The translations under genes were made by a program, and so were the position numbers. From positions 1,674,201 through 1,738,200 of the forward strand of contig OZ026600.1 in the NCBI GenBank assembly GCA_964020085.1: a DNA stretch of 64,000 nucleotides, read 5' to 3'. Positions 1 through 64,000 of this stretch are shown here, piece after piece; position 1 is the first letter of the stretch; each line of letters opens with the position of its first letter. Below the pieces are notes generated by a model. That model worked only from the letters and a program-made list of their open reading frames with translations, did no database searches and was not told the DNA's origin. This DNA comes from Micromussa lordhowensis. Taxonomy: Eukaryota; Cnidaria; Anthozoa; Scleractinia; Lobophylliidae.

Positions 1-560
1 TAAATTAGTAGGATCAGGAAGGAAAGACTCCCATGATCTGCCTACTGGAAAAATAAAATCAGATTTTTTTGCATATAGATTGAAATATGCAAGTTTTAAA
101 AAAGGAAATGGAAAACCTTTCATTTGGACTGCAAACAGCTGTAATGTTTTGGTTTTTGGGTCAAAACAGTGAATTGCATGTGAGGCAGAGTGGCAAAGTT
201 TCCTGTGCCTCTTCATGGACAATTGAGCCAGCCATTTGCTGGAACGAGGATGACATTGGCTGGTCTCCTAAAACAGCTGAAAATTTAGTCTACCTGTACA
301 TGTACATCAATCCTGTTAATGAATACAATGCAATGGTTGTCAACCAAAACAAACTACATGAAGGGTTTTTTGTTGAGCATTCAGTTTGTTGGGGTGCTGT
401 GCCAAATATCATGGAGCAAAAAAAGCCTTCCAGCACAGCGCTTCTCCCCTATGTTCTTGTGCGACATTTTTCATTTTGCACCCCAACGAACTGAATGCAT
501 GGAAGAGGCTACCTGACTGTGTATCTCACTCTTCATTTTCATTGTTTGATTATATTTCAG

Positions 561-1815
561 AGTAGCAGCAGAGTGGGTGTTACGTTGTGGAGGTGGAGTG
601 AAATTCAAGAATCCTGAAAAATGGATTTGGGACTATAATGCCATACCAGACGGACCAAAAGGAAGACTTGCTTTGGAAGCAATCAATGCTAAAGGAATAA
701 GTGTAACAACAGGCGGCCTTCAACATCTTGGTAATTATATGTTAAAATCTTGTCCTGCATTCATTTTGTTGATATGATGGTCTGCATGTTACGCTTTGTC
801 TCAAGTGGAATGGGTTTCAGCTGGCTAAGGTCACTGTGTTTCCCTGCATCCTGAAGAATAAAATGGGTAAGGTTGCTCCAATAATTTAGCAGCATCCATT
901 TATACTCCCACTAGGAGTGGCAAATATGTGAGAGTGAAGAGTCCTGCCCGAGAAGACAATACAATGACCCCAGCAGGGCGCAAACCTGGAGCATGTTAGA
1001 CTTTGATTTTTAATACCCTTTTAAGCTATTAGGTTACACTCACTGTGTTTTGTGTCTGTTTCAGTTGGACTGCAACATCTAAAGCAACTGAGCGTAAACA
1101 GCTGTATGTATGTAACTGACGTGAGCAAACTTCTGCCTGTGAAGGAAACCCTGGAGGAGCTGGACATTGGGAACTGTGGCAGTATATCTGATATATCACC
1201 ACTCTCAGAACTAAAGTAAGCACAATGTTCATCTCCCTAGCCTGCAATGTAGGCTTGTTTTGGTGAGCGGGCATATTTTGTTCAAGTGAGCACCATCTTG
1301 GATTCAAACTTGAAAGTGGCGTGGAGAGAGACAAAAAAGCATCCTAGGGAGTAGAAGTGAGACTGAAAGAGGAGTAAGGGGGAGGGGGTGGGGAAGAAAA
1401 AATACCCCCTACCTGCCCACTATTTCTAGCCAACATGGCAGCGAACCTACTCAATCATGAGCCTATACCAAAAACTCATGAATACACGGAAAACGCCTGC
1501 ACTGCAGGCTAACTTCTCCCCCTTCCCTTCCGCCTATCCCTCACCCTTGGGGATCCCACCCTCTCTCTGAGCTCTCTGGATCAATCACCGCCTTATCCTA
1601 TATTAGGATATGAACATTTTTTTAAGTCTTCATTATTTAATTTTTTATAGCAATCCCCTAACTGATAAACTCTTGTTGTTTTGACACATCTGTTCTCCTT
1701 TTGTCACAGAAAATTGACAAAGCTTAACCTTATGAACACACCAAGCATAAAACAGAGAGAAGAGGAAATCATAACATTACAGAAAAGACTCCCTGACTGT
1801 GTCATTGAAAAATAA
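561..1815 (+). CDS. DMAC2L: DMAC2L-like / ATP synthase subunit s (factor B), 3' part
   Basis: Three exons join in one frame: 561-730, 1065-1215 and 1710-1815 (TAA), giving about 141 residues. All introns are GT-AG. The 5' exons lie before the window. The first visible exon reads AEWVLRCGGGVKFKNPEKW, and later comes DYNAIPDGPKGR. Both resemble the family of mitochondrial ATP synthase subunit s (ATP5S/DMAC2L), which has a short N-terminal domain followed by leucine-rich repeats. The second and third exons give LRR-like units (LEELDIGNCGSISDISPLSE and LTKLNLMNT). The known family role is inner-membrane coupling factor B and respiratory-complex assembly. The paralogue DMAC2 is the main alternative. 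The gene converges on FPGT. An AATAAA overlaps the stop codon (1811-1816) and another lies at 2141-2146. Confidence 0.75.
840..1005. repeat. Dispersed repeat copy in DMAC2L intron
   Basis: The segment CATTTATAC...GTGAGAGT..AAG..TCTTGCCC(A/G)AGAA recurs at about 15,070-15,140 as a diverged copy. This copy continues into ACAATGACCCCAGCAGGGCGC. I infer a high-copy interspersed element; its class is not determined. Confidence 0.5.
1238..1511. mobile_element. MITE with TAGCCTGCA ends
   Basis: It starts TAGCCTGCAATGTAGGC and ends GCCTGCACTGCAGGCTA, an imperfect terminal inverted repeat that is itself palindromic. It sits in the last intron of the DMAC2L-like gene. A shorter relative lies at 2924-3064. 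No coding capacity is seen. Confidence 0.65.
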
Positions 1816-2923
1816 AATGTCAAATAAGTTCTACATAATACATGGATATAGTGATTATAACAATTAGGAATGGACAACCCCTCTAAAATGAGTTCCAGAC
1901 GATTGCTAGGAAAAAAAGCACAAATTATACAAAATGAACTATATCATTGTATGTAAATGTTGTAGGTCAAAATGAAATTTAGGTTAAAATGATTTTAACC
2001 TACATGTAGTTTGATTCTCAATTTCCTTTGTCTTCTAACCCTAATAATTATTGATGATTTATGACTAATTAGGGTTAAGAGACAAAGGAATTTCATTTTG
2101 ACTTACAACATAAACATAACAGTGTAAAAGGCTATGAAAAAATAAATATATACTAAAAAACTGTGGAACTGTAAATTATGGTAACTGTGGACACCACTTA
2201 ACATAAATTATTACCAGAGGAAACAAAAGAAACAAACATAATTTGGTGTGGAACCCTAACCTTTGGGAGGCTGACAAGCTGCCTATTTACAAAGAAAGAG
2301 TTCATTATTACATTGTATTTTTGTCATCATTTTTGGTGAATTCACTTAAGTTGACATTGATGTTTTTATTCTTGTCATCTAATTACTTCACAATGCATGC
2401 TAGAGCAATTTCAATTGAGTGCCGCTAAACCAAATTCTTATTATTAATACTATTACTACGTTTGCTAAAACTTCTCTGCCAGAGAGTTTTAATAAGCTAC
2501 TTAAAAAACTATTGAAAACTACTCTTATGAAAGGGAAGAAAAGATGCCGATGAGATTTCCTAAACAAAAAATGTATGTACACCTAACATGTACAGTGAGT
2601 GCAAAATACAAAATAGACTATAGTATAAAATAATTTTACCTTCTAAACCATTATGGGTCTATACCACCATACCGTCCACAGCAGCCTGCCATCCATTAGT
2701 TCCCTATTTCTTTAACCCATCTACTACCTGTACTAGTAGAAATATCAATAACAATACTTTTATACGAATAAATTCTAAACCCTTACTCAGCTTTCAAAAT
2801 ATTTTTAAATATGTAAAAATGCAATATTTTTTGGATACATTTTATTTACTATTTTTTAACATTTTTGAATGTTAAAACATTTCTCACCAGAGAAAAACAT
2901 CCTTCACCTAGCTTACATTTAGA
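1816..2923. other. Convergent intergenic region with nested inverted repeat
   Basis: This is AT-rich sequence between the convergent ends of DMAC2L-like and FPGT. It contains a nested inverted repeat at about 1951-2116. The outer arms are TGTTGTAGGTCAAAATGAAA and its near complement. The inner arms are around TTTGTCTTCTAACCCTAAT and ATTAGGGTTAAGAGACAAA. No gene is recognised. Confidence 0.5.
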
Positions 2924-3064
2924 TAGCCTGCAGTGCAGGCGGATTTCGGCGGGACAAGTGGATATTCCATCAGTTGTTCAGGCCGCCATCTTGAATTAGA
3001 ATCCAAAATGGTGGCTGAACACTCGAAAGACAAAAACCACCAAAACCGCCTGCACTGCAGGCTA
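2924..3064. mobile_element. Short MITE with TAGCCTGCAGTGCAGGCG ends
   Basis: A 141-base foldback element. It starts TAGCCTGCAGTGCAGGCG and ends with its near-perfect complement CGCCTGCACTGCAGGCTA. It belongs to the same family as 1238-1511 and lies just beyond the FPGT 3' end. Confidence 0.7.
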
Positions 3065-3077
3065 ACATTTAGACTAA

Positions 3078-3083
3078 TTTATT
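3078..3083 (-). terminator. Candidate poly(A) signal of FPGT
   Basis: AATAAA on the minus strand, about 95 bases past the FPGT stop codon. It is the nearest canonical hexamer. Confidence 0.45.
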
Positions 3084-3176
3084 GATTAATTGTTATTAAC
3101 ATTAAGATTCTACATGAACAGGTAGATCATATCAAAGTTACTGATGAAATTTGGTATTCTGTTGTATCAATGTTGT

Positions 3177-6100
3177 TTATGTCTCTAAAATCTTCTTCCT
3201 TAAATTTTCCCTTATCTTTAATGTTCCTTTGATATCCTTGAAATCCAAAACATCCTTCATGGAGAGGTATCTCTGCCCAGGTTCACTGTTTCCTTTGTTA
3301 AGTTTTGATCCAATCTTTAAAGCATTTAACATATTTATTGCATAACAAGTAGATTCTCGGCAGCTCTCAAACAATGGAAATAGCTTCATTTGCCACAAGC
3401 TCAAAATATCAAGATCTGAATCCTGCAAACAAACAAAACAAAACAAAAAAACAAATTATAATGCACAGATTGAGAGAGAATTTTGAGCATACTTTACACC
3501 CACTCAGGTACTTTCATGTGTATTATTAATCCCTGCTCCATTGCTGTCTCTTTCCTGTTATGAAGAAATCATCCCTTCTTTAAGATGTGACCAGAGTGGT
3601 CCAATAAGTATGGGTTATTGAATGACCAAGCATGATGTCAAGTTGGCTGCATATTGGCAAAGCTCTTCTTTGCATGTTTATGGACTGAGACAGAGTCGAG
3701 GTTCATAAACTCACAAAAAAAGAATTTAGCCAATATCAGGGGTTTCATTAAGGGTGGGGCAACGGGCAAATTGACTGACTCTGAAGATTTCACTGGCATG
3801 GTTTGTCTGATTTAACCGTCTTGCAGAATGTTTTTTCTAAAAAAAAGTTCAGTTCAAATAGTTTTGCCTGTCTGTGAAAACAAGTTGCCCTCTTGTTCAA
3901 AATGTTAATGAAACCCCTGCAACATCCAGCACTCTTGATCAATAAAGGATTTATTATTATGTGGCTTTTGGGGAAATGCCTTTTGCAGGACACAGTGGGT
4001 CACAGCACCATCTTGCCTGCTCAGATAGCCAATCACAGTGCAGGATTTGGATCATCTTGCTGCTCAAAGAGCTTCACATATAATAACTCATCTTAATCCC
4101 CAATTCAATGACTTAATAAGCAAGTTAGCCATTCAAGCCATTTTCTGGGTTAAGGGTATGTATGTGGCTCTTTTGAACACATAGTCAGGTACTAAAAGGA
4201 AATTAATATGTTCTTGTACCTGCTTTATATCTAACAACGATAATGCTTTATCGAGAGGCCAACCAAAATACTGCAGCTTTCCAAGGTCGTCTGAACTTGT
4301 TGTCTTTTTCACGTTGTCATTGACACCAAACACAACGGTTACATACAACCCTGCAACATCGCCAACTTCAACACAGACTGTTGTCATGAAAGCATTGTCA
4401 GGAATACATGCCCCAGAAGGAATCGCTACATTGCTGATAATGCAGTTGTTGCCAACAGAGGATTCTTCTTCGATATCGCAGTACTCCAGAACAGTTTTCT
4501 GTCCCACTTTGGATGGCATTGTTTGGTGACAGTGTATAAGACATCTGTGATCAGTGACAATTTTCTCCTCACTGAGTCCACTCCTTTTTACCATGACTTC
4601 AGAGAGAAAGTGGCTTTCAAACCTGATGTTAATAACAAAAGAAAACAGAGAAAAAAAATCAAACTATCAACTGAAAGCTCGCAAAATTTTTTCACCCCTT
4701 GACTCCAAGGAATCCTGATCATTCAGTAAAAAGGATATTAATTTAATCCTCACCGAAAAACATTATTTTCGCAGAAATAATGAAGATATTCTGCAGTGGT
4801 GCCTAGATGATAGAATCTGGATTCATTAAGCAACAGCACATTCAGCTGTGTTCCTTTCAAGAAATCAAAAATCTTCTTCCTTTTTTCTACCAATGACGAA
4901 GTCTCCTTTGTGACATTGGCAACATTCTTAGTGTATTCGCCGGATGCCTCAGACCCAAGGGCTTGTAGAAAGTCACCATAGGCATCAATTTCACAGTCAA
5001 TTGGTTGTATTTCAATGGAAAAATCATACAGACTCTTGGCTGTTTTCCAGTCCACGAAAAATACACTATCAGTGTAAACATGTTCTTGTCCGTTCTGAAG
5101 AAAAGTGACCCCATGCTTTCGCATTGTTTCTTCTGATGGTTTGTGAAGGAACTTCTTACATGCTGTTTGAACAACGGAGCATCTACTCTAGTAACCAAAA
5201 TCATAAAAAGTGTTTTTAATTAATATGTATTTTGAAACATTAGTAATATTATTTTATCAGTTCAGTAAGTTAATAAGTTAAGTACTGGTAGTACATGCAA
5301 CTTGAAAATCATCACTGGGAAACTGTCACCTTTTTAATTGTCCAGGAAAAATGATGACAAGTATATTGATTGATTGATTGATTGACAAAAAAAATGATTC
5401 ATCGATTGAAAACCTTCAGAGGTAATCAGAAATGAACCTGTAACCAAAAAAGCTGTAATGTGAAATGCAAGGTGTTCTGACTAATGATTAGTGTGCTGAC
5501 CTCTGGGTTAAAAGGTGAAGGTTCAAGACCTGGGCCGGGTTGTCCAAAGCCTGATTAAGCTAACCCAGGATTAGCAAGAATTTTGATTTCAGTTCTGAAA
5601 CTTTTCAGTGAAGTTTTTTGTTTATATTGTTTGTCCATCTGTTTTTAGTTTGAATAATCTCAAACTACACAAAACATTAGCAGTTAAAAACATTTTTATT
5701 GAAGAAAAATCGATACTAAAGTTAACTTTTAATCCTGGGTTAGCGTTAACCGGTTTCGAACAACCCTGCCCTGGCAGGGACACTGCTGTGTTCTTTGCAA
5801 ACATACTTTAGTTTCACACGTACTAGCATCCCATTTAGTGACAGTGACAATATTATGTTACTTCAAGATACAGAAACCTAGGGTTATGTGCCAACAATGA
5901 TGCTATCTGGTTGTCCCTATTAAGCAGATTTCTGTTTAATTTGTGGGGCAGTACATTTTGTTACCAGTTAAATGCACGATAAGAAAAGGTTCTATTAACA
6001 ATATTAACTTATGAGCTTGAGACTTCTATCGCATGATAGTCGACGAGGGTGCAGTCTGAGTCAACTAGAAAATAGAAATCTACAACAGAACAGATAGTGA

Positions 6101-7930
6101 GTAGCATAGCCAATCAGAGAATGGCATTCGTGATATAACACTAGTAGATTTATACAAAAATCTATTAGAAAGTGTTATAACCTCAGATGCTTGATCATCG
6201 CTGAGCGCAAACACACCATGAGTTGTACCAATATTAATTGGAGAAGGATGAGCCAGTGCTGTGAAGCCTGGTTTTGTGAAAGACAAATCTCCTTCACTGT
6301 TGAACAGAGTCAGGATATCTGATGCCACCACAAAGATACCAGGATTCATCTTTTCAGGAAATTCAACGAACAAAGCCAGCTGAAGTTCTAACATTTGAAA
6401 GGGAGGATCACCTACCAAAAGAATGAAACACTGTTACTAAGCTTGGAAATTATATCAGAAAATTTTGACAAGCGAACCTGCAGCCCTCGGCCTCCCTTCT
6501 GTTCATTCCTATAATAAATCCTTTGAAATACAGTGGAACCCCTTTAAACCAGTCATTAACAGGCTACAAAAATCTGGTTGTATTGATGGGGTAGCTGTAT
6601 TAAAGGTGTTCTTTAAATAAGAAAATGACTGAGCAAGCTTTTGTTCGGGCCAGAAAAAAGTGGCCATAATAATGAGGCAGCTGTATTAACAGGTGGCCGC
6701 AAGTCAGGGTTCCACTGTACAAGCCTAAAGCCAACATAATTTATTCTAAGTATAAAGACTCCTCCTATAGATTGTTTTCACTAAAGTGGCCAGCATGCAT
6801 ACAAATTTATTGAAACAAAAGAAAGTGTTTACATAAGAAATACTTCAACTTCCACAGGAGCCCTATACCTATATAGGAAAGATAAGGAAACCCATGAACT
6901 GATTTTCCCATGGTTATCATGGCTAGCAATGTTGCTTGTAGGCGTGTACCCACGATGGCAACGGCATTGCGCAAGATGGCAGCCATACTCCAGCTAATAG
7001 GTTGATGACAGAGACATGCACCCTTGGTTTATAGCGTCCTCCTTTGATATTGGACATCCATGTTACGGTCAATTAGCACCTGTCAAAACAAGGTATTCAC
7101 TGGCCAGTATCAGGTTATCATATCGCGGGCACAAGTTTAAAGCTCATTGTTTTTTTGGAGTTGACCGCTGACCAAGTGCTGGTTTTCGCTTTGATCGTGG
7201 GCTCATGTCAGGTTAACTTGTTGTTAATAGGGCCGGGTTGTTCGGAGGCCTGTTAACGCTAACCCAGATTATAAAAGTTAACCGAAATATAAAATTTTCT
7301 TGTATACAGATGTTTTTCACTGCTTTTGTTTTGTGTATTTTGAGGACTTTGAGATTATTCAAACTCAAATAAAACAGAAGGCCAAACAACATAAACAGAA
7401 AACCTCACCGTAAAGTTACAAAACAAATCAAAATTCTCGCTTATCCTGGGTTAGCTTAATCGGGCTTTAAACATCCCGGCCCGGCTTGGATAAATCTATT
7501 TATTTATTATAAACATACCGAATGGAAGAGCAGTAAATGCTTTGCCCAGGACACTGGCGTTGGGTAACCTTTGGCTGTAGCCTCCAGCGGGAAACATGAT
7601 TATCTTCGAGTTCGCTAATTCTTCCTTGTCATAAATCTTTAACAGGTCACCAATAGTGACCAGGAAAGAACCTCCGTTACCTATCTTTGGTCCAGGTGGA
7701 TCATAGAACACATGATATTTCACTCCAAGTGGAAGCTCTCCGCGGGAAAGTTTTGACTGCAGTTGAATTTCATAAGCATTTTTCTGGCTTTCATCCAGAG
7801 CGGTAATCACAACTATATCCCAGAAGGCGATATCTACTTCTTTTCCTCGGATTGATTCAAACGCTTTGAATTTACTTGCCGTCGATCTTCGAATATTGAG
7901 ACTAGTTTCCGAGAACGTTGTTTCCGCCAT
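3177..7930 (-). CDS. FPGT: Fucose-1-phosphate guanylyltransferase, complete, 5 exons
   Basis: Exons in coding order are 7930-7519, 6411-6182, 5187-4754, 4622-4220 and 3422-3177. Together they make 1,725 bases with no frame break: 574 residues and TAA. The known vertebrate enzyme is of similar size. The N-terminal half has GPKIGNGGSFLV and AGGYSQRLPNASVLGKAFTA, the nucleotidyltransferase signature. It is followed by KPGFTALAHPSPINIGTTHG and, in exon 3, KKFLHKPSEET and CEIDAYGDFLQALG. The C-terminal exons look like the left-handed beta-helix part (GNNCIISNVAIPSGA). The family reaction is beta-L-fucose-1-phosphate plus GTP to GDP-L-fucose and pyrophosphate, in cytosolic fucose salvage. For exon 3, an acceptor at the alternative CAG near 5,145 breaks frame, so TAG at 5190-5188 is used. 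The introns hold several MITEs. The first codon lies 82 bases from the divergent TRAPPC6B start. Confidence 0.93.
3598..4070. repeat. Dispersed repeat copy in FPGT intron 4
   Basis: This matches 48,890-49,230 in the opposite orientation. Shared pieces include GCCAATCACAG(T/C)GCAGGATT, a TTGGCCAATATC-like segment and the surroundings of a GGGTTATTGA.TGACCAAG motif. Both copies are diverged. Family unknown. Confidence 0.5.
5365..5386. repeat. (TTGA)n microsatellite
   Basis: Five to six consecutive TTGA/GATT units in an FPGT intron. Confidence 0.8.
5478..5531 (+). repeat. tRNA-like SINE head fragment
   Basis: The stretch TTAGTGTGCTGACCTCTGGG...GGTTCAAGACC looks like a tRNA-derived head with a B-box (GGTTCAAGACC). 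It is too degenerate to be a functional tRNA. It abuts a MITE at 5532. Confidence 0.4.
5532..5771. mobile_element. MITE, GGGCCGGGTTGT family, copy 1
   Basis: The left end GGGCCGGGTTGTCCAAAGCC and the right-end complement GGGCAGGGTTGTTCGAAACC form an imperfect inverted repeat of about 40 bases. It runs through a shared GCTAACCCAGGATTA. It lies in an FPGT intron. A second copy is at 7230-7482. Confidence 0.7.
6531..6717. mobile_element. Tigger/pogo-like MITE with TA target duplication
   Basis: The ends are CAGTGGAACCC and GGGTTCCACTG, flanked by TA on both sides (6529-6530 and 6718-6719). It is 187 bases with no coding capacity. TA duplications with CAGTNGAACC ends are typical of Tc1/mariner-Tigger derivatives. 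Confidence 0.7.
7230..7482. mobile_element. MITE, GGGCCGGGTTGT family, copy 2
   Basis: It starts GGGCCGGGTTGTTCGGAGGC and ends with ...AACATCCCGGCCC. It has internal AACGCTAACCCAG and CTGGGTTAGC arms matching copy 1 at 5532-5771. It lies in FPGT intron 1. Confidence 0.7.
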
Positions 7931-8012
7931 CTTCGTTTCGATCGAGTGGTTTGGATAACCAAATGGAGTCTGGAACAGACTGGAGCCCAGTTCTTCGCGT
8001 GTGGTCTCTAAA
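7931..8012. promoter_or_regulatory. Compact bidirectional promoter, FPGT / TRAPPC6B
   Basis: Only 82 bases separate the two divergent start codons, so both 5' UTRs and the core promoter must overlap here or reach into the genes. There is no TATA box. Both starts sit in the same context, AAGATGGCGGA for FPGT and AAAATGGCGGA for TRAPPC6B. This resembles the YY1-type initiator motif AANATGGCG known at TATA-less housekeeping promoters. Confidence 0.6.
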
Positions 8013-11000
8013 ATGGCGGACGTCGAGTCACTGTTTGACTTTGTTCACATGGAAATTGTCGCTTATTTCACCAACAGACCGGGTAAAAATATAGATGTGA
8101 GTATTGCCTCGATTAAAAGGCGTTCTTAGTTAAGTACGTGTATAAAAAATAATGTCCTTTGTCTTTCTTGGCGCGAAAATTGCGTTATAAAAATGTGAAA
8201 ATTAGATAATCATGAATAATCGAATTGAACTCTCATAACAAGCTTAAGCTTTTGTATTTGTGTCTTTTTCTAGAATGATGTTATACAAAATCTTGAACGA
8301 CTTGGATTTAGTGTTGGTCAGAGACTGGTAGAAAGGCAAGTATTATTCCGTGTCTTGTTTTCTAAAGTAAGGTTATATGTTGCATGATTTGTATTCAGCT
8401 TTTTTTGTATACTATTATTTTTGTATATGTATGGGGTTCAGCCCAGTCTGTGGTTTTCTGTAAGTATGTTTCAAGATTTTACGTGGAACAGCAAGATCCA
8501 TGTGCAAGATGCAGTTGCCTAATTAAGGGTTTGTGTGACCCCCCCACTCCCCCTTCCCCTGACTGTGTGCCCATCAGCTTATATTTAGATTTAGCATGTA
8601 AAGAAAGATATTTCTTCTTCAGTTGTGACTGTAAGCCCTTAAGTGAAGAGAGTGTGTTTTGTATGCAAATAATTCCAGGATACTCAGAGACCTGGCAGGT
8701 GTTATTTACAATTGGGACTGCCAAATTTACCTCGTTTTTCACATCATTGCAGTTCAAGAGTTTACTGTGCACTTAAAATTTTGCATTGATAACATCTTTC
8801 CAAATGCAAACCCAAACATTTTTGAAATGCATAGATCTGTCAAACACCATCCTTATCAAATGGAAAGCATGTCCAATAGTTTTGGGCTAGTTAGGCTGCT
8901 TGGTTTGGTTGGGCAGGTGAAGTTTCTTGGCACAAAAAATTTCCAGGACATTACCTTACAAACTTTCATTTGTCATTCGTTAGCATTGTCCCTTATTTTG
9001 ATTGAGAGAGCTTTATTGTAAGTTTGGAGAAAGTTTGGATGATCAGTGAATGTGTAACTATTTGTTTTTGCTATCTTTTCTGTAGATTCACCAAAGATTC
9101 CCCTCGCTTCAAGGATGAACTTGAAATTATGAAGTATATCTGTAAAGACTTCTGGACTGCCGTTTATAAGAAACAAATTGACAATTTGAGAACAAACCAC
9201 CAGGTACAATAATTTGATGGTGCATTTGTAATTTAGCAAACCATTAGCATGAGCCCATGTTTTTTCCCAGAATCCTCTTAGACGTTTTTGTTTTGAAGTT
9301 GGTCTAGATATTTGGTGCGAAGTGAGTGGTGAACGGGTGAGGGAAGGGGTTGAAGGCAAGTGATACAGGGTCTTCTTTTAATAGAAGTCTTGATTCTTTA
9401 AGCCTGACATTCTCTATTTATTAAAAAGGAGGGGACAAGCGTGTTTCCTATATCAACTGTTGTACTTGATTAAAGAAACAACCTAACATTGATTTTCTTG
9501 AAGCCATTGTTGCATGGAGGAAATGGCTATACTTTCAATGACAGTGAACAGATAAGATAACTCTAAACATTGTTAGAATATTGCATTTCATACTGAGAAG
9601 TCAGAAAAAAAGAAATAGTGTATTGGTATAGTATCTGTAAATGATATTGCACAGATTACAATTGAAATTGGAATTGGTGAACCCCACCAACAAAGTACAA
9701 CCTCGTTCCCAGGGTCTCTCATCTTATCGCCTAAGGCGAGCGAGAAGAGACCCTGGTTAGGTCTGGTCACGTGTCTCCCAGAATCTGGGAGGTTACAATT
9801 AAATTGTTGAAGGGAGGGGTGCTCTAGTAAGAATTTTGTCTATACTTAGCCTACGGGAGTGCGGAATATGTTGTCACCAAAATAAACCAGGAACGGCGGT
9901 GATTTTTGCCAACTCCGACCAAAACTTATCCATCATCTGATAGTGGAAATCCAAGTTGCTGTAGGTTGTGTGGTCTGGTTCAGTTAGGAACGTTAGATAT
10001 TGTAAAAATATCCTCAAGAAGGCAAAAGAATAATTGCACGCCGCCGTCAAAGCTGTGTATGGAAGGTCTTGGAGTCATCTTTACTGCGGATTGAATCAAA
10101 ACCACGTCTACTATGGAGGTCTTGCGAGCGGTGATAGAATAATTTTAGAATATTCAGGGCCTTTATCACCGAAAGCCGAAGTCACTTCGAAAGGAGCGAG
10201 TCGGTGAAAAGATTTACTGAAGGATGAAGTGTCGCCGCTGCGCCGTCGATCGGCGCGCTGAACTTTGCAGAGCACGAAGAGGATGGCTGATTCGTCCAGA
10301 TCTGCTTTTCGCCATCGTTGCTGATAAAATGGATTTATATTCGGCCGAAAGGAGTCTAGAAAAAGAAAAATGCAGTTTTTATTGTGTCCACTCCTATATT
10401 ATAAATCAACGTACGTGATGGGCCTGCAACATAACAAGACTCCAATGGTTCTAGACAACTGTACATTTGCCGTTCTATTTTAATTTTCGATCTCTCGGCC
10501 TTTCCTTGCTTCACGCGTGTTTCTGAGGGGTACTTTATGCCATGTTATTAGGAAAAATGGAAATTACAAGTAGAGTGGAGCCTTTTGACCGCGTTATAAA
10601 ATTTTTGAGGTCATAGGTCTACATGGTTTTGGCTGTTAAGCACGTCGCTTCACAGAGTTTGACACCTCTGTAATTATTTACCATGTGCTTATACTTTGTT
10701 TTTGTTCGTTTCTATTGTAAGATATGATTTAAGGTTCTAAGCATTGGCTCTCCAGGGAGAAAGATTAATATATTCCATGCGAAAAAATTGCTTATTTGCA
10801 TTCTATGTTGTGACGCCGGACCCGGCTATTCAGACAAGAACTGTTTGCAAGTACAGTGTGTTGCGTCTTTAATCACACTATCATATTTATCTTTGCCCAG
10901 CTTTTCCAGTCAGACTACCGTAGCTTTACTTTGAGAAAGCTGTGCGTTCTAATGTTTTTTTTTTTTTTTCGATCAATCTGATCGCGCGCATTCAAAGGAG

Positions 11001-13784
11001 AAACAACAGTTAATAATTATCACTTCGGAATAAAATTGCGCTGCTCGACGTGCACAGTTGAAGTATGACCGACTTTCCATAAATCCAAAGGGTACGACGG
11101 CAACAACATCAAGACCACGGTAAATTGTCTCCAGACAGACCTGCCTAACCTTGAGATAAACGTCGGAATAGATACTTTTCGAAGTTTTGGCCCGAAGGCT
11201 ACTGTTAAACATCGCGGGCTGTATGGCGGTCGCAGCGCGACAAAGCTCAATCCGACAAACTGCCTGATTACAGAGGACCCCTCCCTGATGTTCTCAATTG
11301 TGAAAGTAGCACGTGACCAGACCCAACCAGGGTCTCTCCTCGCTCGCCCCAGGCGGTAAGATGAGAGACCCTGGGAACGAGGTTGCAACAAAGTACTGTT
11401 TGCAAACACTGCATTCACTTTAGGAAAAGGGGGGGGGGGGGTTAGGCTTGAGCCTCCCATTTGGTACATCTTTTCCTCGCAGTTCCTGTCCCCTCCTGGA
11501 TCTTTTTGGACTTTCTATCTATCCTCTGGTTCTACTACCTTTAAAATCTTAGTTTCTACTCTCATATTTTCCACCCCTCCCCTGTAGGCAAAACACCTCT
11601 TCCTCCTGGGTTCCTACCCCCTCTCCATCACAGCTGAAAATGAAAAGGACGTGTATTTCTTGTCTTCAATAGTTCCGTTTCCTTTTACGTTACAAGTAAT
11701 ACCAGTAACGGTTGCTATTAACACCTTAACTAGTAAAGAATTAACAGTCTGTGGTCTTGTATACATTGCTCAAGGGTCAATGTGCATCCAAACTTATTAA
11801 ACTCAATAACTAAAATAATCAGTGGTGAATGATTCCTTGTTGAACTCATCAATGTGTGTTTTGTTTCAAGGGTACATATGTGCTTCAAGACAACAACTTT
11901 CAGCTTTTAACACAAATGTCAGATGGCAAGCAGTATACAGAGGAAGCCCCAAAGGTATGGAGTCAATAAGCACTTAATGACTGGCCCCGAGGGAAAAAGT
12001 GAGTTTTGTTTCCCAAGACCCTCCAGAGGTGCAGCTGAGAGGAACACACCTTTTCCCGTGGGACCAGTCATTAAGTGTTTTGTTACACCTCCCAACTCAA
12101 AAATATAAAAAAGATGCAAAATAATTTGCTTGACGCCAGCTGGCACACAAATTTGCTGCGTTTTCAAGGTACACAACCTGATCACTTGCAAGTCCAAAGT
12201 TCAAGTTGTTGTTTCCCTAGGGAGTTGTGAGTTTTGACCCACAACACGTGGCACATTCTCCTCCAATCTGAAAATGTATTTGAGTTGGGAGCTATAACAA
12301 TACTGTTTATCAACCCTTGTTCTGGGTGAGATGCAGGGGTCAGTTTTTGATATTGTAGTGAGAAAATAGATTTTGGTCACCATTAGGATATAAGTGCGTC
12401 TTAGCTCTTGTTCCCTCTCAAAATGCGAAACACCTCTCCAGTATATGAAGCAAACCTTAAATGATTGAAAGTCTAGATGACAAATTGTTGCATATAGTTG
12501 AACCTCAGTGCACAGACACTTCCCATTGTTAGGCACTTCTTGTGAGAAGATACTTTTTCATGGTTCTGACTACTTTGTAAACATGACCTGCATATTTTAA
12601 CCTCTCATAGGTGCACGCCTCTCTTTAAATGAGCACTTTTTGCGGTCCCAAGCATGTCTGCTGAAGGCTGTGTCCATCGTGTGTCTCCTGCATGTGAGCA
12701 GGAGAGATCAGCGACTAATTTCTAATTTCTTTATTTGATCTTGCAGTTCTTAGCCTTTCCAAGTGGTCTCATACGAGGAGCACTGTCAAACCTTGGACTG
12801 ACATGTTCGGTTACTGCTGACGTGTTATCTATGCCTAAATGTAAGTATGCCATAGATAATATGCCTATACGCGACAAAAAACCCATCTCAAATGGAAACC
12901 GGTCGTAATTTCCCCGACATGCCACCCTAATTGATAAGACCATTATACGGGGGGTGACAACTCTAACAAACGCTGTTTCGGGACAAAGCAAAAATTGTTC
13001 CGGGAATCTGGAGATTTCTCCGGGAATCGGGACACTTAAAAATTTTTCCGGGAAACACGCGATAATTCCGGGACATTGCAGAAAAAAAATCGGGAAAGTA
13101 TCCCAAAAATTCCCAAAAATTCGGGAGGATGATCCAAATTTCCGGGAGGACTTAAGTTAAGACCCTGTAGTGCTCAAACAGCGTTTGTTAGAGTTGTCAC
13201 CCCCCGTCATTATGGTCTCTTGATAAGACATAATGCCCCATATAAGACATAACTCCTCTATCATAAGGTGTAAATGCCCCCTAAAATCGCAAAAATCTCG
13301 CTATAACTCGACAGATATCCGATAAGCCTTCAACTGTAGGGCGTCTTTATGTTTAGAGAGTTTTACTTTGTGGTTTTCCTGTATGTAGCTAAATATTTCA
13401 AATGCAACATTACTTGAGGATATAACTCCAGTGAAGTATTCAACAAGACCCCATCCCTGTATTCGGAAATGCGCCCGACAGAAAAGTATTTGATTGAACG
13501 TAAGACCTTTTATAAGCCCGACACTTAGAATCAGCATTATACGGTTATGTGTTATTATCCACTTACAGTGAGTTGGGAGATCAATCGTCATTTTTAGCAA
13601 ATCCTTGGATAAGTATCCAGCTTATACCGGACTGATTGTTTTTGTGCAATTACTAGTGAATTATTAAACCTGTTGCCTTCAGATATGTCTTGCGGCATGA
13701 AGGAATTGGCTCCTAAAATTGAGCCTGACTTTGTTCTTACCTTTTTTCACAGGTAAATTTCAAATTGTGATCCCTAAATCTTAG
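8013..13784 (+). CDS. TRAPPC6B: TRAPP complex subunit 6B, complete, 6 exons
   Basis: Exons are 8013-8096, 8274-8335, 9086-9203, 11871-11954, 12747-12840 and 13753-13784. They join into 474 bases, a 157-residue protein, the usual length of this Bet3-family subunit. Family blocks include [35 protein letters not shown] and [17 protein letters not shown]. The end is [20 protein letters not shown]. The known role is as a core subunit of the TRAPP vesicle-tethering Rab GEF at the Golgi. Intron 2 starts AG|GCAAGT, a GC-AG intron needed to keep frame. The last exon has only 32 bases. Intron 3 holds a 1.69 kb transposon, intron 4 a dispersed repeat and intron 5 a 261-base MITE. TRAPPC6A is the alternative name; invertebrates usually have one 6B-like gene. 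Confidence 0.93.
9698..11385. mobile_element. MULE-like non-autonomous DNA transposon
   Basis: Terminal inverted repeats of 76 bases (9698-9773 and 11310-11385) differ at about five positions. The outer ends read CAACCTCGTTCCCAGGGTCT. The element is flanked by a perfect 10-base direct repeat CAACAAAGTA (9688-9697 and 11386-11395). A target duplication of that length fits Mutator-like elements (8-10 bases) better than hAT (8). The 1.5 kb interior has only short frames. One at 9906-10094 encodes a CCRLCG motif resembling a ZAD-type zinc knuckle, too weak to call a transposase. It is inserted in TRAPPC6B intron 3. Confidence 0.8.
11957..12195. repeat. Dispersed repeat (CACTTAATGACTGG family) copy 1
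   Basis: Contains GTCAATAAGCACTTAATGAC followed by an inverted copy (CCAGTCATTAAGTGTTTTGT) and a tail with TTGACGCCAGCTGGCACAC. The same modules, reversed, occur at 41,450-41,692. It lies in TRAPPC6B intron 4. Confidence 0.65.
12947..13207. mobile_element. MITE with 32-base perfect TIRs, TRAPPC6B intron 5
   Basis: The 261-base element begins ACGGGGGGTGACAACTC and ends with the exact complement over 32 bases. It is flanked by the six-base direct repeat CATTAT (12941-12946 and 13208-13213). The interior is rich in CCGGGAA/CGGGA words. No coding capacity. Confidence 0.8.
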
Positions 13785-14929
13785 AAGCAAACCTGGTTAG
13801 GATTAACAAGTTGATTTTGAAGATCAGTGGTTCAAAATCGTAACAGAAACGAAACAAAGAACACTATACGAGATGGTCTGTTTATAGAACTTCTATGGAG
13901 GCGGTGTTTGATTCTCTTCAGCTTCGTTAATGTATTTTTAACAGATTGTAAATAATATTATGAAATAAAAGTAACACAGAATGGGGGAATACATCTTCAA
14001 ACGATTAATTTAAAAAAACAAGAAATAAACATGTTTTGTACGATTTTGTTTCATTATGCCCATAACGTTGTGTTTTGTACCTCGGTATTATGAGCATTTG
14101 ATCGCTAGTTGAGTCGATGTGGGTGCGATGGGTATACACGACATAGAACAACAGGCTATTGTCCAACCCACCCCTTCTGTCCATTTGGGGTATCTTTTGC
14201 TCTCGTATGCTAGAGGTTGGTACTTGGCGACGCGAAACAAAGATTCCCTAGGATTAAATAAAAAAGCAAATAAGTGAATGACATCTGTTTAACCCATTCC
14301 CCACCAGAGCTAAACATGCTCTCCAACCGGCGGCTAAGTCATCTGGAGTAGAGCAGTTTTCGCGGATTTTGTATTCCTTTTGGTTAGCTCCAATTGGACG
14401 CATGTGACGTTTTTCTACGTTTGTCACCGGTCACGTGTTTTTTCTTCGAGATCTGATTGGTGCACTGCACTGTTAGCTGGTAATACTATTGGCTGTACGA
14501 TTACATTCAGTCTAAGGCCCCGTCCGACACTACGCCGGAGAAATTAGAAAATTTATTTTTATGTTTAGGCAATGTTCGACTTTGCTTAGAGCGGCTTTCA
14601 ATTGAGTGTCAAACGGGCCAGTAATCAGGCAATTGCTTTGGTCTTGGTTTTAGTTTTATTACGGTTTGAGATTGGCTGAGAAGTCTAATTGTAAGTTATT
14701 GCCAGTGGTTTGGTTTTGGTTTTACGACATTCAATTGAAAACCGCTTTATAGAACGGGTTGGTAGGTGGAGAGGCTTGTAAATGTCATTTTCCTTTTTGT
14801 TGTAACTGACAAATCCTTTCAGAACTCCAAAACCGATTGTCAGCGAATACAGAATCTGTGATGCAACGTCCATACCTTAAAGAAAGAAGATAGAGAGTTT
14901 TGCGAGTTGAATCAGTGGTAGGTTGGGGA
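13785..14929. other. TRAPPC6B 3' region and unassigned sequence
   Basis: A poly(A) hexamer AATAAA lies at 13964-13969, 180 bases past the TRAPPC6B stop. About 14,515-14,580 carries GGCCCCGTCCGACACTACG, which looks like one end of a DNA-transposon MITE family. Nothing else is recognised. Confidence 0.45.
13964..13969 (+). terminator. Candidate poly(A) signal of TRAPPC6B
   Basis: Canonical AATAAA, 180 bases downstream of the stop codon. Confidence 0.55.
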
Positions 14930-15140
14930 AGTCTGCATACGAGCCAAGTGGCCCATCAGGCCGGAGCTTATTCCGGTTTCTGTAGCATGAAGCGACTAGG
15001 AATATTTCTACTCCCCCTGGATGGGATGCTAGTCCATCGCAGGGTTACCCCTAGCATAAAATTCGCTGGTATCCATTTATACACCTGGGTGGAGAGAGGC
15101 ACTATGAGAGTAAAGTATCTTGCCCAAGAACACAACATAT
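14930..15140 (+). repeat. Interspersed repeat copy (CTAGTCCATCGCAGGGTTAC)
   Basis: Contains GATGCTAGTCCATCGCAGGG and CATTTATACACCTGGGTGG, related to 840-1005. An open frame here (14,900-15,178) follows the repeat and is not taken as a gene. Confidence 0.55.
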
Positions 15141-15240
15141 TTGAGCGAACAAAAAAGGTAAGTTCTGACCTAACATAAAAAAAAACGTATGATTGCAAAT
15201 CTAACAGAAAAGAATTACGTAACGTTTGAAATACTATTAA

Positions 15241-16245
15241 ATTAAACTAATGAAGTCAATTGTCTCCTGTTCAGATGGATGCATCATGATGTTACATCCG
15301 TGAAAGGAGCTAACAAGCACATCAGTTTCGTAATAATAGTTGTGTACATTGATGACATCATACAGTCTCGAATAACGGCCTGTATTGCTGAACGCAGAGA
15401 AAGCTGCATTATGTGAAAGATTTGAGATGATTGACCAAGGTGGGATACACAATCTTCTTGGAATGTCCATCAAGCGAGACAGAGAGTGCAGAACACTGAC
15501 AATAAGCCAATCCAACTATGTGGAGAAAGTCCTCAGAAAATTTGGAATGGAAAACTGCAAACCCGTTTCTACTCCACTTAAGCCACTAAGGAAATTTCTG
15601 CACTTATCATCAAGTGACGAGCCCTTCGATGTACAGACCTGCCAACAAGCAATTGTATGTCTGACCTATGTGTCAACAGCAACAAGACCAGATATTGTTG
15701 CTGCAGTTAGAGTCAAGACCAAGTAAGGAACACTGGATTAATTGGCGTGAAGCGTGTTCTGAGATACCTCAAAGGAACTTTGAAGTATGGTCTGTCATTT
15801 TCTGCTCATGAAAAGGAACCAGAAGTGTTTGGCTGACAGTGATGCAGATTGGGCAGGAGATATTGACACTCGAAAATCAACATCAGGCTATGTGTTACTG
15901 TTTGGAAGTAGCGCAGACAGTTGATCAAGCAGGAAACAAATAAATGCAAGCAACAGTTGCCAAGTTCTCTACTGAAGCTGAATATGTTGCTTTGCGTTGA
16001 GGAAGCTGTAAGGCTACGCCGTCTATTAGGCCGGGAGATCTTGGAAGACAGATGGATGCCCCGACTACCATCTACGAAGACAACCAAGGAGGCATTGAAC
16101 TGGCAAAGAATGCCAAATACCATAACAATACTAAGCACATTGGCATTCGTCATCATTTTGTTCGTGAAAGAGTTGATCTGAGTGATTTATTGTCCTACCG
16201 GGGATATGATTGAAGACATCATGACTAAAGGACTTGCATAACACT
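15241..16245 (+). pseudogene. Ty1/copia retrotransposon pol remnant (RT/RNase H)
   Basis: The reverse transcriptase catalytic region VVYIDDI is at about 15,338-15,360. The frame then shifts into FEMIDQGGIHNLLGMSIKRD and QSNYVEKVLRKFGMENCKPV. Further frames give KRVLRYLKGTLKYGL, DADWAGDIDTRKSTSGYV (the copia RNase H signature) and TKHIGIRHHFVRE. At least three frameshifts and a stop separate the pieces, so it is dead. Gag, integrase and most of the RT are missing. A likely 3' LTR follows. Confidence 0.85.
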
Positions 16246-16359
16246 GAGAAATTTGTTAGGCGTGCATGATATTATGTTACTACTATTGTTAACCTTTAGG
16301 ATTATGAGTGGTTCATTATTTTATATTTACCGTATAGCACAGTTATCACTAAGTGGAAG

Positions 16360-16548
16360 TGTTAAGATATGATAATGTATGCTCTATAGTGAACTGTAAT
16401 TATTGGTTGAGATTATGTAACGTAATAAGGTTTTGTTATCTTCGCGTTTGTCACACGTGTTAGGCTGTTCTGTTCTAGATATAACCGCTACGTGACATTA
16501 TTTATTAAAAGTGTCCTAAAACTATCGGCCTTGTGGTGAATACAAACA
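16360..16548 (+). repeat. Likely 3' LTR of the copia remnant
   Basis: A purine tract AAGTGGAAG is followed by TGTTAAGATATGATAATG, the usual form of a copia polypurine tract and LTR start. A TATA-like ATATAACC lies near 16,480, and a CA end comes after TGGTGAATACAAACA. No second LTR is visible, so the borders are estimates. Confidence 0.45.
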
Positions 16549-17492
16549 GATTATTTTATCATCTACCGTGTATAAAATAGAGGTGTCCGTGTTTTATGGA
16601 GTTGTCCGTAAAGAGAAGTTTGACTTCATCAGTTCAAACCTCAACATGATGCCGAGGCACATAATATTCAGTTTCGTCGTCAGTTATCAGCAGGTCTCGA
16701 TATGTTTTAAGCCTCTTACCAACTGCGAAATCACACATCAAGAAATTCCAATACAGTTTGGTTCAGCCGAGCCTATTAATTGTGTACTGCAATAAATAAC
16801 CTGCAGTTTTTCTAGGTAAGGGTAGGTTTTACTAATTTAGACCTTACGAAGTATCTAAGGCGTACATAACAGCTGGTATGTATCACCCGATTTGTCTTAA
16901 AATATTTATTTTTTTTCCGTTCTGATTAATTTCGAAGATATCAGTTTACAGTAAAATGTAACATATTTAGTCTATATCGGAGGATATAAAAGAACGCTCC
17001 AAGCAGATATTAATATTATATGGAGTCATAGTAGCTATTTAAATTCAGAGTACGATTATGAAGGTTGTCGCCATCGAGGCACATAATATTTTGTTTGGTC
17101 GCCAGTTATCAGCAGGTCTCTTATCAACTGAGTCGAGATAGTTGATGATATTTGCAAGAAATTATCTCCAGTTATTCGACAGTTTTAAATGATTTGTAAC
17201 GCGCAAAACAGCCAGCGTTCCTCGCGTCACCTGCTTTTTCTTAATTTTAAGTATGCATTTTCCCGTTCTGAATAATTTGCAGAAAAACTTGACTTATTTG
17301 GGGATCTAAGGACAGCTCTACACAGACATGTGTTAATATTAATTTAAAAAATTTAAAATATAAAACTTTCTTACATCTCCCAGTCAGGGTTTTTCAGACC
17401 CAACGTACATAACTGTATAAATAATGCACAAGGTAAGTTTGAAATATTGAATAAATATTCAAACGTTAAAATTATAATATTAGATAAAAACA
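16549..17492. other. Degenerate repeat region
   Basis: Two diverged copies of GAGGCACATAATATT...GTTATCAGCAGGTCTC lie near 16,650 and 17,075. GATATTTGCAAGAAAT(T/G)A also recurs near 17,150 and 17,665. No gene recognised. Confidence 0.45.
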
Positions 17493-17650
17493 TCAATGGG
17501 TAACTCTCCTAGCTGACAAGCTGAATGATTCAAAGAGGAATTCTCTAAGTTTCTTTTTGAAAGCACTCAGGTCATCTACAGCAGTGATCGCACATGGCAA
17601 TGAGTTGCAGCGTTTAATTGCTCTATATAGAAAAGTTCGTTGATCTGCGA
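17493..17650 (-). pseudogene. LINE reverse transcriptase C-terminal remnant
   Basis: The minus strand reads RTFLYRAIKRCNSLP and DDLSAFKKKLREFLFESF, then a stop at 17,495-17,493. This matches the C-terminal tail (F..R.I..WNSLP...AFK..L) of CR1/L2-like non-LTR retrotransposons. Trp is replaced by Cys. Only the last 50 or so codons remain. Confidence 0.7.
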
Positions 17651-17751
17651 GCCGAGATGATTGATAATATTTGCAAGAAATGACCTACAGTAGTTCTAGG
17701 TTTGAAATATTGAATCAACTATTTAAACGTTAATCATAACAATAGATAAAA

Positions 17752-17860
17752 ACATCAATAGGTAACTCTTTGCAGCAGTAATCGCACATGGCAACTTATG
17801 AGTTCCATGCAGAGTCTAATTGCTCTATATAGAAAAGTTCATTGACCTGCGGCCGATTCA
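17752..17860 (-). pseudogene. Second LINE 3'-end fragment
   Basis: A diverged copy of 17,560-17,650, sharing TTGCTCTATATAGAAAAGTT and CGCACATGGCAA. It is interrupted, with no long frame. Confidence 0.6.
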
Positions 17861-17988
17861 TCAGCTGGAATATTAAAAAACATCCTTATTTCTTGTGTTG
17901 CGATTATGAACAGTAGATCTTGTGACAAAGCGATCACTCAGGTAACTAGGCGCTAACCCTTTCGCACAATTAAGCGCCCGTAGAATTG

Positions 17989-20804
17989 CGGGGATTATAT
18001 CAATCGAGATATTTTTTCGCTGAAGTAACTGGAAAAACTAGTAGATTTTATTAAACAAAAAAAAAAAATTGTAATTACTCGAACTTTAACATGAAAATTC
18101 ACATTAGGGGTGACGTCCAGATGTGAATTCGTTGCCAGAGAATTTGGTCAAGGGTTCCGTGAACCTTCCACGTATCTGGTTATGTCGACCGGTGGATCAT
18201 GGCCAGGAACCAGGAGAGAAGTCGGAGCATTCTTGCTCCATTTTAAAACGCTAAAGCGCGTCTTGTTGAATCCGGTCTTTGCCGATGTGATCATTTTAAA
18301 TTCGTCGCCAAACAGCGAATCCGCAAGCGGGTAATTGATCCTCGTGGCTCTCATGCTGGCGCCCCGTTGTCTAATTGGAGTGACTAAGTAGGTATTAAAA
18401 TTCAACCCAAGAAGTTGAAGCTTATTTGATCCTGTGTGGATTCTGATGAAACATCTGTCATTAAGACTACAGATCCACGCATTGCAGAATGATGAATTTT
18501 ACCGGTGGAAGAAAGGACACTCAAACACTTCTACAACTTCGATGTTCGGCCGGCTCGGCAAGTGAAATACATGAAGGATATATCTGTCTTTCAACGTTGA
18601 ACATTTTTCTATCCATTACCGCAGTTCTTGGCAATACTCTGATCCTCGTTGCCCTTTGCAAGGTGTCTTCCCTTCATCCGCCGTCCAAACTCTTGTTTAG
18701 ATGTCTGGCCACAACTGATCTCTGCGTTGGTCTTATAACAGAGCCTCTGAGTGTTGCCTCGTGGATGTCTCTGACTCAACAACAATGGACTCTTTGTCGC
18801 TACACAGTTGTGTCTACTGTTATTTCAGGCTATATTTTATCTTCAGTATCTTTGCTTACAGCGAGTGCAATAAGCGTGGACAGACTTCTCGCCCTGTTGT
18901 TAGGGATGAGATACAGACAAGTTGTAACTTTAAAACGTACACATGTGATTGTAGTAATCTTTTGGATTATGTCCACTGTCGCTTCGATATTGTACCTTTT
19001 AAATCGCCTTATACCCATTTGGTACGGCTATATACTTATTCCTCTATGTCTTGTGACCTCCATCGCCTCGTACACAAAGATTTTCCTCACACTCCGTCAC
19101 CATCAAACCCAAGTATTGGGCCACCACCAACAAGAACAACCAGGCCAAATAAATCAACTGAACATAGAGCGATACAGAAAGGCAGTGTCTAGCGCATTGT
19201 GGGTGCAGTGTACATTAGTTGCTTGTTATTCACCATATGGCATAGTGAGAGGTTTAGTAAGCTATAGTAAAAATGCTACTTCTCTCATTTTGGATGTTGG
19301 GGTGACTTTAGTTTTCTTGAACTCGTCGTTAAACCCATTTCTTTACTGCTGGAAGATCAGCGAAGTGAAGCAAGCAGTAAAGGAGACAATCAGAGAAGCG
19401 CTTTGCTGTTTTTCGACTTAAATCAGCCATTTTTAAGTAGTACGTATATCAAATAACGGTAAAGCTTCAAACGTTACTGTAATGATAAAAATTGTTTTTG
19501 CACACTGCTTTGGCAAAAATGTAAGAGTGCTATAACTTGCATTGTATCACTCAAAAAGTTTATTGTAACGAAGGCCAGAATTGTTTAAAGAGAGTTAAGT
19601 TAAAAATTCATGGCAGTGAAAAGGATATTTCATGGAAGTAACTCAAGTACACTCACAAGAGTTTGATAGCAACAGTGTAGTCTTGGGAAAAAGAAAATGG
19701 TTTATTGCAAACCACTGAGTCATTTATAGCTTCGAAGGATATAAATTTCTCATCAGGAAAGGTAATAATACAACGCTCGCACCAATATTTAGAGTACAGT
19801 TTTTCACTGCAAGCAGATGCGGTCGGAAATTTGCAAATAGTTTCTGTGTTATTTAATTGTGAGTAAAAGCTGGTTAATAAATTAAGCAGCTGCTGTGTCT
19901 CGGTGATGGTTGGTTTTAAGAACTCAGTGCTTCGTACGAAATAATTAGTAAATTGTGTAACAGTTTAGTCTCTTGTTCTCCCCTGCTGTTCAAGTTGTAT
20001 TCAGTTTGTAAATCGAAAACCGTGTTAACAATATTCTAATTTTTCTTCTAAGAGTTTCGTGAGCAGTTTACTGTAGCAGAGATGGATAGTTCAAACCTTC
20101 AAGCTCTGAATACACAGGAAGGCTTCATGTCAAATTGCACTAGCAATTAAAATGGCATAGTTCAGTGTATAAATTATGTAAAATAATTTTGAGGGATGGT
20201 AACCGGAGGCAATATTTATTGTAGATTTCTACTATTGTAATGTTTGTCGCCACTAGTTTATTTTCAAGATGAAAAATATATTGAACTGTGGAAAGGAAAA
20301 AAAACCCTGTTAATGTAGGGTAATGGAACCAACAACGCGGAATTGTGTTGTGTTGTATGTAGCGTAACTAGCTATGTTGTCAATAGTGTAAGTAAAAATA
20401 AAAAATGTATCTCATACTTCAATGATTGAAAACTGAGAAGCGGTCTAAATGACGGTTGGAGGGCGAGCGCACTTAATGCCATTTTCAAGGCACCCCTTTG
20501 TAGCCAATCAGATTGCGCGATAACCTGAGAGTCGGATTGTGCGTTTTATTTCTATAACTCCTCCCAGTAACTAGCGATTCTGAAACGAGTTATGAAGAGC
20601 TTTATCCTGGAAGCGAACACGTTTTGTTTATTCCTCGCCAAGATGGCAGCAGATCAAACCTGCTGAAGGGAAATAATCTGAAGCAAAGTTCAGTGTTATC
20701 TGCTGTCACTGAATAATAAATATCATGTAATATGATTGATTTCCTGTTGAGTGTCCATCGTGCGGACAAGACAGTTAGAAGATAGATGTTTACTCGCGGG
20801 CTTT
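17989..20804 (+). repeat. 2.8 kb direct repeat, copy A (carries GPCR-A)
   Basis: Starts CGGGGATTATATCAATCGAG and ends ...CTCGCGGGCTTT. It corresponds end to end with 28944-31750, differing by a few percent with small indels. It includes 500 bases of 5' flank, the GPCR frame and 1.4 kb of 3' flank. Immediately to its right begins the virus-like element. Confidence 0.95.
18489..19421 (+). CDS. Class A (rhodopsin-like) GPCR, intact copy A
   Basis: A single-exon 310-residue receptor. The N-terminus carries an N-x-T glycosylation site (NFT). Helix 1 has LGNTLILVAL. Helix 3 ends VDRLLAL, a DRL variant of the DRY motif. Helix 6 has ACYSPYG, and helix 7 has LNSSLNPFLYC (the NPxxY motif). A Cys precedes helix 3 (WTLCRY) but I see no partner in extracellular loop 2. 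The intracellular loop 3 is Gln/His-rich and the tail is short. Ligand unknown; cnidarians have large expanded families of such intronless receptors. It is the intact member of the duplicated pair with 29445-30379. Confidence 0.88.
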   Translation: MMNFTGGRKDTQTLLQLRCSAGSASEIHEGYICLSTLNIFLSITAVLGNTLILVALCKVSSLHPPSKLLFRCLATTDLCVGLITEPLSVASWMSLTQQQWTLCRYTVVSTVISGYILSSVSLLTASAISVDRLLALLLGMRYRQVVTLKRTHVIVVIFWIMSTVASILYLLNRLIPIWYGYILIPLCLVTSIASYTKIFLTLRHHQTQVLGHHQQEQPGQINQLNIERYRKAVSSALWVQCTLVACYSPYGIVRGLVSYSKNATSLILDVGVTLVFLNSSLNPFLYCWKISEVKQAVKETIREALCCFST

Positions 20805-21159
20805 AGTAGTGTAGGAAACGAGATCATCGGCGCACCTACGCATAACCACACTAAGATGCGTAAAAATCTGAGTCTAAAATATATGATATAATACACTAAA
20901 ACAGCGTAGGATATAGTAAAGATCTATATGATATAATACACTAAAACAGCGTAGGATATAGTAAAGATCATCGGCGCGCCTACGCATAACCACACTAAGA
21001 TGCGTAAAAATCTGAGTCTAAAATATATGATATAATACACTAAAACAGCGTAGTTATGCGTAGGTAGCGTAAGTAGCGTAGATATCGTAAAAATGCCTAA
21101 AATGCGTAGGATAGTGTAGGATATAGTAAAATTTAGATTGTTCTCACGATGCGTAATTT
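20805..21159. repeat. Terminal tandem and inverted repeats of viral element
   Basis: A unit of about 90 bases starting GATCATCGGCGC(A/G)CCTACGC occurs twice (from 20,822 and from about 20,966), with a partial copy between. CCTACGCATAAC near 20,836 is complemented by GTTATGCGTAGG near 21,053. GCGTAG words recur throughout. It may be the remains of a viral terminal repeat. An 85-codon frame across it (20,924-21,181, minus) repeats VLVYYII and is not a gene. Confidence 0.6.
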
Positions 21160-22161
21160 TCAAGATTTTATAAATTTCCAACCAGCACTCTCACCACCTA
21201 GATGTTCACATATTTTTTTCCAAATTTTATCATGTTCATAGAGTTTTAAACGATCTTTATACAATTTTAGCTTTGGTAAAAATTCATTATATCCGAGTAT
21301 TTGGCAAAATTTATAGATGATATATGAATAGGAAAAGAAATTGCTTCTATTTTTACCTTTAAAAATTTCAAATGGCTCTTGAATTTGTAAAAACCTCATT
21401 TTCATTTTTTCTTCCATTATAGGAGTCATTTGTAATGGAGGTATTTTTGTTATTCGATACAAAATTTGTGTGGCATGATTATAATAACGTAATTTACGAT
21501 GTTTTTTAAGATATCTTTTAATATCTGCTTCTTTTAACTTTTCCAAAGAATTTTCCATCCTTTCATGAACGATTTCTCTGATAATAGTATTAATAACCTC
21601 TTCTGGCACTTTAACACTTTCTTTGCCTTGGATATTGGCTAAACAATCACAAAAATGAGTATATCTTTTGTAATCATTTTCTGCAGGTTTTATAGATGGT
21701 TTTTCTGGATTTATTGAGACACTTATTCCGCAACTTAGACAAGTACTTATTGCTTCATCGATGTTAAATACTTTAAATTTTTCACATGCATAACAATAGT
21801 TCTCTTCATTTATATTATTTTCACTGTAAGGGAGTTCTTCAGGAAAGATATTATATTTATACCTTTTATAATAAGAATTATCAACACCATAAACAAAATT
21901 TTCGTTTATATTTTTTGCTCTATTTTCTGTATGTAAAAAAAGTAAAATAGCATTCTTTAATAAATAACTAGTACGAAGATTTTTGATATCATTTATTTCA
22001 TTTTCTAACCTTATTTGTTCAATTTGATCAATTCTAGAATAATCTTTTTTGATGGATAAATTTACAATTTTTTTTTTTAAATCTGGTATTTTTTTTTCTT
22101 TCCGAACAATTTCTGAAAGTTTTTTACGATGTAGATTGCCAATAGTTTCTTTATTCATCAT
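21160..22161 (-). CDS. VLTF3-like viral late transcription factor
   Basis: 333 residues. The N-terminal third is a Lys/Glu-rich coiled-coil-like segment. A zinc ribbon follows at about residues 125-150, with CYACE and CLSCG (two CxxC pairs). Then comes DYKRYTHFCDCLANIQGKES at about 165-184. The C-terminus holds FFSYSYIIYKFCQILGYNEF and ends KIWKKICEHLGG...WKFI. This order matches the poxvirus VLTF-3 (A2-type) family found across nucleocytoplasmic large DNA viruses. There it is a late transcription factor. It is the last gene of the leftward cluster, 22 bases after the small acidic gene. The first of two tandem Met codons is chosen. No disruption is visible. Confidence 0.72.
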   Translation of the reverse strand: MMNKETIGNLHRKKLSEIVRKEKKIPDLKKKIVNLSIKKDYSRIDQIEQIRLENEINDIKNLRTSYLLKNAILLFLHTENRAKNINENFVYGVDNSYYKRYKYNIFPEELPYSENNINEENYCYACEKFKVFNIDEAISTCLSCGISVSINPEKPSIKPAENDYKRYTHFCDCLANIQGKESVKVPEEVINTIIREIVHERMENSLEKLKEADIKRYLKKHRKLRYYNHATQILYRITKIPPLQMTPIMEEKMKMRFLQIQEPFEIFKGKNRSNFFSYSYIIYKFCQILGYNEFLPKLKLYKDRLKLYEHDKIWKKICEHLGGESAGWKFIKS

Positions 22162-22183
22162 AATAATTAATGTACTTTATTCT

Positions 22184-22324
22184 TTAAAGTACAGTAGAGA
22201 GATCTATCTCTTCATCACTGCTCGTCGATTCCTCATCTGAATTAGTATCATAATCACTATCGCTACTATCAGTATCATGGAGTGGGTCTTCAGACAAGAA
22301 TTTTTTAAAATTCGGAATTGGCAT
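22184..22324 (-). CDS. Small acidic protein (46 aa) of the viral element
   Basis: The ATG is 5 bases after the PolB stop and the TAA is 22 bases before the VLTF3-like start, filling the only gap between them. The product starts MPIPNFKKFLSEDPLHD and continues as a Ser/Asp/Glu run (SSDSDYDTNSDEESTSSDEE). I do not recognise a family. The strong acidic bias resembles activation or charge-mimic tails of viral regulators, which is inference. The tight packing and clean frame argue that it is real. Confidence 0.55.
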   Translation of the reverse strand: MPIPNFKKFLSEDPLHDTDSSDSDYDTNSDEESTSSDEEIDLSTVL

Positions 22325-22329
22325 ATATA

Positions 22330-25300
22330 CTATAAATTATTATTTATTTTATGATTCCCATATGCATAACTACTGATACCATCATCTAAAATATATCTTT
22401 TATCATCAAAAGGTGATAATGATACTTTATTAATTTGGTAACTAGATATCTGATGATGCTCTGACCGGATGGTTCGCATCTTATGCCTCATAGTATTACA
22501 TTTTTGTAAGGTATTGAGATAATCAGAGACAGATAATTCACTCTTAATGACATTCTTCTTGACACCCTTAGCAGTCTTGTTTTCCTTGTTTTCTGTCTTG
22601 TATGAATACATTTTACTTTTTAGACCAACAAATTCTGTAATAGTATCACCAGCTGTTTCATCTTTGAATTTACCAATTACTTTTTTATTTTCTGCAAAAT
22701 GGAACTTAGACGATTTGGGATAATCACTATTGTCAAATAGGTCCTTGTCCTTATAGAAGTCACTATATATGTCTTCTGCTTTTATATGGTAAAATAAAGA
22801 ATCAGTATCAGTAAAAAGTAACTTTGCATCAGGGTATTTTTTTCTGATATAGTTGTAATGGAACTCATACATTAATGTTTTACTCATGTCCAAAATAGAG
22901 AAACCAACATAAGATGGTTTATCTAAGAATAAACAGGTCTTTTTCATTTGTACTCCTACTAAATTTTCATCAAATATTTTACTAGAAACGTAATTTGGTT
23001 TTCTAGTCAATTTCAAAAAATGTTCCGGATCCGTTTCTAATTTAATATTAGATCTTTTTCTCAGGTTTTCCATAGTTTTACCAAACACAGAGTTATTCAT
23101 CAGCTTAAAGAAGTCCTTTTCAAAACTATTCTTAGCCATTGTTCTCTTTTCAGTGTTAAAATCAATGTATCGTTTCATCCAAGGTCGCTGAGTAAATTCC
23201 AATACTCTACGAATCTTCTTTAACTTCATACCAAGAGATAAATAAAGCTGCAAATTTCTGTAATGTAATACATATTTTTCTTTATTCCTTAGATTAGGAA
23301 CCAACTTGTGAACTCTACCACTGCTAATATTTTCTGAATCTTTTAAATCTTTGCAATACTTTGACAACATATCATCAGTGATTAAAATCTTTTCTGGTGC
23401 TAATGGATAATCATTATGCAAATCGTGTAGCTCTTCCGGATATTCTAAATCTACCTCTAAAACGACACCTTTTCTAGTATCATTTGTGTAATTTTCTAAG
23501 ATGAAATCTTCAGGATCCTCAAAATCTTCAGAGGGAATCCATTCGAAATCTCCAGTTGGAAGTGACTGTGACATAGCCCATCCATAAAGGTTATTTGCAT
23601 CCAAATACATTAAATAGGTACTCGCCTCATCCGGATTGTAATCCTTCATATACTTGTTGTTTGCAACAGCATGTCTATGTGTAATGGTACTAATCCCACC
23701 TCTCATACCTTTTTCAATGAATAGTTGTTGATCTAGGTCTGCGATTAAGTCTAGATTTATTTTTGTCATTCGGAGTAATGCATCCCATGATAACCCAGGT
23801 GCAGAGTAATAATGACAAGGATCCAACCTATAATACTCCAGACAAGTGCTTCTAAAACTTTCAAATACATCCGCTAAGAGTAGAACATCTGTCCGCAAAT
23901 ATAAATCATGATACTCTCCCATGTCTCTGATTTGGAAAGTACTCCAGACCTCCTTTGCGTGTGAGTAGTCACTCTCTGAAATACCTGAGTCATTTAAAAT
24001 GCTATAAAAATCTTCTCTCCTTGGTAAAGACTTCTCACTGAATCGCTGGAACGAGTCCATGTAATCATAAGGGTAAACACCTTTTCGCTTGATTAATCTG
24101 AATTGTTCATCATTTGGAAAAGCCTCTCGTGTATAAAATAAATTACTTAAATTACTGCTTAATCGGTCTAAACTCTGACTCATAAATGAAAAACTGTCAA
24201 TGAAAGTCAAATGATTACCTAGTCTAAAACCCATATATTTCTCAAAAGTACTTGCTATAACACTAATTTTTGGACTTCTTTTTGATTCTTGAATATTACC
24301 ATTTTCATCTCTAAATTTAAAAATATCATAGACTACATCTTCATTTATCAGTTTTCCTAATTTTTGCATGATAAAATGACAGTCATAGCCTTTAAGATTG
24401 TGAAAGACAACAGGAATTTTTAAATTTACTTCACTAATGGCCCATTCTAGATTGCAATATATGTGTGCAGCTCCACGATATTTGCCTGTTATATGGCAAT
24501 GATCTCTTACTTTATCATTATCTTCAGGTTTAAAAACTATCTCACAAATATGACATTTGGTAGCATTTTGGAAATCTCTTTCATTTCTGAATGTCATAAC
24601 TAATGGTTTCTGAAAATGTTCTCGCACTATTCTCTTACAATCTTTTACTTCATTCATCATCTGTACAATAAATTTGTCTATAGCATCACCTCCACGGTAA
24701 ATTTCTACTGGTTTTGAATATTTATTATCATACCTGCAGACTAATTTATATCCGTAAGCACAAGCCTTGTGACTCTGATAAGTACTAGTGTAAGATTTAC
24801 CATCAGGTGGTACACAACTGTCTATCTTTTCTGTGATAGCTTCAAAATCAGCGTAAATGACAAAAGGCGCAGGTAACATTTTCTTGTGATTTTTAAAATA
24901 AATTTTTGATCCCTCTCCAGGCATCCTGATCATTTGGGCTCCGTTATGGAGCAGGCAATCCTCTCTATGAATTTTGTATGTTCTCTCAGAAGAGCAACAA
25001 TAGAGACAACGCAAACAAAAATATTTCCTACCATGATGTTTAGTGAATGAACTCAAAAATTGATCGAAATTCTTAATAAGCACATAGTGGCTGTTTCCAT
25101 TTTGATCATCAATCAATAGTAATTCCATATGGTCTGTAAAATTAGCTTCTGATAATCTGATAGGATAAGGAAAACCCCCCCTACCCTTTCTATCTATAGA
25201 TTCATAACCAAATACACTAACATTAATCTCGTTTTTCTTTTCAATCCTCTTAATATCAGAAAGAGTGACAGGAAAAGTGACACCAGTGTAATCTAGCCGT

Positions 25301-26535
25301 TTGACATATTCTCTATCAGAAATTTTAATTCTCTGTGGGTCTTTTTTCTGAGGATTTAGATGTCTTATATGACACCATAGGAAACATCGATTATCTTTAT
25401 TTTTGGGATTGACTAATGTTTTCTTAGGGTGACGCAGTTCCTCGGGTAGTTCAATATATGATGTTCCTCTTAATGGAAAGTAAGAGACAATATTAATGAT
25501 ATGTAAAAGTACCGATTCAAATACCCAACCAGAACCTTCAGAGAGCCAAACAGCTATTAACTCTAAAATTCTTTCAATACCATTATCGATAGACTCTTCT
25601 ATATCTACTATATTGGTCACCGTAAAAGGGCCAGCGTTAAAATAAGGTTCTCGGTAAATCGGCTCATTCTCAGTAAGCTTTGATAATCGTACCCTTAGTG
25701 TAGTATTGTATTTGAAACCCCTTTTATCTTTTAATTTACCCATTAGGAGATCAAATATTGCTCGTTTAGTACTACTTAACTGTATTGATGGGTCATAACT
25801 ATTAACAATAGGCACATCATAAGATTGGACATTACCTCTTAATGCTTTACTACGTTCAGGAATACTAATCGCTTCAGGTTCAGGAATACTAATCGCTTCA
25901 GGTTCAGTTTTAGCTTCAGGGAAAAAAAAATTACTAATTGCTTCAGGGATAAATTTCGTAGTAAAATTACTAATTGCTTCAGGGATAAATTTCAATCGTT
26001 TAATTGGTTCAGGTATATAATATGGAATTATTTCATTAAATAAATTTTTAACCTTTTCTTGGAGTCTTTTAGGTAATGAAGCCGGTTCGGTAGCTGGTTT
26101 GGCAGGTGTGGCTTGGGCTTGTTCGGCAGGTGTTTGCCTCCTAGGTAATGCTTTTATCCTCCTTATTTTTTTTTTCGGCACGGGTGGTTCGGCAGATGTG
26201 GATGGGTTGGCTGGGGCTTGTAGTGGAGGTTCTGCTGAATTCTCAATTATCGGATCATCCAATAAGGTACCTCCAACAAATGATTCATTTAGTATTTTTT
26301 GTTTAATTAATTTTTTTAGTCTATTTTCAACATAATCTTCTGATTTCTTAGTTATTCTTTGTACGGCAGGTCCTATTTTTCCTTCATTGCGCTTATGAGT
26401 ATCTGTCTTTAAATGCTGATATTTTCCCTTTTTTGCATACTTTTTCTCACATATTTCACAATACCAATAAGATGGTTTTGGCAATGGTTTGGCAGGTAGG
26501 TAGGGCTTGGGTTTTATTTTAATTTTATTAATCAT
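22330..26535 (-). CDS. polB: Protein-primed family B DNA polymerase (Polinton type)
   Basis: 1,401 residues, uninterrupted. A C2H2 zinc finger is at residues 26-47 (CEIC...H...H). A Pro/Ala/Glu-rich linker at about 100-230 has EAISIPEP repeats. A Cys-rich finger lies at about 507-527. The exonuclease has YADFEAI (Asp563, Glu565), HNLKGYD (Asn713, Asp718) and YLRTD (Tyr879, Asp883). An endonuclease-VII-like Cys/His insert lies at 661-695. Polymerase motif A is YLDANNLYG (Asp979), motif B KLMNNSVFGKT and motif C TDTDS (Asp1243, Asp1245). All catalytic residues are present, so the enzyme could be active. It is somewhat longer than typical Polinton polymerases because of the N-terminal finger and linker. 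The start codon directly follows TATAG. The known role is replication of linear DNA from a terminal protein. Confidence 0.95.
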   Translation of the reverse strand: MINKIKIKPKPYLPAKPLPKPSYWYCEICEKKYAKKGKYQHLKTDTHKRNEGKIGPAVQRITKKSEDYVENRLKKLIKQKILNESFVGGTLLDDPIIENSAEPPLQAPANPSTSAEPPVPKKKIRRIKALPRRQTPAEQAQATPAKPATEPASLPKRLQEKVKNLFNEIIPYYIPEPIKRLKFIPEAISNFTTKFIPEAISNFFFPEAKTEPEAISIPEPEAISIPERSKALRGNVQSYDVPIVNSYDPSIQLSSTKRAIFDLLMGKLKDKRGFKYNTTLRVRLSKLTENEPIYREPYFNAGPFTVTNIVDIEESIDNGIERILELIAVWLSEGSGWVFESVLLHIINIVSYFPLRGTSYIELPEELRHPKKTLVNPKNKDNRCFLWCHIRHLNPQKKDPQRIKISDREYVKRLDYTGVTFPVTLSDIKRIEKKNEINVSVFGYESIDRKGRGGFPYPIRLSEANFTDHMELLLIDDQNGNSHYVLIKNFDQFLSSFTKHHGRKYFCLRCLYCCSSERTYKIHREDCLLHNGAQMIRMPGEGSKIYFKNHKKMLPAPFVIYADFEAITEKIDSCVPPDGKSYTSTYQSHKACAYGYKLVCRYDNKYSKPVEIYRGGDAIDKFIVQMMNEVKDCKRIVREHFQKPLVMTFRNERDFQNATKCHICEIVFKPEDNDKVRDHCHITGKYRGAAHIYCNLEWAISEVNLKIPVVFHNLKGYDCHFIMQKLGKLINEDVVYDIFKFRDENGNIQESKRSPKISVIASTFEKYMGFRLGNHLTFIDSFSFMSQSLDRLSSNLSNLFYTREAFPNDEQFRLIKRKGVYPYDYMDSFQRFSEKSLPRREDFYSILNDSGISESDYSHAKEVWSTFQIRDMGEYHDLYLRTDVLLLADVFESFRSTCLEYYRLDPCHYYSAPGLSWDALLRMTKINLDLIADLDQQLFIEKGMRGGISTITHRHAVANNKYMKDYNPDEASTYLMYLDANNLYGWAMSQSLPTGDFEWIPSEDFEDPEDFILENYTNDTRKGVVLEVDLEYPEELHDLHNDYPLAPEKILITDDMLSKYCKDLKDSENISSGRVHKLVPNLRNKEKYVLHYRNLQLYLSLGMKLKKIRRVLEFTQRPWMKRYIDFNTEKRTMAKNSFEKDFFKLMNNSVFGKTMENLRKRSNIKLETDPEHFLKLTRKPNYVSSKIFDENLVGVQMKKTCLFLDKPSYVGFSILDMSKTLMYEFHYNYIRKKYPDAKLLFTDTDSLFYHIKAEDIYSDFYKDKDLFDNSDYPKSSKFHFAENKKVIGKFKDETAGDTITEFVGLKSKMYSYKTENKENKTAKGVKKNVIKSELSVSDYLNTLQKCNTMRHKMRTIRSEHHQISSYQINKVSLSPFDDKRYILDDGISSYAYGNHKINNNL

Positions 26536-26547
26536 CTATAATATATA

Positions 26548-26781
26548 TTATGTAACTAATTTTTTTTTAAAATTATTATTATTATTATTATTATTACCAT
26601 TAACTAAATTATTGTGTAAGTTTCTATTATGTTTCTTTGTCTTTAGATGCATATATTTTCCTCTATAAGTGTAATTTTTTCCATTTCCGCAGATATCACA
26701 ATACCATTCATAACTTTTGAGTTTTTCATTGATATATTTGTTTCTCTTTTCTCGTTTCAATTGCTCTTCTGTTTTTTCCAT
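26548..26781 (-). CDS. Stand-alone C2H2 zinc-finger protein, 77 aa
   Basis: It is Lys/Glu-rich at the N-terminus, then WYCDICGNGKNYTYRGKY with H...H (CxxC, HLKTKKH). A poly-Asn run encoded by a (ATT)n repeat near the C-terminus follows. The finger closely resembles residues 23-50 of the adjacent PolB (WYCEIC...GKYQHLKTDTH), so one is a copy of the other. The start follows TATATAG directly. The stop is 12 bases before the PolB start. Function unknown; DNA or RNA binding is inferred. Confidence 0.65.
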   Translation of the reverse strand: MEKTEEQLKREKRNKYINEKLKSYEWYCDICGNGKNYTYRGKYMHLKTKKHNRNLHNNLVNGNNNNNNNNFKKKLVT

Positions 26782-26811
26782 CTATATAATTATTTATGAT
26801 ATCTAATTTTT

Positions 26812-27645
26812 TTAAATAATTTTTTCTAAATCTCCAGCTGGCACCCAACTGTTAAATTCGTCTGGGTAACCTTTCCATTTGACTAATGCTTTTCCTTTTG
26901 ACTTTCTGATAATTTTCTCTATTCTATAGACCTCTTGATCTGTCTTTTGTAACTCTTCTCTGTAGAAAGTACCCTTAATCACTTCACCATTTAAGTCTTT
27001 TATCTTATAAGTAATAGGATTAGTGAATCTAATTTCGTCTATGATGAAAACTTCTTCAGTCCAATTAGGAGTATAGCCTTTATCAAAGGTCACCCTTTTG
27101 TATTTGCTTATTCGGACTCTATCACCTACTCTAAATTCGGGTTTTCTATTTGTTTTTGTTTTTTTGATTTCTCTCGCTAAATCACCATATAAATTAAAAT
27201 GAACTTTTCCATAGTTTTCAGGTTTTCTAGCTTGGATAGGCGTCATTTTTATTGATCTATGTCGGCTGTTGTTGTAAGAGGCGAGTATTTTCGGAAGGAT
27301 GTCAACGTAGACTGTATTGTTTTGCATAGTGAATCTCTTATACATTTTATCTTTGATAGTTCTATTCCATCTCTCACAAACTGATGATTTCTCTTCATTT
27401 TCAGTGGAATAGACCTTTATCTTATCCTTAGCTAAGAGATCCAGCACATTTTTGTTATAATATTCTTTTCCTTTGTCTACCCATAACATTTTAGGCTTAT
27501 TAGAGAAAAATAAGCTTTCAAACGCCTTAGAGACTTCTAAACCTGTTTTTGTCTTTAGAGGTACTATCCAACCATATTTACTGAAAAGGTCTAAGACCAT
27601 TAGTAGATATTTATAACCTCGGTTCCATTTGCTAAGCTTTTGCAT
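26812..27645 (-). CDS. rve-type integrase with C-terminal chromodomain
   Basis: 277 residues from the first ATG. The retroviral-type catalytic core has LDLFSKYGWIVPLKTKTG, WVDKGKEYYN (Asp57) and VCERWNRTIK (Glu91). An SH3-like strand region (FRVGDRVRISKYKR) follows, then a chromodomain at about 236-277 (YRIEKIIRKSKGKALVKWKG). The reading frame is open without an ATG up to 27,810. That extension holds DDIWCSDLVD with the first catalytic Asp of the DDE triad. The ATG-started product would therefore be inactive. The true N-terminus must come from the upstream extension (see 27646-27810). It is known to insert Polinton-type DNA into chromosomes; chromodomains direct insertion to chromatin marks. 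Confidence 0.88.
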   Translation of the reverse strand: MQKLSKWNRGYKYLLMVLDLFSKYGWIVPLKTKTGLEVSKAFESLFFSNKPKMLWVDKGKEYYNKNVLDLLAKDKIKVYSTENEEKSSVCERWNRTIKDKMYKRFTMQNNTVYVDILPKILASYNNSRHRSIKMTPIQARKPENYGKVHFNLYGDLAREIKKTKTNRKPEFRVGDRVRISKYKRVTFDKGYTPNWTEEVFIIDEIRFTNPITYKIKDLNGEVIKGTFYREELQKTDQEVYRIEKIIRKSKGKALVKWKGYPDEFNSWVPAGDLEKII

Positions 27646-27810
27646 ATCAACTAAGTCTGAACACCAGATGTCATCTACATTATGTGCAATGACTCTTCGC
27701 TTACGAAAATTTCGTTTTATAGGTTTGTGTAACTCATTAGCTAGACCTTCCCATGTGTCTAAATTTTTAGCGTTTTTTTTTTTACTCCTAAACCAAGTTT
27801 TTGCTTTGTA
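27646..27810 (-). other. ATG-less upstream extension of integrase over an A11 run
   Basis: The integrase frame stays open for 55 codons above its first ATG, back to a TAA at 27,813-27,811. It includes a basic ELHKPIKRNFRKRRV segment and the first catalytic Asp, conserved in Polinton-type integrases. It overlaps the end of the PLA2 gene, whose frame is one base off. Both cross eleven A residues (27,773-27,783 as T on the plus strand). Possible readings are a -1 ribosomal frameshift, a one-base indel or a homopolymer sequencing error. Confidence 0.6.
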
Positions 27811-28511
27811 TTAATAGTGTTTCTAGCCAGCCAATGACCCCACTGTCTCTCATTCCAGGGAATTGCATCTAGAGCTTGTACCATTTTCTTGTCAGCCACA
27901 TTTTTACATGATTTTACATTACCTCCCTTATCAGCACATACTGAGTAATCAACATCGTGTTGCATGGCTATAGCATCTGTCTTACCTGTTGGTTGATCAT
28001 AGATTTCATAGATTTGCCCTGTATCACGATCCCATTTTACTTGGTTTTCTAAATCATTGTAAGGACCAGTATATTTGTGTCCTGGAAGAGTCCAACCAGC
28101 TTTCGGTTTAGGTAACTTACCTATTGCTTTATGAATATCAACTCCCCTTCCCCTTCCCCTTCCACTGATTTTTTTAGAAAGATCGTCAGCCAGAGAGTCA
28201 ATTGCTCTATTCAAATACCTTTTACCAATGCCTTTAACTTTGTCTTTTACATAGTCAGATTTTATTGCTCGACTAGCTCCCCTTTTACCTAGGTTGTACA
28301 ATCCTTTTGCACCAGCAGCCAACCCTTTGACAATTAGTTCATCAAATCCTCTCCCTTGCATTTCCGCTTTAGATATAAAACGAAATTTTGTAATTCCACA
28401 TTCAGCACAAATACATCGCATTGCATTTCTACCATTTTTTGTAATTACAAAAGTTTCAGAATTAGGTACACATTCTGTCCTTTTTCTTTGTCGAACGCAA
28501 TAAGATAACAT
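27759..28511 (-). CDS. DUF5679 / parvovirus-type phospholipase A2 fusion protein
   Basis: 250 residues. Residues 1-45 (YCVRQRKRTECV, KNGRNAMRCICAECGITKFR) resemble DUF5679 zinc-binding domains. A basic, Gly/Arg-rich middle follows. Residues 139-212 match the PLA2 domain of parvovirus VP1: calcium loop LPGHKYTGPYN (142-152), active-site HD pair in AMQHDVDYS (His185, Asp186) and ADKKMV. In parvoviruses this domain acts on endosomal membranes during entry, and the same domain is known in adintoviruses. The key residues are intact. The gene ends in an A-rich tail overlapping the integrase frame. Confidence 0.82.
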   Translation of the reverse strand: MLSYCVRQRKRTECVPNSETFVITKNGRNAMRCICAECGITKFRFISKAEMQGRGFDELIVKGLAAGAKGLYNLGKRGASRAIKSDYVKDKVKGIGKRYLNRAIDSLADDLSKKISGRGRGRGVDIHKAIGKLPKPKAGWTLPGHKYTGPYNDLENQVKWDRDTGQIYEIYDQPTGKTDAIAMQHDVDYSVCADKGGNVKSCKNVADKKMVQALDAIPWNERQWGHWLARNTINTKQKLGLGVKKKTLKI

Positions 28512-28537
28512 ATTAATTAATATTATAATTAATATAT

Positions 28538-28628
28538 GTTAACAAAGTTAACTATTGTAAAGTAAAGTTCCTTTACAAAAGTTCCTTTACTATTGTTAAC
28601 AAAGTTAACTATTGTAAAGTTCCTTTAC
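28538..28628. promoter_or_regulatory. Duplicated palindromic motif between the DUF5679 genes
   Basis: A unit starting GTTAACAAAGTTAACTATTG and ending in GTAAAG-TTC-CTTTAC occurs at 28538-28576 and 28595-28628. Each holds two GTTAAC palindromes and a perfect GTAAAG/CTTTAC hairpin. It lies between the upstream DUF5679 stop and the PLA2-gene start. It could be an mRNA 3'-end hairpin, a promoter element or an origin-like site. Confidence 0.45.
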
Positions 28629-28864
28629 TATAATATAGCTCCTATGAGTGGAATTCCCTTAAATGGACTGTTTTTACCCAGTAATAGCCCTTTTCCTTTT
28701 CTACCTCTCCCAGTCATACCGGACTTAACAAATTTAGTTTTTGTTATCCCGCATTCTGCGCATTTACATCGCATCATGGTACGACCATTTCTTGTCTGTA
28801 CAACACTTTCTGAACCAGGAACGCACTCTGTCTGTTTACGTTGTTTGACACAATAGCTTTTCAT
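28628..28864 (-). CDS. DUF5679-like small zinc protein, 78 aa
   Basis: It starts MKSYCVKQRKQTECV and has NGRTMMRCKCAECGITKTKF, the same CxxC zinc module as the N-terminus of the adjacent PLA2 gene. A Gly/Lys/Arg-rich tail and a hydrophobic end (KGIPLIGAIL) follow. The two look like tandem paralogues of which only one gained, or kept, the PLA2 domain. Similar small basic proteins in adenovirus-like elements have been likened to core proteins; that is inference here. Start follows TATATAG directly. Confidence 0.72.
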   Translation of the reverse strand: MKSYCVKQRKQTECVPGSESVVQTRNGRTMMRCKCAECGITKTKFVKSGMTGRGRKGKGLLLGKNSPFKGIPLIGAIL

Positions 28865-28904
28865 CTATATAATAATTTTTATTATTTTTTTATATATTAT
28901 TATA
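28865..28904. promoter_or_regulatory. AT-only divergent promoter of viral element
   Basis: Forty bases, almost all A/T, separate the leftward DUF5679 start (28864) from a rightward ATG (28905). The leftward side has TATATAG immediately before ATG. The same TATAG-ATG arrangement precedes the zinc-finger gene (26781) and polB (26535). Confidence 0.5.
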
Positions 28905-28943
28905 ATGGAAGAAATTGAAATTGACAATGAAATACGTAGGATA
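28905..28943 (+). pseudogene. Rightward viral gene cut after 13 codons
   Basis: ATG opens a frame reading MEEIEIDNEIRRI, which ends exactly where direct repeat copy B begins at 28,944. Beyond that the frame runs through host sequence to a stop near 29,009. It is too short to identify. Its position, divergent from the replication genes, suggests the lost part held a second gene cluster. Confidence 0.5.
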
Positions 28944-31750
28944 CGGGGATTATATCAATCGAGATATTTTTTCGCTGAAGTAACTGGAAAAACTAGTACA
29001 CTTCATTAAACGAAAAAGAAAAAATTGGGATTAGTTGCACTTTAACATGAAAATCCACATTAGGGGTGACGTCCAGATTTGAATTCGTTGCCAGAGAATT
29101 TGGTCCGGGGTTCCGGGAACACTCCACATATCTGGTTATGTCGACCGGTGGATCATGGCCAGGAACCAGGAGAGAAGTTGGAGCCCGCTTGCTCCATTTA
29201 AAAACGCTAAAGCGCGTCTTGTTGAATCCGGTCTTTGCCAATGTGATCATTTTAAATTCGTCGCCAAACAGCGAATCCGCAAGCGGACAATTTATCCTCG
29301 TGGCTCCCATGCTGGCGCCCCATTATCTAGTTGGAGTGACTAAGTAGGTATAAAAATTCAACCCAAGAAGTTGAAGCTTATTTGATCCTGTGTGAATGCT
29401 GATGAAACATCTGTCATTAAAACTACAGATCCACGCATTGCAGAATGATGAATTTTACCGGTGGAAGAAAGGACACTCAAACACTTCTACAACTTCGATG
29501 TTCGGCCGGCTCGGCAAGTGAAATACATGAAGGATTTATCTATCTTTCAACGTTCAACATTTTTCTGTCCATTACTGCAGTTCTTGGCAATACTCTGATC
29601 CTCATTGCCCTTCGCAAGGTGTCTTCCCTTCATCCGCCGTCCAAACTCTTGTTTAGATGTCTGGCCACAACTGATCTCTGCGTTGGTCTTGTAACAGAGC
29701 CTCTCAGTGTTGCCTCGTGGATGTCTCTGACTCACGAACGATGGACTCTTTGTCGCTACACAGTTGTGTCTAGTGTTATTTCAGGCTATATTTTATCTTC
29801 AGTATCTTTGCTTACAGCGAGTGCAATAAGCGTGGACAGACTTCTCGCCCTGTTGTTAGGGATGAGATACAGACAAGTTGTAACTTTAAAACGTACACAT
29901 GTGATTGTAGTAATCTTTTGGATTATGTCCACTGTCGCTTCGATATTGTACCTTTTAAATCGCCTTATACCCATTTGGTACGGCTATATACTTATTCCTC
30001 TATGTCTTGTGACCTCCATCGCCTCGTACACAAAGATTTTCCTTAAACTCCGTCACCATCAAACCCAAAAACAGGGCCATCACCGACAAGAACAACCAGG
30101 CCAAATAAATCAACTGAACATAGAGCGATACAGAAAGGCAGTGTCTAGCGCATTGTGGGTGCAGTGTACATTAGTTGCTTGTTATTCACCATATGGCATA
30201 GTGAGAGCTTTAGTAAGCTATAGTAAAAATGCTACTTCTCTCATTTTGGATGTTGGGGTGACTTTAGTTTTCTTGAACTCATCGTTCAGAACCCGATTCT
30301 TTACTGCTGGAAGATCAGCGAAGTGAAGCAAGCAGTAAAGGAGACAATCAGAGAAGCGCTTTGCTGTTTTTCGACTTAAATCAGCCATTTTTAAGTAGTA
30401 CGTATATCAAATAACGGTAAAGCTTCAAACGTTACTGTAATGATAAAAATTGTTTTTGCACACTGCTTTGGCAAAAATGTAAGGGTGTTATAACTTGCAT
30501 TCTATCACTCAAGAAGTTTATTGCAACGAAGGCCAGAATTGTTTAAAGAGAATTTAGTTAAAAATTCAAGACAGCGAGAAGGATATTTCATGGAAGTAAC
30601 TCAAGTACACTCACAAGAGTTGGATAGCAACAGTGTAGTCTTGGGAAAAAGAAAATGATTTATAGCAAACCAGTCATTTACAGCTTCACAGGATATAAAT
30701 TTCTCAAGAAAGGTAATAATACAACGGTCGCACCAATATTTAGAGTACAGTTTTACACTGCAAGCAGATGCGGTCGGAAATTTGCAAATAGTTTCTGTGT
30801 TATTTACTTGTGAGTAACAGCTGGTTAATAAATTAAGCAGCTGCTGTGTCTCGGTAATGGTTGGTTTTAAGAACTCAGTGCTTCGTACGAAATAATCAGT
30901 AAATTGCGTAAAAGTTTAGTCTCTTGTTCTCCTCTGCTGTTCAAGGTGTATTCAGTTTGTAAATCGAAAACCGTGTTAACAATATTCTAATTTTTCTTCT
31001 AAGAGTTTCGTGAGCAGTTTACTGTAGCAGAGATGGATAATTCAAATCTTCAAGTTCTGAATACACAGGAAGTCTTCAAGTCAAATTGCAACAGCAATTA
31101 AAATGGCATATTTCAGTGTATAAATTATGTAAAATAATTTTGAGGGATGGTAACCGGAGGCAATATTTATTGTAGATTTCTACAATTTTAATGTTTGTCG
31201 CCACTAGTTTATTTTCAGGAATAAAAATATATTGAACGGTGGAAAGGAAAAAAAAACCTGTTAATGTAGGGTAATGGAACCAACAACGCAGAATTGTGTT
31301 GTATGTAGCGTAACTAGCTATGTTGTCAATAGTGTAAGTAAAAATAAAAACTGTATCTCATACTTCAATGATTGAAAACTGAGAAGCGGTCTAAATGACA
31401 GTTGGAGGGCGAGCGCACTTAATGCCATTTTCAAGGCACCCCTTCGTAGCCAATCAGATTGCGCGTTAACCTGAGAGTCGGATTGTGCGTTTTATTTCTA
31501 TAACTCCTCCCAGTAACTAGCGATTCTGAAACGAGTTATGAAGAGCTTTATCCTGGAAGCGAACACGTTTTGTTTATTCCTCGCCAAGATGACAGCAGAT
31601 CAAACCTGCTGAAGGGAAATAATCTGAAGCAAAGTTCAATGTCATCTGCTGTCACTGAATAATAAATACCATGTAATATGTTTGACTTCCTGTTGAGTGT
31701 CCATCGTGCGGACAACACAGTTAGGAGATAGATGTTTGCTCGCGGGCTTT
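28944..31750 (+). repeat. 2.8 kb direct repeat, copy B (carries broken GPCR-B)
   Basis: Collinear with 17989-20804 from CGGGGATTATATC to GCGGGCTTT. Beyond 31,750 the sequence differs from that beyond 20,804. Divergence is uneven: highest in the 5' flank, while the middle of the GPCR is identical for 269 bases. Confidence 0.95.
29445..30379 (+). pseudogene. Class A GPCR copy B, frameshifted in helix 7
   Basis: This matches GPCR-A through FLNSS at about residue 280. A net two-base insertion between 30,285 and 30,296 then shifts the frame, which ends at 30,326. The NPxxY motif and the tail are lost from the read frame, although the old 3' sequence persists to a stop at 30,377-30,379. Before the break about 15 residues differ from copy A, clustered in helix 1, loop 1 and loop 3. 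Without helix 7 a normal receptor is unlikely. Confidence 0.85.
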
Positions 31751-32424
31751 CTGTTGTGTTTGTTACTACACACAGTCTACATTACGTAGCGTCCGCTATT
31801 AATAAGACCAGGAGTATCATTATGTCTCGCTCGTGACTAGTTTCCAATCGGTTCTAGCTTGCAAGATAACCGGGGCGCTTTCCCTTTAGCGAAAACATGC
31901 GGCGGAGAATTCGGTTCGGAGGTAAAATTTTGCGATAACTGAAGAAATTCTCACGCGCTCATTGGCTAATTTTCATTGTCAATAAGCGGATACATGAATT
32001 TATAATTTATACGAGCGAGAGCGGACATTTTGACAGTTATCGTAAAAAAAAAACAAATTGACGTCAGTTTTTCATGCGTCTGTCCTGTTATTGACAATTT
32101 GTTTTGAAATTATCTAATGCGGGTATAGAGGATGCTTCAGCAAAATTTGTCCCTTTGTTCCAGTTTAATTTCACCTTTAATAGTTCTATCCTACTAGTAG
32201 TTCAGGAACTTGAGAGAAATAAATGGTAATCACGCGATCAGCTATACCACGTGACCGATTCATGTAGGATCAGTCAAAACATATTCTGTTCGTTAATTCC
32301 GCTCCTTCCTATGTTCTGTCAACTTCAATGCATTCCCTATTCTATTCACTATTTGAGTTTAGGGAACGCAAAATTTATCCAAACTGAAAACTCCGTAATA
32401 CGGACAGATAACAGTTTTCAAAGT
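31751..32424. repeat. Unique flank plus dispersed repeat copy
   Basis: 31,920-32,105 (TTCTCACGCGCTCATTGGCT, TTGTCAATAAGCGGA, ACAAATTGACGTCAGT) recurs at 61,285-61,580. The rest, including the right flank of repeat B, shows no recognised feature. Confidence 0.5.
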
Positions 32425-32595
32425 TAATATTTGTGAGAAACATTTTCGCACCCGGAGAGCCATAGCAAAATCTCAAACCTAATGATTACAGAGCTATTTT
32501 GTTCACATATTCTCAATATGAACAGAGATTCTCTTCATACAAGAAAGATAGATTAACTAAATTGGATACAGATGAACTGAAAATGAATTTGCGGG
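32425..32595. repeat. Dispersed repeat copy (TTTTCGCACCCGGAGAGCC)
   Basis: A diverged copy of 59,785-59,970, sharing TTTTCGCACCCGGA, AGCCATAGCAAAATCTCAAA and GATACAGATGAAC. It ends in GGGCCCG next to the tRNA-like segment. Confidence 0.55.
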
Positions 32596-32599
32596 CCCG

Positions 32600-32690
32600 A
32601 ATAGTTTCCGGTGGCGCTGGGCTAGAACCCAGACCGCTCGATCCGGAGTCGAGCGCACTAACCATGAGGCCACTGCGCCTCCCTAGTGGA
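32600..32690 (-). repeat. tRNA-derived (Arg-like) SINE head
   Basis: On the minus strand GGGAGGCGCAGTGGCCTCAT leads to an anticodon-like arm CTCGA-CTCCGGA-TCGAG (loop with CCG). A T-arm-like CTGGGTTCTAGCCCAG follows. There is no matching acceptor stem and the B-box is imperfect, so it is a tRNA-derived repeat, not a tRNA gene. Confidence 0.5.
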
Positions 32691-32715
32691 ATGTTAACTG
32701 GGCCTTATTTTAAGG

Positions 32716-33063
32716 TTTTTATAGAAAATTGCGAAAAAACCTTTCTTAAAAACATTTAAGATTTTTTTAAAAAACAGTTAAAAAATACACGACGTGTCGA
32801 CGTTCTCGGACGTCATTATCAAGTGAAAAGAAACAGTATGAATATTCTATAAATACAAGAAAAAACAAACGTTCATTAAGCTGAAGCTAAAAACAAAGAT
32901 TTTAGCACTGATGGAGACGCTCTGAGTGTTATGGCTAAGCCTCCGTTCCTTGATGAATAGCATTTAGTAAACGAGTCAGTCAAATTTCCCGTAACCCTAC
33001 GGGAAAATTTGTAAAAATTTCTTAAATGTTTTTAAGAAAAGCTTTTTCGCAATTTTTTATAGC
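32716..33063. mobile_element. Foldback element with ~50-base imperfect TIRs
   Basis: Left arm ATAGAAAATTGCGAAAAAAC..CTTAAAAACATTTAAG is complemented by the right arm at 33,012-33,063 with a few mismatches. About 250 bases lie between, without coding capacity. Confidence 0.6.
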
Positions 33064-34215
33064 TAAATGTTTTAAAAAGTCGCTTCTTTTTACTTGTATC
33101 ACTATATCTAAAATAGAGTCACGTATTTCGACAAATTACAATAATGGAAATATTTTTTCGACCAATCATATGTAAAATCAAATCAAGCATCATTAAATGA
33201 CTCACATGATTTTTCTCTTGATTCTAAACGATCACCGGCGTGTATCAGCCTTAGGTCAACTGTTTATGGCCAAAGTGTTTGATTATGCGATTACTCTTTT
33301 CTTTTTAGCTAATTGGTGATTTTAAACACAAAGAGATATTATTGGAATAACAATTATAAAAGAGATATTTGCCTTCGGGTCTGCAAGTCTCGTCCGCCAA
33401 ACTGGTGTGACGTAATAAACACGTAAGGTAATGCAGCTTTGAGGTAGACAACATTAAACAATTATTGGTTGAGGTTTTTGTGATATCCAGAATAATCAAG
33501 GTCGAGGTAAGGGTTATCAGCTGATCTCTCTGAGAAACAGAGAGAGAAACAAACGAACGACAACATGAAAGGAAAGAAACAGGAAGGAAAGAAATGAGAG
33601 GAATGAAAAGGAAAGGAAAGGACACAAGAATAAGTACGGTAATCATAGATGTAAGGTGTACATAAATATCTTCTTGGCAGTTCATCAATTTCAATAAAAA
33701 GCGTTCGTCAGGTGATGATAAAAGTGTGCTTGATCTTGAAAGAATAAAACGAGGCATAGCTTTCTTCCTCTCTCTCTGTTCTTGGAAGCCTTTAATCCTG
33801 GTGTGACTGGAAGGCCATTACCGGAGAGGAGGTGGGGAGAGTGGGTACTATCCAGAGTTTTACACGGGTAGGCTCCGGCCCGAAGTCCAACCCCTTCCAT
33901 TTTTGTATACCATTTAGACCGGGGTATCTTACCCTTTTCGCATACCTTTAATTGGAAAAAAGGTATTTACCATGTTCTTTCATGACTGGTCCGTATCATA
34001 AATGATTCACCAGAAAGGAAGTCTTCATATCATTTTCATGTTAGTAGTGCTTAAGAATTGAAATGATACAGCCATAAAGTGCGCCTGTTCGAAATATTTT
34101 TAATTAAAGGCCCTTTTAAGTAACTAACTGTCAGATTTTCCTACCATTTAGTGTGCCTTAACCTGTGAAATCCTTGTCTTTTTATGTACCTAAAGGCAGA
34201 GGTACCCCACGTACT
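33064..34215. other. Unassigned, repeat-like sequence
   Basis: Open frames on the minus strand (33,305-33,757 and 33,691-33,900) are low-complexity or run through repeat sequence with no family motif. 33,800-33,960 (GTACTATCCAGAGTTTTACA, GGCTCCGGCCCGAAGTCCAA) looks like a dispersed repeat. No gene called. Confidence 0.4.
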
Positions 34216-34330
34216 AACTATTATAAAATAGCTTTGGCTACTGTGGTGCAGTCCTGTGGAACAGCCTACCCTCAGCTGCTAGGCTCTGACTAATTTCCGA
34301 CGATTGTCAATTAATTCCGATCGACACGGC
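34216..34330 (+). pseudogene. LINE reverse transcriptase 3'-end fragment
   Basis: Reads YCGAVLWNSLPSAARL then a stop, the WNSLP tail typical of CR1/L2-like LINEs. AT-rich 3' UTR-like sequence follows to about 34,450. Confidence 0.55.
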
Positions 34331-34621
34331 ATTCATGTAAAACAGGCTTTAACTTAGTTTACTTTCTTTAATAGTTAGTAGTATTTTAAATAAGATTAAG
34401 CTGTATACATAGTGTTTCGTAATAAGTTGTAGCTAAATTGTTAACGCCTGATGTATTTTACCGTCATAGTGTCATGACGTCATAACGCCATATGAAAATA
34501 TGGCGGGACTGCCATATGAAAAGATCGGAGACGCTCGTCGGAAAATATGAATTAAACTCTTAAAGAAGACTAACGTGGGCATGGCTCGAGCTTTATTTAA
34601 CTACTAAAAGGTATCACTTAA

Positions 34622-35029
34622 GGCGGGGGTAAACGTGAAGGCTGTTTTGAGGTTGCTTAACACGGCCTTTCTGCCAATATTTCAGTCACGTTTCAAGCCA
34701 CACTAAATCTCTCTGCTTATCTAATTAACCACTGTTTGGCGGTTTTGTGTAAATTTTTGGGTGATTTTGGGGCATTTTGGGAAAGAGATATTTTTTCTCA
34801 AAGGATAGGTTAAATTGAGGAAAATATGAAATGTTGAAGATTTGATGATTTGGAAAATTGAAATTTGAAGTGAAGAATTAGTAGACGGATACCAAACAGT
34901 ACCCTAGCAACCTGGGGCTCTCTTTTGCGGGGGTCAACTGTCTGGTAGTGTTTCCAACCCATCTTAATCCAAACAATTTCCTTTTTTATATCACTTCAAA
35001 TTTCACACCTATTCATGTTTACCCCCGCC
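34622..35029. mobile_element. MITE with TTAA target site
   Basis: The ends are GGCGGGGGTAAACGTGAA and TTCATGTTTACCCCCGCC, flanked by TTAA on both sides (34,618-34,621 and 35,030-35,033). It is 408 bases. TTAA targets point to piggyBac or Kolobok superfamilies. No coding capacity. Confidence 0.75.
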
Positions 35030-35575
35030 TTAAAACAGAATAGGCTTGATTACCAGCCGCCGTTCAGAAAATTAGCCCGCGCTAGTAGATTGGACTGGAG
35101 AGGCGGAAATCAAGCGTAAAAACGCGTAAAATTATTTATTTAGGTGCACCCTAGAAGATACTTTGACAGCTAAAAATAGTAACGTTTCGTCATCAACACA
35201 CTAAGTGAGACGTCCAGAACTCTTGATTCCTTAAGCAAAACGACGAGTCCAACCTTTTCATATGGGAGTTTTTCCCTCGGGGGATGCACCACGGCACTCT
35301 TGAGTCACGTGGTTCACTCTATCTCTTAGAACGAAAAAAAATTCATTAAATTGTGCGAAGAGAGATGTGCTATTATGTTTCCAACAATTTTATTATTATT
35401 TTTAAATATGGTTTTACTGAACTTTCCCCGATCCAGTCCTTTCAGCTTGATTAGATCGCTAGGACTGGGGCTGAGGATCAATAGGCCATATTTAGATTCT
35501 CGGTATTGGACTGGAACTAGCTTGCAACTGAGGCTAATGAGGGGAATCTTTTCAAATGCAAATGGCGGACATTTT

Positions 35576-35691
35576 AAAACAACTGTCCTGCGAAATCGCG
35601 CGGAATATCGTCTGATACTTAGCCAACGAGGCCGTAGGCCGAGTCGGCTAAAATCAGACGATATTCCGCGAGATTGAGCAGGATAATTGTT
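35576..35691. repeat. Foldback repeat around a CG-rich loop
   Basis: Arms CGCGGAATATCGTCTGAT (35,597-35,614) and ATCAGACGATATTCCGCG (35,651 on) extend outward to AACAACTGTCCTGC / GCAGGATAATTGTT. A shorter inner hairpin GGCCGTAGGCC sits between. A further outer pair TTATTCAACAAATTG / CAATTTGTTGAATAA spans to 35,880. Confidence 0.6.
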
Positions 35692-36414
35692 TTATTATTC
35701 AACAAATTGATAACAAAACAGCCTAAATCCTTGTAAATCTCTCTGTCGACATTTTCTCACTTGACTTTTTCTTCCCACGTACGAAGCTACGTATACCGCC
35801 GGATATCTGTTACCTACGGATGACAGATATCGAGAGCATCATGACCATATTTGGATAGTGTTACAATTTGTTGAATAATAAGGCCTATTAATCTTACATG
35901 TAGCCCACATGGGAATTGGGCAATTTTGACGAAAGTCTTGTGGCTTTATACAAGTTCATTTAAGAACATTACAAACTGCACCTTATGTGATTTGCTTGAT
36001 TTTAAATCTTAGTTTAGTATTTTTTTAGGCTAAACATATAATTGAATTATTATTTTAGTAATTTCATTCTCTGAAAAGCCGCAATACCTTGATTGATATT
36101 CAAGATGTCAATTGTGTTTGATGCTGCAGATCTGTTTCATTCTGTTTATCGGTTTTTACTATCGCTAGCTCGTTACGTCAGCATTCAATTCCTAGTATAA
36201 ATATTAATAATTCGACGTCGCGTTTCCCGTTGCCTCAGACGAAGAATTTAATCATTTTATGCAGGTGAGAAAAGAAATGTGACACGATGTAGAACGCACG
36301 TGTAAAAACATTGTTTTGCCTCCGGTTTGGTCGTTGAGGAGGTTTACGGCAGCATCCACACTAAGACCGGAGGAATTTTTAAAAGGCAGCTTTATTTCTA
36401 CGGTTAGGCCTACC

Positions 36415-36710
36415 GTCCACACTAATCCGTCACGAAAACGGAGCTTTTCGAAAACGCTCTCCAAACAGCGGGAGAAATTTGAAAACGCCGGCTTATTATT
36501 TTCTTGTGAACAAAAAGCATTTTGAAAACGGAGCTTTTCGAAAGCGATGTCCAATCATGTGATTTCCCTGCCCGAGTTTCCAAAATGGCCGGTGATTGTT
36601 GCATTTTCAAATTCTTCCCGATTAGTGTGGACTGAAAATATTTGATGCGTTTTCAGAGTGAAACCTGCGTTTTCAAATTTCTCCGGCCTAGTGTGGAAGG
36701 GACCTGATAA
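36415..36710. mobile_element. MITE (GTCCACACTAATCCGTCACG family) copy 1
   Basis: GTCCACACTAATCCGTCACG, AAACGGAGCTTTTCGAAA (twice) and CCGGTGATTGTTGC are shared with 46,740-47,000. It ends near TTCTCCGGCCTAGTGTGGA. No coding capacity. Confidence 0.6.
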
Positions 36711-36807
36711 CGCCCTGTTTGTGTTCGTAAAGGGCCAGTGTCACGATAAAGCGCATGTGCGGTCTTGATTGATACCAGTTTTTTTTAACCAATAGAAATC
36801 GTAATAC

Positions 36808-36939
36808 ATATATCTTATTAGACGTTTTGGTGTGTAGTATCGCTGTATATTTTTACGAGTTGTGCAGTGTTTTGACGATCCCCTAGGGCGAGTCAAAATA
36901 CAAACAACGCGTACAAATATACAGCGATACTACACACCA

Positions 36940-36970
<31 letters not shown>

Positions 36971-37418
36971 GATTTCTTTTCCCAAAATTCTGACTTGCCA
37001 AGGTTTTGAACTTCACGCGGCCGGGAGGAATGAGACGAGTACAAATATCGTGTGATATTTGTACTCGTTTTGCGCGATATTTGTACTCTACGAAGCAGAG
37101 TTGGATAATAATTCGTATTATTATCCAACTCTGCTTCCTAGAGTACAAATATCGCGCAAAACGAGTACAAATAACAGATATTTGTACTCGCATCATTCCT
37201 CCCGGCCGCGTGAAGTTCAAAACCTTGGCAAGTCAGAATTTTGGGAAAAGAAATCGTTGGACAATAAATCTCTTATTAGACGTTTTGGTGTGTAGTATCG
37301 CTGTATATTTTTACTCGTTGTTTGTATTTTGACTCGCCCTACGGGCTCGTCAAAATACTGCACAACTCGTAAAAATATACAGCGATACTACACACCAAAA
37401 CGTCTAATAAGATATATA
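36808..37418. mobile_element. Nested palindromic foldback element, complete
   Basis: Almost the whole 611 bases is one inverted repeat centred on ATAATTCGTATTAT near 37,113. Each outer arm is itself an inverted repeat (CTTATTAGACGTTTTGGTGT ... its complement). Inner arms carry several ACAAATATCGC and GAGTACAAATAT units. Half of it recurs at 42,031-42,334. Confidence 0.8.
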
Positions 37419-37951
37419 TACTATCACGCTCGCCACGAATTCGTCGCGGGTCAGCTTGGAGTTTCACGTGCCTTTCGAAAATCTCTTTATCCACCGGCGT
37501 TTGACCTTTTCTTTGTAAAGAATATTTATCATGTTTATGTTGTGTGAAGCCTGTGTCCGTTCAACACAAGCACGTACACTGTACTTTCTTCCAACTTGCA
37601 TACACATCTGCAACTATCTAAAGTTTCCGATGTTCGTCATCCGATCTTTTCTTCGTTTTTTTCTTTTTTCTTTCCAAACAAGACGGCTACGGAGCAAAAG
37701 TAGCATTCGTCTCAAGCCGCTTCGAAAACTCCCTCTCGAGGACATCGTATTTCTCGACGGTATTCAACTCAAAACACAAAATACGCCGCGTAAATCTTTC
37801 ATGGATGACTTAACAGTTCTTCAATATCAGTATTGCTATTTTCACATCCGTCACTGGGTCGATGGAGAAGGATTTTTCTCACAAAACTGTTCCGTCGGAT
37901 AGGAAATCAAATTGCCGCACATGCGCAGAAGTGTGTCGAATGCCTTTAAAG
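37419..37951. other. Short intergenic stretch
   Basis: A 123-codon plus-strand frame (37,531-37,902) shows no recognisable domain. Nothing called. Confidence 0.35.
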
Positions 37952-39061
37952 TTAAACAGTTGTATATAAAAACACCATTGTTTCACTTCGCTTCGCACAA
38001 TTACTGTTTCGTTTGATTTCTTCTTTCTTGTTTTCTTTACCACTCCCACTCTTTATGGAAGATCTTTTCAGACTGCTCTGCAACGAATATCTTCTCGAGC
38101 TTGTTTTAAAAGACGATGTCCTAGAGAAAGGTTCTTGGTGCACTTTGCAAAGCAAAAGACGCGCAATAAAGCGGAAGGTTGCAATCATCTCATTATTCCG
38201 GAAAGCGTACACAATCGGGTTTAGTGCACTGTTGCTATAGTGACAAAACTTGACAAACTGGAGCACGCGATCCGTCGTTTGAGTGGCAGGGAGGTATTGT
38301 GGGTAATACGTGCCAATCATTGTCACAACAAAGAGCGGAAGCCAGGCAACAACAAAAAGTGCTGTAATGAAAGCCAGCGTGACAGACAGTTTCAGATCTT
38401 TTTTGAAAGCTTGCCTCACAGCTCGGTGCTTGGAAATTGTTCGTCTTCCCGGCTGGGAGCGAGCGAAACGATAAATGGAGAAATAAGCGAAGAAAATGAT
38501 AATAAAAGGAACGAAGAAGCAGGTGGAAGCCACAAGAAGTGTGTAAACTTTCTGCCAGCGGTGAAACTGCACCGGGTGTAAGCTTGCCATCACGGCGGCG
38601 AACAACCAAGGAACCGCTATCATAACGTAGAAAACCTTCATGGAGAGTGTTCTGTGACGTAACGGTCGGACGATTGCGTGACAACGCTCCACACCGAGGG
38701 CCGTAAGTTGAAGTATAGAGGCCGCGCCAATGAAGATGTCAAACGTGATGTAGAACTGATACGTTGTTTGGTTGACCATGGAATGCTTGTGGGATAATGT
38801 GAAAATGTGCAGCCAGCAGGGAATAGACACTAAGCCTACAAGAATATCACTGACTGCCAGGCCCATTATAAGCGTGTTGGTGGCAGTGCGCAGGCGTTTG
38901 TTGATGGAAAACGCTGACAGAACGAGTCCATTTCCAGTGATTATGGCCACCAAAAGAAGCACGTAGAGTGCAACCATTATCCCCAACTCGATATTTGTCA
39001 TTTTAGTCAAATATACGGACGAATTTCCGGCCTGTACCGCCGTCTTGTTTTCCAGACTCAT
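37952..39061 (-). CDS. Class A (rhodopsin-like) GPCR, intronless
   Basis: 369 residues. The short N-terminus has N-glycosylation sites (NKT, NSS). Helix 1 has ITGNGLVLSAF, helix 2 LAVSDILVGL, and helix 3 ends ALGVERCHAI, an ERC variant of DRY. Helix 6 is VAWLP and helix 7 SNSALNPIVYAF (NPxxY). The conserved Cys before helix 3 is absent. The tail is Ser/Arg/Lys-rich with many possible phosphorylation sites. It is unlike the duplicated pair at 18,489 and 29,445. Ligand unknown; amine/peptide-type receptors are the nearest look. The frame is intact and single-exon. Confidence 0.88.
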   Translation of the reverse strand: MSLENKTAVQAGNSSVYLTKMTNIELGIMVALYVLLLVAIITGNGLVLSAFSINKRLRTATNTLIMGLAVSDILVGLVSIPCWLHIFTLSHKHSMVNQTTYQFYITFDIFIGAASILQLTALGVERCHAIVRPLRHRTLSMKVFYVMIAVPWLFAAVMASLHPVQFHRWQKVYTLLVASTCFFVPFIIIFFAYFSIYRFARSQPGRRTISKHRAVRQAFKKDLKLSVTLAFITALFVVAWLPLFVVTMIGTYYPQYLPATQTTDRVLQFVKFCHYSNSALNPIVYAFRNNEMIATFRFIARLLLCKVHQEPFSRTSSFKTSSRRYSLQSSLKRSSIKSGSGKENKKEEIKRNSNCAKRSETMVFLYTTV

Positions 39062-41159
39062 TTCAATGGGGAATGAGATTGCCGCGCTTGTGTTGATAAA
39101 TCCTGCAACAGATACAACTCACTATTATAACTGAGAAGACAAAATAAGAATACCATTTAAAGAAAAAAAAGTTACCCGAGTGGGAAATGATCCAGTTAGA
39201 TGACCGTAGAATCGAAGTTTCGGCTTTAAAATGTGTGAAACTGATCAAAAACACTTGTGTACGCTCGGCCAAAATAGCGTGTTGATTTCCCAGAGTCAAA
39301 TGATGTTGAATAAGTGACAGAGAAGTCTTATCTAGTGTGGAGTCTTATCTCCACACTAATTTTGTTCGAAAACATCAATTAATCATGGGTGCCCATTATT
39401 GCACAAAAAATGGACTAAATAAACATAAAGGCAATTTTTAAGGGTGTACGTACCATACAGGACGACCATGGGACTAGAAAATAACTTTTTTAAAAGTCTC
39501 TCCTATCTTGTATGATTTTACCACGTATAAATTAGATTGAAGACAATTTCAGAATAGCTGATCGGGTACATTGTTTCATTCAAGGAAAACGAGCTGACCT
39601 GGATAATTCATAAGTAAAGGAAATCATGAAAAAGGAAAAGAGATAACGTAGGTTGCCAATCCCTTTCAATAATAGACGTGAGTTTTTCATATTCAAGTTT
39701 ATGGAGCAAATTTTAAACCGTTTACAGATCAGACTTCATTGGAAAATGCAGATTTATCTTTTTAAATTTGAACTTTCTGTTCAACTAGAAGCCATCTAGA
39801 CAAAGATGATGACATTTCGTTTCTCGGGTAATAGGCAAAGTTGTCTTACAGGATACTGATAATTAAAATTTAAATGAAACTATTCAACCGTTTAAAGGCG
39901 CCATTGGACAGTGGGTATTCAAATTGAACTGGAAGTCTTCCAGACAAAATTGAGGCCAATTCTTTATCGGGTAGCCGACGCAAATTATTTATAATTCAAA
40001 TTCAAATTAAACCAAATCCAAAATGTGGTGGGTTAGTTATCCCTAATTTCTTTTGTGGGAACTCTTGTTGACAATTATTTATGAAGAGAACATGGCTCGA
40101 ATAAACTCAAGCAAAGTGAAACTAATGTTATACACAGACCTAAAAAGAACTTTTCAACCTCACTGTTAAGAATTCTAGAGCTTTTGAATTATTTATACAT
40201 AACGATCACAATTTCGAAACAACCAACCGCCAAAGATAAAACAAACTAAGAAAAAATATAAGAAAGTAAAGCTAGCTTCCACAGAAATGCTTTGATTTTA
40301 GTTGATATTTTACGTTTTGTCGACTAAACAGCAAAATGAACAAAATGACGAATCTATTTTGTGAATTTTAAGCGAACTTACCTCTGTTGGTCAGGGCACG
40401 TTTTAAGATACGTGATTTGGTGTAATGACTATATCTTGGTCTACAAACAGGCGATCAGTTTGATGGGCATATACGATAGGCGAAGGTTTTGTTGTGGAGC
40501 CAAATATTTAGAAATCATGTTTTTGAAAAGCTTAGTCAGCTTGCAAGCCAAGGCTAACTCACAGATCTGGAACACTCAATTCCGTTTCCCTTGGAAACGT
40601 TTCGTTCTTGAACTTTGTGTTGGGACGTTCACCTGTGTCGGTACATGTTTGTCGCGTTCTTGTGAACTTGGTTATTATCTCCCCTAGATAGATCCAATGT
40701 TAGCTGTTGCTAAAGTTTGTTCTATTTTTCTAGTCTTCAATTGGTTGATTTCTGCTTGCCTTATCAAGCCAGCTGTGTTCGTTTAGCATTTGCATCTGAG
40801 TACCTTGTTTTGTACCACATGGTTTACCCAGCTTGACTTGAGTCCCGGGCGTAGCTAGAGTTAGCAAAAACGCGAGGGCATCCAGTGTTAAGTTATATCT
40901 AGTAGAAGCACAAAAGGAGTATTAATGCGAGATTAAACTCGGAAAAAACTCAGTTCAAGTCTCAGAGTTCTGATACTAGGGTTCTCTTGGTGACCAGTTA
41001 GTCCCCTAAAATTTTAACTAGAACAGACCCGCTAGTAAGATAGCAAAGAAAGCGATAGTGACGTCAAGGAAGTTGTTTCGTCATGACCCAGTATCACGTG
41101 GTACAAATCTGCCAATCAGAAAATTCGTACAGTGTATGAAAGTTGAATAATAATAATTA
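39062..41159. other. Upstream of GPCR and unassigned AT-rich sequence
   Basis: This holds the 5' flank of the minus-strand GPCR. A 108-codon frame at 40,361-40,687 has no recognisable motif. No other gene or clear repeat seen. Confidence 0.4.
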
Positions 41160-41275
41160 CAAACCTGGCAAGTTGGATACTCGATCGACCCCGATAACTC
41201 GAATCCTCCCTAACTCGAACTGTTTTTCGTTTCCCATCAGAGTTCGAGCTACCGGGGTTCTACTGTAGTTCAGGC
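41160..41275. repeat. Tigger-like transposon end fragment
   Basis: Contains AACTCGAA words and ends AGCTACCGGGGTTCTACTGTA, which resembles the CAGTAGAACCCC terminus of pogo/Tigger elements. One end only. Confidence 0.45.
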
Positions 41276-41449
41276 CTTTTGGCTTGGATCGCCTTTGATC
41301 CTACCTTCCGGGAAAAAGTCTTAGTAATGGAACGAGCGCATCCTCGTGGATATTTCTATTCGGGATTTGACGCGTTCCATTTACTACAACTGTCTACCAA
41401 CCGGTTTCTCCGAGTGAATTGAATCAACAACTTGGATTTTCTACTCGCA

Positions 41450-41692
41450 CGTGATCAGGTCGTGCACCTTGAAACCGAGGCGAATTTGTGTGCCAGCCGG
41501 AGTCAAGCAAACGATTTTTCGTAGTTTTTTTTATATTTTGAGTTGGAAGGTATATAACAAAACACTTAATGACTGGGCCCGCGGGAAACAGTGAGTTTTG
41601 TTCCCCTCGACCTCAATGTTGAGGATCTCGGGGAAACAAAACTCACTGTTTCCCGCGGGCCCAGTCATTAAGTGCTTATTGACCCATGCCCT
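41450..41692. repeat. Dispersed repeat (CACTTAATGACTGG family) copy 2
   Basis: Reverse-oriented relative of 11,957-12,195. It contains a long hairpin, TTAATGACTGGGCCCGCGGG to its complement, around CTCAATGTTGAG. Confidence 0.65.
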
Positions 41693-41796
41693 TATCGTTC
41701 TCTTTCTCTCGCGGACTAAGGTGTTAAATACATACATGAACCCGAGAACTAATTGCGTTTCATTCGGTGACGTCATGAAATTTCTCGCAAAAAAAT

Positions 41797-41820
41797 GGGG
41801 GGTGGGGGGGGGGGGGGTGG
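41797..41820. repeat. G-rich homopolymer tract
   Basis: GGGGGGTG followed by fourteen G; could form a quadruplex and is prone to sequencing error. Confidence 0.8.
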
Positions 41821-42030
41821 ACGGAATGGAAAGGGATGCCTGGGGACTACTCCTCTGAATAGGCTGACAAATCAGCCCGTCATAGAATTTGAAATGTGAC
41901 CTTCATCTTGTCTTGTCTGCTCTCAAGACAACTGAATTTATGTTCGTTAAGAAAGCTTCTCAAACTCATTAATAATTCATCACCTGTAAACTAAGGAAAC
42001 ATGACCGAGACGGTGTTTGGATATCTGATC

Positions 42031-42171
42031 TTATTATCCAACTCTGCTTCGTAGAGTACAAATATCGCGCGAAACGAGTACAAATATCACACGATATTTG
42101 TACTCGTCTCATTCCTCCCGGCCGCGTGAAGTTCAAAACCTTGGCAAGTCAGAATTTTGGGAAAAGAAATC

Positions 42172-42203
<32 letters not shown>

Positions 42204-42334
42204 GTGTGTAGTATCGCTGTATATTTTTACTCGTTGTTTGTATTTTGACTCGCCCTACGGGCTCGTCAAAATACCGCACAACTCGTAAAAATATACAGCG
42301 ATACTACACACCAAAACGTCTAATAAGATATATT
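42031..42334. mobile_element. Half copy of the nested palindromic element
   Basis: Matches the right half of 36,808-37,418 from TTATTATCCAACTCTGCTTC to GTCTAATAAGATATAT. It interrupts a repeat whose uninterrupted relative is at about 57,430. A TTA flanks both sides. Confidence 0.75.
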
Positions 42335-44547
42335 TAATCAGCATAGATTTTTTTACCATTTCTCCAGACACTCAAGACAGTGTTTGACAACATCTCCAAA
42401 CACCTCGAAGTTCGTTCTCGTGTTCAAACACGGTCTTTCACATTTGATATATCACTTCCAAACTACTTCAATACAGTAAAAAGTGGATGAATAATAACTA
42501 AAGTTCTCGACTCGGACATCTAGCTCGACATCACATTACTTCTAACCCAAACCTACGCTGTTTTTTTTAGCAGCAGTTGCAGCAAATTAGTTTATTTATA
42601 AGCCTACCATAAATTGAAATGGAAATTGTTCAAATACAGTGTTGAAATACGTGTTCTGTCCGATTCGTGTTACATTTCACTTTCAGTAGCATTTGTGTGA
42701 TATTTGAAAACTTCAAATGGACTCTTTTACTGTTAACACATGCCAACTCTTTTAAATAAAAAGTCTCAGGGTGCTGTCTGAAAGCCGTTGTGACCTGCTT
42801 GAATAAAGTCTATTTATTATTTAAAAACGCCAGACTCAGCAGGCGTGAGTCTTTACAATCAAATCCTGAATGATAGCAAGATGAATACAATTTCACAATC
42901 TACGTAATTTAAAATCTACGTAATTTAAAATCTATGTATAACAATAAAATGAATACCATTTAAAATCTACACAAGTTTAAAACGAAATCTGTTCTTAAAG
43001 AGTTTTTCAGTTCTCTGGGGGAGTAGGAAATATGCCCCCTTTTTCTTAGTACACTTTTGGCGGCAACAAATCTTCAAGTGGGTAGTATTTCGTGGTGGAG
43101 ATCTTGATCACATATAGGAGAGCAACTGATAGAACGATTCAAAAATCGAGTAAAGCGGATGCAAAAAATTGTTATGCACAAGTGTGGAAATGATGCTTCT
43201 TTCATAGAAAAAAAAACATCTGCAGTTCAATGGTGCCCGGCTGAACGCTGTTCATGACATCTTAATTTATACGAAGACTGGAAAATGTGGTAGAGGTTCG
43301 ACCCTTATTTTTTGGGCCACAGTCTCGCCGGAAAAGCATTTAAGCGAAACCCAGATTTGCAGGCCTCCATGTTATCTTCGGAATCAGAATTACAAAGCGG
43401 CATCCAGAGTTCATACTGTACATCTCGTTTTTGAGTAAAAGCGGTCCCCTTTTTGGCTGATCAAGTGTTGATTCGATGTACGAGTGAAATTCACCAGCGC
43501 ATATACATAATTACGGATATTTTCAATTAGTTATCTACAATGTTGAGACCGGCTTTACCTTTTTAATTTCGCAGCTTGATGTGAAGCACCAGTGTACGGG
43601 TAGAAAAGCAGAGAGCAATTTAACTAACCAGCTGCCCACATCGCGTATTTTATGGCGATTTTCTTGTTTCCTTGGTTGTACACATAATTTGAAGTGCTGC
43701 TGATAATTAATCATTGTCACTTCAACAAAGATCTCTCACTGTCATTCGTAGAAACTGTACACCATTAAATATGACAAATTTGATTTATTTTTATCAACTG
43801 AAGCACATTCAAACAAAAGAGCAATGTTGAGTAAGGCTCTAAAGTTTGATGTTGTCATTGCGGAGGCTTTGAGAAAACTGTCGCCCTTTTATTGGTTTAG
43901 CACACTGGTAGAAAAACGTAGAAAAGAAAAAGATTTCACAATAAAATCCTTTGTACAACTGCACCAGCAATTAAGCTCTTTTCAAAATTGTGTGAAATTC
44001 ACGAAATCGATAACTGGGAAGGCGACATTCTCGAGTTAGAGTGAAAGAAAACACACAGATATCGGACGAGAATAAATGCATTACGAAAATTGGTATTTGT
44101 CAGATAAACCCTTAAGAGGGTCAAACATTTTATTTGTTGATTGAACTCAAGGATGTTTATTTCTTAAATAATATAATTTTGAAAAGCCGCGTCGAAAGGT
44201 CTGTTCCGATGAATGGTCAATTTATAATATCTCTGAAGGTCAGTATAAACCCACAGCCCTTTTTGTTCCAAACCTAAACAGTAATGTGAATTATTGTGGT
44301 TGCTATATGGATTCTGCTGATGTTAGGACAATCTGTAATGCGAGGATACTCAAATGAAAAATCATTGAGCAATGTTTTCATGCAATACTGTATGCTGTAC
44401 AGTGTGACTGCAACGTCGTTCGTGACTGAAACCCAACTATTGACAATTACTTTCAAGCTGTACTGATTGTTTTTTATTTAAACATTTTAAAAAGTATAAT
44501 TTGAAAGGTTTTCACCATGGGGATTCGATCAAGGATGTTTAGGTAGA
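42335..44547. other. Unassigned AT-rich sequence
   Basis: 42,335-42,480 continues the host repeat also present at 57,450-57,640 (CAGTGTTTGAC, CAAACACGGTCTTTC). 42,898-42,945 has a two-to-three copy tandem of TACGTAATTTAAAATC. Short frames (for example 43,824-44,039) show no motif. Confidence 0.4.
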
Positions 44548-44745
44548 GAGCTTAAACAAACCGCGACGGCAACGGTAATGGCTGAGAACGCCACCAAACA
44601 AAAGGTGTAATGAGCAGAACGATGCCTGTGCAAGTGCATTATAAGTCTTTGTACATTTCTTGCCCGTCCTCTGCACAACAACAACGCGATATGACTAAGT
44701 TCTGCGTGTTCTGGAGATTTTTTGACAATGGCTACTTCCTGGGTC
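44548..44745. repeat. Dispersed repeat, copy 1 of pair with 50,693
   Basis: GAGCTTAAACAAACC.CGACGG.AACGG, CTGTGCA(A/T)GTGC and CAACAACG.GATATGACTAAGT recur at 50,693-50,845 in the same order and orientation. Confidence 0.55.
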
Positions 44746-45464
44746 AAATTTTATCCATTAAAAGATGACATCGATTAGGTTTTCTTTTGCTCAAAAGGCT
44801 AACCTAGATAAGCCAGTTTGTCTCTTAAACATTTTAATCCCAATGAAGACATTGAGGCCATGCTGGGTTATGAGCGCCGATGTTTCCGGGAAAATCAGGA
44901 TATTTTCTCATACGCTTTATATCTGAAAAGAAGTTGGTGGTCCATATTTTTGTGCCATTTCTGAAAAGAGTAACTCATTAAATGGAGAAATTTTTATTAC
45001 AAACTATGTGGTAAAAAATATTTTCGAGCGAACGACCTTTAAAAAGCCAGGGCTTGACTGGATCGTGGCGGGAGCGATCAAGAATTACCGCAGAGCAAAC
45101 ATCTGCCTGAAAAGTGTTGAAACTTATCTGGCAGCTCTACCAGCTGCACGTCGTGTAATGTAATTAAATATGTAATTTACAGCATGTGTGTAAAGATTTC
45201 TCCTTTTAAATGTAATGAAGGAAAATGCAGTGTCATAAAAAAATAATTTAGAAAAATCAAAAAAACAAATCGCATGCATCAAATGCAAACATCTGCTTAC
45301 AAAATATTTAAACATATCTAGAATGTTCTACTTAAACCAGCTAATTGCTTTCGACGAGACGAGAAGAACGCATATTAATCACGTCCCTCGGGTATTTTCC
45401 GCGATGCCAGACGATTTCAGGCGTTTGGACGCCCTCTTGAACTGGCTGGCTAGTGGTAACAGAC
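44746..45464. other. Unassigned sequence
   Basis: No gene or clear repeat is recognised. A minus-strand frame starting ATGGCGTCAGAAACCGTG at 45,487 and ending at 45,341 is discussed as a finding. Confidence 0.3.
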
Positions 45465-45769
45465 CTTTCCACGGTTTCTGACGCCATCTTGCTTGGGGGG
45501 CAAACCCAAAAATAATTGCTGTAAATATATGGGAAAAGTAAAAGTTTGATGCCCAATAAATTGAGAGTGATTGACGTTCCGAGTAGATCAAATTTGAAGA
45601 TCTTAGATTTGCTCTCACTCAAAGAATTGCACTTTTAATTTTTATATACAAATGTCTCTAAATTTTCCCGGGAATTGCGAATCAGTTTTGCAGACAAATG
45701 GATGAAAAAATGAAAACCTTTTTTTCCTCAAAGGCGACAAGTAATTTTCGAATTTTCCGTGAGCAGTTA

Positions 45770-45921
45770 AGCATGGTTCACACTTGTGCGATAAGCATAA
45801 CACAAGCGACATAAGCATAAGCATAAGCACAAGAAAAAAGGAACATGTTTCTTTTTCCTTGTGCTTATGCTTGTGCTTATGTCGCTTGTGTTATGCTTAT
45901 CGCACAAGTGTGAACCATGCT
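45770..45921. mobile_element. Near-perfect hairpin MITE with TTA duplication
   Basis: 152 bases, starting AGCATGGTTCACACTTGTGC and ending with the complement, with arms of over 60 bases meeting near AAGGAACATG. Flanked by TTA (45,767-45,769 and 45,922-45,924), as in PIF/Harbinger elements. CATAAG units repeat inside the arms. Confidence 0.78.
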
Positions 45922-45981
45922 TTAGACATTACATTCTCCATTTTTCCCATACATTTTTTGCCGTGTTTGCCACCCAGATAA

Positions 45982-46739
45982 GATGGCGTCAGAAACCGTG
46001 AAAGGTCTATTGATAGTTTTCACTTCACGTCATCGTCTTCTATAATCGAAAACTAAAGAGCCACCAAAGTTTTTATCCCCATCAGGCACAAGAGGGGCTA
46101 AATTTATATCTGTTTACAATATTACAGCTCAATAGTGTGCTTCGTTTGGAAATCAGCGTATTTTGAATTTCAGAGTTATGGCGGTGCGTGACACAAAGCT
46201 ACGATCGCATTTGTCGAAAAATAAATACCTATCTCATGATTTTTAGCTTTTTAGAAGTTAAAGCATCAGGAAAAGTGCTTGTTTGTTCAGTACAGATAAT
46301 CAGTCGCGTAGATAGCAAAGTAAGCAAAGTTTTACACTATTTCCGGCCGCCATATTGGTGCACCACAGACGTACACCAACATGGCGTTTCCATATACCGG
46401 GCTCTGTACATTTCTGGGAAACATTTCGACGAATATTTGCAATTTGGAAAAACGCACAGACCTAAAACTTTAAGATCACAATTTCTTTTGACATTATCCA
46501 CTGAATGGATACGACGTGACAGTGAACTCTATTGCTCGGTGGCATGGTACGGAGCGTATGCGGCCATGTGAGCGGAGAAAAGATTGCAGGCTCGGAACTC
46601 GCATTCCATTGTGGAAAGCGAGTATGTGCCGACGAGCTGTGCCGACGTGCATTCAGATTTTGGCGCTGTTTTTAATCCCGAAGTTAGTGAAGATGTGTTG
46701 ATTTATTCGAAGTATCCTTAGCAATATGATTGAAGTTAG
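45982..46739. other. Unassigned sequence
   Basis: Frames at 46,188-46,571 and 46,516-46,701 show no domain. Begins with the inverted copy of AAGATGGCGTCAGAAACCGTG (45,981-46,010). Confidence 0.3.
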
Positions 46740-47000
46740 ACCCCGTCCAAACTAATCCGTCACGAAAACGTAGCTTTTCGAAAACGCTCTTCAAACCGGA
46801 AGAATTTGAAAACGCTGGTTTAGCGTTTTAGTTAGGACAAAACAAATTTTGAAAACTAAGCTTGTCGAAAACGATGACGTTACGATCCTCATGACATTCC
46901 CTTGCCGAAGTGTTACTCAAACACAAATTCAAAATGACCGGTGATTGTTGCTTTTTTAAATTTCTCCGGAGTAGTGTGGACTGAAAACATTGGACTCGCT
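46740..47000. mobile_element. MITE (GTCCACACTAATCCGTCACG family) copy 2
   Basis: ACTAATCCGTCACGAAAACG, GCTTTTCGAAAACGCTCT, ACCGGTGATTGTTGC and TTTCTCCGGAGTAGTGTGGA match copy 1 at 36,415-36,710, with divergence. Confidence 0.6.
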
Positions 47001-47064
47001 TTCAGAGTAGTGTTTTAGTTTTCAGAACATCAGAAAGCTGTGTTCTGGTGTTTTCTGGGAAATA

Positions 47065-47327
47065 GGTGAGGCGAGCGTGGCCTAGTGAGCTTGTAATCCG
47101 GAGGTCCAGGGTTCAAATCCTTCTCCCTTCCACTGGATGGATTTGTCTTCGGTGGCCCGAATTCAACTCCTCCACGCTTTGTAAATAGCCAACTGGTCAG
47201 CCTCCCACCAGTTGGGATTCTTAACTTGTTATGTTTAATTTGTATCATATTTGTTTGTTACGCGCATTTCATCATATTCACATGGAATTTGCGCGATATA
47301 AATGTTAATTATTATTATTATTATTCA

Positions 47328-47378
<51 letters not shown>
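47065..47378 (+). mobile_element. tRNA-derived SINE with (ATT)n tail
   Basis: The head GCGAGCGTGGCCTAGTGAGC has an A-box-like part and GGGTTCAAATCC as B-box. A body without coding capacity follows. It ends in TTAATTATTATT and a long (ATT)n tract to 47,377. This head-body-microsatellite order is that of a SINE inserted in the plus direction. Confidence 0.7.
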
Positions 47379-47379
<1 letters not shown>

Positions 47380-47882
47380 AGACGTTGTGATCTACCCGGC
47401 AACTTAACTGAGTTCTGATGTGCCAATTCAGCTGTTTTTTACAGGAGATTCAACCAAACTTGTGACTTAATTCGACAAATACATTCCCTTCGGCCATTGA
47501 GCTTTGAGAAGATAAATGGAAACCATTTCAAGTTCCTGCGACACGCAGTTCAAAAATGCGAGTTTCGGATCATGTTTACAGTACAGACAGCAAAACGCAT
47601 CAATCCCAGTTACACAGCCGGCCGCTATTATGTGACCCTCAAGTCAGTGAAGTTTACATGAAGTACAACACGAAAGATCTTCATTTTGAGAAACGTTTAT
47701 AGTTCGTTTTCTCAAAACCGAGTTATTTTTGCCTTTGAGAAAAGATATCTCAAGAACGATTTAAGCTTTTGACCTCATATTTGCAGGATTGCAAGGTCTC
47801 ACTAGGTTAACTGTACTGAATGATGGAATTTGCCGTATAGTTCTTAGGATAAAAGTTATCAAAATAAATGTTTCACAATTTA

Positions 47883-48498
47883 GGGCCTGTTTACATGGAG
47901 GTGGGGGACCCCAGGTAGGTGAGGTAACCCGCCTAGCCGTGGTCGAAAAATGGCCAGCGTTTACATGCAAACTTACAACCCCGGGGTCCCGGGGTGACTT
48001 TACTTGACGTTGTTGCGTGGTCGCTAGGCATGTAAACATTGAAAATGGCGGACGAACGATGCATTTTGGCGGTCAGTGTTATTTTATCTTTATTTTCTGC
48101 TCTCGCTGCAGCATTTCAATGCTGTGGCGTTTTACTGTCACTTTTGATGATACAAAGCCTCCGACAGAGGCAGTTAACGGCCATATTGTTCTGGTTCAAT
48201 GTAACATGAACTCGACCCCGGCTAGGCGGGTTACCCCACCTCGAGTCGTTTACATGGCAAAATGCGACCCCGGCTAGGCGGGTTACCCCACCTCGAATCG
48301 TTTACATGGCAAAATGCGACCCCGGCTAGGCGGGTTACCCTACCTGGCAGACCGGGCAACCCGCCTAGGCGGGTTACCCCACCTATCATGTAAACATGAT
48401 CAAAAAAAAAATGAGAGATTATATGGAGAGGCGGGTTACCCCACCTAGGCGGGTTACCTCACCTACCTGGGGTCCCCCACCTCCATGTAAACAGGCCC
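47883..48498. mobile_element. Harbinger-like MITE with 52-base perfect TIRs
   Basis: 616 bases flanked by TTA (47,880-47,882 and 48,499-48,501). The ends GGGCCTGTTTACATGGAGGT are complementary without mismatch over about 52 bases. The interior holds a tandem of a 53-base unit (CGACCCCGGCTAGGCGGGTT...) at about 48,212-48,350. Confidence 0.8.
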
Positions 48499-48889
48499 TT
48501 AGATTGCGCAACTTTAGATGGTTGTCAGGGCTCCGCATTTTCAAATTTCCCAAAACCCCTCATTCATAACAGCTGGACATTTGTTTACAAGAATACAAAT
48601 ACAAAGACATTTTTTGCTTTAAATTGGACATAATATTTTTTTCTCAAGTGCATAGGGGTTATCCACAGCATGTGATACTTTGAGATCCAGGTGTCAAGTT
48701 ACAGTAATTGACACAGCATTGAAAGATACATTTTTGTAATTTGCAAGCAATTGGCTTTTCAGTGATATATAGTTAGTTAGTGTTTTGATGAAAATCAGGG
48801 TTGTGGTAGCCGTGCAAAAAGAGCATATTTCAGGTAGACTCTCGCCTTAAGGTTAAGTCTATTATCAACTTAAGCCTTTTTTAACCGAG

Positions 48890-49085
48890 CGCCAGGGCTG
48901 TACTGGGGATTGTTATGTGGCTAGCTCCGTGAGCGGACTGGATGAACCAAATCCTGCGCTGTGATTGGCTACCCAAGCGGGCAAGATGACACTATCTTGC
49001 CCGTTCAGGCTCGGGACTACCCGGTGTGTCCCGCAAGAGAAATTTACCCGAAAGCCATTTAATAAATTCGTTATTGACCAAGCTT

Positions 49086-49119
<34 letters not shown>

Positions 49120-49230
49120 TCTTTTTTGCGAGTTTATGACCCTTGGCTTTCTCTCGGTCCATAAAAACGCAAAAAAAAACTTGGCCAATATCCAGCCATG
49201 TTGACCTCACACTTGGTCAATAACCCATAC
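48890..49230. repeat. Dispersed repeat, pair with 3,598-4,070
   Basis: Carries GTGATTGGCTACC, GGCAAGATG hairpin arms, TTGGCCAATATCCAGCCATG and TTGGTCAATAACCCATAC. Opposite orientation to the FPGT intron copy. Confidence 0.55.
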
Positions 49231-50692
49231 ATATTGGCCCGAGTTTGTGGCAGTACAGACCGAGCTCAGCAAGGTCTGACAAAAACAACCAAGGGCCAAT
49301 ATTCCCCAGTTCGGCTATTTGCTTGCTTTGTTATCAGTTTAACATTTTGCCAGACGAAATTTGGGATTTCCTCATTCAGATTTGGAGATGACAGGGCGCA
49401 AATTTATTTTTCACAGTTTCAATTCAGGAACGTGCTGAGTGTAATAGTCGCCGAAATATTACAAGCTGTGTTTTGGGTTAACCGGCTGTTGAGTAAAATT
49501 AATGCCGTTGTTCCATGCGGCATTGAGCATCGGATCAAAAGCAATCAGGAATGTCCTCCTGTTGAATAGAATTCGTCAATTTCGTCGTTATATTAAATGA
49601 GATAAAAGTATACATACGTGAAAATGATTAGTTCTTTTGTCAGAATCTAGGTACTTAACTTTCTCAATTCTTTGAGTTTAGGGTTTTTAAGGCGGAGGTT
49701 CTATAAATTCTAGTGGCGAGTGCCGAAAAAACCCAACAAGGAACCAACCAGGCAGATGATACGGAGAAGAAGAAAATTAAACCAAAAGATACGTACTGTA
49801 CGAGATTTGTAGTCTATATTCGGAAGAACAGAAAATATCCCAAGTAAATATTTATCTTGCCACAAACGCTTCCGTTCTGGCTGTATAACTTAAGCTCGCG
49901 ACGGTTTCCCAGGGAGCGATTGAATATTCAATTTGCCTTTTGCCTCAGGATTTCAAATCTTACCTTAGGATGAAGTTCATGCGGAAATACTGCTGTTGAG
50001 GTTGACATGTAGAGAGCATTCACCCTGATGACCTGCGTACAGAATATTGTTTGATTTAGCTGCTCTCTCGATTGCCTTTTCCTTTTTTTAGCTTAGAAAA
50101 ACAAACGCAGTTTAATGCAGTACGATTAATCATTCCCCCCGTCATCTGTCGTACCTAAGGATATACACACCTGCATATACTGCAAACAATTTGGATCTGT
50201 CATCAATCATGCTGATAGGAAGTAAAGGGATGCAAAACCGACTGAACAAAAATTATGAGACGCCGTAGTTACGTTATGGAAGCTGCTCAATACCGTTGTG
50301 CGTGTTTAACACGATGGCCTATTTATTACACAGTATTTTGGTCAGGCAAAACGCAGACTGCAACAACTGTTGTAAGTATTGGCTCTCAATTTAAGGAGTA
50401 ACGAGGTTCGTTAAAGACAAATGTTTCCGCTTTGGACGAAGAAACCTTTTTTTAAAGAAAAAAAAAAACGATTTCCTAGATATGCGAAGTAATTCAAAGG
50501 CACCCTCTCTTGCTAAATGGTTCCTGCCATTCGCTGAGTGCCTTTTCACAAAGACAAACCATTATCGTCGGGCTTCCTACTACAAAAACTGTGTTTTTTT
50601 TAAAGTTCTCGAAATCTTCCAAAAAGTATCTTTAGTTACGTATATTCCGGAACGCCAACAAAGCATCCTCCTCATCGCAGCGCGTAGTAAAC
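49231..50692. other. Unassigned sequence
   Basis: A 123-codon frame starting at 49,198 begins inside the repeat and has no motif. No gene recognised. Confidence 0.35.
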
Positions 50693-50845
50693 TTAAGCAA
50701 ACCATGACGGAAACGGCAACGAAAACGTCACCAAAACAATATTTAAAAGAACAGAACAATAGCTGTGCATGTGCGGTGTAAGTGTGCATTTCCTTTGCAT
50801 GAAAACAACGTGAAATGACCAAGTTCTGAGTATTTTGGATAAAGA
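50693..50845. repeat. Dispersed repeat, copy 2 of pair with 44,548
   Basis: CTTAAGCAAACCATGACGG and GAAATGACCAAGTTCTGAGT match the 44.5 kb copy. Confidence 0.55.
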
Positions 50846-51039
50846 AAGCTGCACGACTATTTTTTCGTATCTCCCTTAGGAATTGACCTTGGGCATTATA
50901 TATTTAGCCTGTTCGAGCAGGTTCTTAGACCGATCGGTGTACCGAACAGCTCTAGATAATTGCGAAGTTCGAAAGTAAAGTAAAGTATAAAGTCATTTGT
51001 CGTCCGACACTGCTGCAGCACTGGAAACTAGTCAACGTT

Positions 51040-51240
51040 GTTTTCATGTTGGCTAAACTGGGAAGCGTATGTTTCGGAAGCGATATGTGTGTTCGAGAAG
51101 CAAAATGTTTTTGACCTGAGGCAAAAACATTTTGTTGTTTCCGAGCATCAAAACTTGTTTCCGCAACATATGTTTCTCACGCGACTAAACTGGGAAACAT
51201 TTGCCTCCGCAACAATGTTTCCTTGTTTAGCCAGGCCTTA
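51040..51240. repeat. MITE-like repeat (GTTTAGCC ends) copy 1
   Basis: TTGGCTAAACTGGGAA... to ...TTGTTTAGCCAGGCCTTA, with GGCAAAAACATTTTG hairpin words inside. An opposite-oriented copy lies at 56,836-57,050. Confidence 0.55.
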
Positions 51241-51249
51241 CGGTTTTTA

Positions 51250-54200
51250 AATTTGAATGATTTTCTTGCAATGTACCACTTTAAATGACAACAAACTTAA
51301 AATAACTAACAGGGCTTTCTCACTGTGATATGTTTAAGGTGTGTTTTAGCGATATCGGATATGCAAAATCAACTTCAAATCGAAAACATCCTCAAGATGA
51401 CAGTTTATGGTTAAAAACATCAAAGGAGTTTCCGCAATAATGAGCCAAAACAAAGCAGGACTAATGAAAAGAACTAAGATTGAGAGACGAAATATGAACG
51501 CAATTTTTTGAGCTTCTCTTCCAAATTCACTTGTCTGCTTAACGTCAACTGGATATTTAGACCTCCCACCAACTTCCCCTTCTTACTCTTCCGACTTGAA
51601 ACTGATTACAGCACCAACAGCCACTGTATTCCACTTCATTCTAGTCAAATGTCCTAGCTCGAGCTAAAATCGGTTCATTTTTATAACAAATTTTTAGGGA
51701 TATTTAGAGGGTTTTTCAAGATATTTTGGAAATTTTTTAGTGTTTTTAAGAATTTCCGAAACGACATTTTGGCGATATTTCGTGATATTTGTGGAAAGGC
51801 CAAGCTATTTACGACACTGAGAGTGATTTTAGCTATCGATGCATCGTGTGTGTTTCTCAGTGGAGGAAACACTCGTGACAATGTGGGAGAACATAAAACA
51901 GATGAGGAAATATTTTCTTTGCCCTTCTTTATTTTTTGAAAATCAAAACGCTTATGTGTTTACAATTCTGTAGACAACCTCCTGAAAATAGCTTCTAGGT
52001 TTGAAATAAAAGGACTAGAACAGCAGGCTTTAAGAAAAACTTCCTGCAATCCTGTAAAAACAAATATGACACTACACAGCAAATGTGATTGACATTTAAT
52101 TGTGACCCAATGTTGCGTAAAGACTCCTCCCTTTTTTTTAACCAATTTTTCCCTCCTTCCTACTTTAAATATTCCATAAAATTATGTCCTCATCCAGGTG
52201 CATCATTTCTCCCTCCTCCTAACTTTTTTTGGGCAATTTGTCCCTCCTTCCCCCTCCGTAAACTCCCCAAAATATCTATTCAGAAAATCTCCAAAAATGT
52301 CTAGATATCACAAAAATGTTTCTAATATCGCAAAAACCTCCTAAATATCTCTTAGTTTTGTTTGAAAAATAAACCGATTTGGAATCACTTAGGCCAAAAT
52401 GTTTCAAAATTTCCTTCAGAAGGAGTAGAGGAGGAAAATTCAGACGCGTCGATGTTACCAGAATCCGCTATTTTGGAAAATTGCGGCTTTAGTGCTTAAA
52501 GTGATATTGGAGTACTTGTTTTTGTAAGTGAAGTCGCTGAAATGGATTGACATAGAATTGAGTATTGTTTCAAGAAAATAACAAAGAAAAGTCAGGGATA
52601 AGCCAAAAAAGCTCTTAATATTTCTAAGTATCTCTAAATTCTGTAAATATCTTGACATTTTCTAAATATCCCCCCAAATATCCGGACATCTGCGAAAATA
52701 GCTAACAAAAACAAATCATAGTTCCTCAGTCTAAATAAAGCTCAAAACAAAGGGCGTTTATGATTTCACATTTGAAAAAAAGGGAGAAAGAAAACAATGA
52801 ATGCAGTTTGGAAATTTACATGAGACTTTTTAAGAAAGAACCCGCCAGAAGTTCGAGTAACTAGTGGACGAAAAACTTTGTACCAAGATCATTTTCATTG
52901 TCTTTTAAACTTTTGTGCGACTGCTTTAAATATCTTCTCAAATGAAGTCATCTCTAACAACACCAAATGTCGAAAACAAATGTCGAAGTTCATATGAAAC
53001 ACTTGAAAGTACTGGTGAGATGAAACTGATCAGATGACATATTACCTGTGTTTGAACAATTTCTCTGAACTTTGAAATTTATTTTCTCGAGTTCACATAG
53101 GAAATTGTTTTTGGTGTTATTATTTCAGGCTATTATTCATAACTTTAACTTTTAGAAAATGAAAAAAAAAAAAAAAGGATTTCAATATACTTAACATTAC
53201 TCTGGTACATGGGTTTGTCCACTAAAAACTGAAATTGATCGATTTCCTATCGGATTTCGTCTCAATAATTTTTTCAACATCGACTCTGTTTTAGGTTTGG
53301 TTGTATGATACATTTGCACAAATATTATCAATAAGTTCGAGAAAGGTCTGGAGGTTGGTTTAGTCAAGCAAGAGACGCAACTAAAGGAAGACTCGACATA
53401 TCCCCAATTAAAAAACTTCAAAAAATGCTATCCTGCGAATATTAACTTCACTTGGGCAACGGCTGGTTTCTTTTAATCAAAACGCCTTCTGTCTTAAATT
53501 TATATTTGTTTTCTTTGTATTACACCGTGTGACCTCTTTGAAGTTATTAAAAAAGACAGACAGAGGGGAGCTAGACTTTTTAATTTCCTTCAGTAAAATA
53601 TGACATACATATAATCACGATTTGTTTTCAATTCTAGCTCTGCCACCAATTATACACAGATATTCGTAACGAAGAAAAGCCACGGGAAATGAAAAAATAT
53701 ATGGAGCATTGATATAATGCCACTATACTCAGATCAGATGCCGAACGCAATCTGTGCACCGATGATATATATATATATATTTGCGCGTGCCATATATGGT
53801 TACTGGGCAAAAACATCGGTTGTTGTTTCTCCATTGTATCTCTTCAAATATTTCAGTCTCGCCTAAGCAAATTTCTTGCATTACAATTCTCTTTATTTCT
53901 TGCTGAATTTAAGTGCTCCCGAATATTATATTCGGCTCAGTTTTCAGCGATCGACTGAAAGTAATATATATTTTTTCTTTTTATATTCAGATTCACTACC
54001 GACTGAAATTTTCCATGGACTACGAAGTGACACGATGATAAATTCCCAAAAGCACACAAGTCATTTTTCGAGACACATCTTTCTCCGTTTCGGGAGTGTA
54101 ACAAGGTATTTTGTCTGGCTTTCGCTATCCAGACTATTAGCTCTGATTTAATGTGGCCTCGAGAAAGCTTAACAAAACAGAAAACTGATAAGGAATACAT

Positions 54201-55224
54201 TTGAAATGCGGAACATAGGGTGCGAAGACACCTAATATAGATAGTAAATATACATATATATACACTTAGACACAAACTGAATAAAAAACCTGTGGGATTA
54301 ATCAGGAATACTGAACCGTGATGGAAGCATTGACAAAGCTCTAATCTTGGGTGTTACCTACAGTTTTCGCATAGGTTTGAGTCTTCCCAGTGTCAGTTCA
54401 TCTTGAACAGCCTGTCCTCAAAAGCCTTATAACAGTATCAAGACGATCGTATATTACATCACTATTTATCCTTTCTATCATGTGATAACTATATCCGGGA
54501 CTCTATGACAGGTGGAAGTCACTTAAAATTGACAACTGAAATCCGCATGCAGTCAAGTGAATTAAACGGTCCAAACTTAATACGCCCGCCTTGTCAAACT
54601 TCCTTTTCCATTTAAATAGAACACTTCTTAAACTTTTGCTTCACATCGGAAAATGAAAAGATTGATTACCTGACGGTGTTTTTGTGATTGATCAGTCGAC
54701 AATTTTGATTTTTCCTTTGAGAAAATTACTCTGGCCATATAATTGCTGTTTGTAATTCTTAAAACAATTTTGGCATATTCAAAAAGTAATGCTATACGGT
54801 TTTCAATTTTTCAATCCGAAAATAAGCGCGAACAAACAATCGAATTAATCTGCTCATGCTGCTTGCCCAGCCTCGCTTATCGGTCAATATTAATTAAAAC
54901 ATAAATTTTTCTATACACGCCAGATGGTTTTTATGTTTTGCAAAAATACCGTCTCTTCTCTTTGTTCTTCGCGATTTCAATACAACAAATTAAAGAAGTA
55001 CTATATCTATTTTTAATATAAGATCAGCTGGAATCTTTGTAAGAGGAACGTTAAGGCTGAACAAGCAAGATAAAATGTGGGATTTAGGTTTACGATTGTC
55101 GATATTGTGTAAGAACGGTGAAACATGTAGCAATCTTTGTTCCTATTCAACCAGAAACCAACCTTGTCTTTAAATAAATTACAATAGTATGTAGAGAGGA
55201 AGCCACATCAGCCTTAGCTGGTTT
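51250..55224. other. Long unassigned AT-rich stretch
   Basis: 51,690-52,690 is rich in irregular ATATCTC(T/C)AAA-type words, first as the complement and then direct. A (TA)n run lies at 53,763-53,783. Short frames throughout have no family motif. No gene called. Confidence 0.4.
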
Positions 55225-55436
55225 TCATGCGGGTCCTATATCCTGGTCGAATTGGAATTTGGAGATGCTGGTTTTTGTGGAGGGAGCAAAACCAGAGAAC
55301 CCGGAGGAAAACCCCGGAGCAAGGCGAGAACCGAATATCAAGCACAACCGACATATGGCACCGGGGCGGAATCAAACCCGAGCAACATTCGTGAGAGGCG
55401 AGCGCTCTCACAACTGCACCATCCCTGCTCCCCTAC
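55225..55436 (-). mobile_element. tRNA-derived SINE, minus strand
   Basis: Minus strand starts GGGGAGCAGGGATGGTGCAG. It has an A-box-like TGGTGCAGTTGTGAGAGC and B-box GGTTTGATTCC, then a body with CTCCGGGGTTTTCCTCCGGG. Overlapping plus-strand frames are artefacts. Confidence 0.65.
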
Positions 55437-56835
55437 TTCACATGACCCAACAGTGTCGTGGAGTTACATGTTGAGGTTACGTTTTACCCATGCATGGTAC
55501 AGTTTGTTCTGGCGTATGATAATATATAATAAAGTACACGTAAGAATGAAGGAAAAACTAACTTCTACAAAGGGAGATATAATTGAAACACAGCATATAC
55601 ATGGCGATAGAAAAAATTGAAATGTGTCTTGGGATGCTGAGAGTATCGTGTTGTTTTAAAATGCAAAAAAATAACCACTTTAACCGTGAAATCTAAAAAT
55701 TGAAAGCATGTGGGTGCCGAATACAATTCGTTTTTGCAGATGGAGTGACTAGTAATAAAGATAAACAATTTTTTAATCCCAAATAACAACTCTAAGTTGC
55801 GCAAATTTCCACTCATTGCTAGTGCTGCTACGAACAACTTCTTAGTTATCTTTGGTAAAAAGAAGTGCTAAATAGAGATTACCGTGTCATTTGTTTATCA
55901 CACCTTGGCTAGGAAAAAACACTATGAACATGCTAACGAAAGGTATAAAAGATTAGATTAAAGAGATGTTGGCAAGTTTGACCTTTTTCTCTAGATGCCT
56001 TTTTGAAAAAAAAAGATCGGGCGCTTCCTAGTGGAGAAATTTTTTAATTTTACTTCAAAAAGTAAGACCTGATTTTATGCACGAATTTTGAATATTAGTT
56101 CGCTACGTGACTGCCCGAGGCATTATCTGCAGGGTAATTGGATCTCCTCTTGAACTAATGATTTTTTTTTGTGACGAGAAACGGGTTTTTGCCCACCTTT
56201 TTCCGAAGAAAGTTATTTTCCCGGATAGAGGTATTTTAGCTAATGCACCGCACTTATCCATGTAAGAGTGCACGAATTCCATATTTTCGCATTGTAGACT
56301 TTGACCTTGGGATTATCCTGGTTTTCTTATAAGGGATTTAAGAACACAAAGGGTTATCGATTGTTAATATTACTTTTCATATTTAGATTAAGGCAGGCCC
56401 TAAAAGCGGAGAAGCACAGTTATTAATTTGCTTACAGAACTGTACAAAGCATTTTCAATACGGTAAATTGGCAGCCACTTTTTTCAGATGGGAAAATACA
56501 AGTTAAATACATAACTATGTAGAACCAAATTGAAAACAATGAGAGAAGAAACCACCCAAAAATTGCTAACTTAAGGAGACCAGATGAAAGAATCATGAAA
56601 GAAACTTGAATAAAAAAATTAGTTCATTCAAGATGAGGCTACGGAACTTGAACATGACATTGTCAACATTATTTATCATTCCAAAAATTACACCCTAAAT
56701 GTGAAGGAACACTGCACTTGTACATGACATTTTGTTTTCTGAAGCGTTGAGAGGCCTCTTTAAATTTTTGACGTGTTTTCAAAAGACGTGCACGTAGAAG
56801 TGTACGTCCTACTATACGGACGTGAGCTTGCAGCT
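55437..56835. other. Unassigned sequence
   Basis: No gene or clear repeat recognised. Confidence 0.35.
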
Positions 56836-57050
56836 CCAACTGGCTTAACTAGTAAGCAAAATTGTTGTGGAGGCAAATGTTTCCCCGTTTGGCTGCGCGG
56901 GAAACAGGTTGCAGAAACAAACTTTGCTGCTCGGAAGCAAACAATATTTTTGCCTCAAGTCAAACACATTTTGGCTTCCCGGACACAAGTGTTCCTTCCG
57001 AAACATGTTTCCTAGTTTAGCCAGCATGAAAAACAGTTAAGCCAGACCTT
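56836..57050. repeat. MITE-like repeat (GTTTAGCC ends) copy 2
   Basis: GGAGGCAAATGTTTCCC and GAAACATGTTTCCTAGTTTAGCCAGC match copy 1 at 51,040-51,240 in reverse. Confidence 0.55.
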
Positions 57051-59376
57051 TAGTGCTATGGCACTATTTCAGCGATATCCTAAAAGTGTTCGCAAACTTG
57101 ATGTGCCATTGTGCATGAGAGTGTCGCGGGAACTAGTGTTTCCAGTCATATCTTGTCACTGATTTTATCAAATCTTGTCACATAAAGAAACGATTACTTA
57201 TCTATATATTATATTCGATCCTTGTTATTTGTGCTTCACTCCGGTGGATGGTTGAGGCAGCCAATAAACTTCTTGACATTATTGTCTTTCTGTTTTTGGA
57301 GCTCTTTGCTAGCCAAAATAAAATGAAGGTTTAATTTTTCTGGAGTTCTGCACCGCAGCGTTGGAGTTTCGGGAAAGTCTTAAATAATGAACAAAGTTTG
57401 AACAAAGGAAGTTATGACCGTGACGGGTGGTTGGATATCTGATCTTAATTAGCATAGATTTTTACGATTTTATTTCTCCGTTTTCTCCTTAGTTTTAGTT
57501 TTGATTGAGAAGATATATCACTCCAATCAAAACAGTGTTTGACCATATAAGTTCATCTAAAATACTCTGTTGCGCGTGGTATTTTCAACTCTCTTCTCGG
57601 TGTTTGGAAATGTGGTCAAACACGGTCTTTCGTGTTTTATGTATAACTTCTTATGTGTAGCAGGCTTTACTGTATTGATCTCGACGCATTTGCTGACGAA
57701 CATTCCTCCACTCGTTTTTAAGGCGTTTAATTTTCGATTGAGAATGGACGTTGTTAATTTTAAGACGAGTAAAATCTTTAAATTAGTATTTAATTAGTAC
57801 ATCACTAGTATTTTTGTCAGTTGAAGACCATATTGCGTTCAGGTGAAATTTAAATAAAGGCTGATTAATTATGCGACGATATCTTGTCATTTTAATTCAC
57901 AGGAAAAGAGGGAACCTTATTAAAATGGGTGACCTTCTTGGCATATTCTAAAAATTTTAGCTTTTCTCAACCAAACATTATTATAACACGGATTGCATGT
58001 TAGAAACAAGACGTTTTGCCTTTCGCTTAAAACGAAATTAGCCCTATAAGATGTTATACTACCTTGTTGGTGGTACGAGCCGTTATATAAGGACATGTTC
58101 GCAAACAATTAAAAATTCTCCTCTGACCCCCCGTAGAGCCCTACTTAAAAAGAAATTATATGGCGCAAGCAAGCCAAAACATAGCAAAAAATAACAGTTT
58201 ACATTTGGCGGCCCTGTTTTTGATCTTGAAGTAGGCCAAAAATAAAATACTTTTTCTCTTAAGCATGAAGTAAGTTATAATTTCAGTGTAACATCACCAC
58301 TTAGAGCTAAAGAGGATTTCGATAACCGCGTACGGAAATAAGAGGATTCATTTACAGTTTAGAAAGTTCTGTGACAATAGTGCAATTTTATGTGGTTTGG
58401 GACGAAATTTCGTTTGGAGAAGCAAAAGAGGCCAGAAAACGAAAGATTGAATGTAACGGCAGCTACGGAACTGTTTAAATAACAATCCAGTCCTTATTGA
58501 ATTGCCAATGGATTCAGACAAGAAACGTATGCAGTCTACATAAATCTAGAGAAAGAAAATGAAATGAAATAAATTTATCTTTCGTACTCAGCCATAAATC
58601 CTGCAAAATACACTAGTCTCGTAAACGGGTTCGAGGTTTGCACCCGGGAAGTTATGGGTTCAGTTGAAATGAATACTTACTGCCGAACTGGAAAGAGTAG
58701 AAAATAATTAAAGCAAATAGCATTCTGTAAGCAAAATATATTAATCTATTATGAAACGAGGCCTTTTTGATAAAGCTTATTCCCGGAAGTGCTTATTTTT
58801 TATTGTTATGAATGTTAGATTCGCAAGAAATAGAAAATTGCAAAACGTCTTGTCTCTGATAAAGAGAATTGAATTGTGTCTAACAGAGGTAACTTGACAG
58901 ATGAAGATATTTAAGTTCCTTCCGTCGGCCAAAGGTTAAGCAAAACAAAGAGTTTGTTAATTCTCTTTTCTTTTCTTGACATGCAAACAAAGTAGGTGAA
59001 TAATGTATGGGAAGTTTTGAAAGACTGTGAAATCGATTTTCCGAATACGCGATGAAGTGTTTTGAATCCAACATTGCATACAACTGAATGCGGATCATGA
59101 CAATAGAAATGTAACAGATTGGTTTGGGCTGGTCGACATCTATTGGTGGATTGTGCTATAGCAGTGCTGTAATTTCTGTGTGACGAAGCTCTTATCGTTC
59201 GAGCAGTCAAGCCAAATCACTTAAGTTAAATTATACGTACAGCTAGATTAGTTTGAATATAGACTAGCCATTTAAATGAGAACTTCTTTTGTAGATGCCG
59301 TTCAAACAATAAAAGTCTATGAAGACATGATTGATCATCGCAGTTATACACAACTAAGCAGTTGTGAAATTAAAGC
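57051..59376. other. Unassigned sequence with one host-repeat copy
   Basis: 57,420-57,640 is the uninterrupted relative of the repeat at 42,001-42,480 (GGATATCTGATCTTA then ATTAGCATAGATTTTT). Elsewhere only short frames without motifs. Confidence 0.4.
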
Positions 59377-60058
59377 CTGAAAAAAATTCAGGCCTGAACA
59401 GGATCCAAGCCCCTGATCTCTGCGATACCGGTGCAGTGCTCTACCAACTAACCTATCAAGCCAACTGAGAGCTGGTCACGTTGTGAGTTCGTAATATACC
59501 CGTAGATGATGAAGAATGCCAAGTGAATATATGAGATGTCATATATTTGAACTGCGGCGAAAGATATGAAGGCATGATTGATTATCGCAGTTATACACAA
59601 CTTAAGCAGTTGTGAAATTAAAGCCTGAAGCAGTTGTGAAATTAAAGCTTTGTAGTTGTGAAAGTAAAGCGTTTACGCCTGAATTTTTTTTCGGTTTTAA
59701 TCTGAAAACTGCATTCTTCATCATCTATGGGTATATTACGAACTCACAACGTGATCTAGGGCCCAATTCTCCAAAGTCCCGAAATGTTTTCGCACCCGGA
59801 AAGCCATAGCAAAATCTCAAAGCTTATGATTACGTATACAGAGCTGTTTTATTCACGTATTTTAATATAGACAGAGGTTCTCTTCACAAAAGAAATTTCA
59901 GGCGTATGCACTTCTCCGTTTTCAGATACAGATGAACAAAAATGGCTTTCCGGGGCTTTTGAGAAACGGGCCCCTGCAGCTCTCAGTTGGTAGGGCACTG
60001 CAGCGGAGTTAATTGGTTCGAATCCCATTCAGGCCTGAATTTTTTTCAGGCTTTAAAG
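59377..60058. repeat. Inverted pair of tRNA-like repeat ends
   Basis: 59,377-59,470 (minus) and 59,984-60,058 (plus) share AGCTCTCAGTTGG.., GTAG(A/G)GCACTGCA and a CAGGCCTGAATTTTTTTCAG end. The minus copy has a tRNA-like anticodon arm (CTGCA-CCGGTAT-CGCAG). The second has a B-box GGTTCGAATCCC. 59,785-59,970 between them is the copy of 32,425-32,595. Confidence 0.5.
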
Positions 60059-60059
60059 T

Positions 60060-61284
60060 GGTACTATGATCAAATTTTTACCCCTTGTTTTTTTGCGTGT
60101 ATCACAAAGAATTCCATGAAAGAATGAAAACGCCGTTTACCGTTTGCAAATATCTGTATTAGTTCCGGAGATATTTAAGTTTGAAAAATGGGTAAAATAT
60201 GCAAATGAGATGGCTGATGACATCATACACTCAACCCAATATTTTATTGAGTATATAAATCGAGTTATCTTAGCCAATTTGCAGCGCAAAACCTTCAAAC
60301 TTGGCAGGTTAATAGATCTACAGGAAACACACCTATGACTACAAAAAATTCTGTTCCCATGGCAACTCACTCTTGTCCAGGCCCCACCCACTTTATTTCA
60401 ATATTTTGGTGATTTTCAGCTTGAAAATGTTAGACAACGCCACAAAGTCGAGCTAACATATTTATAAGCTTGCTGGATCATGCATATGAATTGCTGTTAG
60501 CAATTATCAAAATGGAATGCCAAAGGTGGCCAGAAAAGCTTTTAATATGGAGGAGGTCTGGAACCCAGTATGTTGCCATGGTAACAGAACTGTTAAGCTC
60601 ATATTGTGGAGCACATTTAGTAGAATCTTACTGCAAAGAATCAAATATTTCTGTTACAAAGTGGCTGAGATATCTCTTTTCATCATACTTGGACAAAATC
60701 AGTGCAATTGTACAATGTAAATTTTTACAAAGAAATAAAAAAAAAGCAGCTTTAGCGCGCCAAGAAGATTTGTTCGAAGAGGGTGCCAATATAAGAACAA
60801 AACGTGGCAGGTCTTTTAAGTCTTTTTATCGACGTAAGGGCGTTATGTTTTTATACTAGACATATTTAACGTCTTAAACGTTAAAAGCGACAGACAGACT
60901 TAAAAGCGTCTTCCTTATTTCCATTTTTTATACTAGACGTTAAAGTCCCTGATATAAAAACGGCCATTGTTGCCTGAAGTTTGCATCTTAAGTTAAAAAT
61001 CGTCTCGTGTATCTTACCGTGACTGACCGTTACCGCAACAAAGTTGCGTCAAAAGTTGTCTCGTTTGACATGCGAGGATTAAAAATCGGCTCGCGTAACT
61101 TCGCCTTAAGCCTCGAAGCCAAGGAAGAATTGTTATATATCGAAATTGGCCTATTACAGATAACGAAGATTCTCCCTCATAAGTACCAAAATATTAAAAA
61201 AAATTCCTGGCATATCTTAAAACAAATGTCATTTTACAGCAGCGACCTCACAGCGTTTTTACAGACAAATTGTTTTTTTACGAT
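60060..61284. other. Repeat-like sequence, no gene
   Basis: 60,060-60,740 (TTTAAAGTGGTACTATGATC) has the look of a dispersed repeat, with a TATTTTATTGAGTATATAAA stretch. 60,860-60,960 repeats TTTTTATACTAGAC. The overlapping frames are not conserved domains. Confidence 0.35.
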
Positions 61285-61580
61285 ACCTGCAGAAATTCTC
61301 GCGCGCTCATTGGCTAATTTTCATTGTCAATAAGCGGACAGACACATGAATTTATCATTTATGCCATGCGCCAACAAGTGAGAGCGGACAATTTGACAAT
61401 TTGTTATCGTAAAAAACAAATTGACGTTAGTGTTTCATTCGTCTGGGCCGTTATTGACAATGAATTTCGTCATAACATTGTCAAAGTAGTCGACAGCTAC
61501 TTTGACAATGTTATGACGAGAGATTCATGATCAATAACAGGACACACGCATGAAAAAACGGACGTCAATTTGTTAAATTG
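61285..61580. repeat. Dispersed repeat copy with central palindrome
   Basis: Matches 31,920-32,105. In this copy a long palindrome TCATAACATTGTCAAAGTAG around GTCGAC (61,470-61,520) replaces the middle. Confidence 0.6.
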
Positions 61581-64000
61581 ATCAGTGCTTTGGCTGAATG
61601 AAAAGAACTAGCATTTACTTGTAATATAACTAGAATCTGATCTAAAGAGGTGTCGGGACGGCTTTTATCTTCTGGCCATCCATTAAATAAATTTAAGTGA
61701 AAAGAGAAAGCGAACGACAACAACAAAAAGGATTCACGATTTGTTTTTAGCAAATAGCTTATAGATATTGAATCAGACAAGCAGACAAGCCGACGAAGAT
61801 GGATTTAAAAAAATGAGGTTAATTTTAGAAGACGATTTTAACAGAACTAAGCACACATGGCCGTTACAATTACTTTCCCTATTTGGCTATCGCGTTTTCG
61901 TGCGCGACCTGTACAGACAAAAACAACTTTGGTTGTGGGTCAGAGGTTTTTTTTCGCGCTGTTAGCTGTGGATTAGTGTGGATTAGTTGGCAATAACATT
62001 TACTAGTGGCAAACGCTAGTGAAAAGATCTCGCACCAGTGTACTCCACATAGGTTTTCGTTTATTGTTTAACTGAAACAAAGCCATATTTCTCGACTGGA
62101 TCATTTTCACATGTTTTCCTTTGTTTTTGGCTGTAAAAGCTTGTCTTAATAACAAATCACAATAACAAGTGTAATGTCGTTAGTCGTCGTAAAATGAATT
62201 TATATTAGTTTTTCGGCCGCAGTCTCAGCTCATGAATACTTTGAAACTGGCATGCGCTCATCATGAGCAAGAACTGGTACTACTGCCTTACCTCGCAGCC
62301 ATTGACAAGACTTAAAAGGCCTGTAAGATACATACTAACTACATTGTATCGGAAGTATATCACTTGCCTCGCATGGCCAGGATAAAGATTTGTTGCAATA
62401 TTTTACAATTTAAAGAAAAGGCTCACATATGAGTTAGGGCTAGAAAATGAAACAAGGCACATTTGAACAGAATTGCATTTAACATTGTATAACTAGAGCA
62501 ACAGCCCTTCAAGTATCAGAAAAAAACAAAACAAACAAACAAAAAACAATCAAGGTACCTGAGCTTAGTCTTGACAAGTTCTGCAGCGGTCGCTTCAATT
62601 CAAGGAATCATCACAGAGACTCCGCTTGTGAATGGCTCTCTAGATGGTTCCTTTCTCAGGGCATCGTTTGTTTACCGACTCCTGTGGATTGAATGGTAAA
62701 CAATCCGCTCAACCTTGAAACAATTATTTGAAAGTACAGTTCTAATAAAAGCATACACCATACGCTACAGGCCATATACGTTTTTGGTAAAGATGATATG
62801 ATTTGGTAAAAAAGACTTAAGAACGTGCAGATGGGTGAAGCACTCCAATGACTTTATCACTGGCGGAAACTGATTTGATATCATGTTCTGTTATGTTTAC
62901 TTCCAAGCCCTCGAGCGATTGTAACTTCGCTAGTAGACATTTACCTTGTGTAAGGTGGCCAGATAGCTAGAGCCCAGACAGAATATGTTCAGTTGCTTTC
63001 ACTGTTTGTATCTGTTGTTGTCCATCATCGGAGTTAACGAAAAAAATCAGCGAAAAATATAAACATTAGGAATATTTCTATAATCAGTTTTCGTACCATA
63101 ATCTGCCTCAGAATGCTTGACTCACTCACACAAGAACGGTTCAAAACGAATGCTTCAATTCCCGCAAATGAATGTGTTCTTTGATTTTAAGTCTTCAGTG
63201 TTTTTCATCTGTTGGGCCTGATGAAACGTCTAATTTGATAGAGATACCAGTTCAATGCAACATTTTAACCGCAAAAACAATGGAAGGCTAACCAAATATT
63301 CTACCAGTTATTAAAGATTAATTCACATGTTTTGTGAAAAGTTGCAAAATTTAAGACATGTACCAAAATCCTCACCGTTCAATTTTCAGTTGTACTTTGA
63401 AAATCTGCTCTGGAAAACGAGATTTAAAGCTCTATTCAAAAGTCATAACAAAGTACAAATTTAGCCTGAATAAATTAAATCAGATAATCATCTCAGACGA
63501 TTATTTAAATTGTAGCACTTTAAAAAGTTTCCTCAATGGCTAATGGCTTTTACGGTGCCGCGGTCGACTAATAGCTTTTAACAAAAAGATATAGTAACAA
63601 ATTATTCCAAGTTTTCGAGGACTTTTGGTTTTTTTTTTTGCTTTGAAAGCTTTTGCTCCGTCTTCATCCGGTTCAGAGTGATTAAAAACTGACCATCAGC
63701 AATATTTTTGTTAAGAAAATAAATTCTAGCTGCATACATGTTCTGACGATCTATTAAACTTTATACCTTCTTTTTACAATGCAGGGAGCTCAGATGTTTT
63801 AATGAAATGCACGCAGGTGAAGGGAAATAATATCACGAACTTGAGACTAAACAGGTTAATTGCTGATTTCAGCCACCCGTTTTTGCTTCCTAAGCTGAAA
63901 CTATTTGTCGGGCAAATATTTCAAACAAACAAACAAACAAACAAACAAACAAACAAAAAAAACGCAATGCGCGAACGATTGTTAATGAAGTTCTCAAGAT
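61581..64000. other. Unassigned sequence to window end
   Basis: No gene recognised. A (CAAA)n microsatellite lies at 63,922-63,957. Confidence 0.4.

Follow-up and report, generated by a model that had tools for sequence, protein, structure and literature searches.

Gene content and edges of the block

Open reading frame calls combined with Pfam searches revealed seven leftward genes at positions 20805–28943 of the window, i.e. the whole 64-kb stretch of contig C6 that was analysed: a VLTF3-like late transcription factor, an acidic ORF, a family B DNA polymerase (PolB), a zinc-finger-like ORF, an integrase, a phospholipase A2 (PLA2)-like protein and a DUF5679 protein (Table 1). GC content, calculated in 1-kb steps, was 27–35% over positions 21001–29000 vs. 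31.5–46% in the rest of the window. An earlier note, made from the letters alone, had described seven compact leftward genes over this interval, which alignments to sibling copies running from 20805 to 28943 bear out almost to the base; the rve integrase with chromodomain, the PLA2 protein and the VLTF3-like factor it named were each recovered by Pfam, and the polymerase it considered apparently intact is indeed an unbroken frame of 1401 aa.

Table 1. Features of the block and of the host DNA on either side (positions in the window).
Feature	Position	Strand	Basis
Host unit U1, first copy; intact 310-aa rhodopsin-type GPCR ORF (18489–19421)	17989..20804	+	7tm_1 E=8.4e-23
Left terminal region of the element	20805..21159	.	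Terminus AGTAGTGTAG..., then 45- and 89-bp tandem/direct repeats
VLTF3-like late transcription factor, 333 aa	21160..22161	-	Pox_VLTF3 E=3.4e-41; 102 homologues among 1333 candidates
Short acidic ORF, ~46 aa	22184..22324	-	Open frame without Pfam match
Family B DNA polymerase, 1401 aa, unbroken, with endonuclease-VII-like stretch	22330..26535	-	Homologues: 7953 of 7988 scored; Endonuclease_7 E=2.5e-5
Zinc-finger-like ORF, 77 aa	26548..26781	-	Open frame without Pfam match above cut-off; also in siblings L023 and L028
rve integrase with chromodomain, open frame of 332 aa	26812..27810	-	rve E=4.1e-9; chromo E=2e-7
DUF5679 and phospholipase A2-like protein, 250 aa	27759..28511	-	PF08398 (Phospholip_A2_4) E=7e-11; PF18930 E=2.9e-6
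DUF5679 protein, 78 aa	28628..28864	-	PF18930 E=1.4e-6
Small rightward ORF, first codons, cut by the right edge	28905..28943	+	Reading continues differently in siblings L023, L024 and L028
Right junction of element and host	28935..28943	.	CGTAGAAT, common to siblings and to host DNA at the left edge of U1
Host unit U2, second copy; GPCR ORF frameshifted at residue 282	28944..31750	+	Right edge is the uninterrupted insertion site

The integrase frame supplies the rve domain expected of a Polinton or adintovirus; its earliest ATG lies only at 27645, and its 5′ part overlaps the PLA2 ORF in a different frame. DUF5679 also forms the head of the PLA2-like protein. Searched against Pfam, the window's PolB retrieved no DNA-polymerase model up to E=10, its sole match above cut-off being the endonuclease VII stretch in mid-protein. 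Membership in family B follows from its relatives: two of five scanned homologues, both 56–57% identical to the window's protein, match DNA_pol_B_2 (P0070 at 2e-18, P0087 at 1.2e-18), and columns that we take for the exonuclease and polymerase motifs are invariant across 22 aligned sequences, including that of the window. The other three scanned homologues gave endonuclease VII matches (two below cut-off) and no polymerase model. We take the polymerase to be of the polinton type. As for protein priming, no terminal-protein (TP) domain was identified; in the N-terminal half, D381, C384 and H483 are likewise invariant in the 22-sequence alignment, which we take to be consistent with a vOTU protease pattern.

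Scans of viral contigs with the single PolB and VLTF3 proteins identified no relatives, and a scan with the PolB alignment identified two (L001 and L002, see below). Phage records contained no PolB match. Among PHROGs, PolB retrieved endonuclease VII and one family of unknown function, the integrase transposases and one unknown family, and the packaging ATPase of a sibling terminase/ATPase-type matches among others; PLA2, VLTF3 and the capsid protein had no match there.

Both edges of the block are sharp. Close siblings align with the window from 20805 onwards, and the alignments to L023, L024, L027 and L028 stop at 28943. On the left, the edge coincides with the terminus of the family, as AGTAGTGTAG starts at the edge in L005/L024, L006/L025, L008, L009 and L013, and also in a sixth element, L026. 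This terminus starts with AG, as is typical of Polintons and adintoviruses. At the right edge, an ORF that the siblings continue is broken off. The parent sequences at this join are ACGTAGAATAG in the siblings and CCGTAGAATTGCGGGG in the host at the left edge of U1; the window switches between the two with slight alterations, a few bases differing from both parents. Sibling and host share an 8-bp microhomology (CGTAGAAT), one base of which is changed in the window, and a run of at least 8 arises by chance in the same stretch with a probability of 2.15e-4 (200,000 random pairings of sibling L024 against host positions). The window contains no N.

Of the terminal inverted repeats that a complete element would carry at both ends, the left terminus is present and no right one was found in the window: a search for a second terminus or terminal repeat right of U2 (31741–34500) and elsewhere in the window gave only short matches at chance level. 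The host flank right of U2, termed R, was considered as a decayed element end and rejected, its matches to the terminus being at chance level only.

The block lies exactly between U1 and U2, duplicate 2.8-kb stretches of host DNA that each contain a GPCR ORF. The GPCR genes mark the host as an animal, and genome size and GC tentatively suggest that it may be a coral. U1 stops exactly at the start of the element, and U2 extends beyond the corresponding point into different host DNA, therefore preserving the uninterrupted site, visible at the U2/R boundary. With the right end of the element lost, this site is all that the locus shows with regard to a short target-site duplication. The two copies are 95% identical, with 117 mismatches over 2804 aligned bases (4.2%; 2.8% inside the GPCR ORF vs. 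4.9% outside). Among 40 scored of 397 candidates in the genome, only U1 and U2 matched the unit in full length; other long matches were GPCR-sized and at most 86% identical, several of them located in a cluster 0.5 Mb away. This position between two host copies was absent from the earlier note. Chance insertion into an existing U1/U2 junction was rejected, as both edges would need to coincide.

Capsid genes in siblings and their absence from the window

The earlier note had further stated that the morphogenesis genes are absent and that part of a Polinton is missing. In agreement with both statements, nine capsid-side proteins of siblings, searched against the whole 64-kb window for a capsid module belonging to the block, gave no match at E≤1 except one of E=0.83 adjoining a simple repeat. 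Neither the packaging ATPase nor the cysteine protease was found in the window with sibling proteins as queries. The PLA2 protein, counted here outside the capsid half, may itself be a virion component, because in the distant relative L002 the PLA2 gene follows a gene that was taken as capsid by eye and lacks a Pfam match.

A sibling survey across the 580.8-Mb assembly revealed PolB DNA matches at 36 places or more, the window included (85 match rows), which is a lower bound, as 36 of 687 first candidates were scored. Copies of 97–98% identity in PolB are among them. Three close siblings were traced onward (C6:5.98M, C2:45.47M and C2:11.8M) and possess, past the DUF5679 gene, a protease, two unnamed proteins, a capsid protein, two more proteins and then one further. 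C6:5.98M and C2:45.47M, traced furthest, add an ATPase and a fibre-like protein on the opposite strand, a point that the fetched stretch of C2:11.8M stops short of. These two extend over more than 15.7 and 16.1 kb, their far end lying beyond the traced stretch. The survey thereby returned longer relatives, as the earlier note had called for, and aligning their ends showed a shared left terminus and a right edge of the block that is internal to the siblings.

Sibling frames are partly broken, e.g. the capsid frame of C6:5.98M. In C2:45.47M, the ATPase matched Pox_A32 (E=6.7e-14), the protease Peptidase_C5 (E=0.0067, below cut-off) and the capsid protein, weakly, DJR-like_dom (4e-4, below cut-off); four of the eight scanned proteins had no telling match. 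A structure model of this capsid protein (mean pLDDT 62.5, pTM 0.65) matched the folds of iridovirus, chlorovirus, virophage and mavirus major capsid proteins at a TM-score of ~0.5 (best E 8.4e-13 among viral models and 3.8e-12 in the PDB), which suggests a protein of the double-jelly-roll type, with modest model confidence.

To these three siblings, 1.2-kb stretches at the expected capsid position were added from 22 further ones. Capsid-gene sequence was present in 19 of the 22, in two pieces in three of them, so that the gene stands at the expected distance in 22 of 25 siblings tested (out of 35). The three without it were opened: C7:11.97M and C15:7.12M retain the protease gene together with a portion of the one after it, and C7:36.74M has an inverted second element piece at the expected capsid position. 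As each differs from the window at the point in question, a truncation shared with these three capsid-lacking copies was rejected, and none of the five siblings opened at 28943 has this breakpoint.

With a capsid gene in 22 of 25 siblings and an edge shared by none of five, the capsid-free block is a deletion product and not a capsid-free kind of element. The "module without capsid genes" of the earlier note consequently holds as a description of what is missing from the window, but not as a class of element; its assignment to integrated DNA with Polinton/adintovirus-type genes is supported by the Pfam matches and by the siblings.

Substitution pattern and origin of the locus

The earlier note had taken the long open polymerase frame to mean recent arrival or continued constraint, and dN/dS of PolB among copies, a check it had proposed, was calculated against 19 siblings. 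Values were 1.02, 1.37, 0.87 and 0.81 for the four nearest (L007, L015, L004 and L005, respectively), 0.62 for the fifth nearest (L006) and 0.27–0.53 for the other 14. In four of the 19, a stop falls in the window's PolB frame, and all 19 differ from the window by at least one indel event.

Changes private to the window were counted at the 6479 sites where at least four of five close siblings carried a letter and those agreed. Thirty such changes were found (0.46%), 26 of them in PolB, comprising 5 silent and 21 replacement changes. Under neutrality, 19.8% of changes in PolB should be silent, 74.5% replacements and 5.7% stops, corresponding to ~5:21 silent to replacement. So few silent changes have a probability of 0.003 at a dN/dS of 0.3, 0.02 at 0.4 and 0.07 at 0.5, while 26 neutral hits leave the frame without a stop with a probability of 0.22. 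Taken together, the neutral ratio and this no-stop chance mean that the open PolB frame requires no selection. Of the two earlier readings, recent arrival is thus favoured by the substitution pattern, whereas constraint is not supported, given dN/dS values of 0.81–1.37 against the four nearest siblings and the neutral private changes; the open frame is better read as recency than as constraint, with an omega of 0.5 still compatible with the 26 changes (P=0.07) and the fifth nearest copy giving 0.62. We would caution that a long open polymerase frame should not be taken as constraint.

The private changes are clustered: PolB makes up 4106 of the sites compared (6479) and accounts for 26 of the changes (30), a density of 0.63% vs. 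0.17% outside PolB (P=0.005). PolB may be a mosaic, partly derived from a lineage outside the five siblings, so "private" need not equal "since insertion". Identity of U1 and U2 at the arrival of the element would predict ~26 differences today, ~36 at the PolB-only rate of 0.63%, or ~66 if the entire distance to L015 is assigned to the window. As the 117 differences seen exceed all three, U1 and U2 had probably already diverged when they were brought to either side of the element, and the join at the locus was probably one between diverged alleles or between older duplicates.

We consider it very probable that the block is a recently truncated copy of a resident, capsid-coding Polinton/adintovirus family that lost its capsid half, had its interior joined to host DNA at a microhomology and is now a decaying relic. 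On this account, a copy of the resident family would have integrated beside the GPCR gene, its left end coming to lie at the U/R edge, as indicated by the left terminus and the empty site at U2/R. Loss of the right end along with the capsid half would have followed, unless these parts never entered at all. The broken interior would have been joined at the 8-bp microhomology to host DNA 2.8 kb upstream of the insertion point, giving the junction present in this one assembly, the sole source from which it is known. The receiving DNA may have been a second, already diverged copy of U, on an empty homologous chromosome or in an older tandem unit, and the product would therefore read U1, truncated element, U2. 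In this reading, the simplest in the number of events, the starting molecule would be either a chromosome with the insertion or a linear element joined at one end. Having no right terminus, the element is expected to have lost mobility and replication in linear form, and its polymerase frame would be open since the time elapsed was too short for it to be disrupted, as the substitution pattern supports.

If the second copy was an older tandem unit, deletion after a full insertion would yield the same picture. In this compatible variant, to which we give considerable weight short of preference, the GPCR unit was duplicated in tandem long ago, a full-length element inserted into the first unit and a later deletion ran from the element into the second unit. 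Such a history would account for a U1/U2 divergence above what the insertion's apparent age permits, and the related GPCR cluster 0.5 Mb away indicates that the gene family duplicates locally. However, three events are required, no third full-length U was found among the 40 candidates scored, and the window holds no trace of lost flanks between the units.

Somewhat more tentatively, the truncated copy may have arisen by hybrid integration in the germline, with the left end inserted at its own terminus, the broken end invading the empty homologue 2.8 kb upstream at the microhomology, and replication restoring the chromosome.

An assembly misjoin, in which an inserted-haplotype contig ending in the element was joined to an empty-haplotype contig starting at U2 while the real locus is full-length, seems unlikely. 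It would produce exactly the U1–element–U2 layout, the 4.2% divergence could be allelic, and the element is a repeat with PolB copies 97–98% identical, where assemblies tend to break. Nevertheless, the sequence runs through without N, the edge sits on a microhomology that an assembler does not need (chance 2.15e-4 for its 8 bp), and the bases at the join are slightly altered, as in end joining.

Co-option, with the polymerase or another block gene kept for the host's own use, could be suspected from the long unbroken PolB frame but is very improbable given the 5:21 private changes and a no-stop chance of 0.22 among 26 neutral hits, under which an open frame needs no selection. Least credible is a plasmid-like, capsid-less replication unit living and spreading without virions, for which one could cite the retained replication genes, the polymerase open across 1401 codons and cytoplasmic linear plasmids, said in PMC11071308 to derive from (proto)polintons through loss of the morphogenetic module; where such a plasmid should have two terminal repeats and independent capsid-less copies, the locus has one terminus, with no second one found right of U2 or elsewhere in the window, an edge common to none of the five siblings opened there, and PolB changes that look neutral.

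Under the truncated-copy reading, a single genome shows how a capsid-less "replication module" arises by rearrangement from a capsid-coding endogenous virus, and the join links a virus insertion with duplication of the neighbouring receptor gene. With dozens of copies per assembly, the joining of virus and chromosomal DNA in the animal germline becomes open to statistical survey.

Comparison with known systems

The family is of the polinton/adintovirus type. With Polintons/Mavericks and adintoviruses (Preplasmiviricota) it shares PolB and the rve integrase in the block, and in the siblings a DJR-type capsid protein, a C5-type protease and an A32-type ATPase. Unlike those, the family additionally has VLTF3, DUF5679 and PLA2 genes, and the window copy lacks the nine capsid-side proteins tested and one terminus. 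A fragment of a Nucleocytoviricota genome was rejected: VLTF3 is the only giant-virus hallmark with a Pfam match in the block, and the siblings are themselves compact and carry their own capsid genes.

Both VLTF3 beside an adintovirus-like PolB and a coral polinton are already in print. The adintovirus-like insertions of Amoebidium, as described in PMC11244446, combine VLTF3, a PolB nearest to that of adintoviruses and capsid genes, and likewise occur as complete and truncated copies in one genome; in contrast to our case, their host is a relative of animals and not an animal, and complete copies measure ~30 kb. Those insertions also encode a Dam methyltransferase. The polinton/adintovirus of the coral Stylophora resides in a cnidarian genome, as the present element may, and likewise has a multi-domain PolB; a separate terminal-protein gene is described for it (PMC11071308). 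PMC10120064 singles out capsid genes of Cnidaria as falling outside the main polinton cluster. Of the two IMG/VR contigs identified with the PolB alignment, IMGVR_UViG_3300028392_002905 (L001) belongs to the same PolB family at 40% identity in the best segment and has rve and Pox_A32 matches, and IMGVR_UViG_3300007522_001028 (L002) does so at 36% with a PLA2 match. In contrast to the siblings, both are separate, distant contigs (17.4 and 15.1 kb, respectively), and their capsid genes were read by eye without a Pfam match.

Regarding the host duplication, non-allelic recombination, with break-induced replication as one form of it, has been proposed as the source of tandemly duplicated genes in Acropora corals, and Maverick is among the elements enriched in tandem-duplication regions of one Acropora species (PMC12314368). 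Titles and abstract openings on truncated Mavericks with tandem duplication, or on a Z-pattern with host duplication, contained no such locus, which does not prove its absence from the literature.

The closest parallel in layout is the Z-pattern of Merkel cell polyomavirus, in which viral DNA lies between duplicated host DNA with microhomologies at the junctions, explained by microhomology-mediated break-induced replication (PMC7470373). There as here, viral DNA, partial in one case, is flanked by host copies, and the present element stands between direct host duplications with a microhomology at one junction. The Z-pattern differs in being somatic, found in tumours and caused by another type of virus, and in host duplications named there of 17 to 167 kb vs. 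2.8 kb with 4.2% diverged copies here. A single template would make the host copies identical at origin, whereas U1 and U2 differ by 4.2% vs. 0.46% private divergence of the element; the homologous chromosome as template could account for this non-identity. If hybrid integration proved true, the locus would represent an inherited counterpart of the tumour Z-pattern: a viral fragment between two diverged alleles, with a receptor gene duplicated in passing.

Reading frame at the integrase start

The start of the integrase frame (window 27645-27810) was compared with that in the related copies L004-L014 and L016. In 12 of the 13 elements in which the motif that we take to be the first catalytic one was found, the window's included, this motif has no ATG upstream in its frame, and the PLA2 ORF and the integrase lie in different frames; in L016, a more distant copy, the two share one frame. 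As this layout is common to several elements, the ATG-less, out-of-frame integrase start perhaps points to a start codon other than ATG or to frameshifting, and not to a defect of the window copy.

Polymerase and side-by-side similarities

PolB (window 22330-26535) holds 26 of the 30 window-private changes, i.e. sites at which the window differs while its close siblings agree, within 4106 of the 6479 sites compared. This clustering (P = 0.005) possibly stems from a mosaic polymerase. The DNA encoding the zinc-finger start of PolB (26393-26445) is 72% alike to that of the adjoining small zinc-finger ORF (26627-26679), a likeness that suggests an internal duplication as the origin of the two. 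DUF5679 likewise has two adjacent occurrences in the element.

Repeats and receptor-like sequences outside the element

Copies of a ~306-bp repeat, probably a small transposon, are 96-97% identical to the third copy, and two of the three lie near each other in opposite orientation.

Repeats elsewhere in the window
Feature	Position (window)	Details
~306-bp repeat, first copy	36805-37111
~306-bp repeat, second copy	37118-37420
~306-bp repeat, third copy	42031-42336
Tandem array, GC-rich 52-bp unit	48213-48345	2.6 copies, 97% matches

A leftward ORF of 369 aa occupies window 37952-39061 and, by eye, looks like another GPCR. Elsewhere on the contig containing the window, a cluster of GPCR loci (C6:2190000-2225000) is kin to the duplicated rhodopsin-type gene flanking the element, its long matches being at most 86% identical.

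Fibre-like protein in related copies

In the sibling L029 (2-1445), the N-terminal part of a long fibre-like protein, whose counterpart looks to be L027:1-1084, is matched by the phage T7 tail-fibre domain (PF03906; 8.4e-11).
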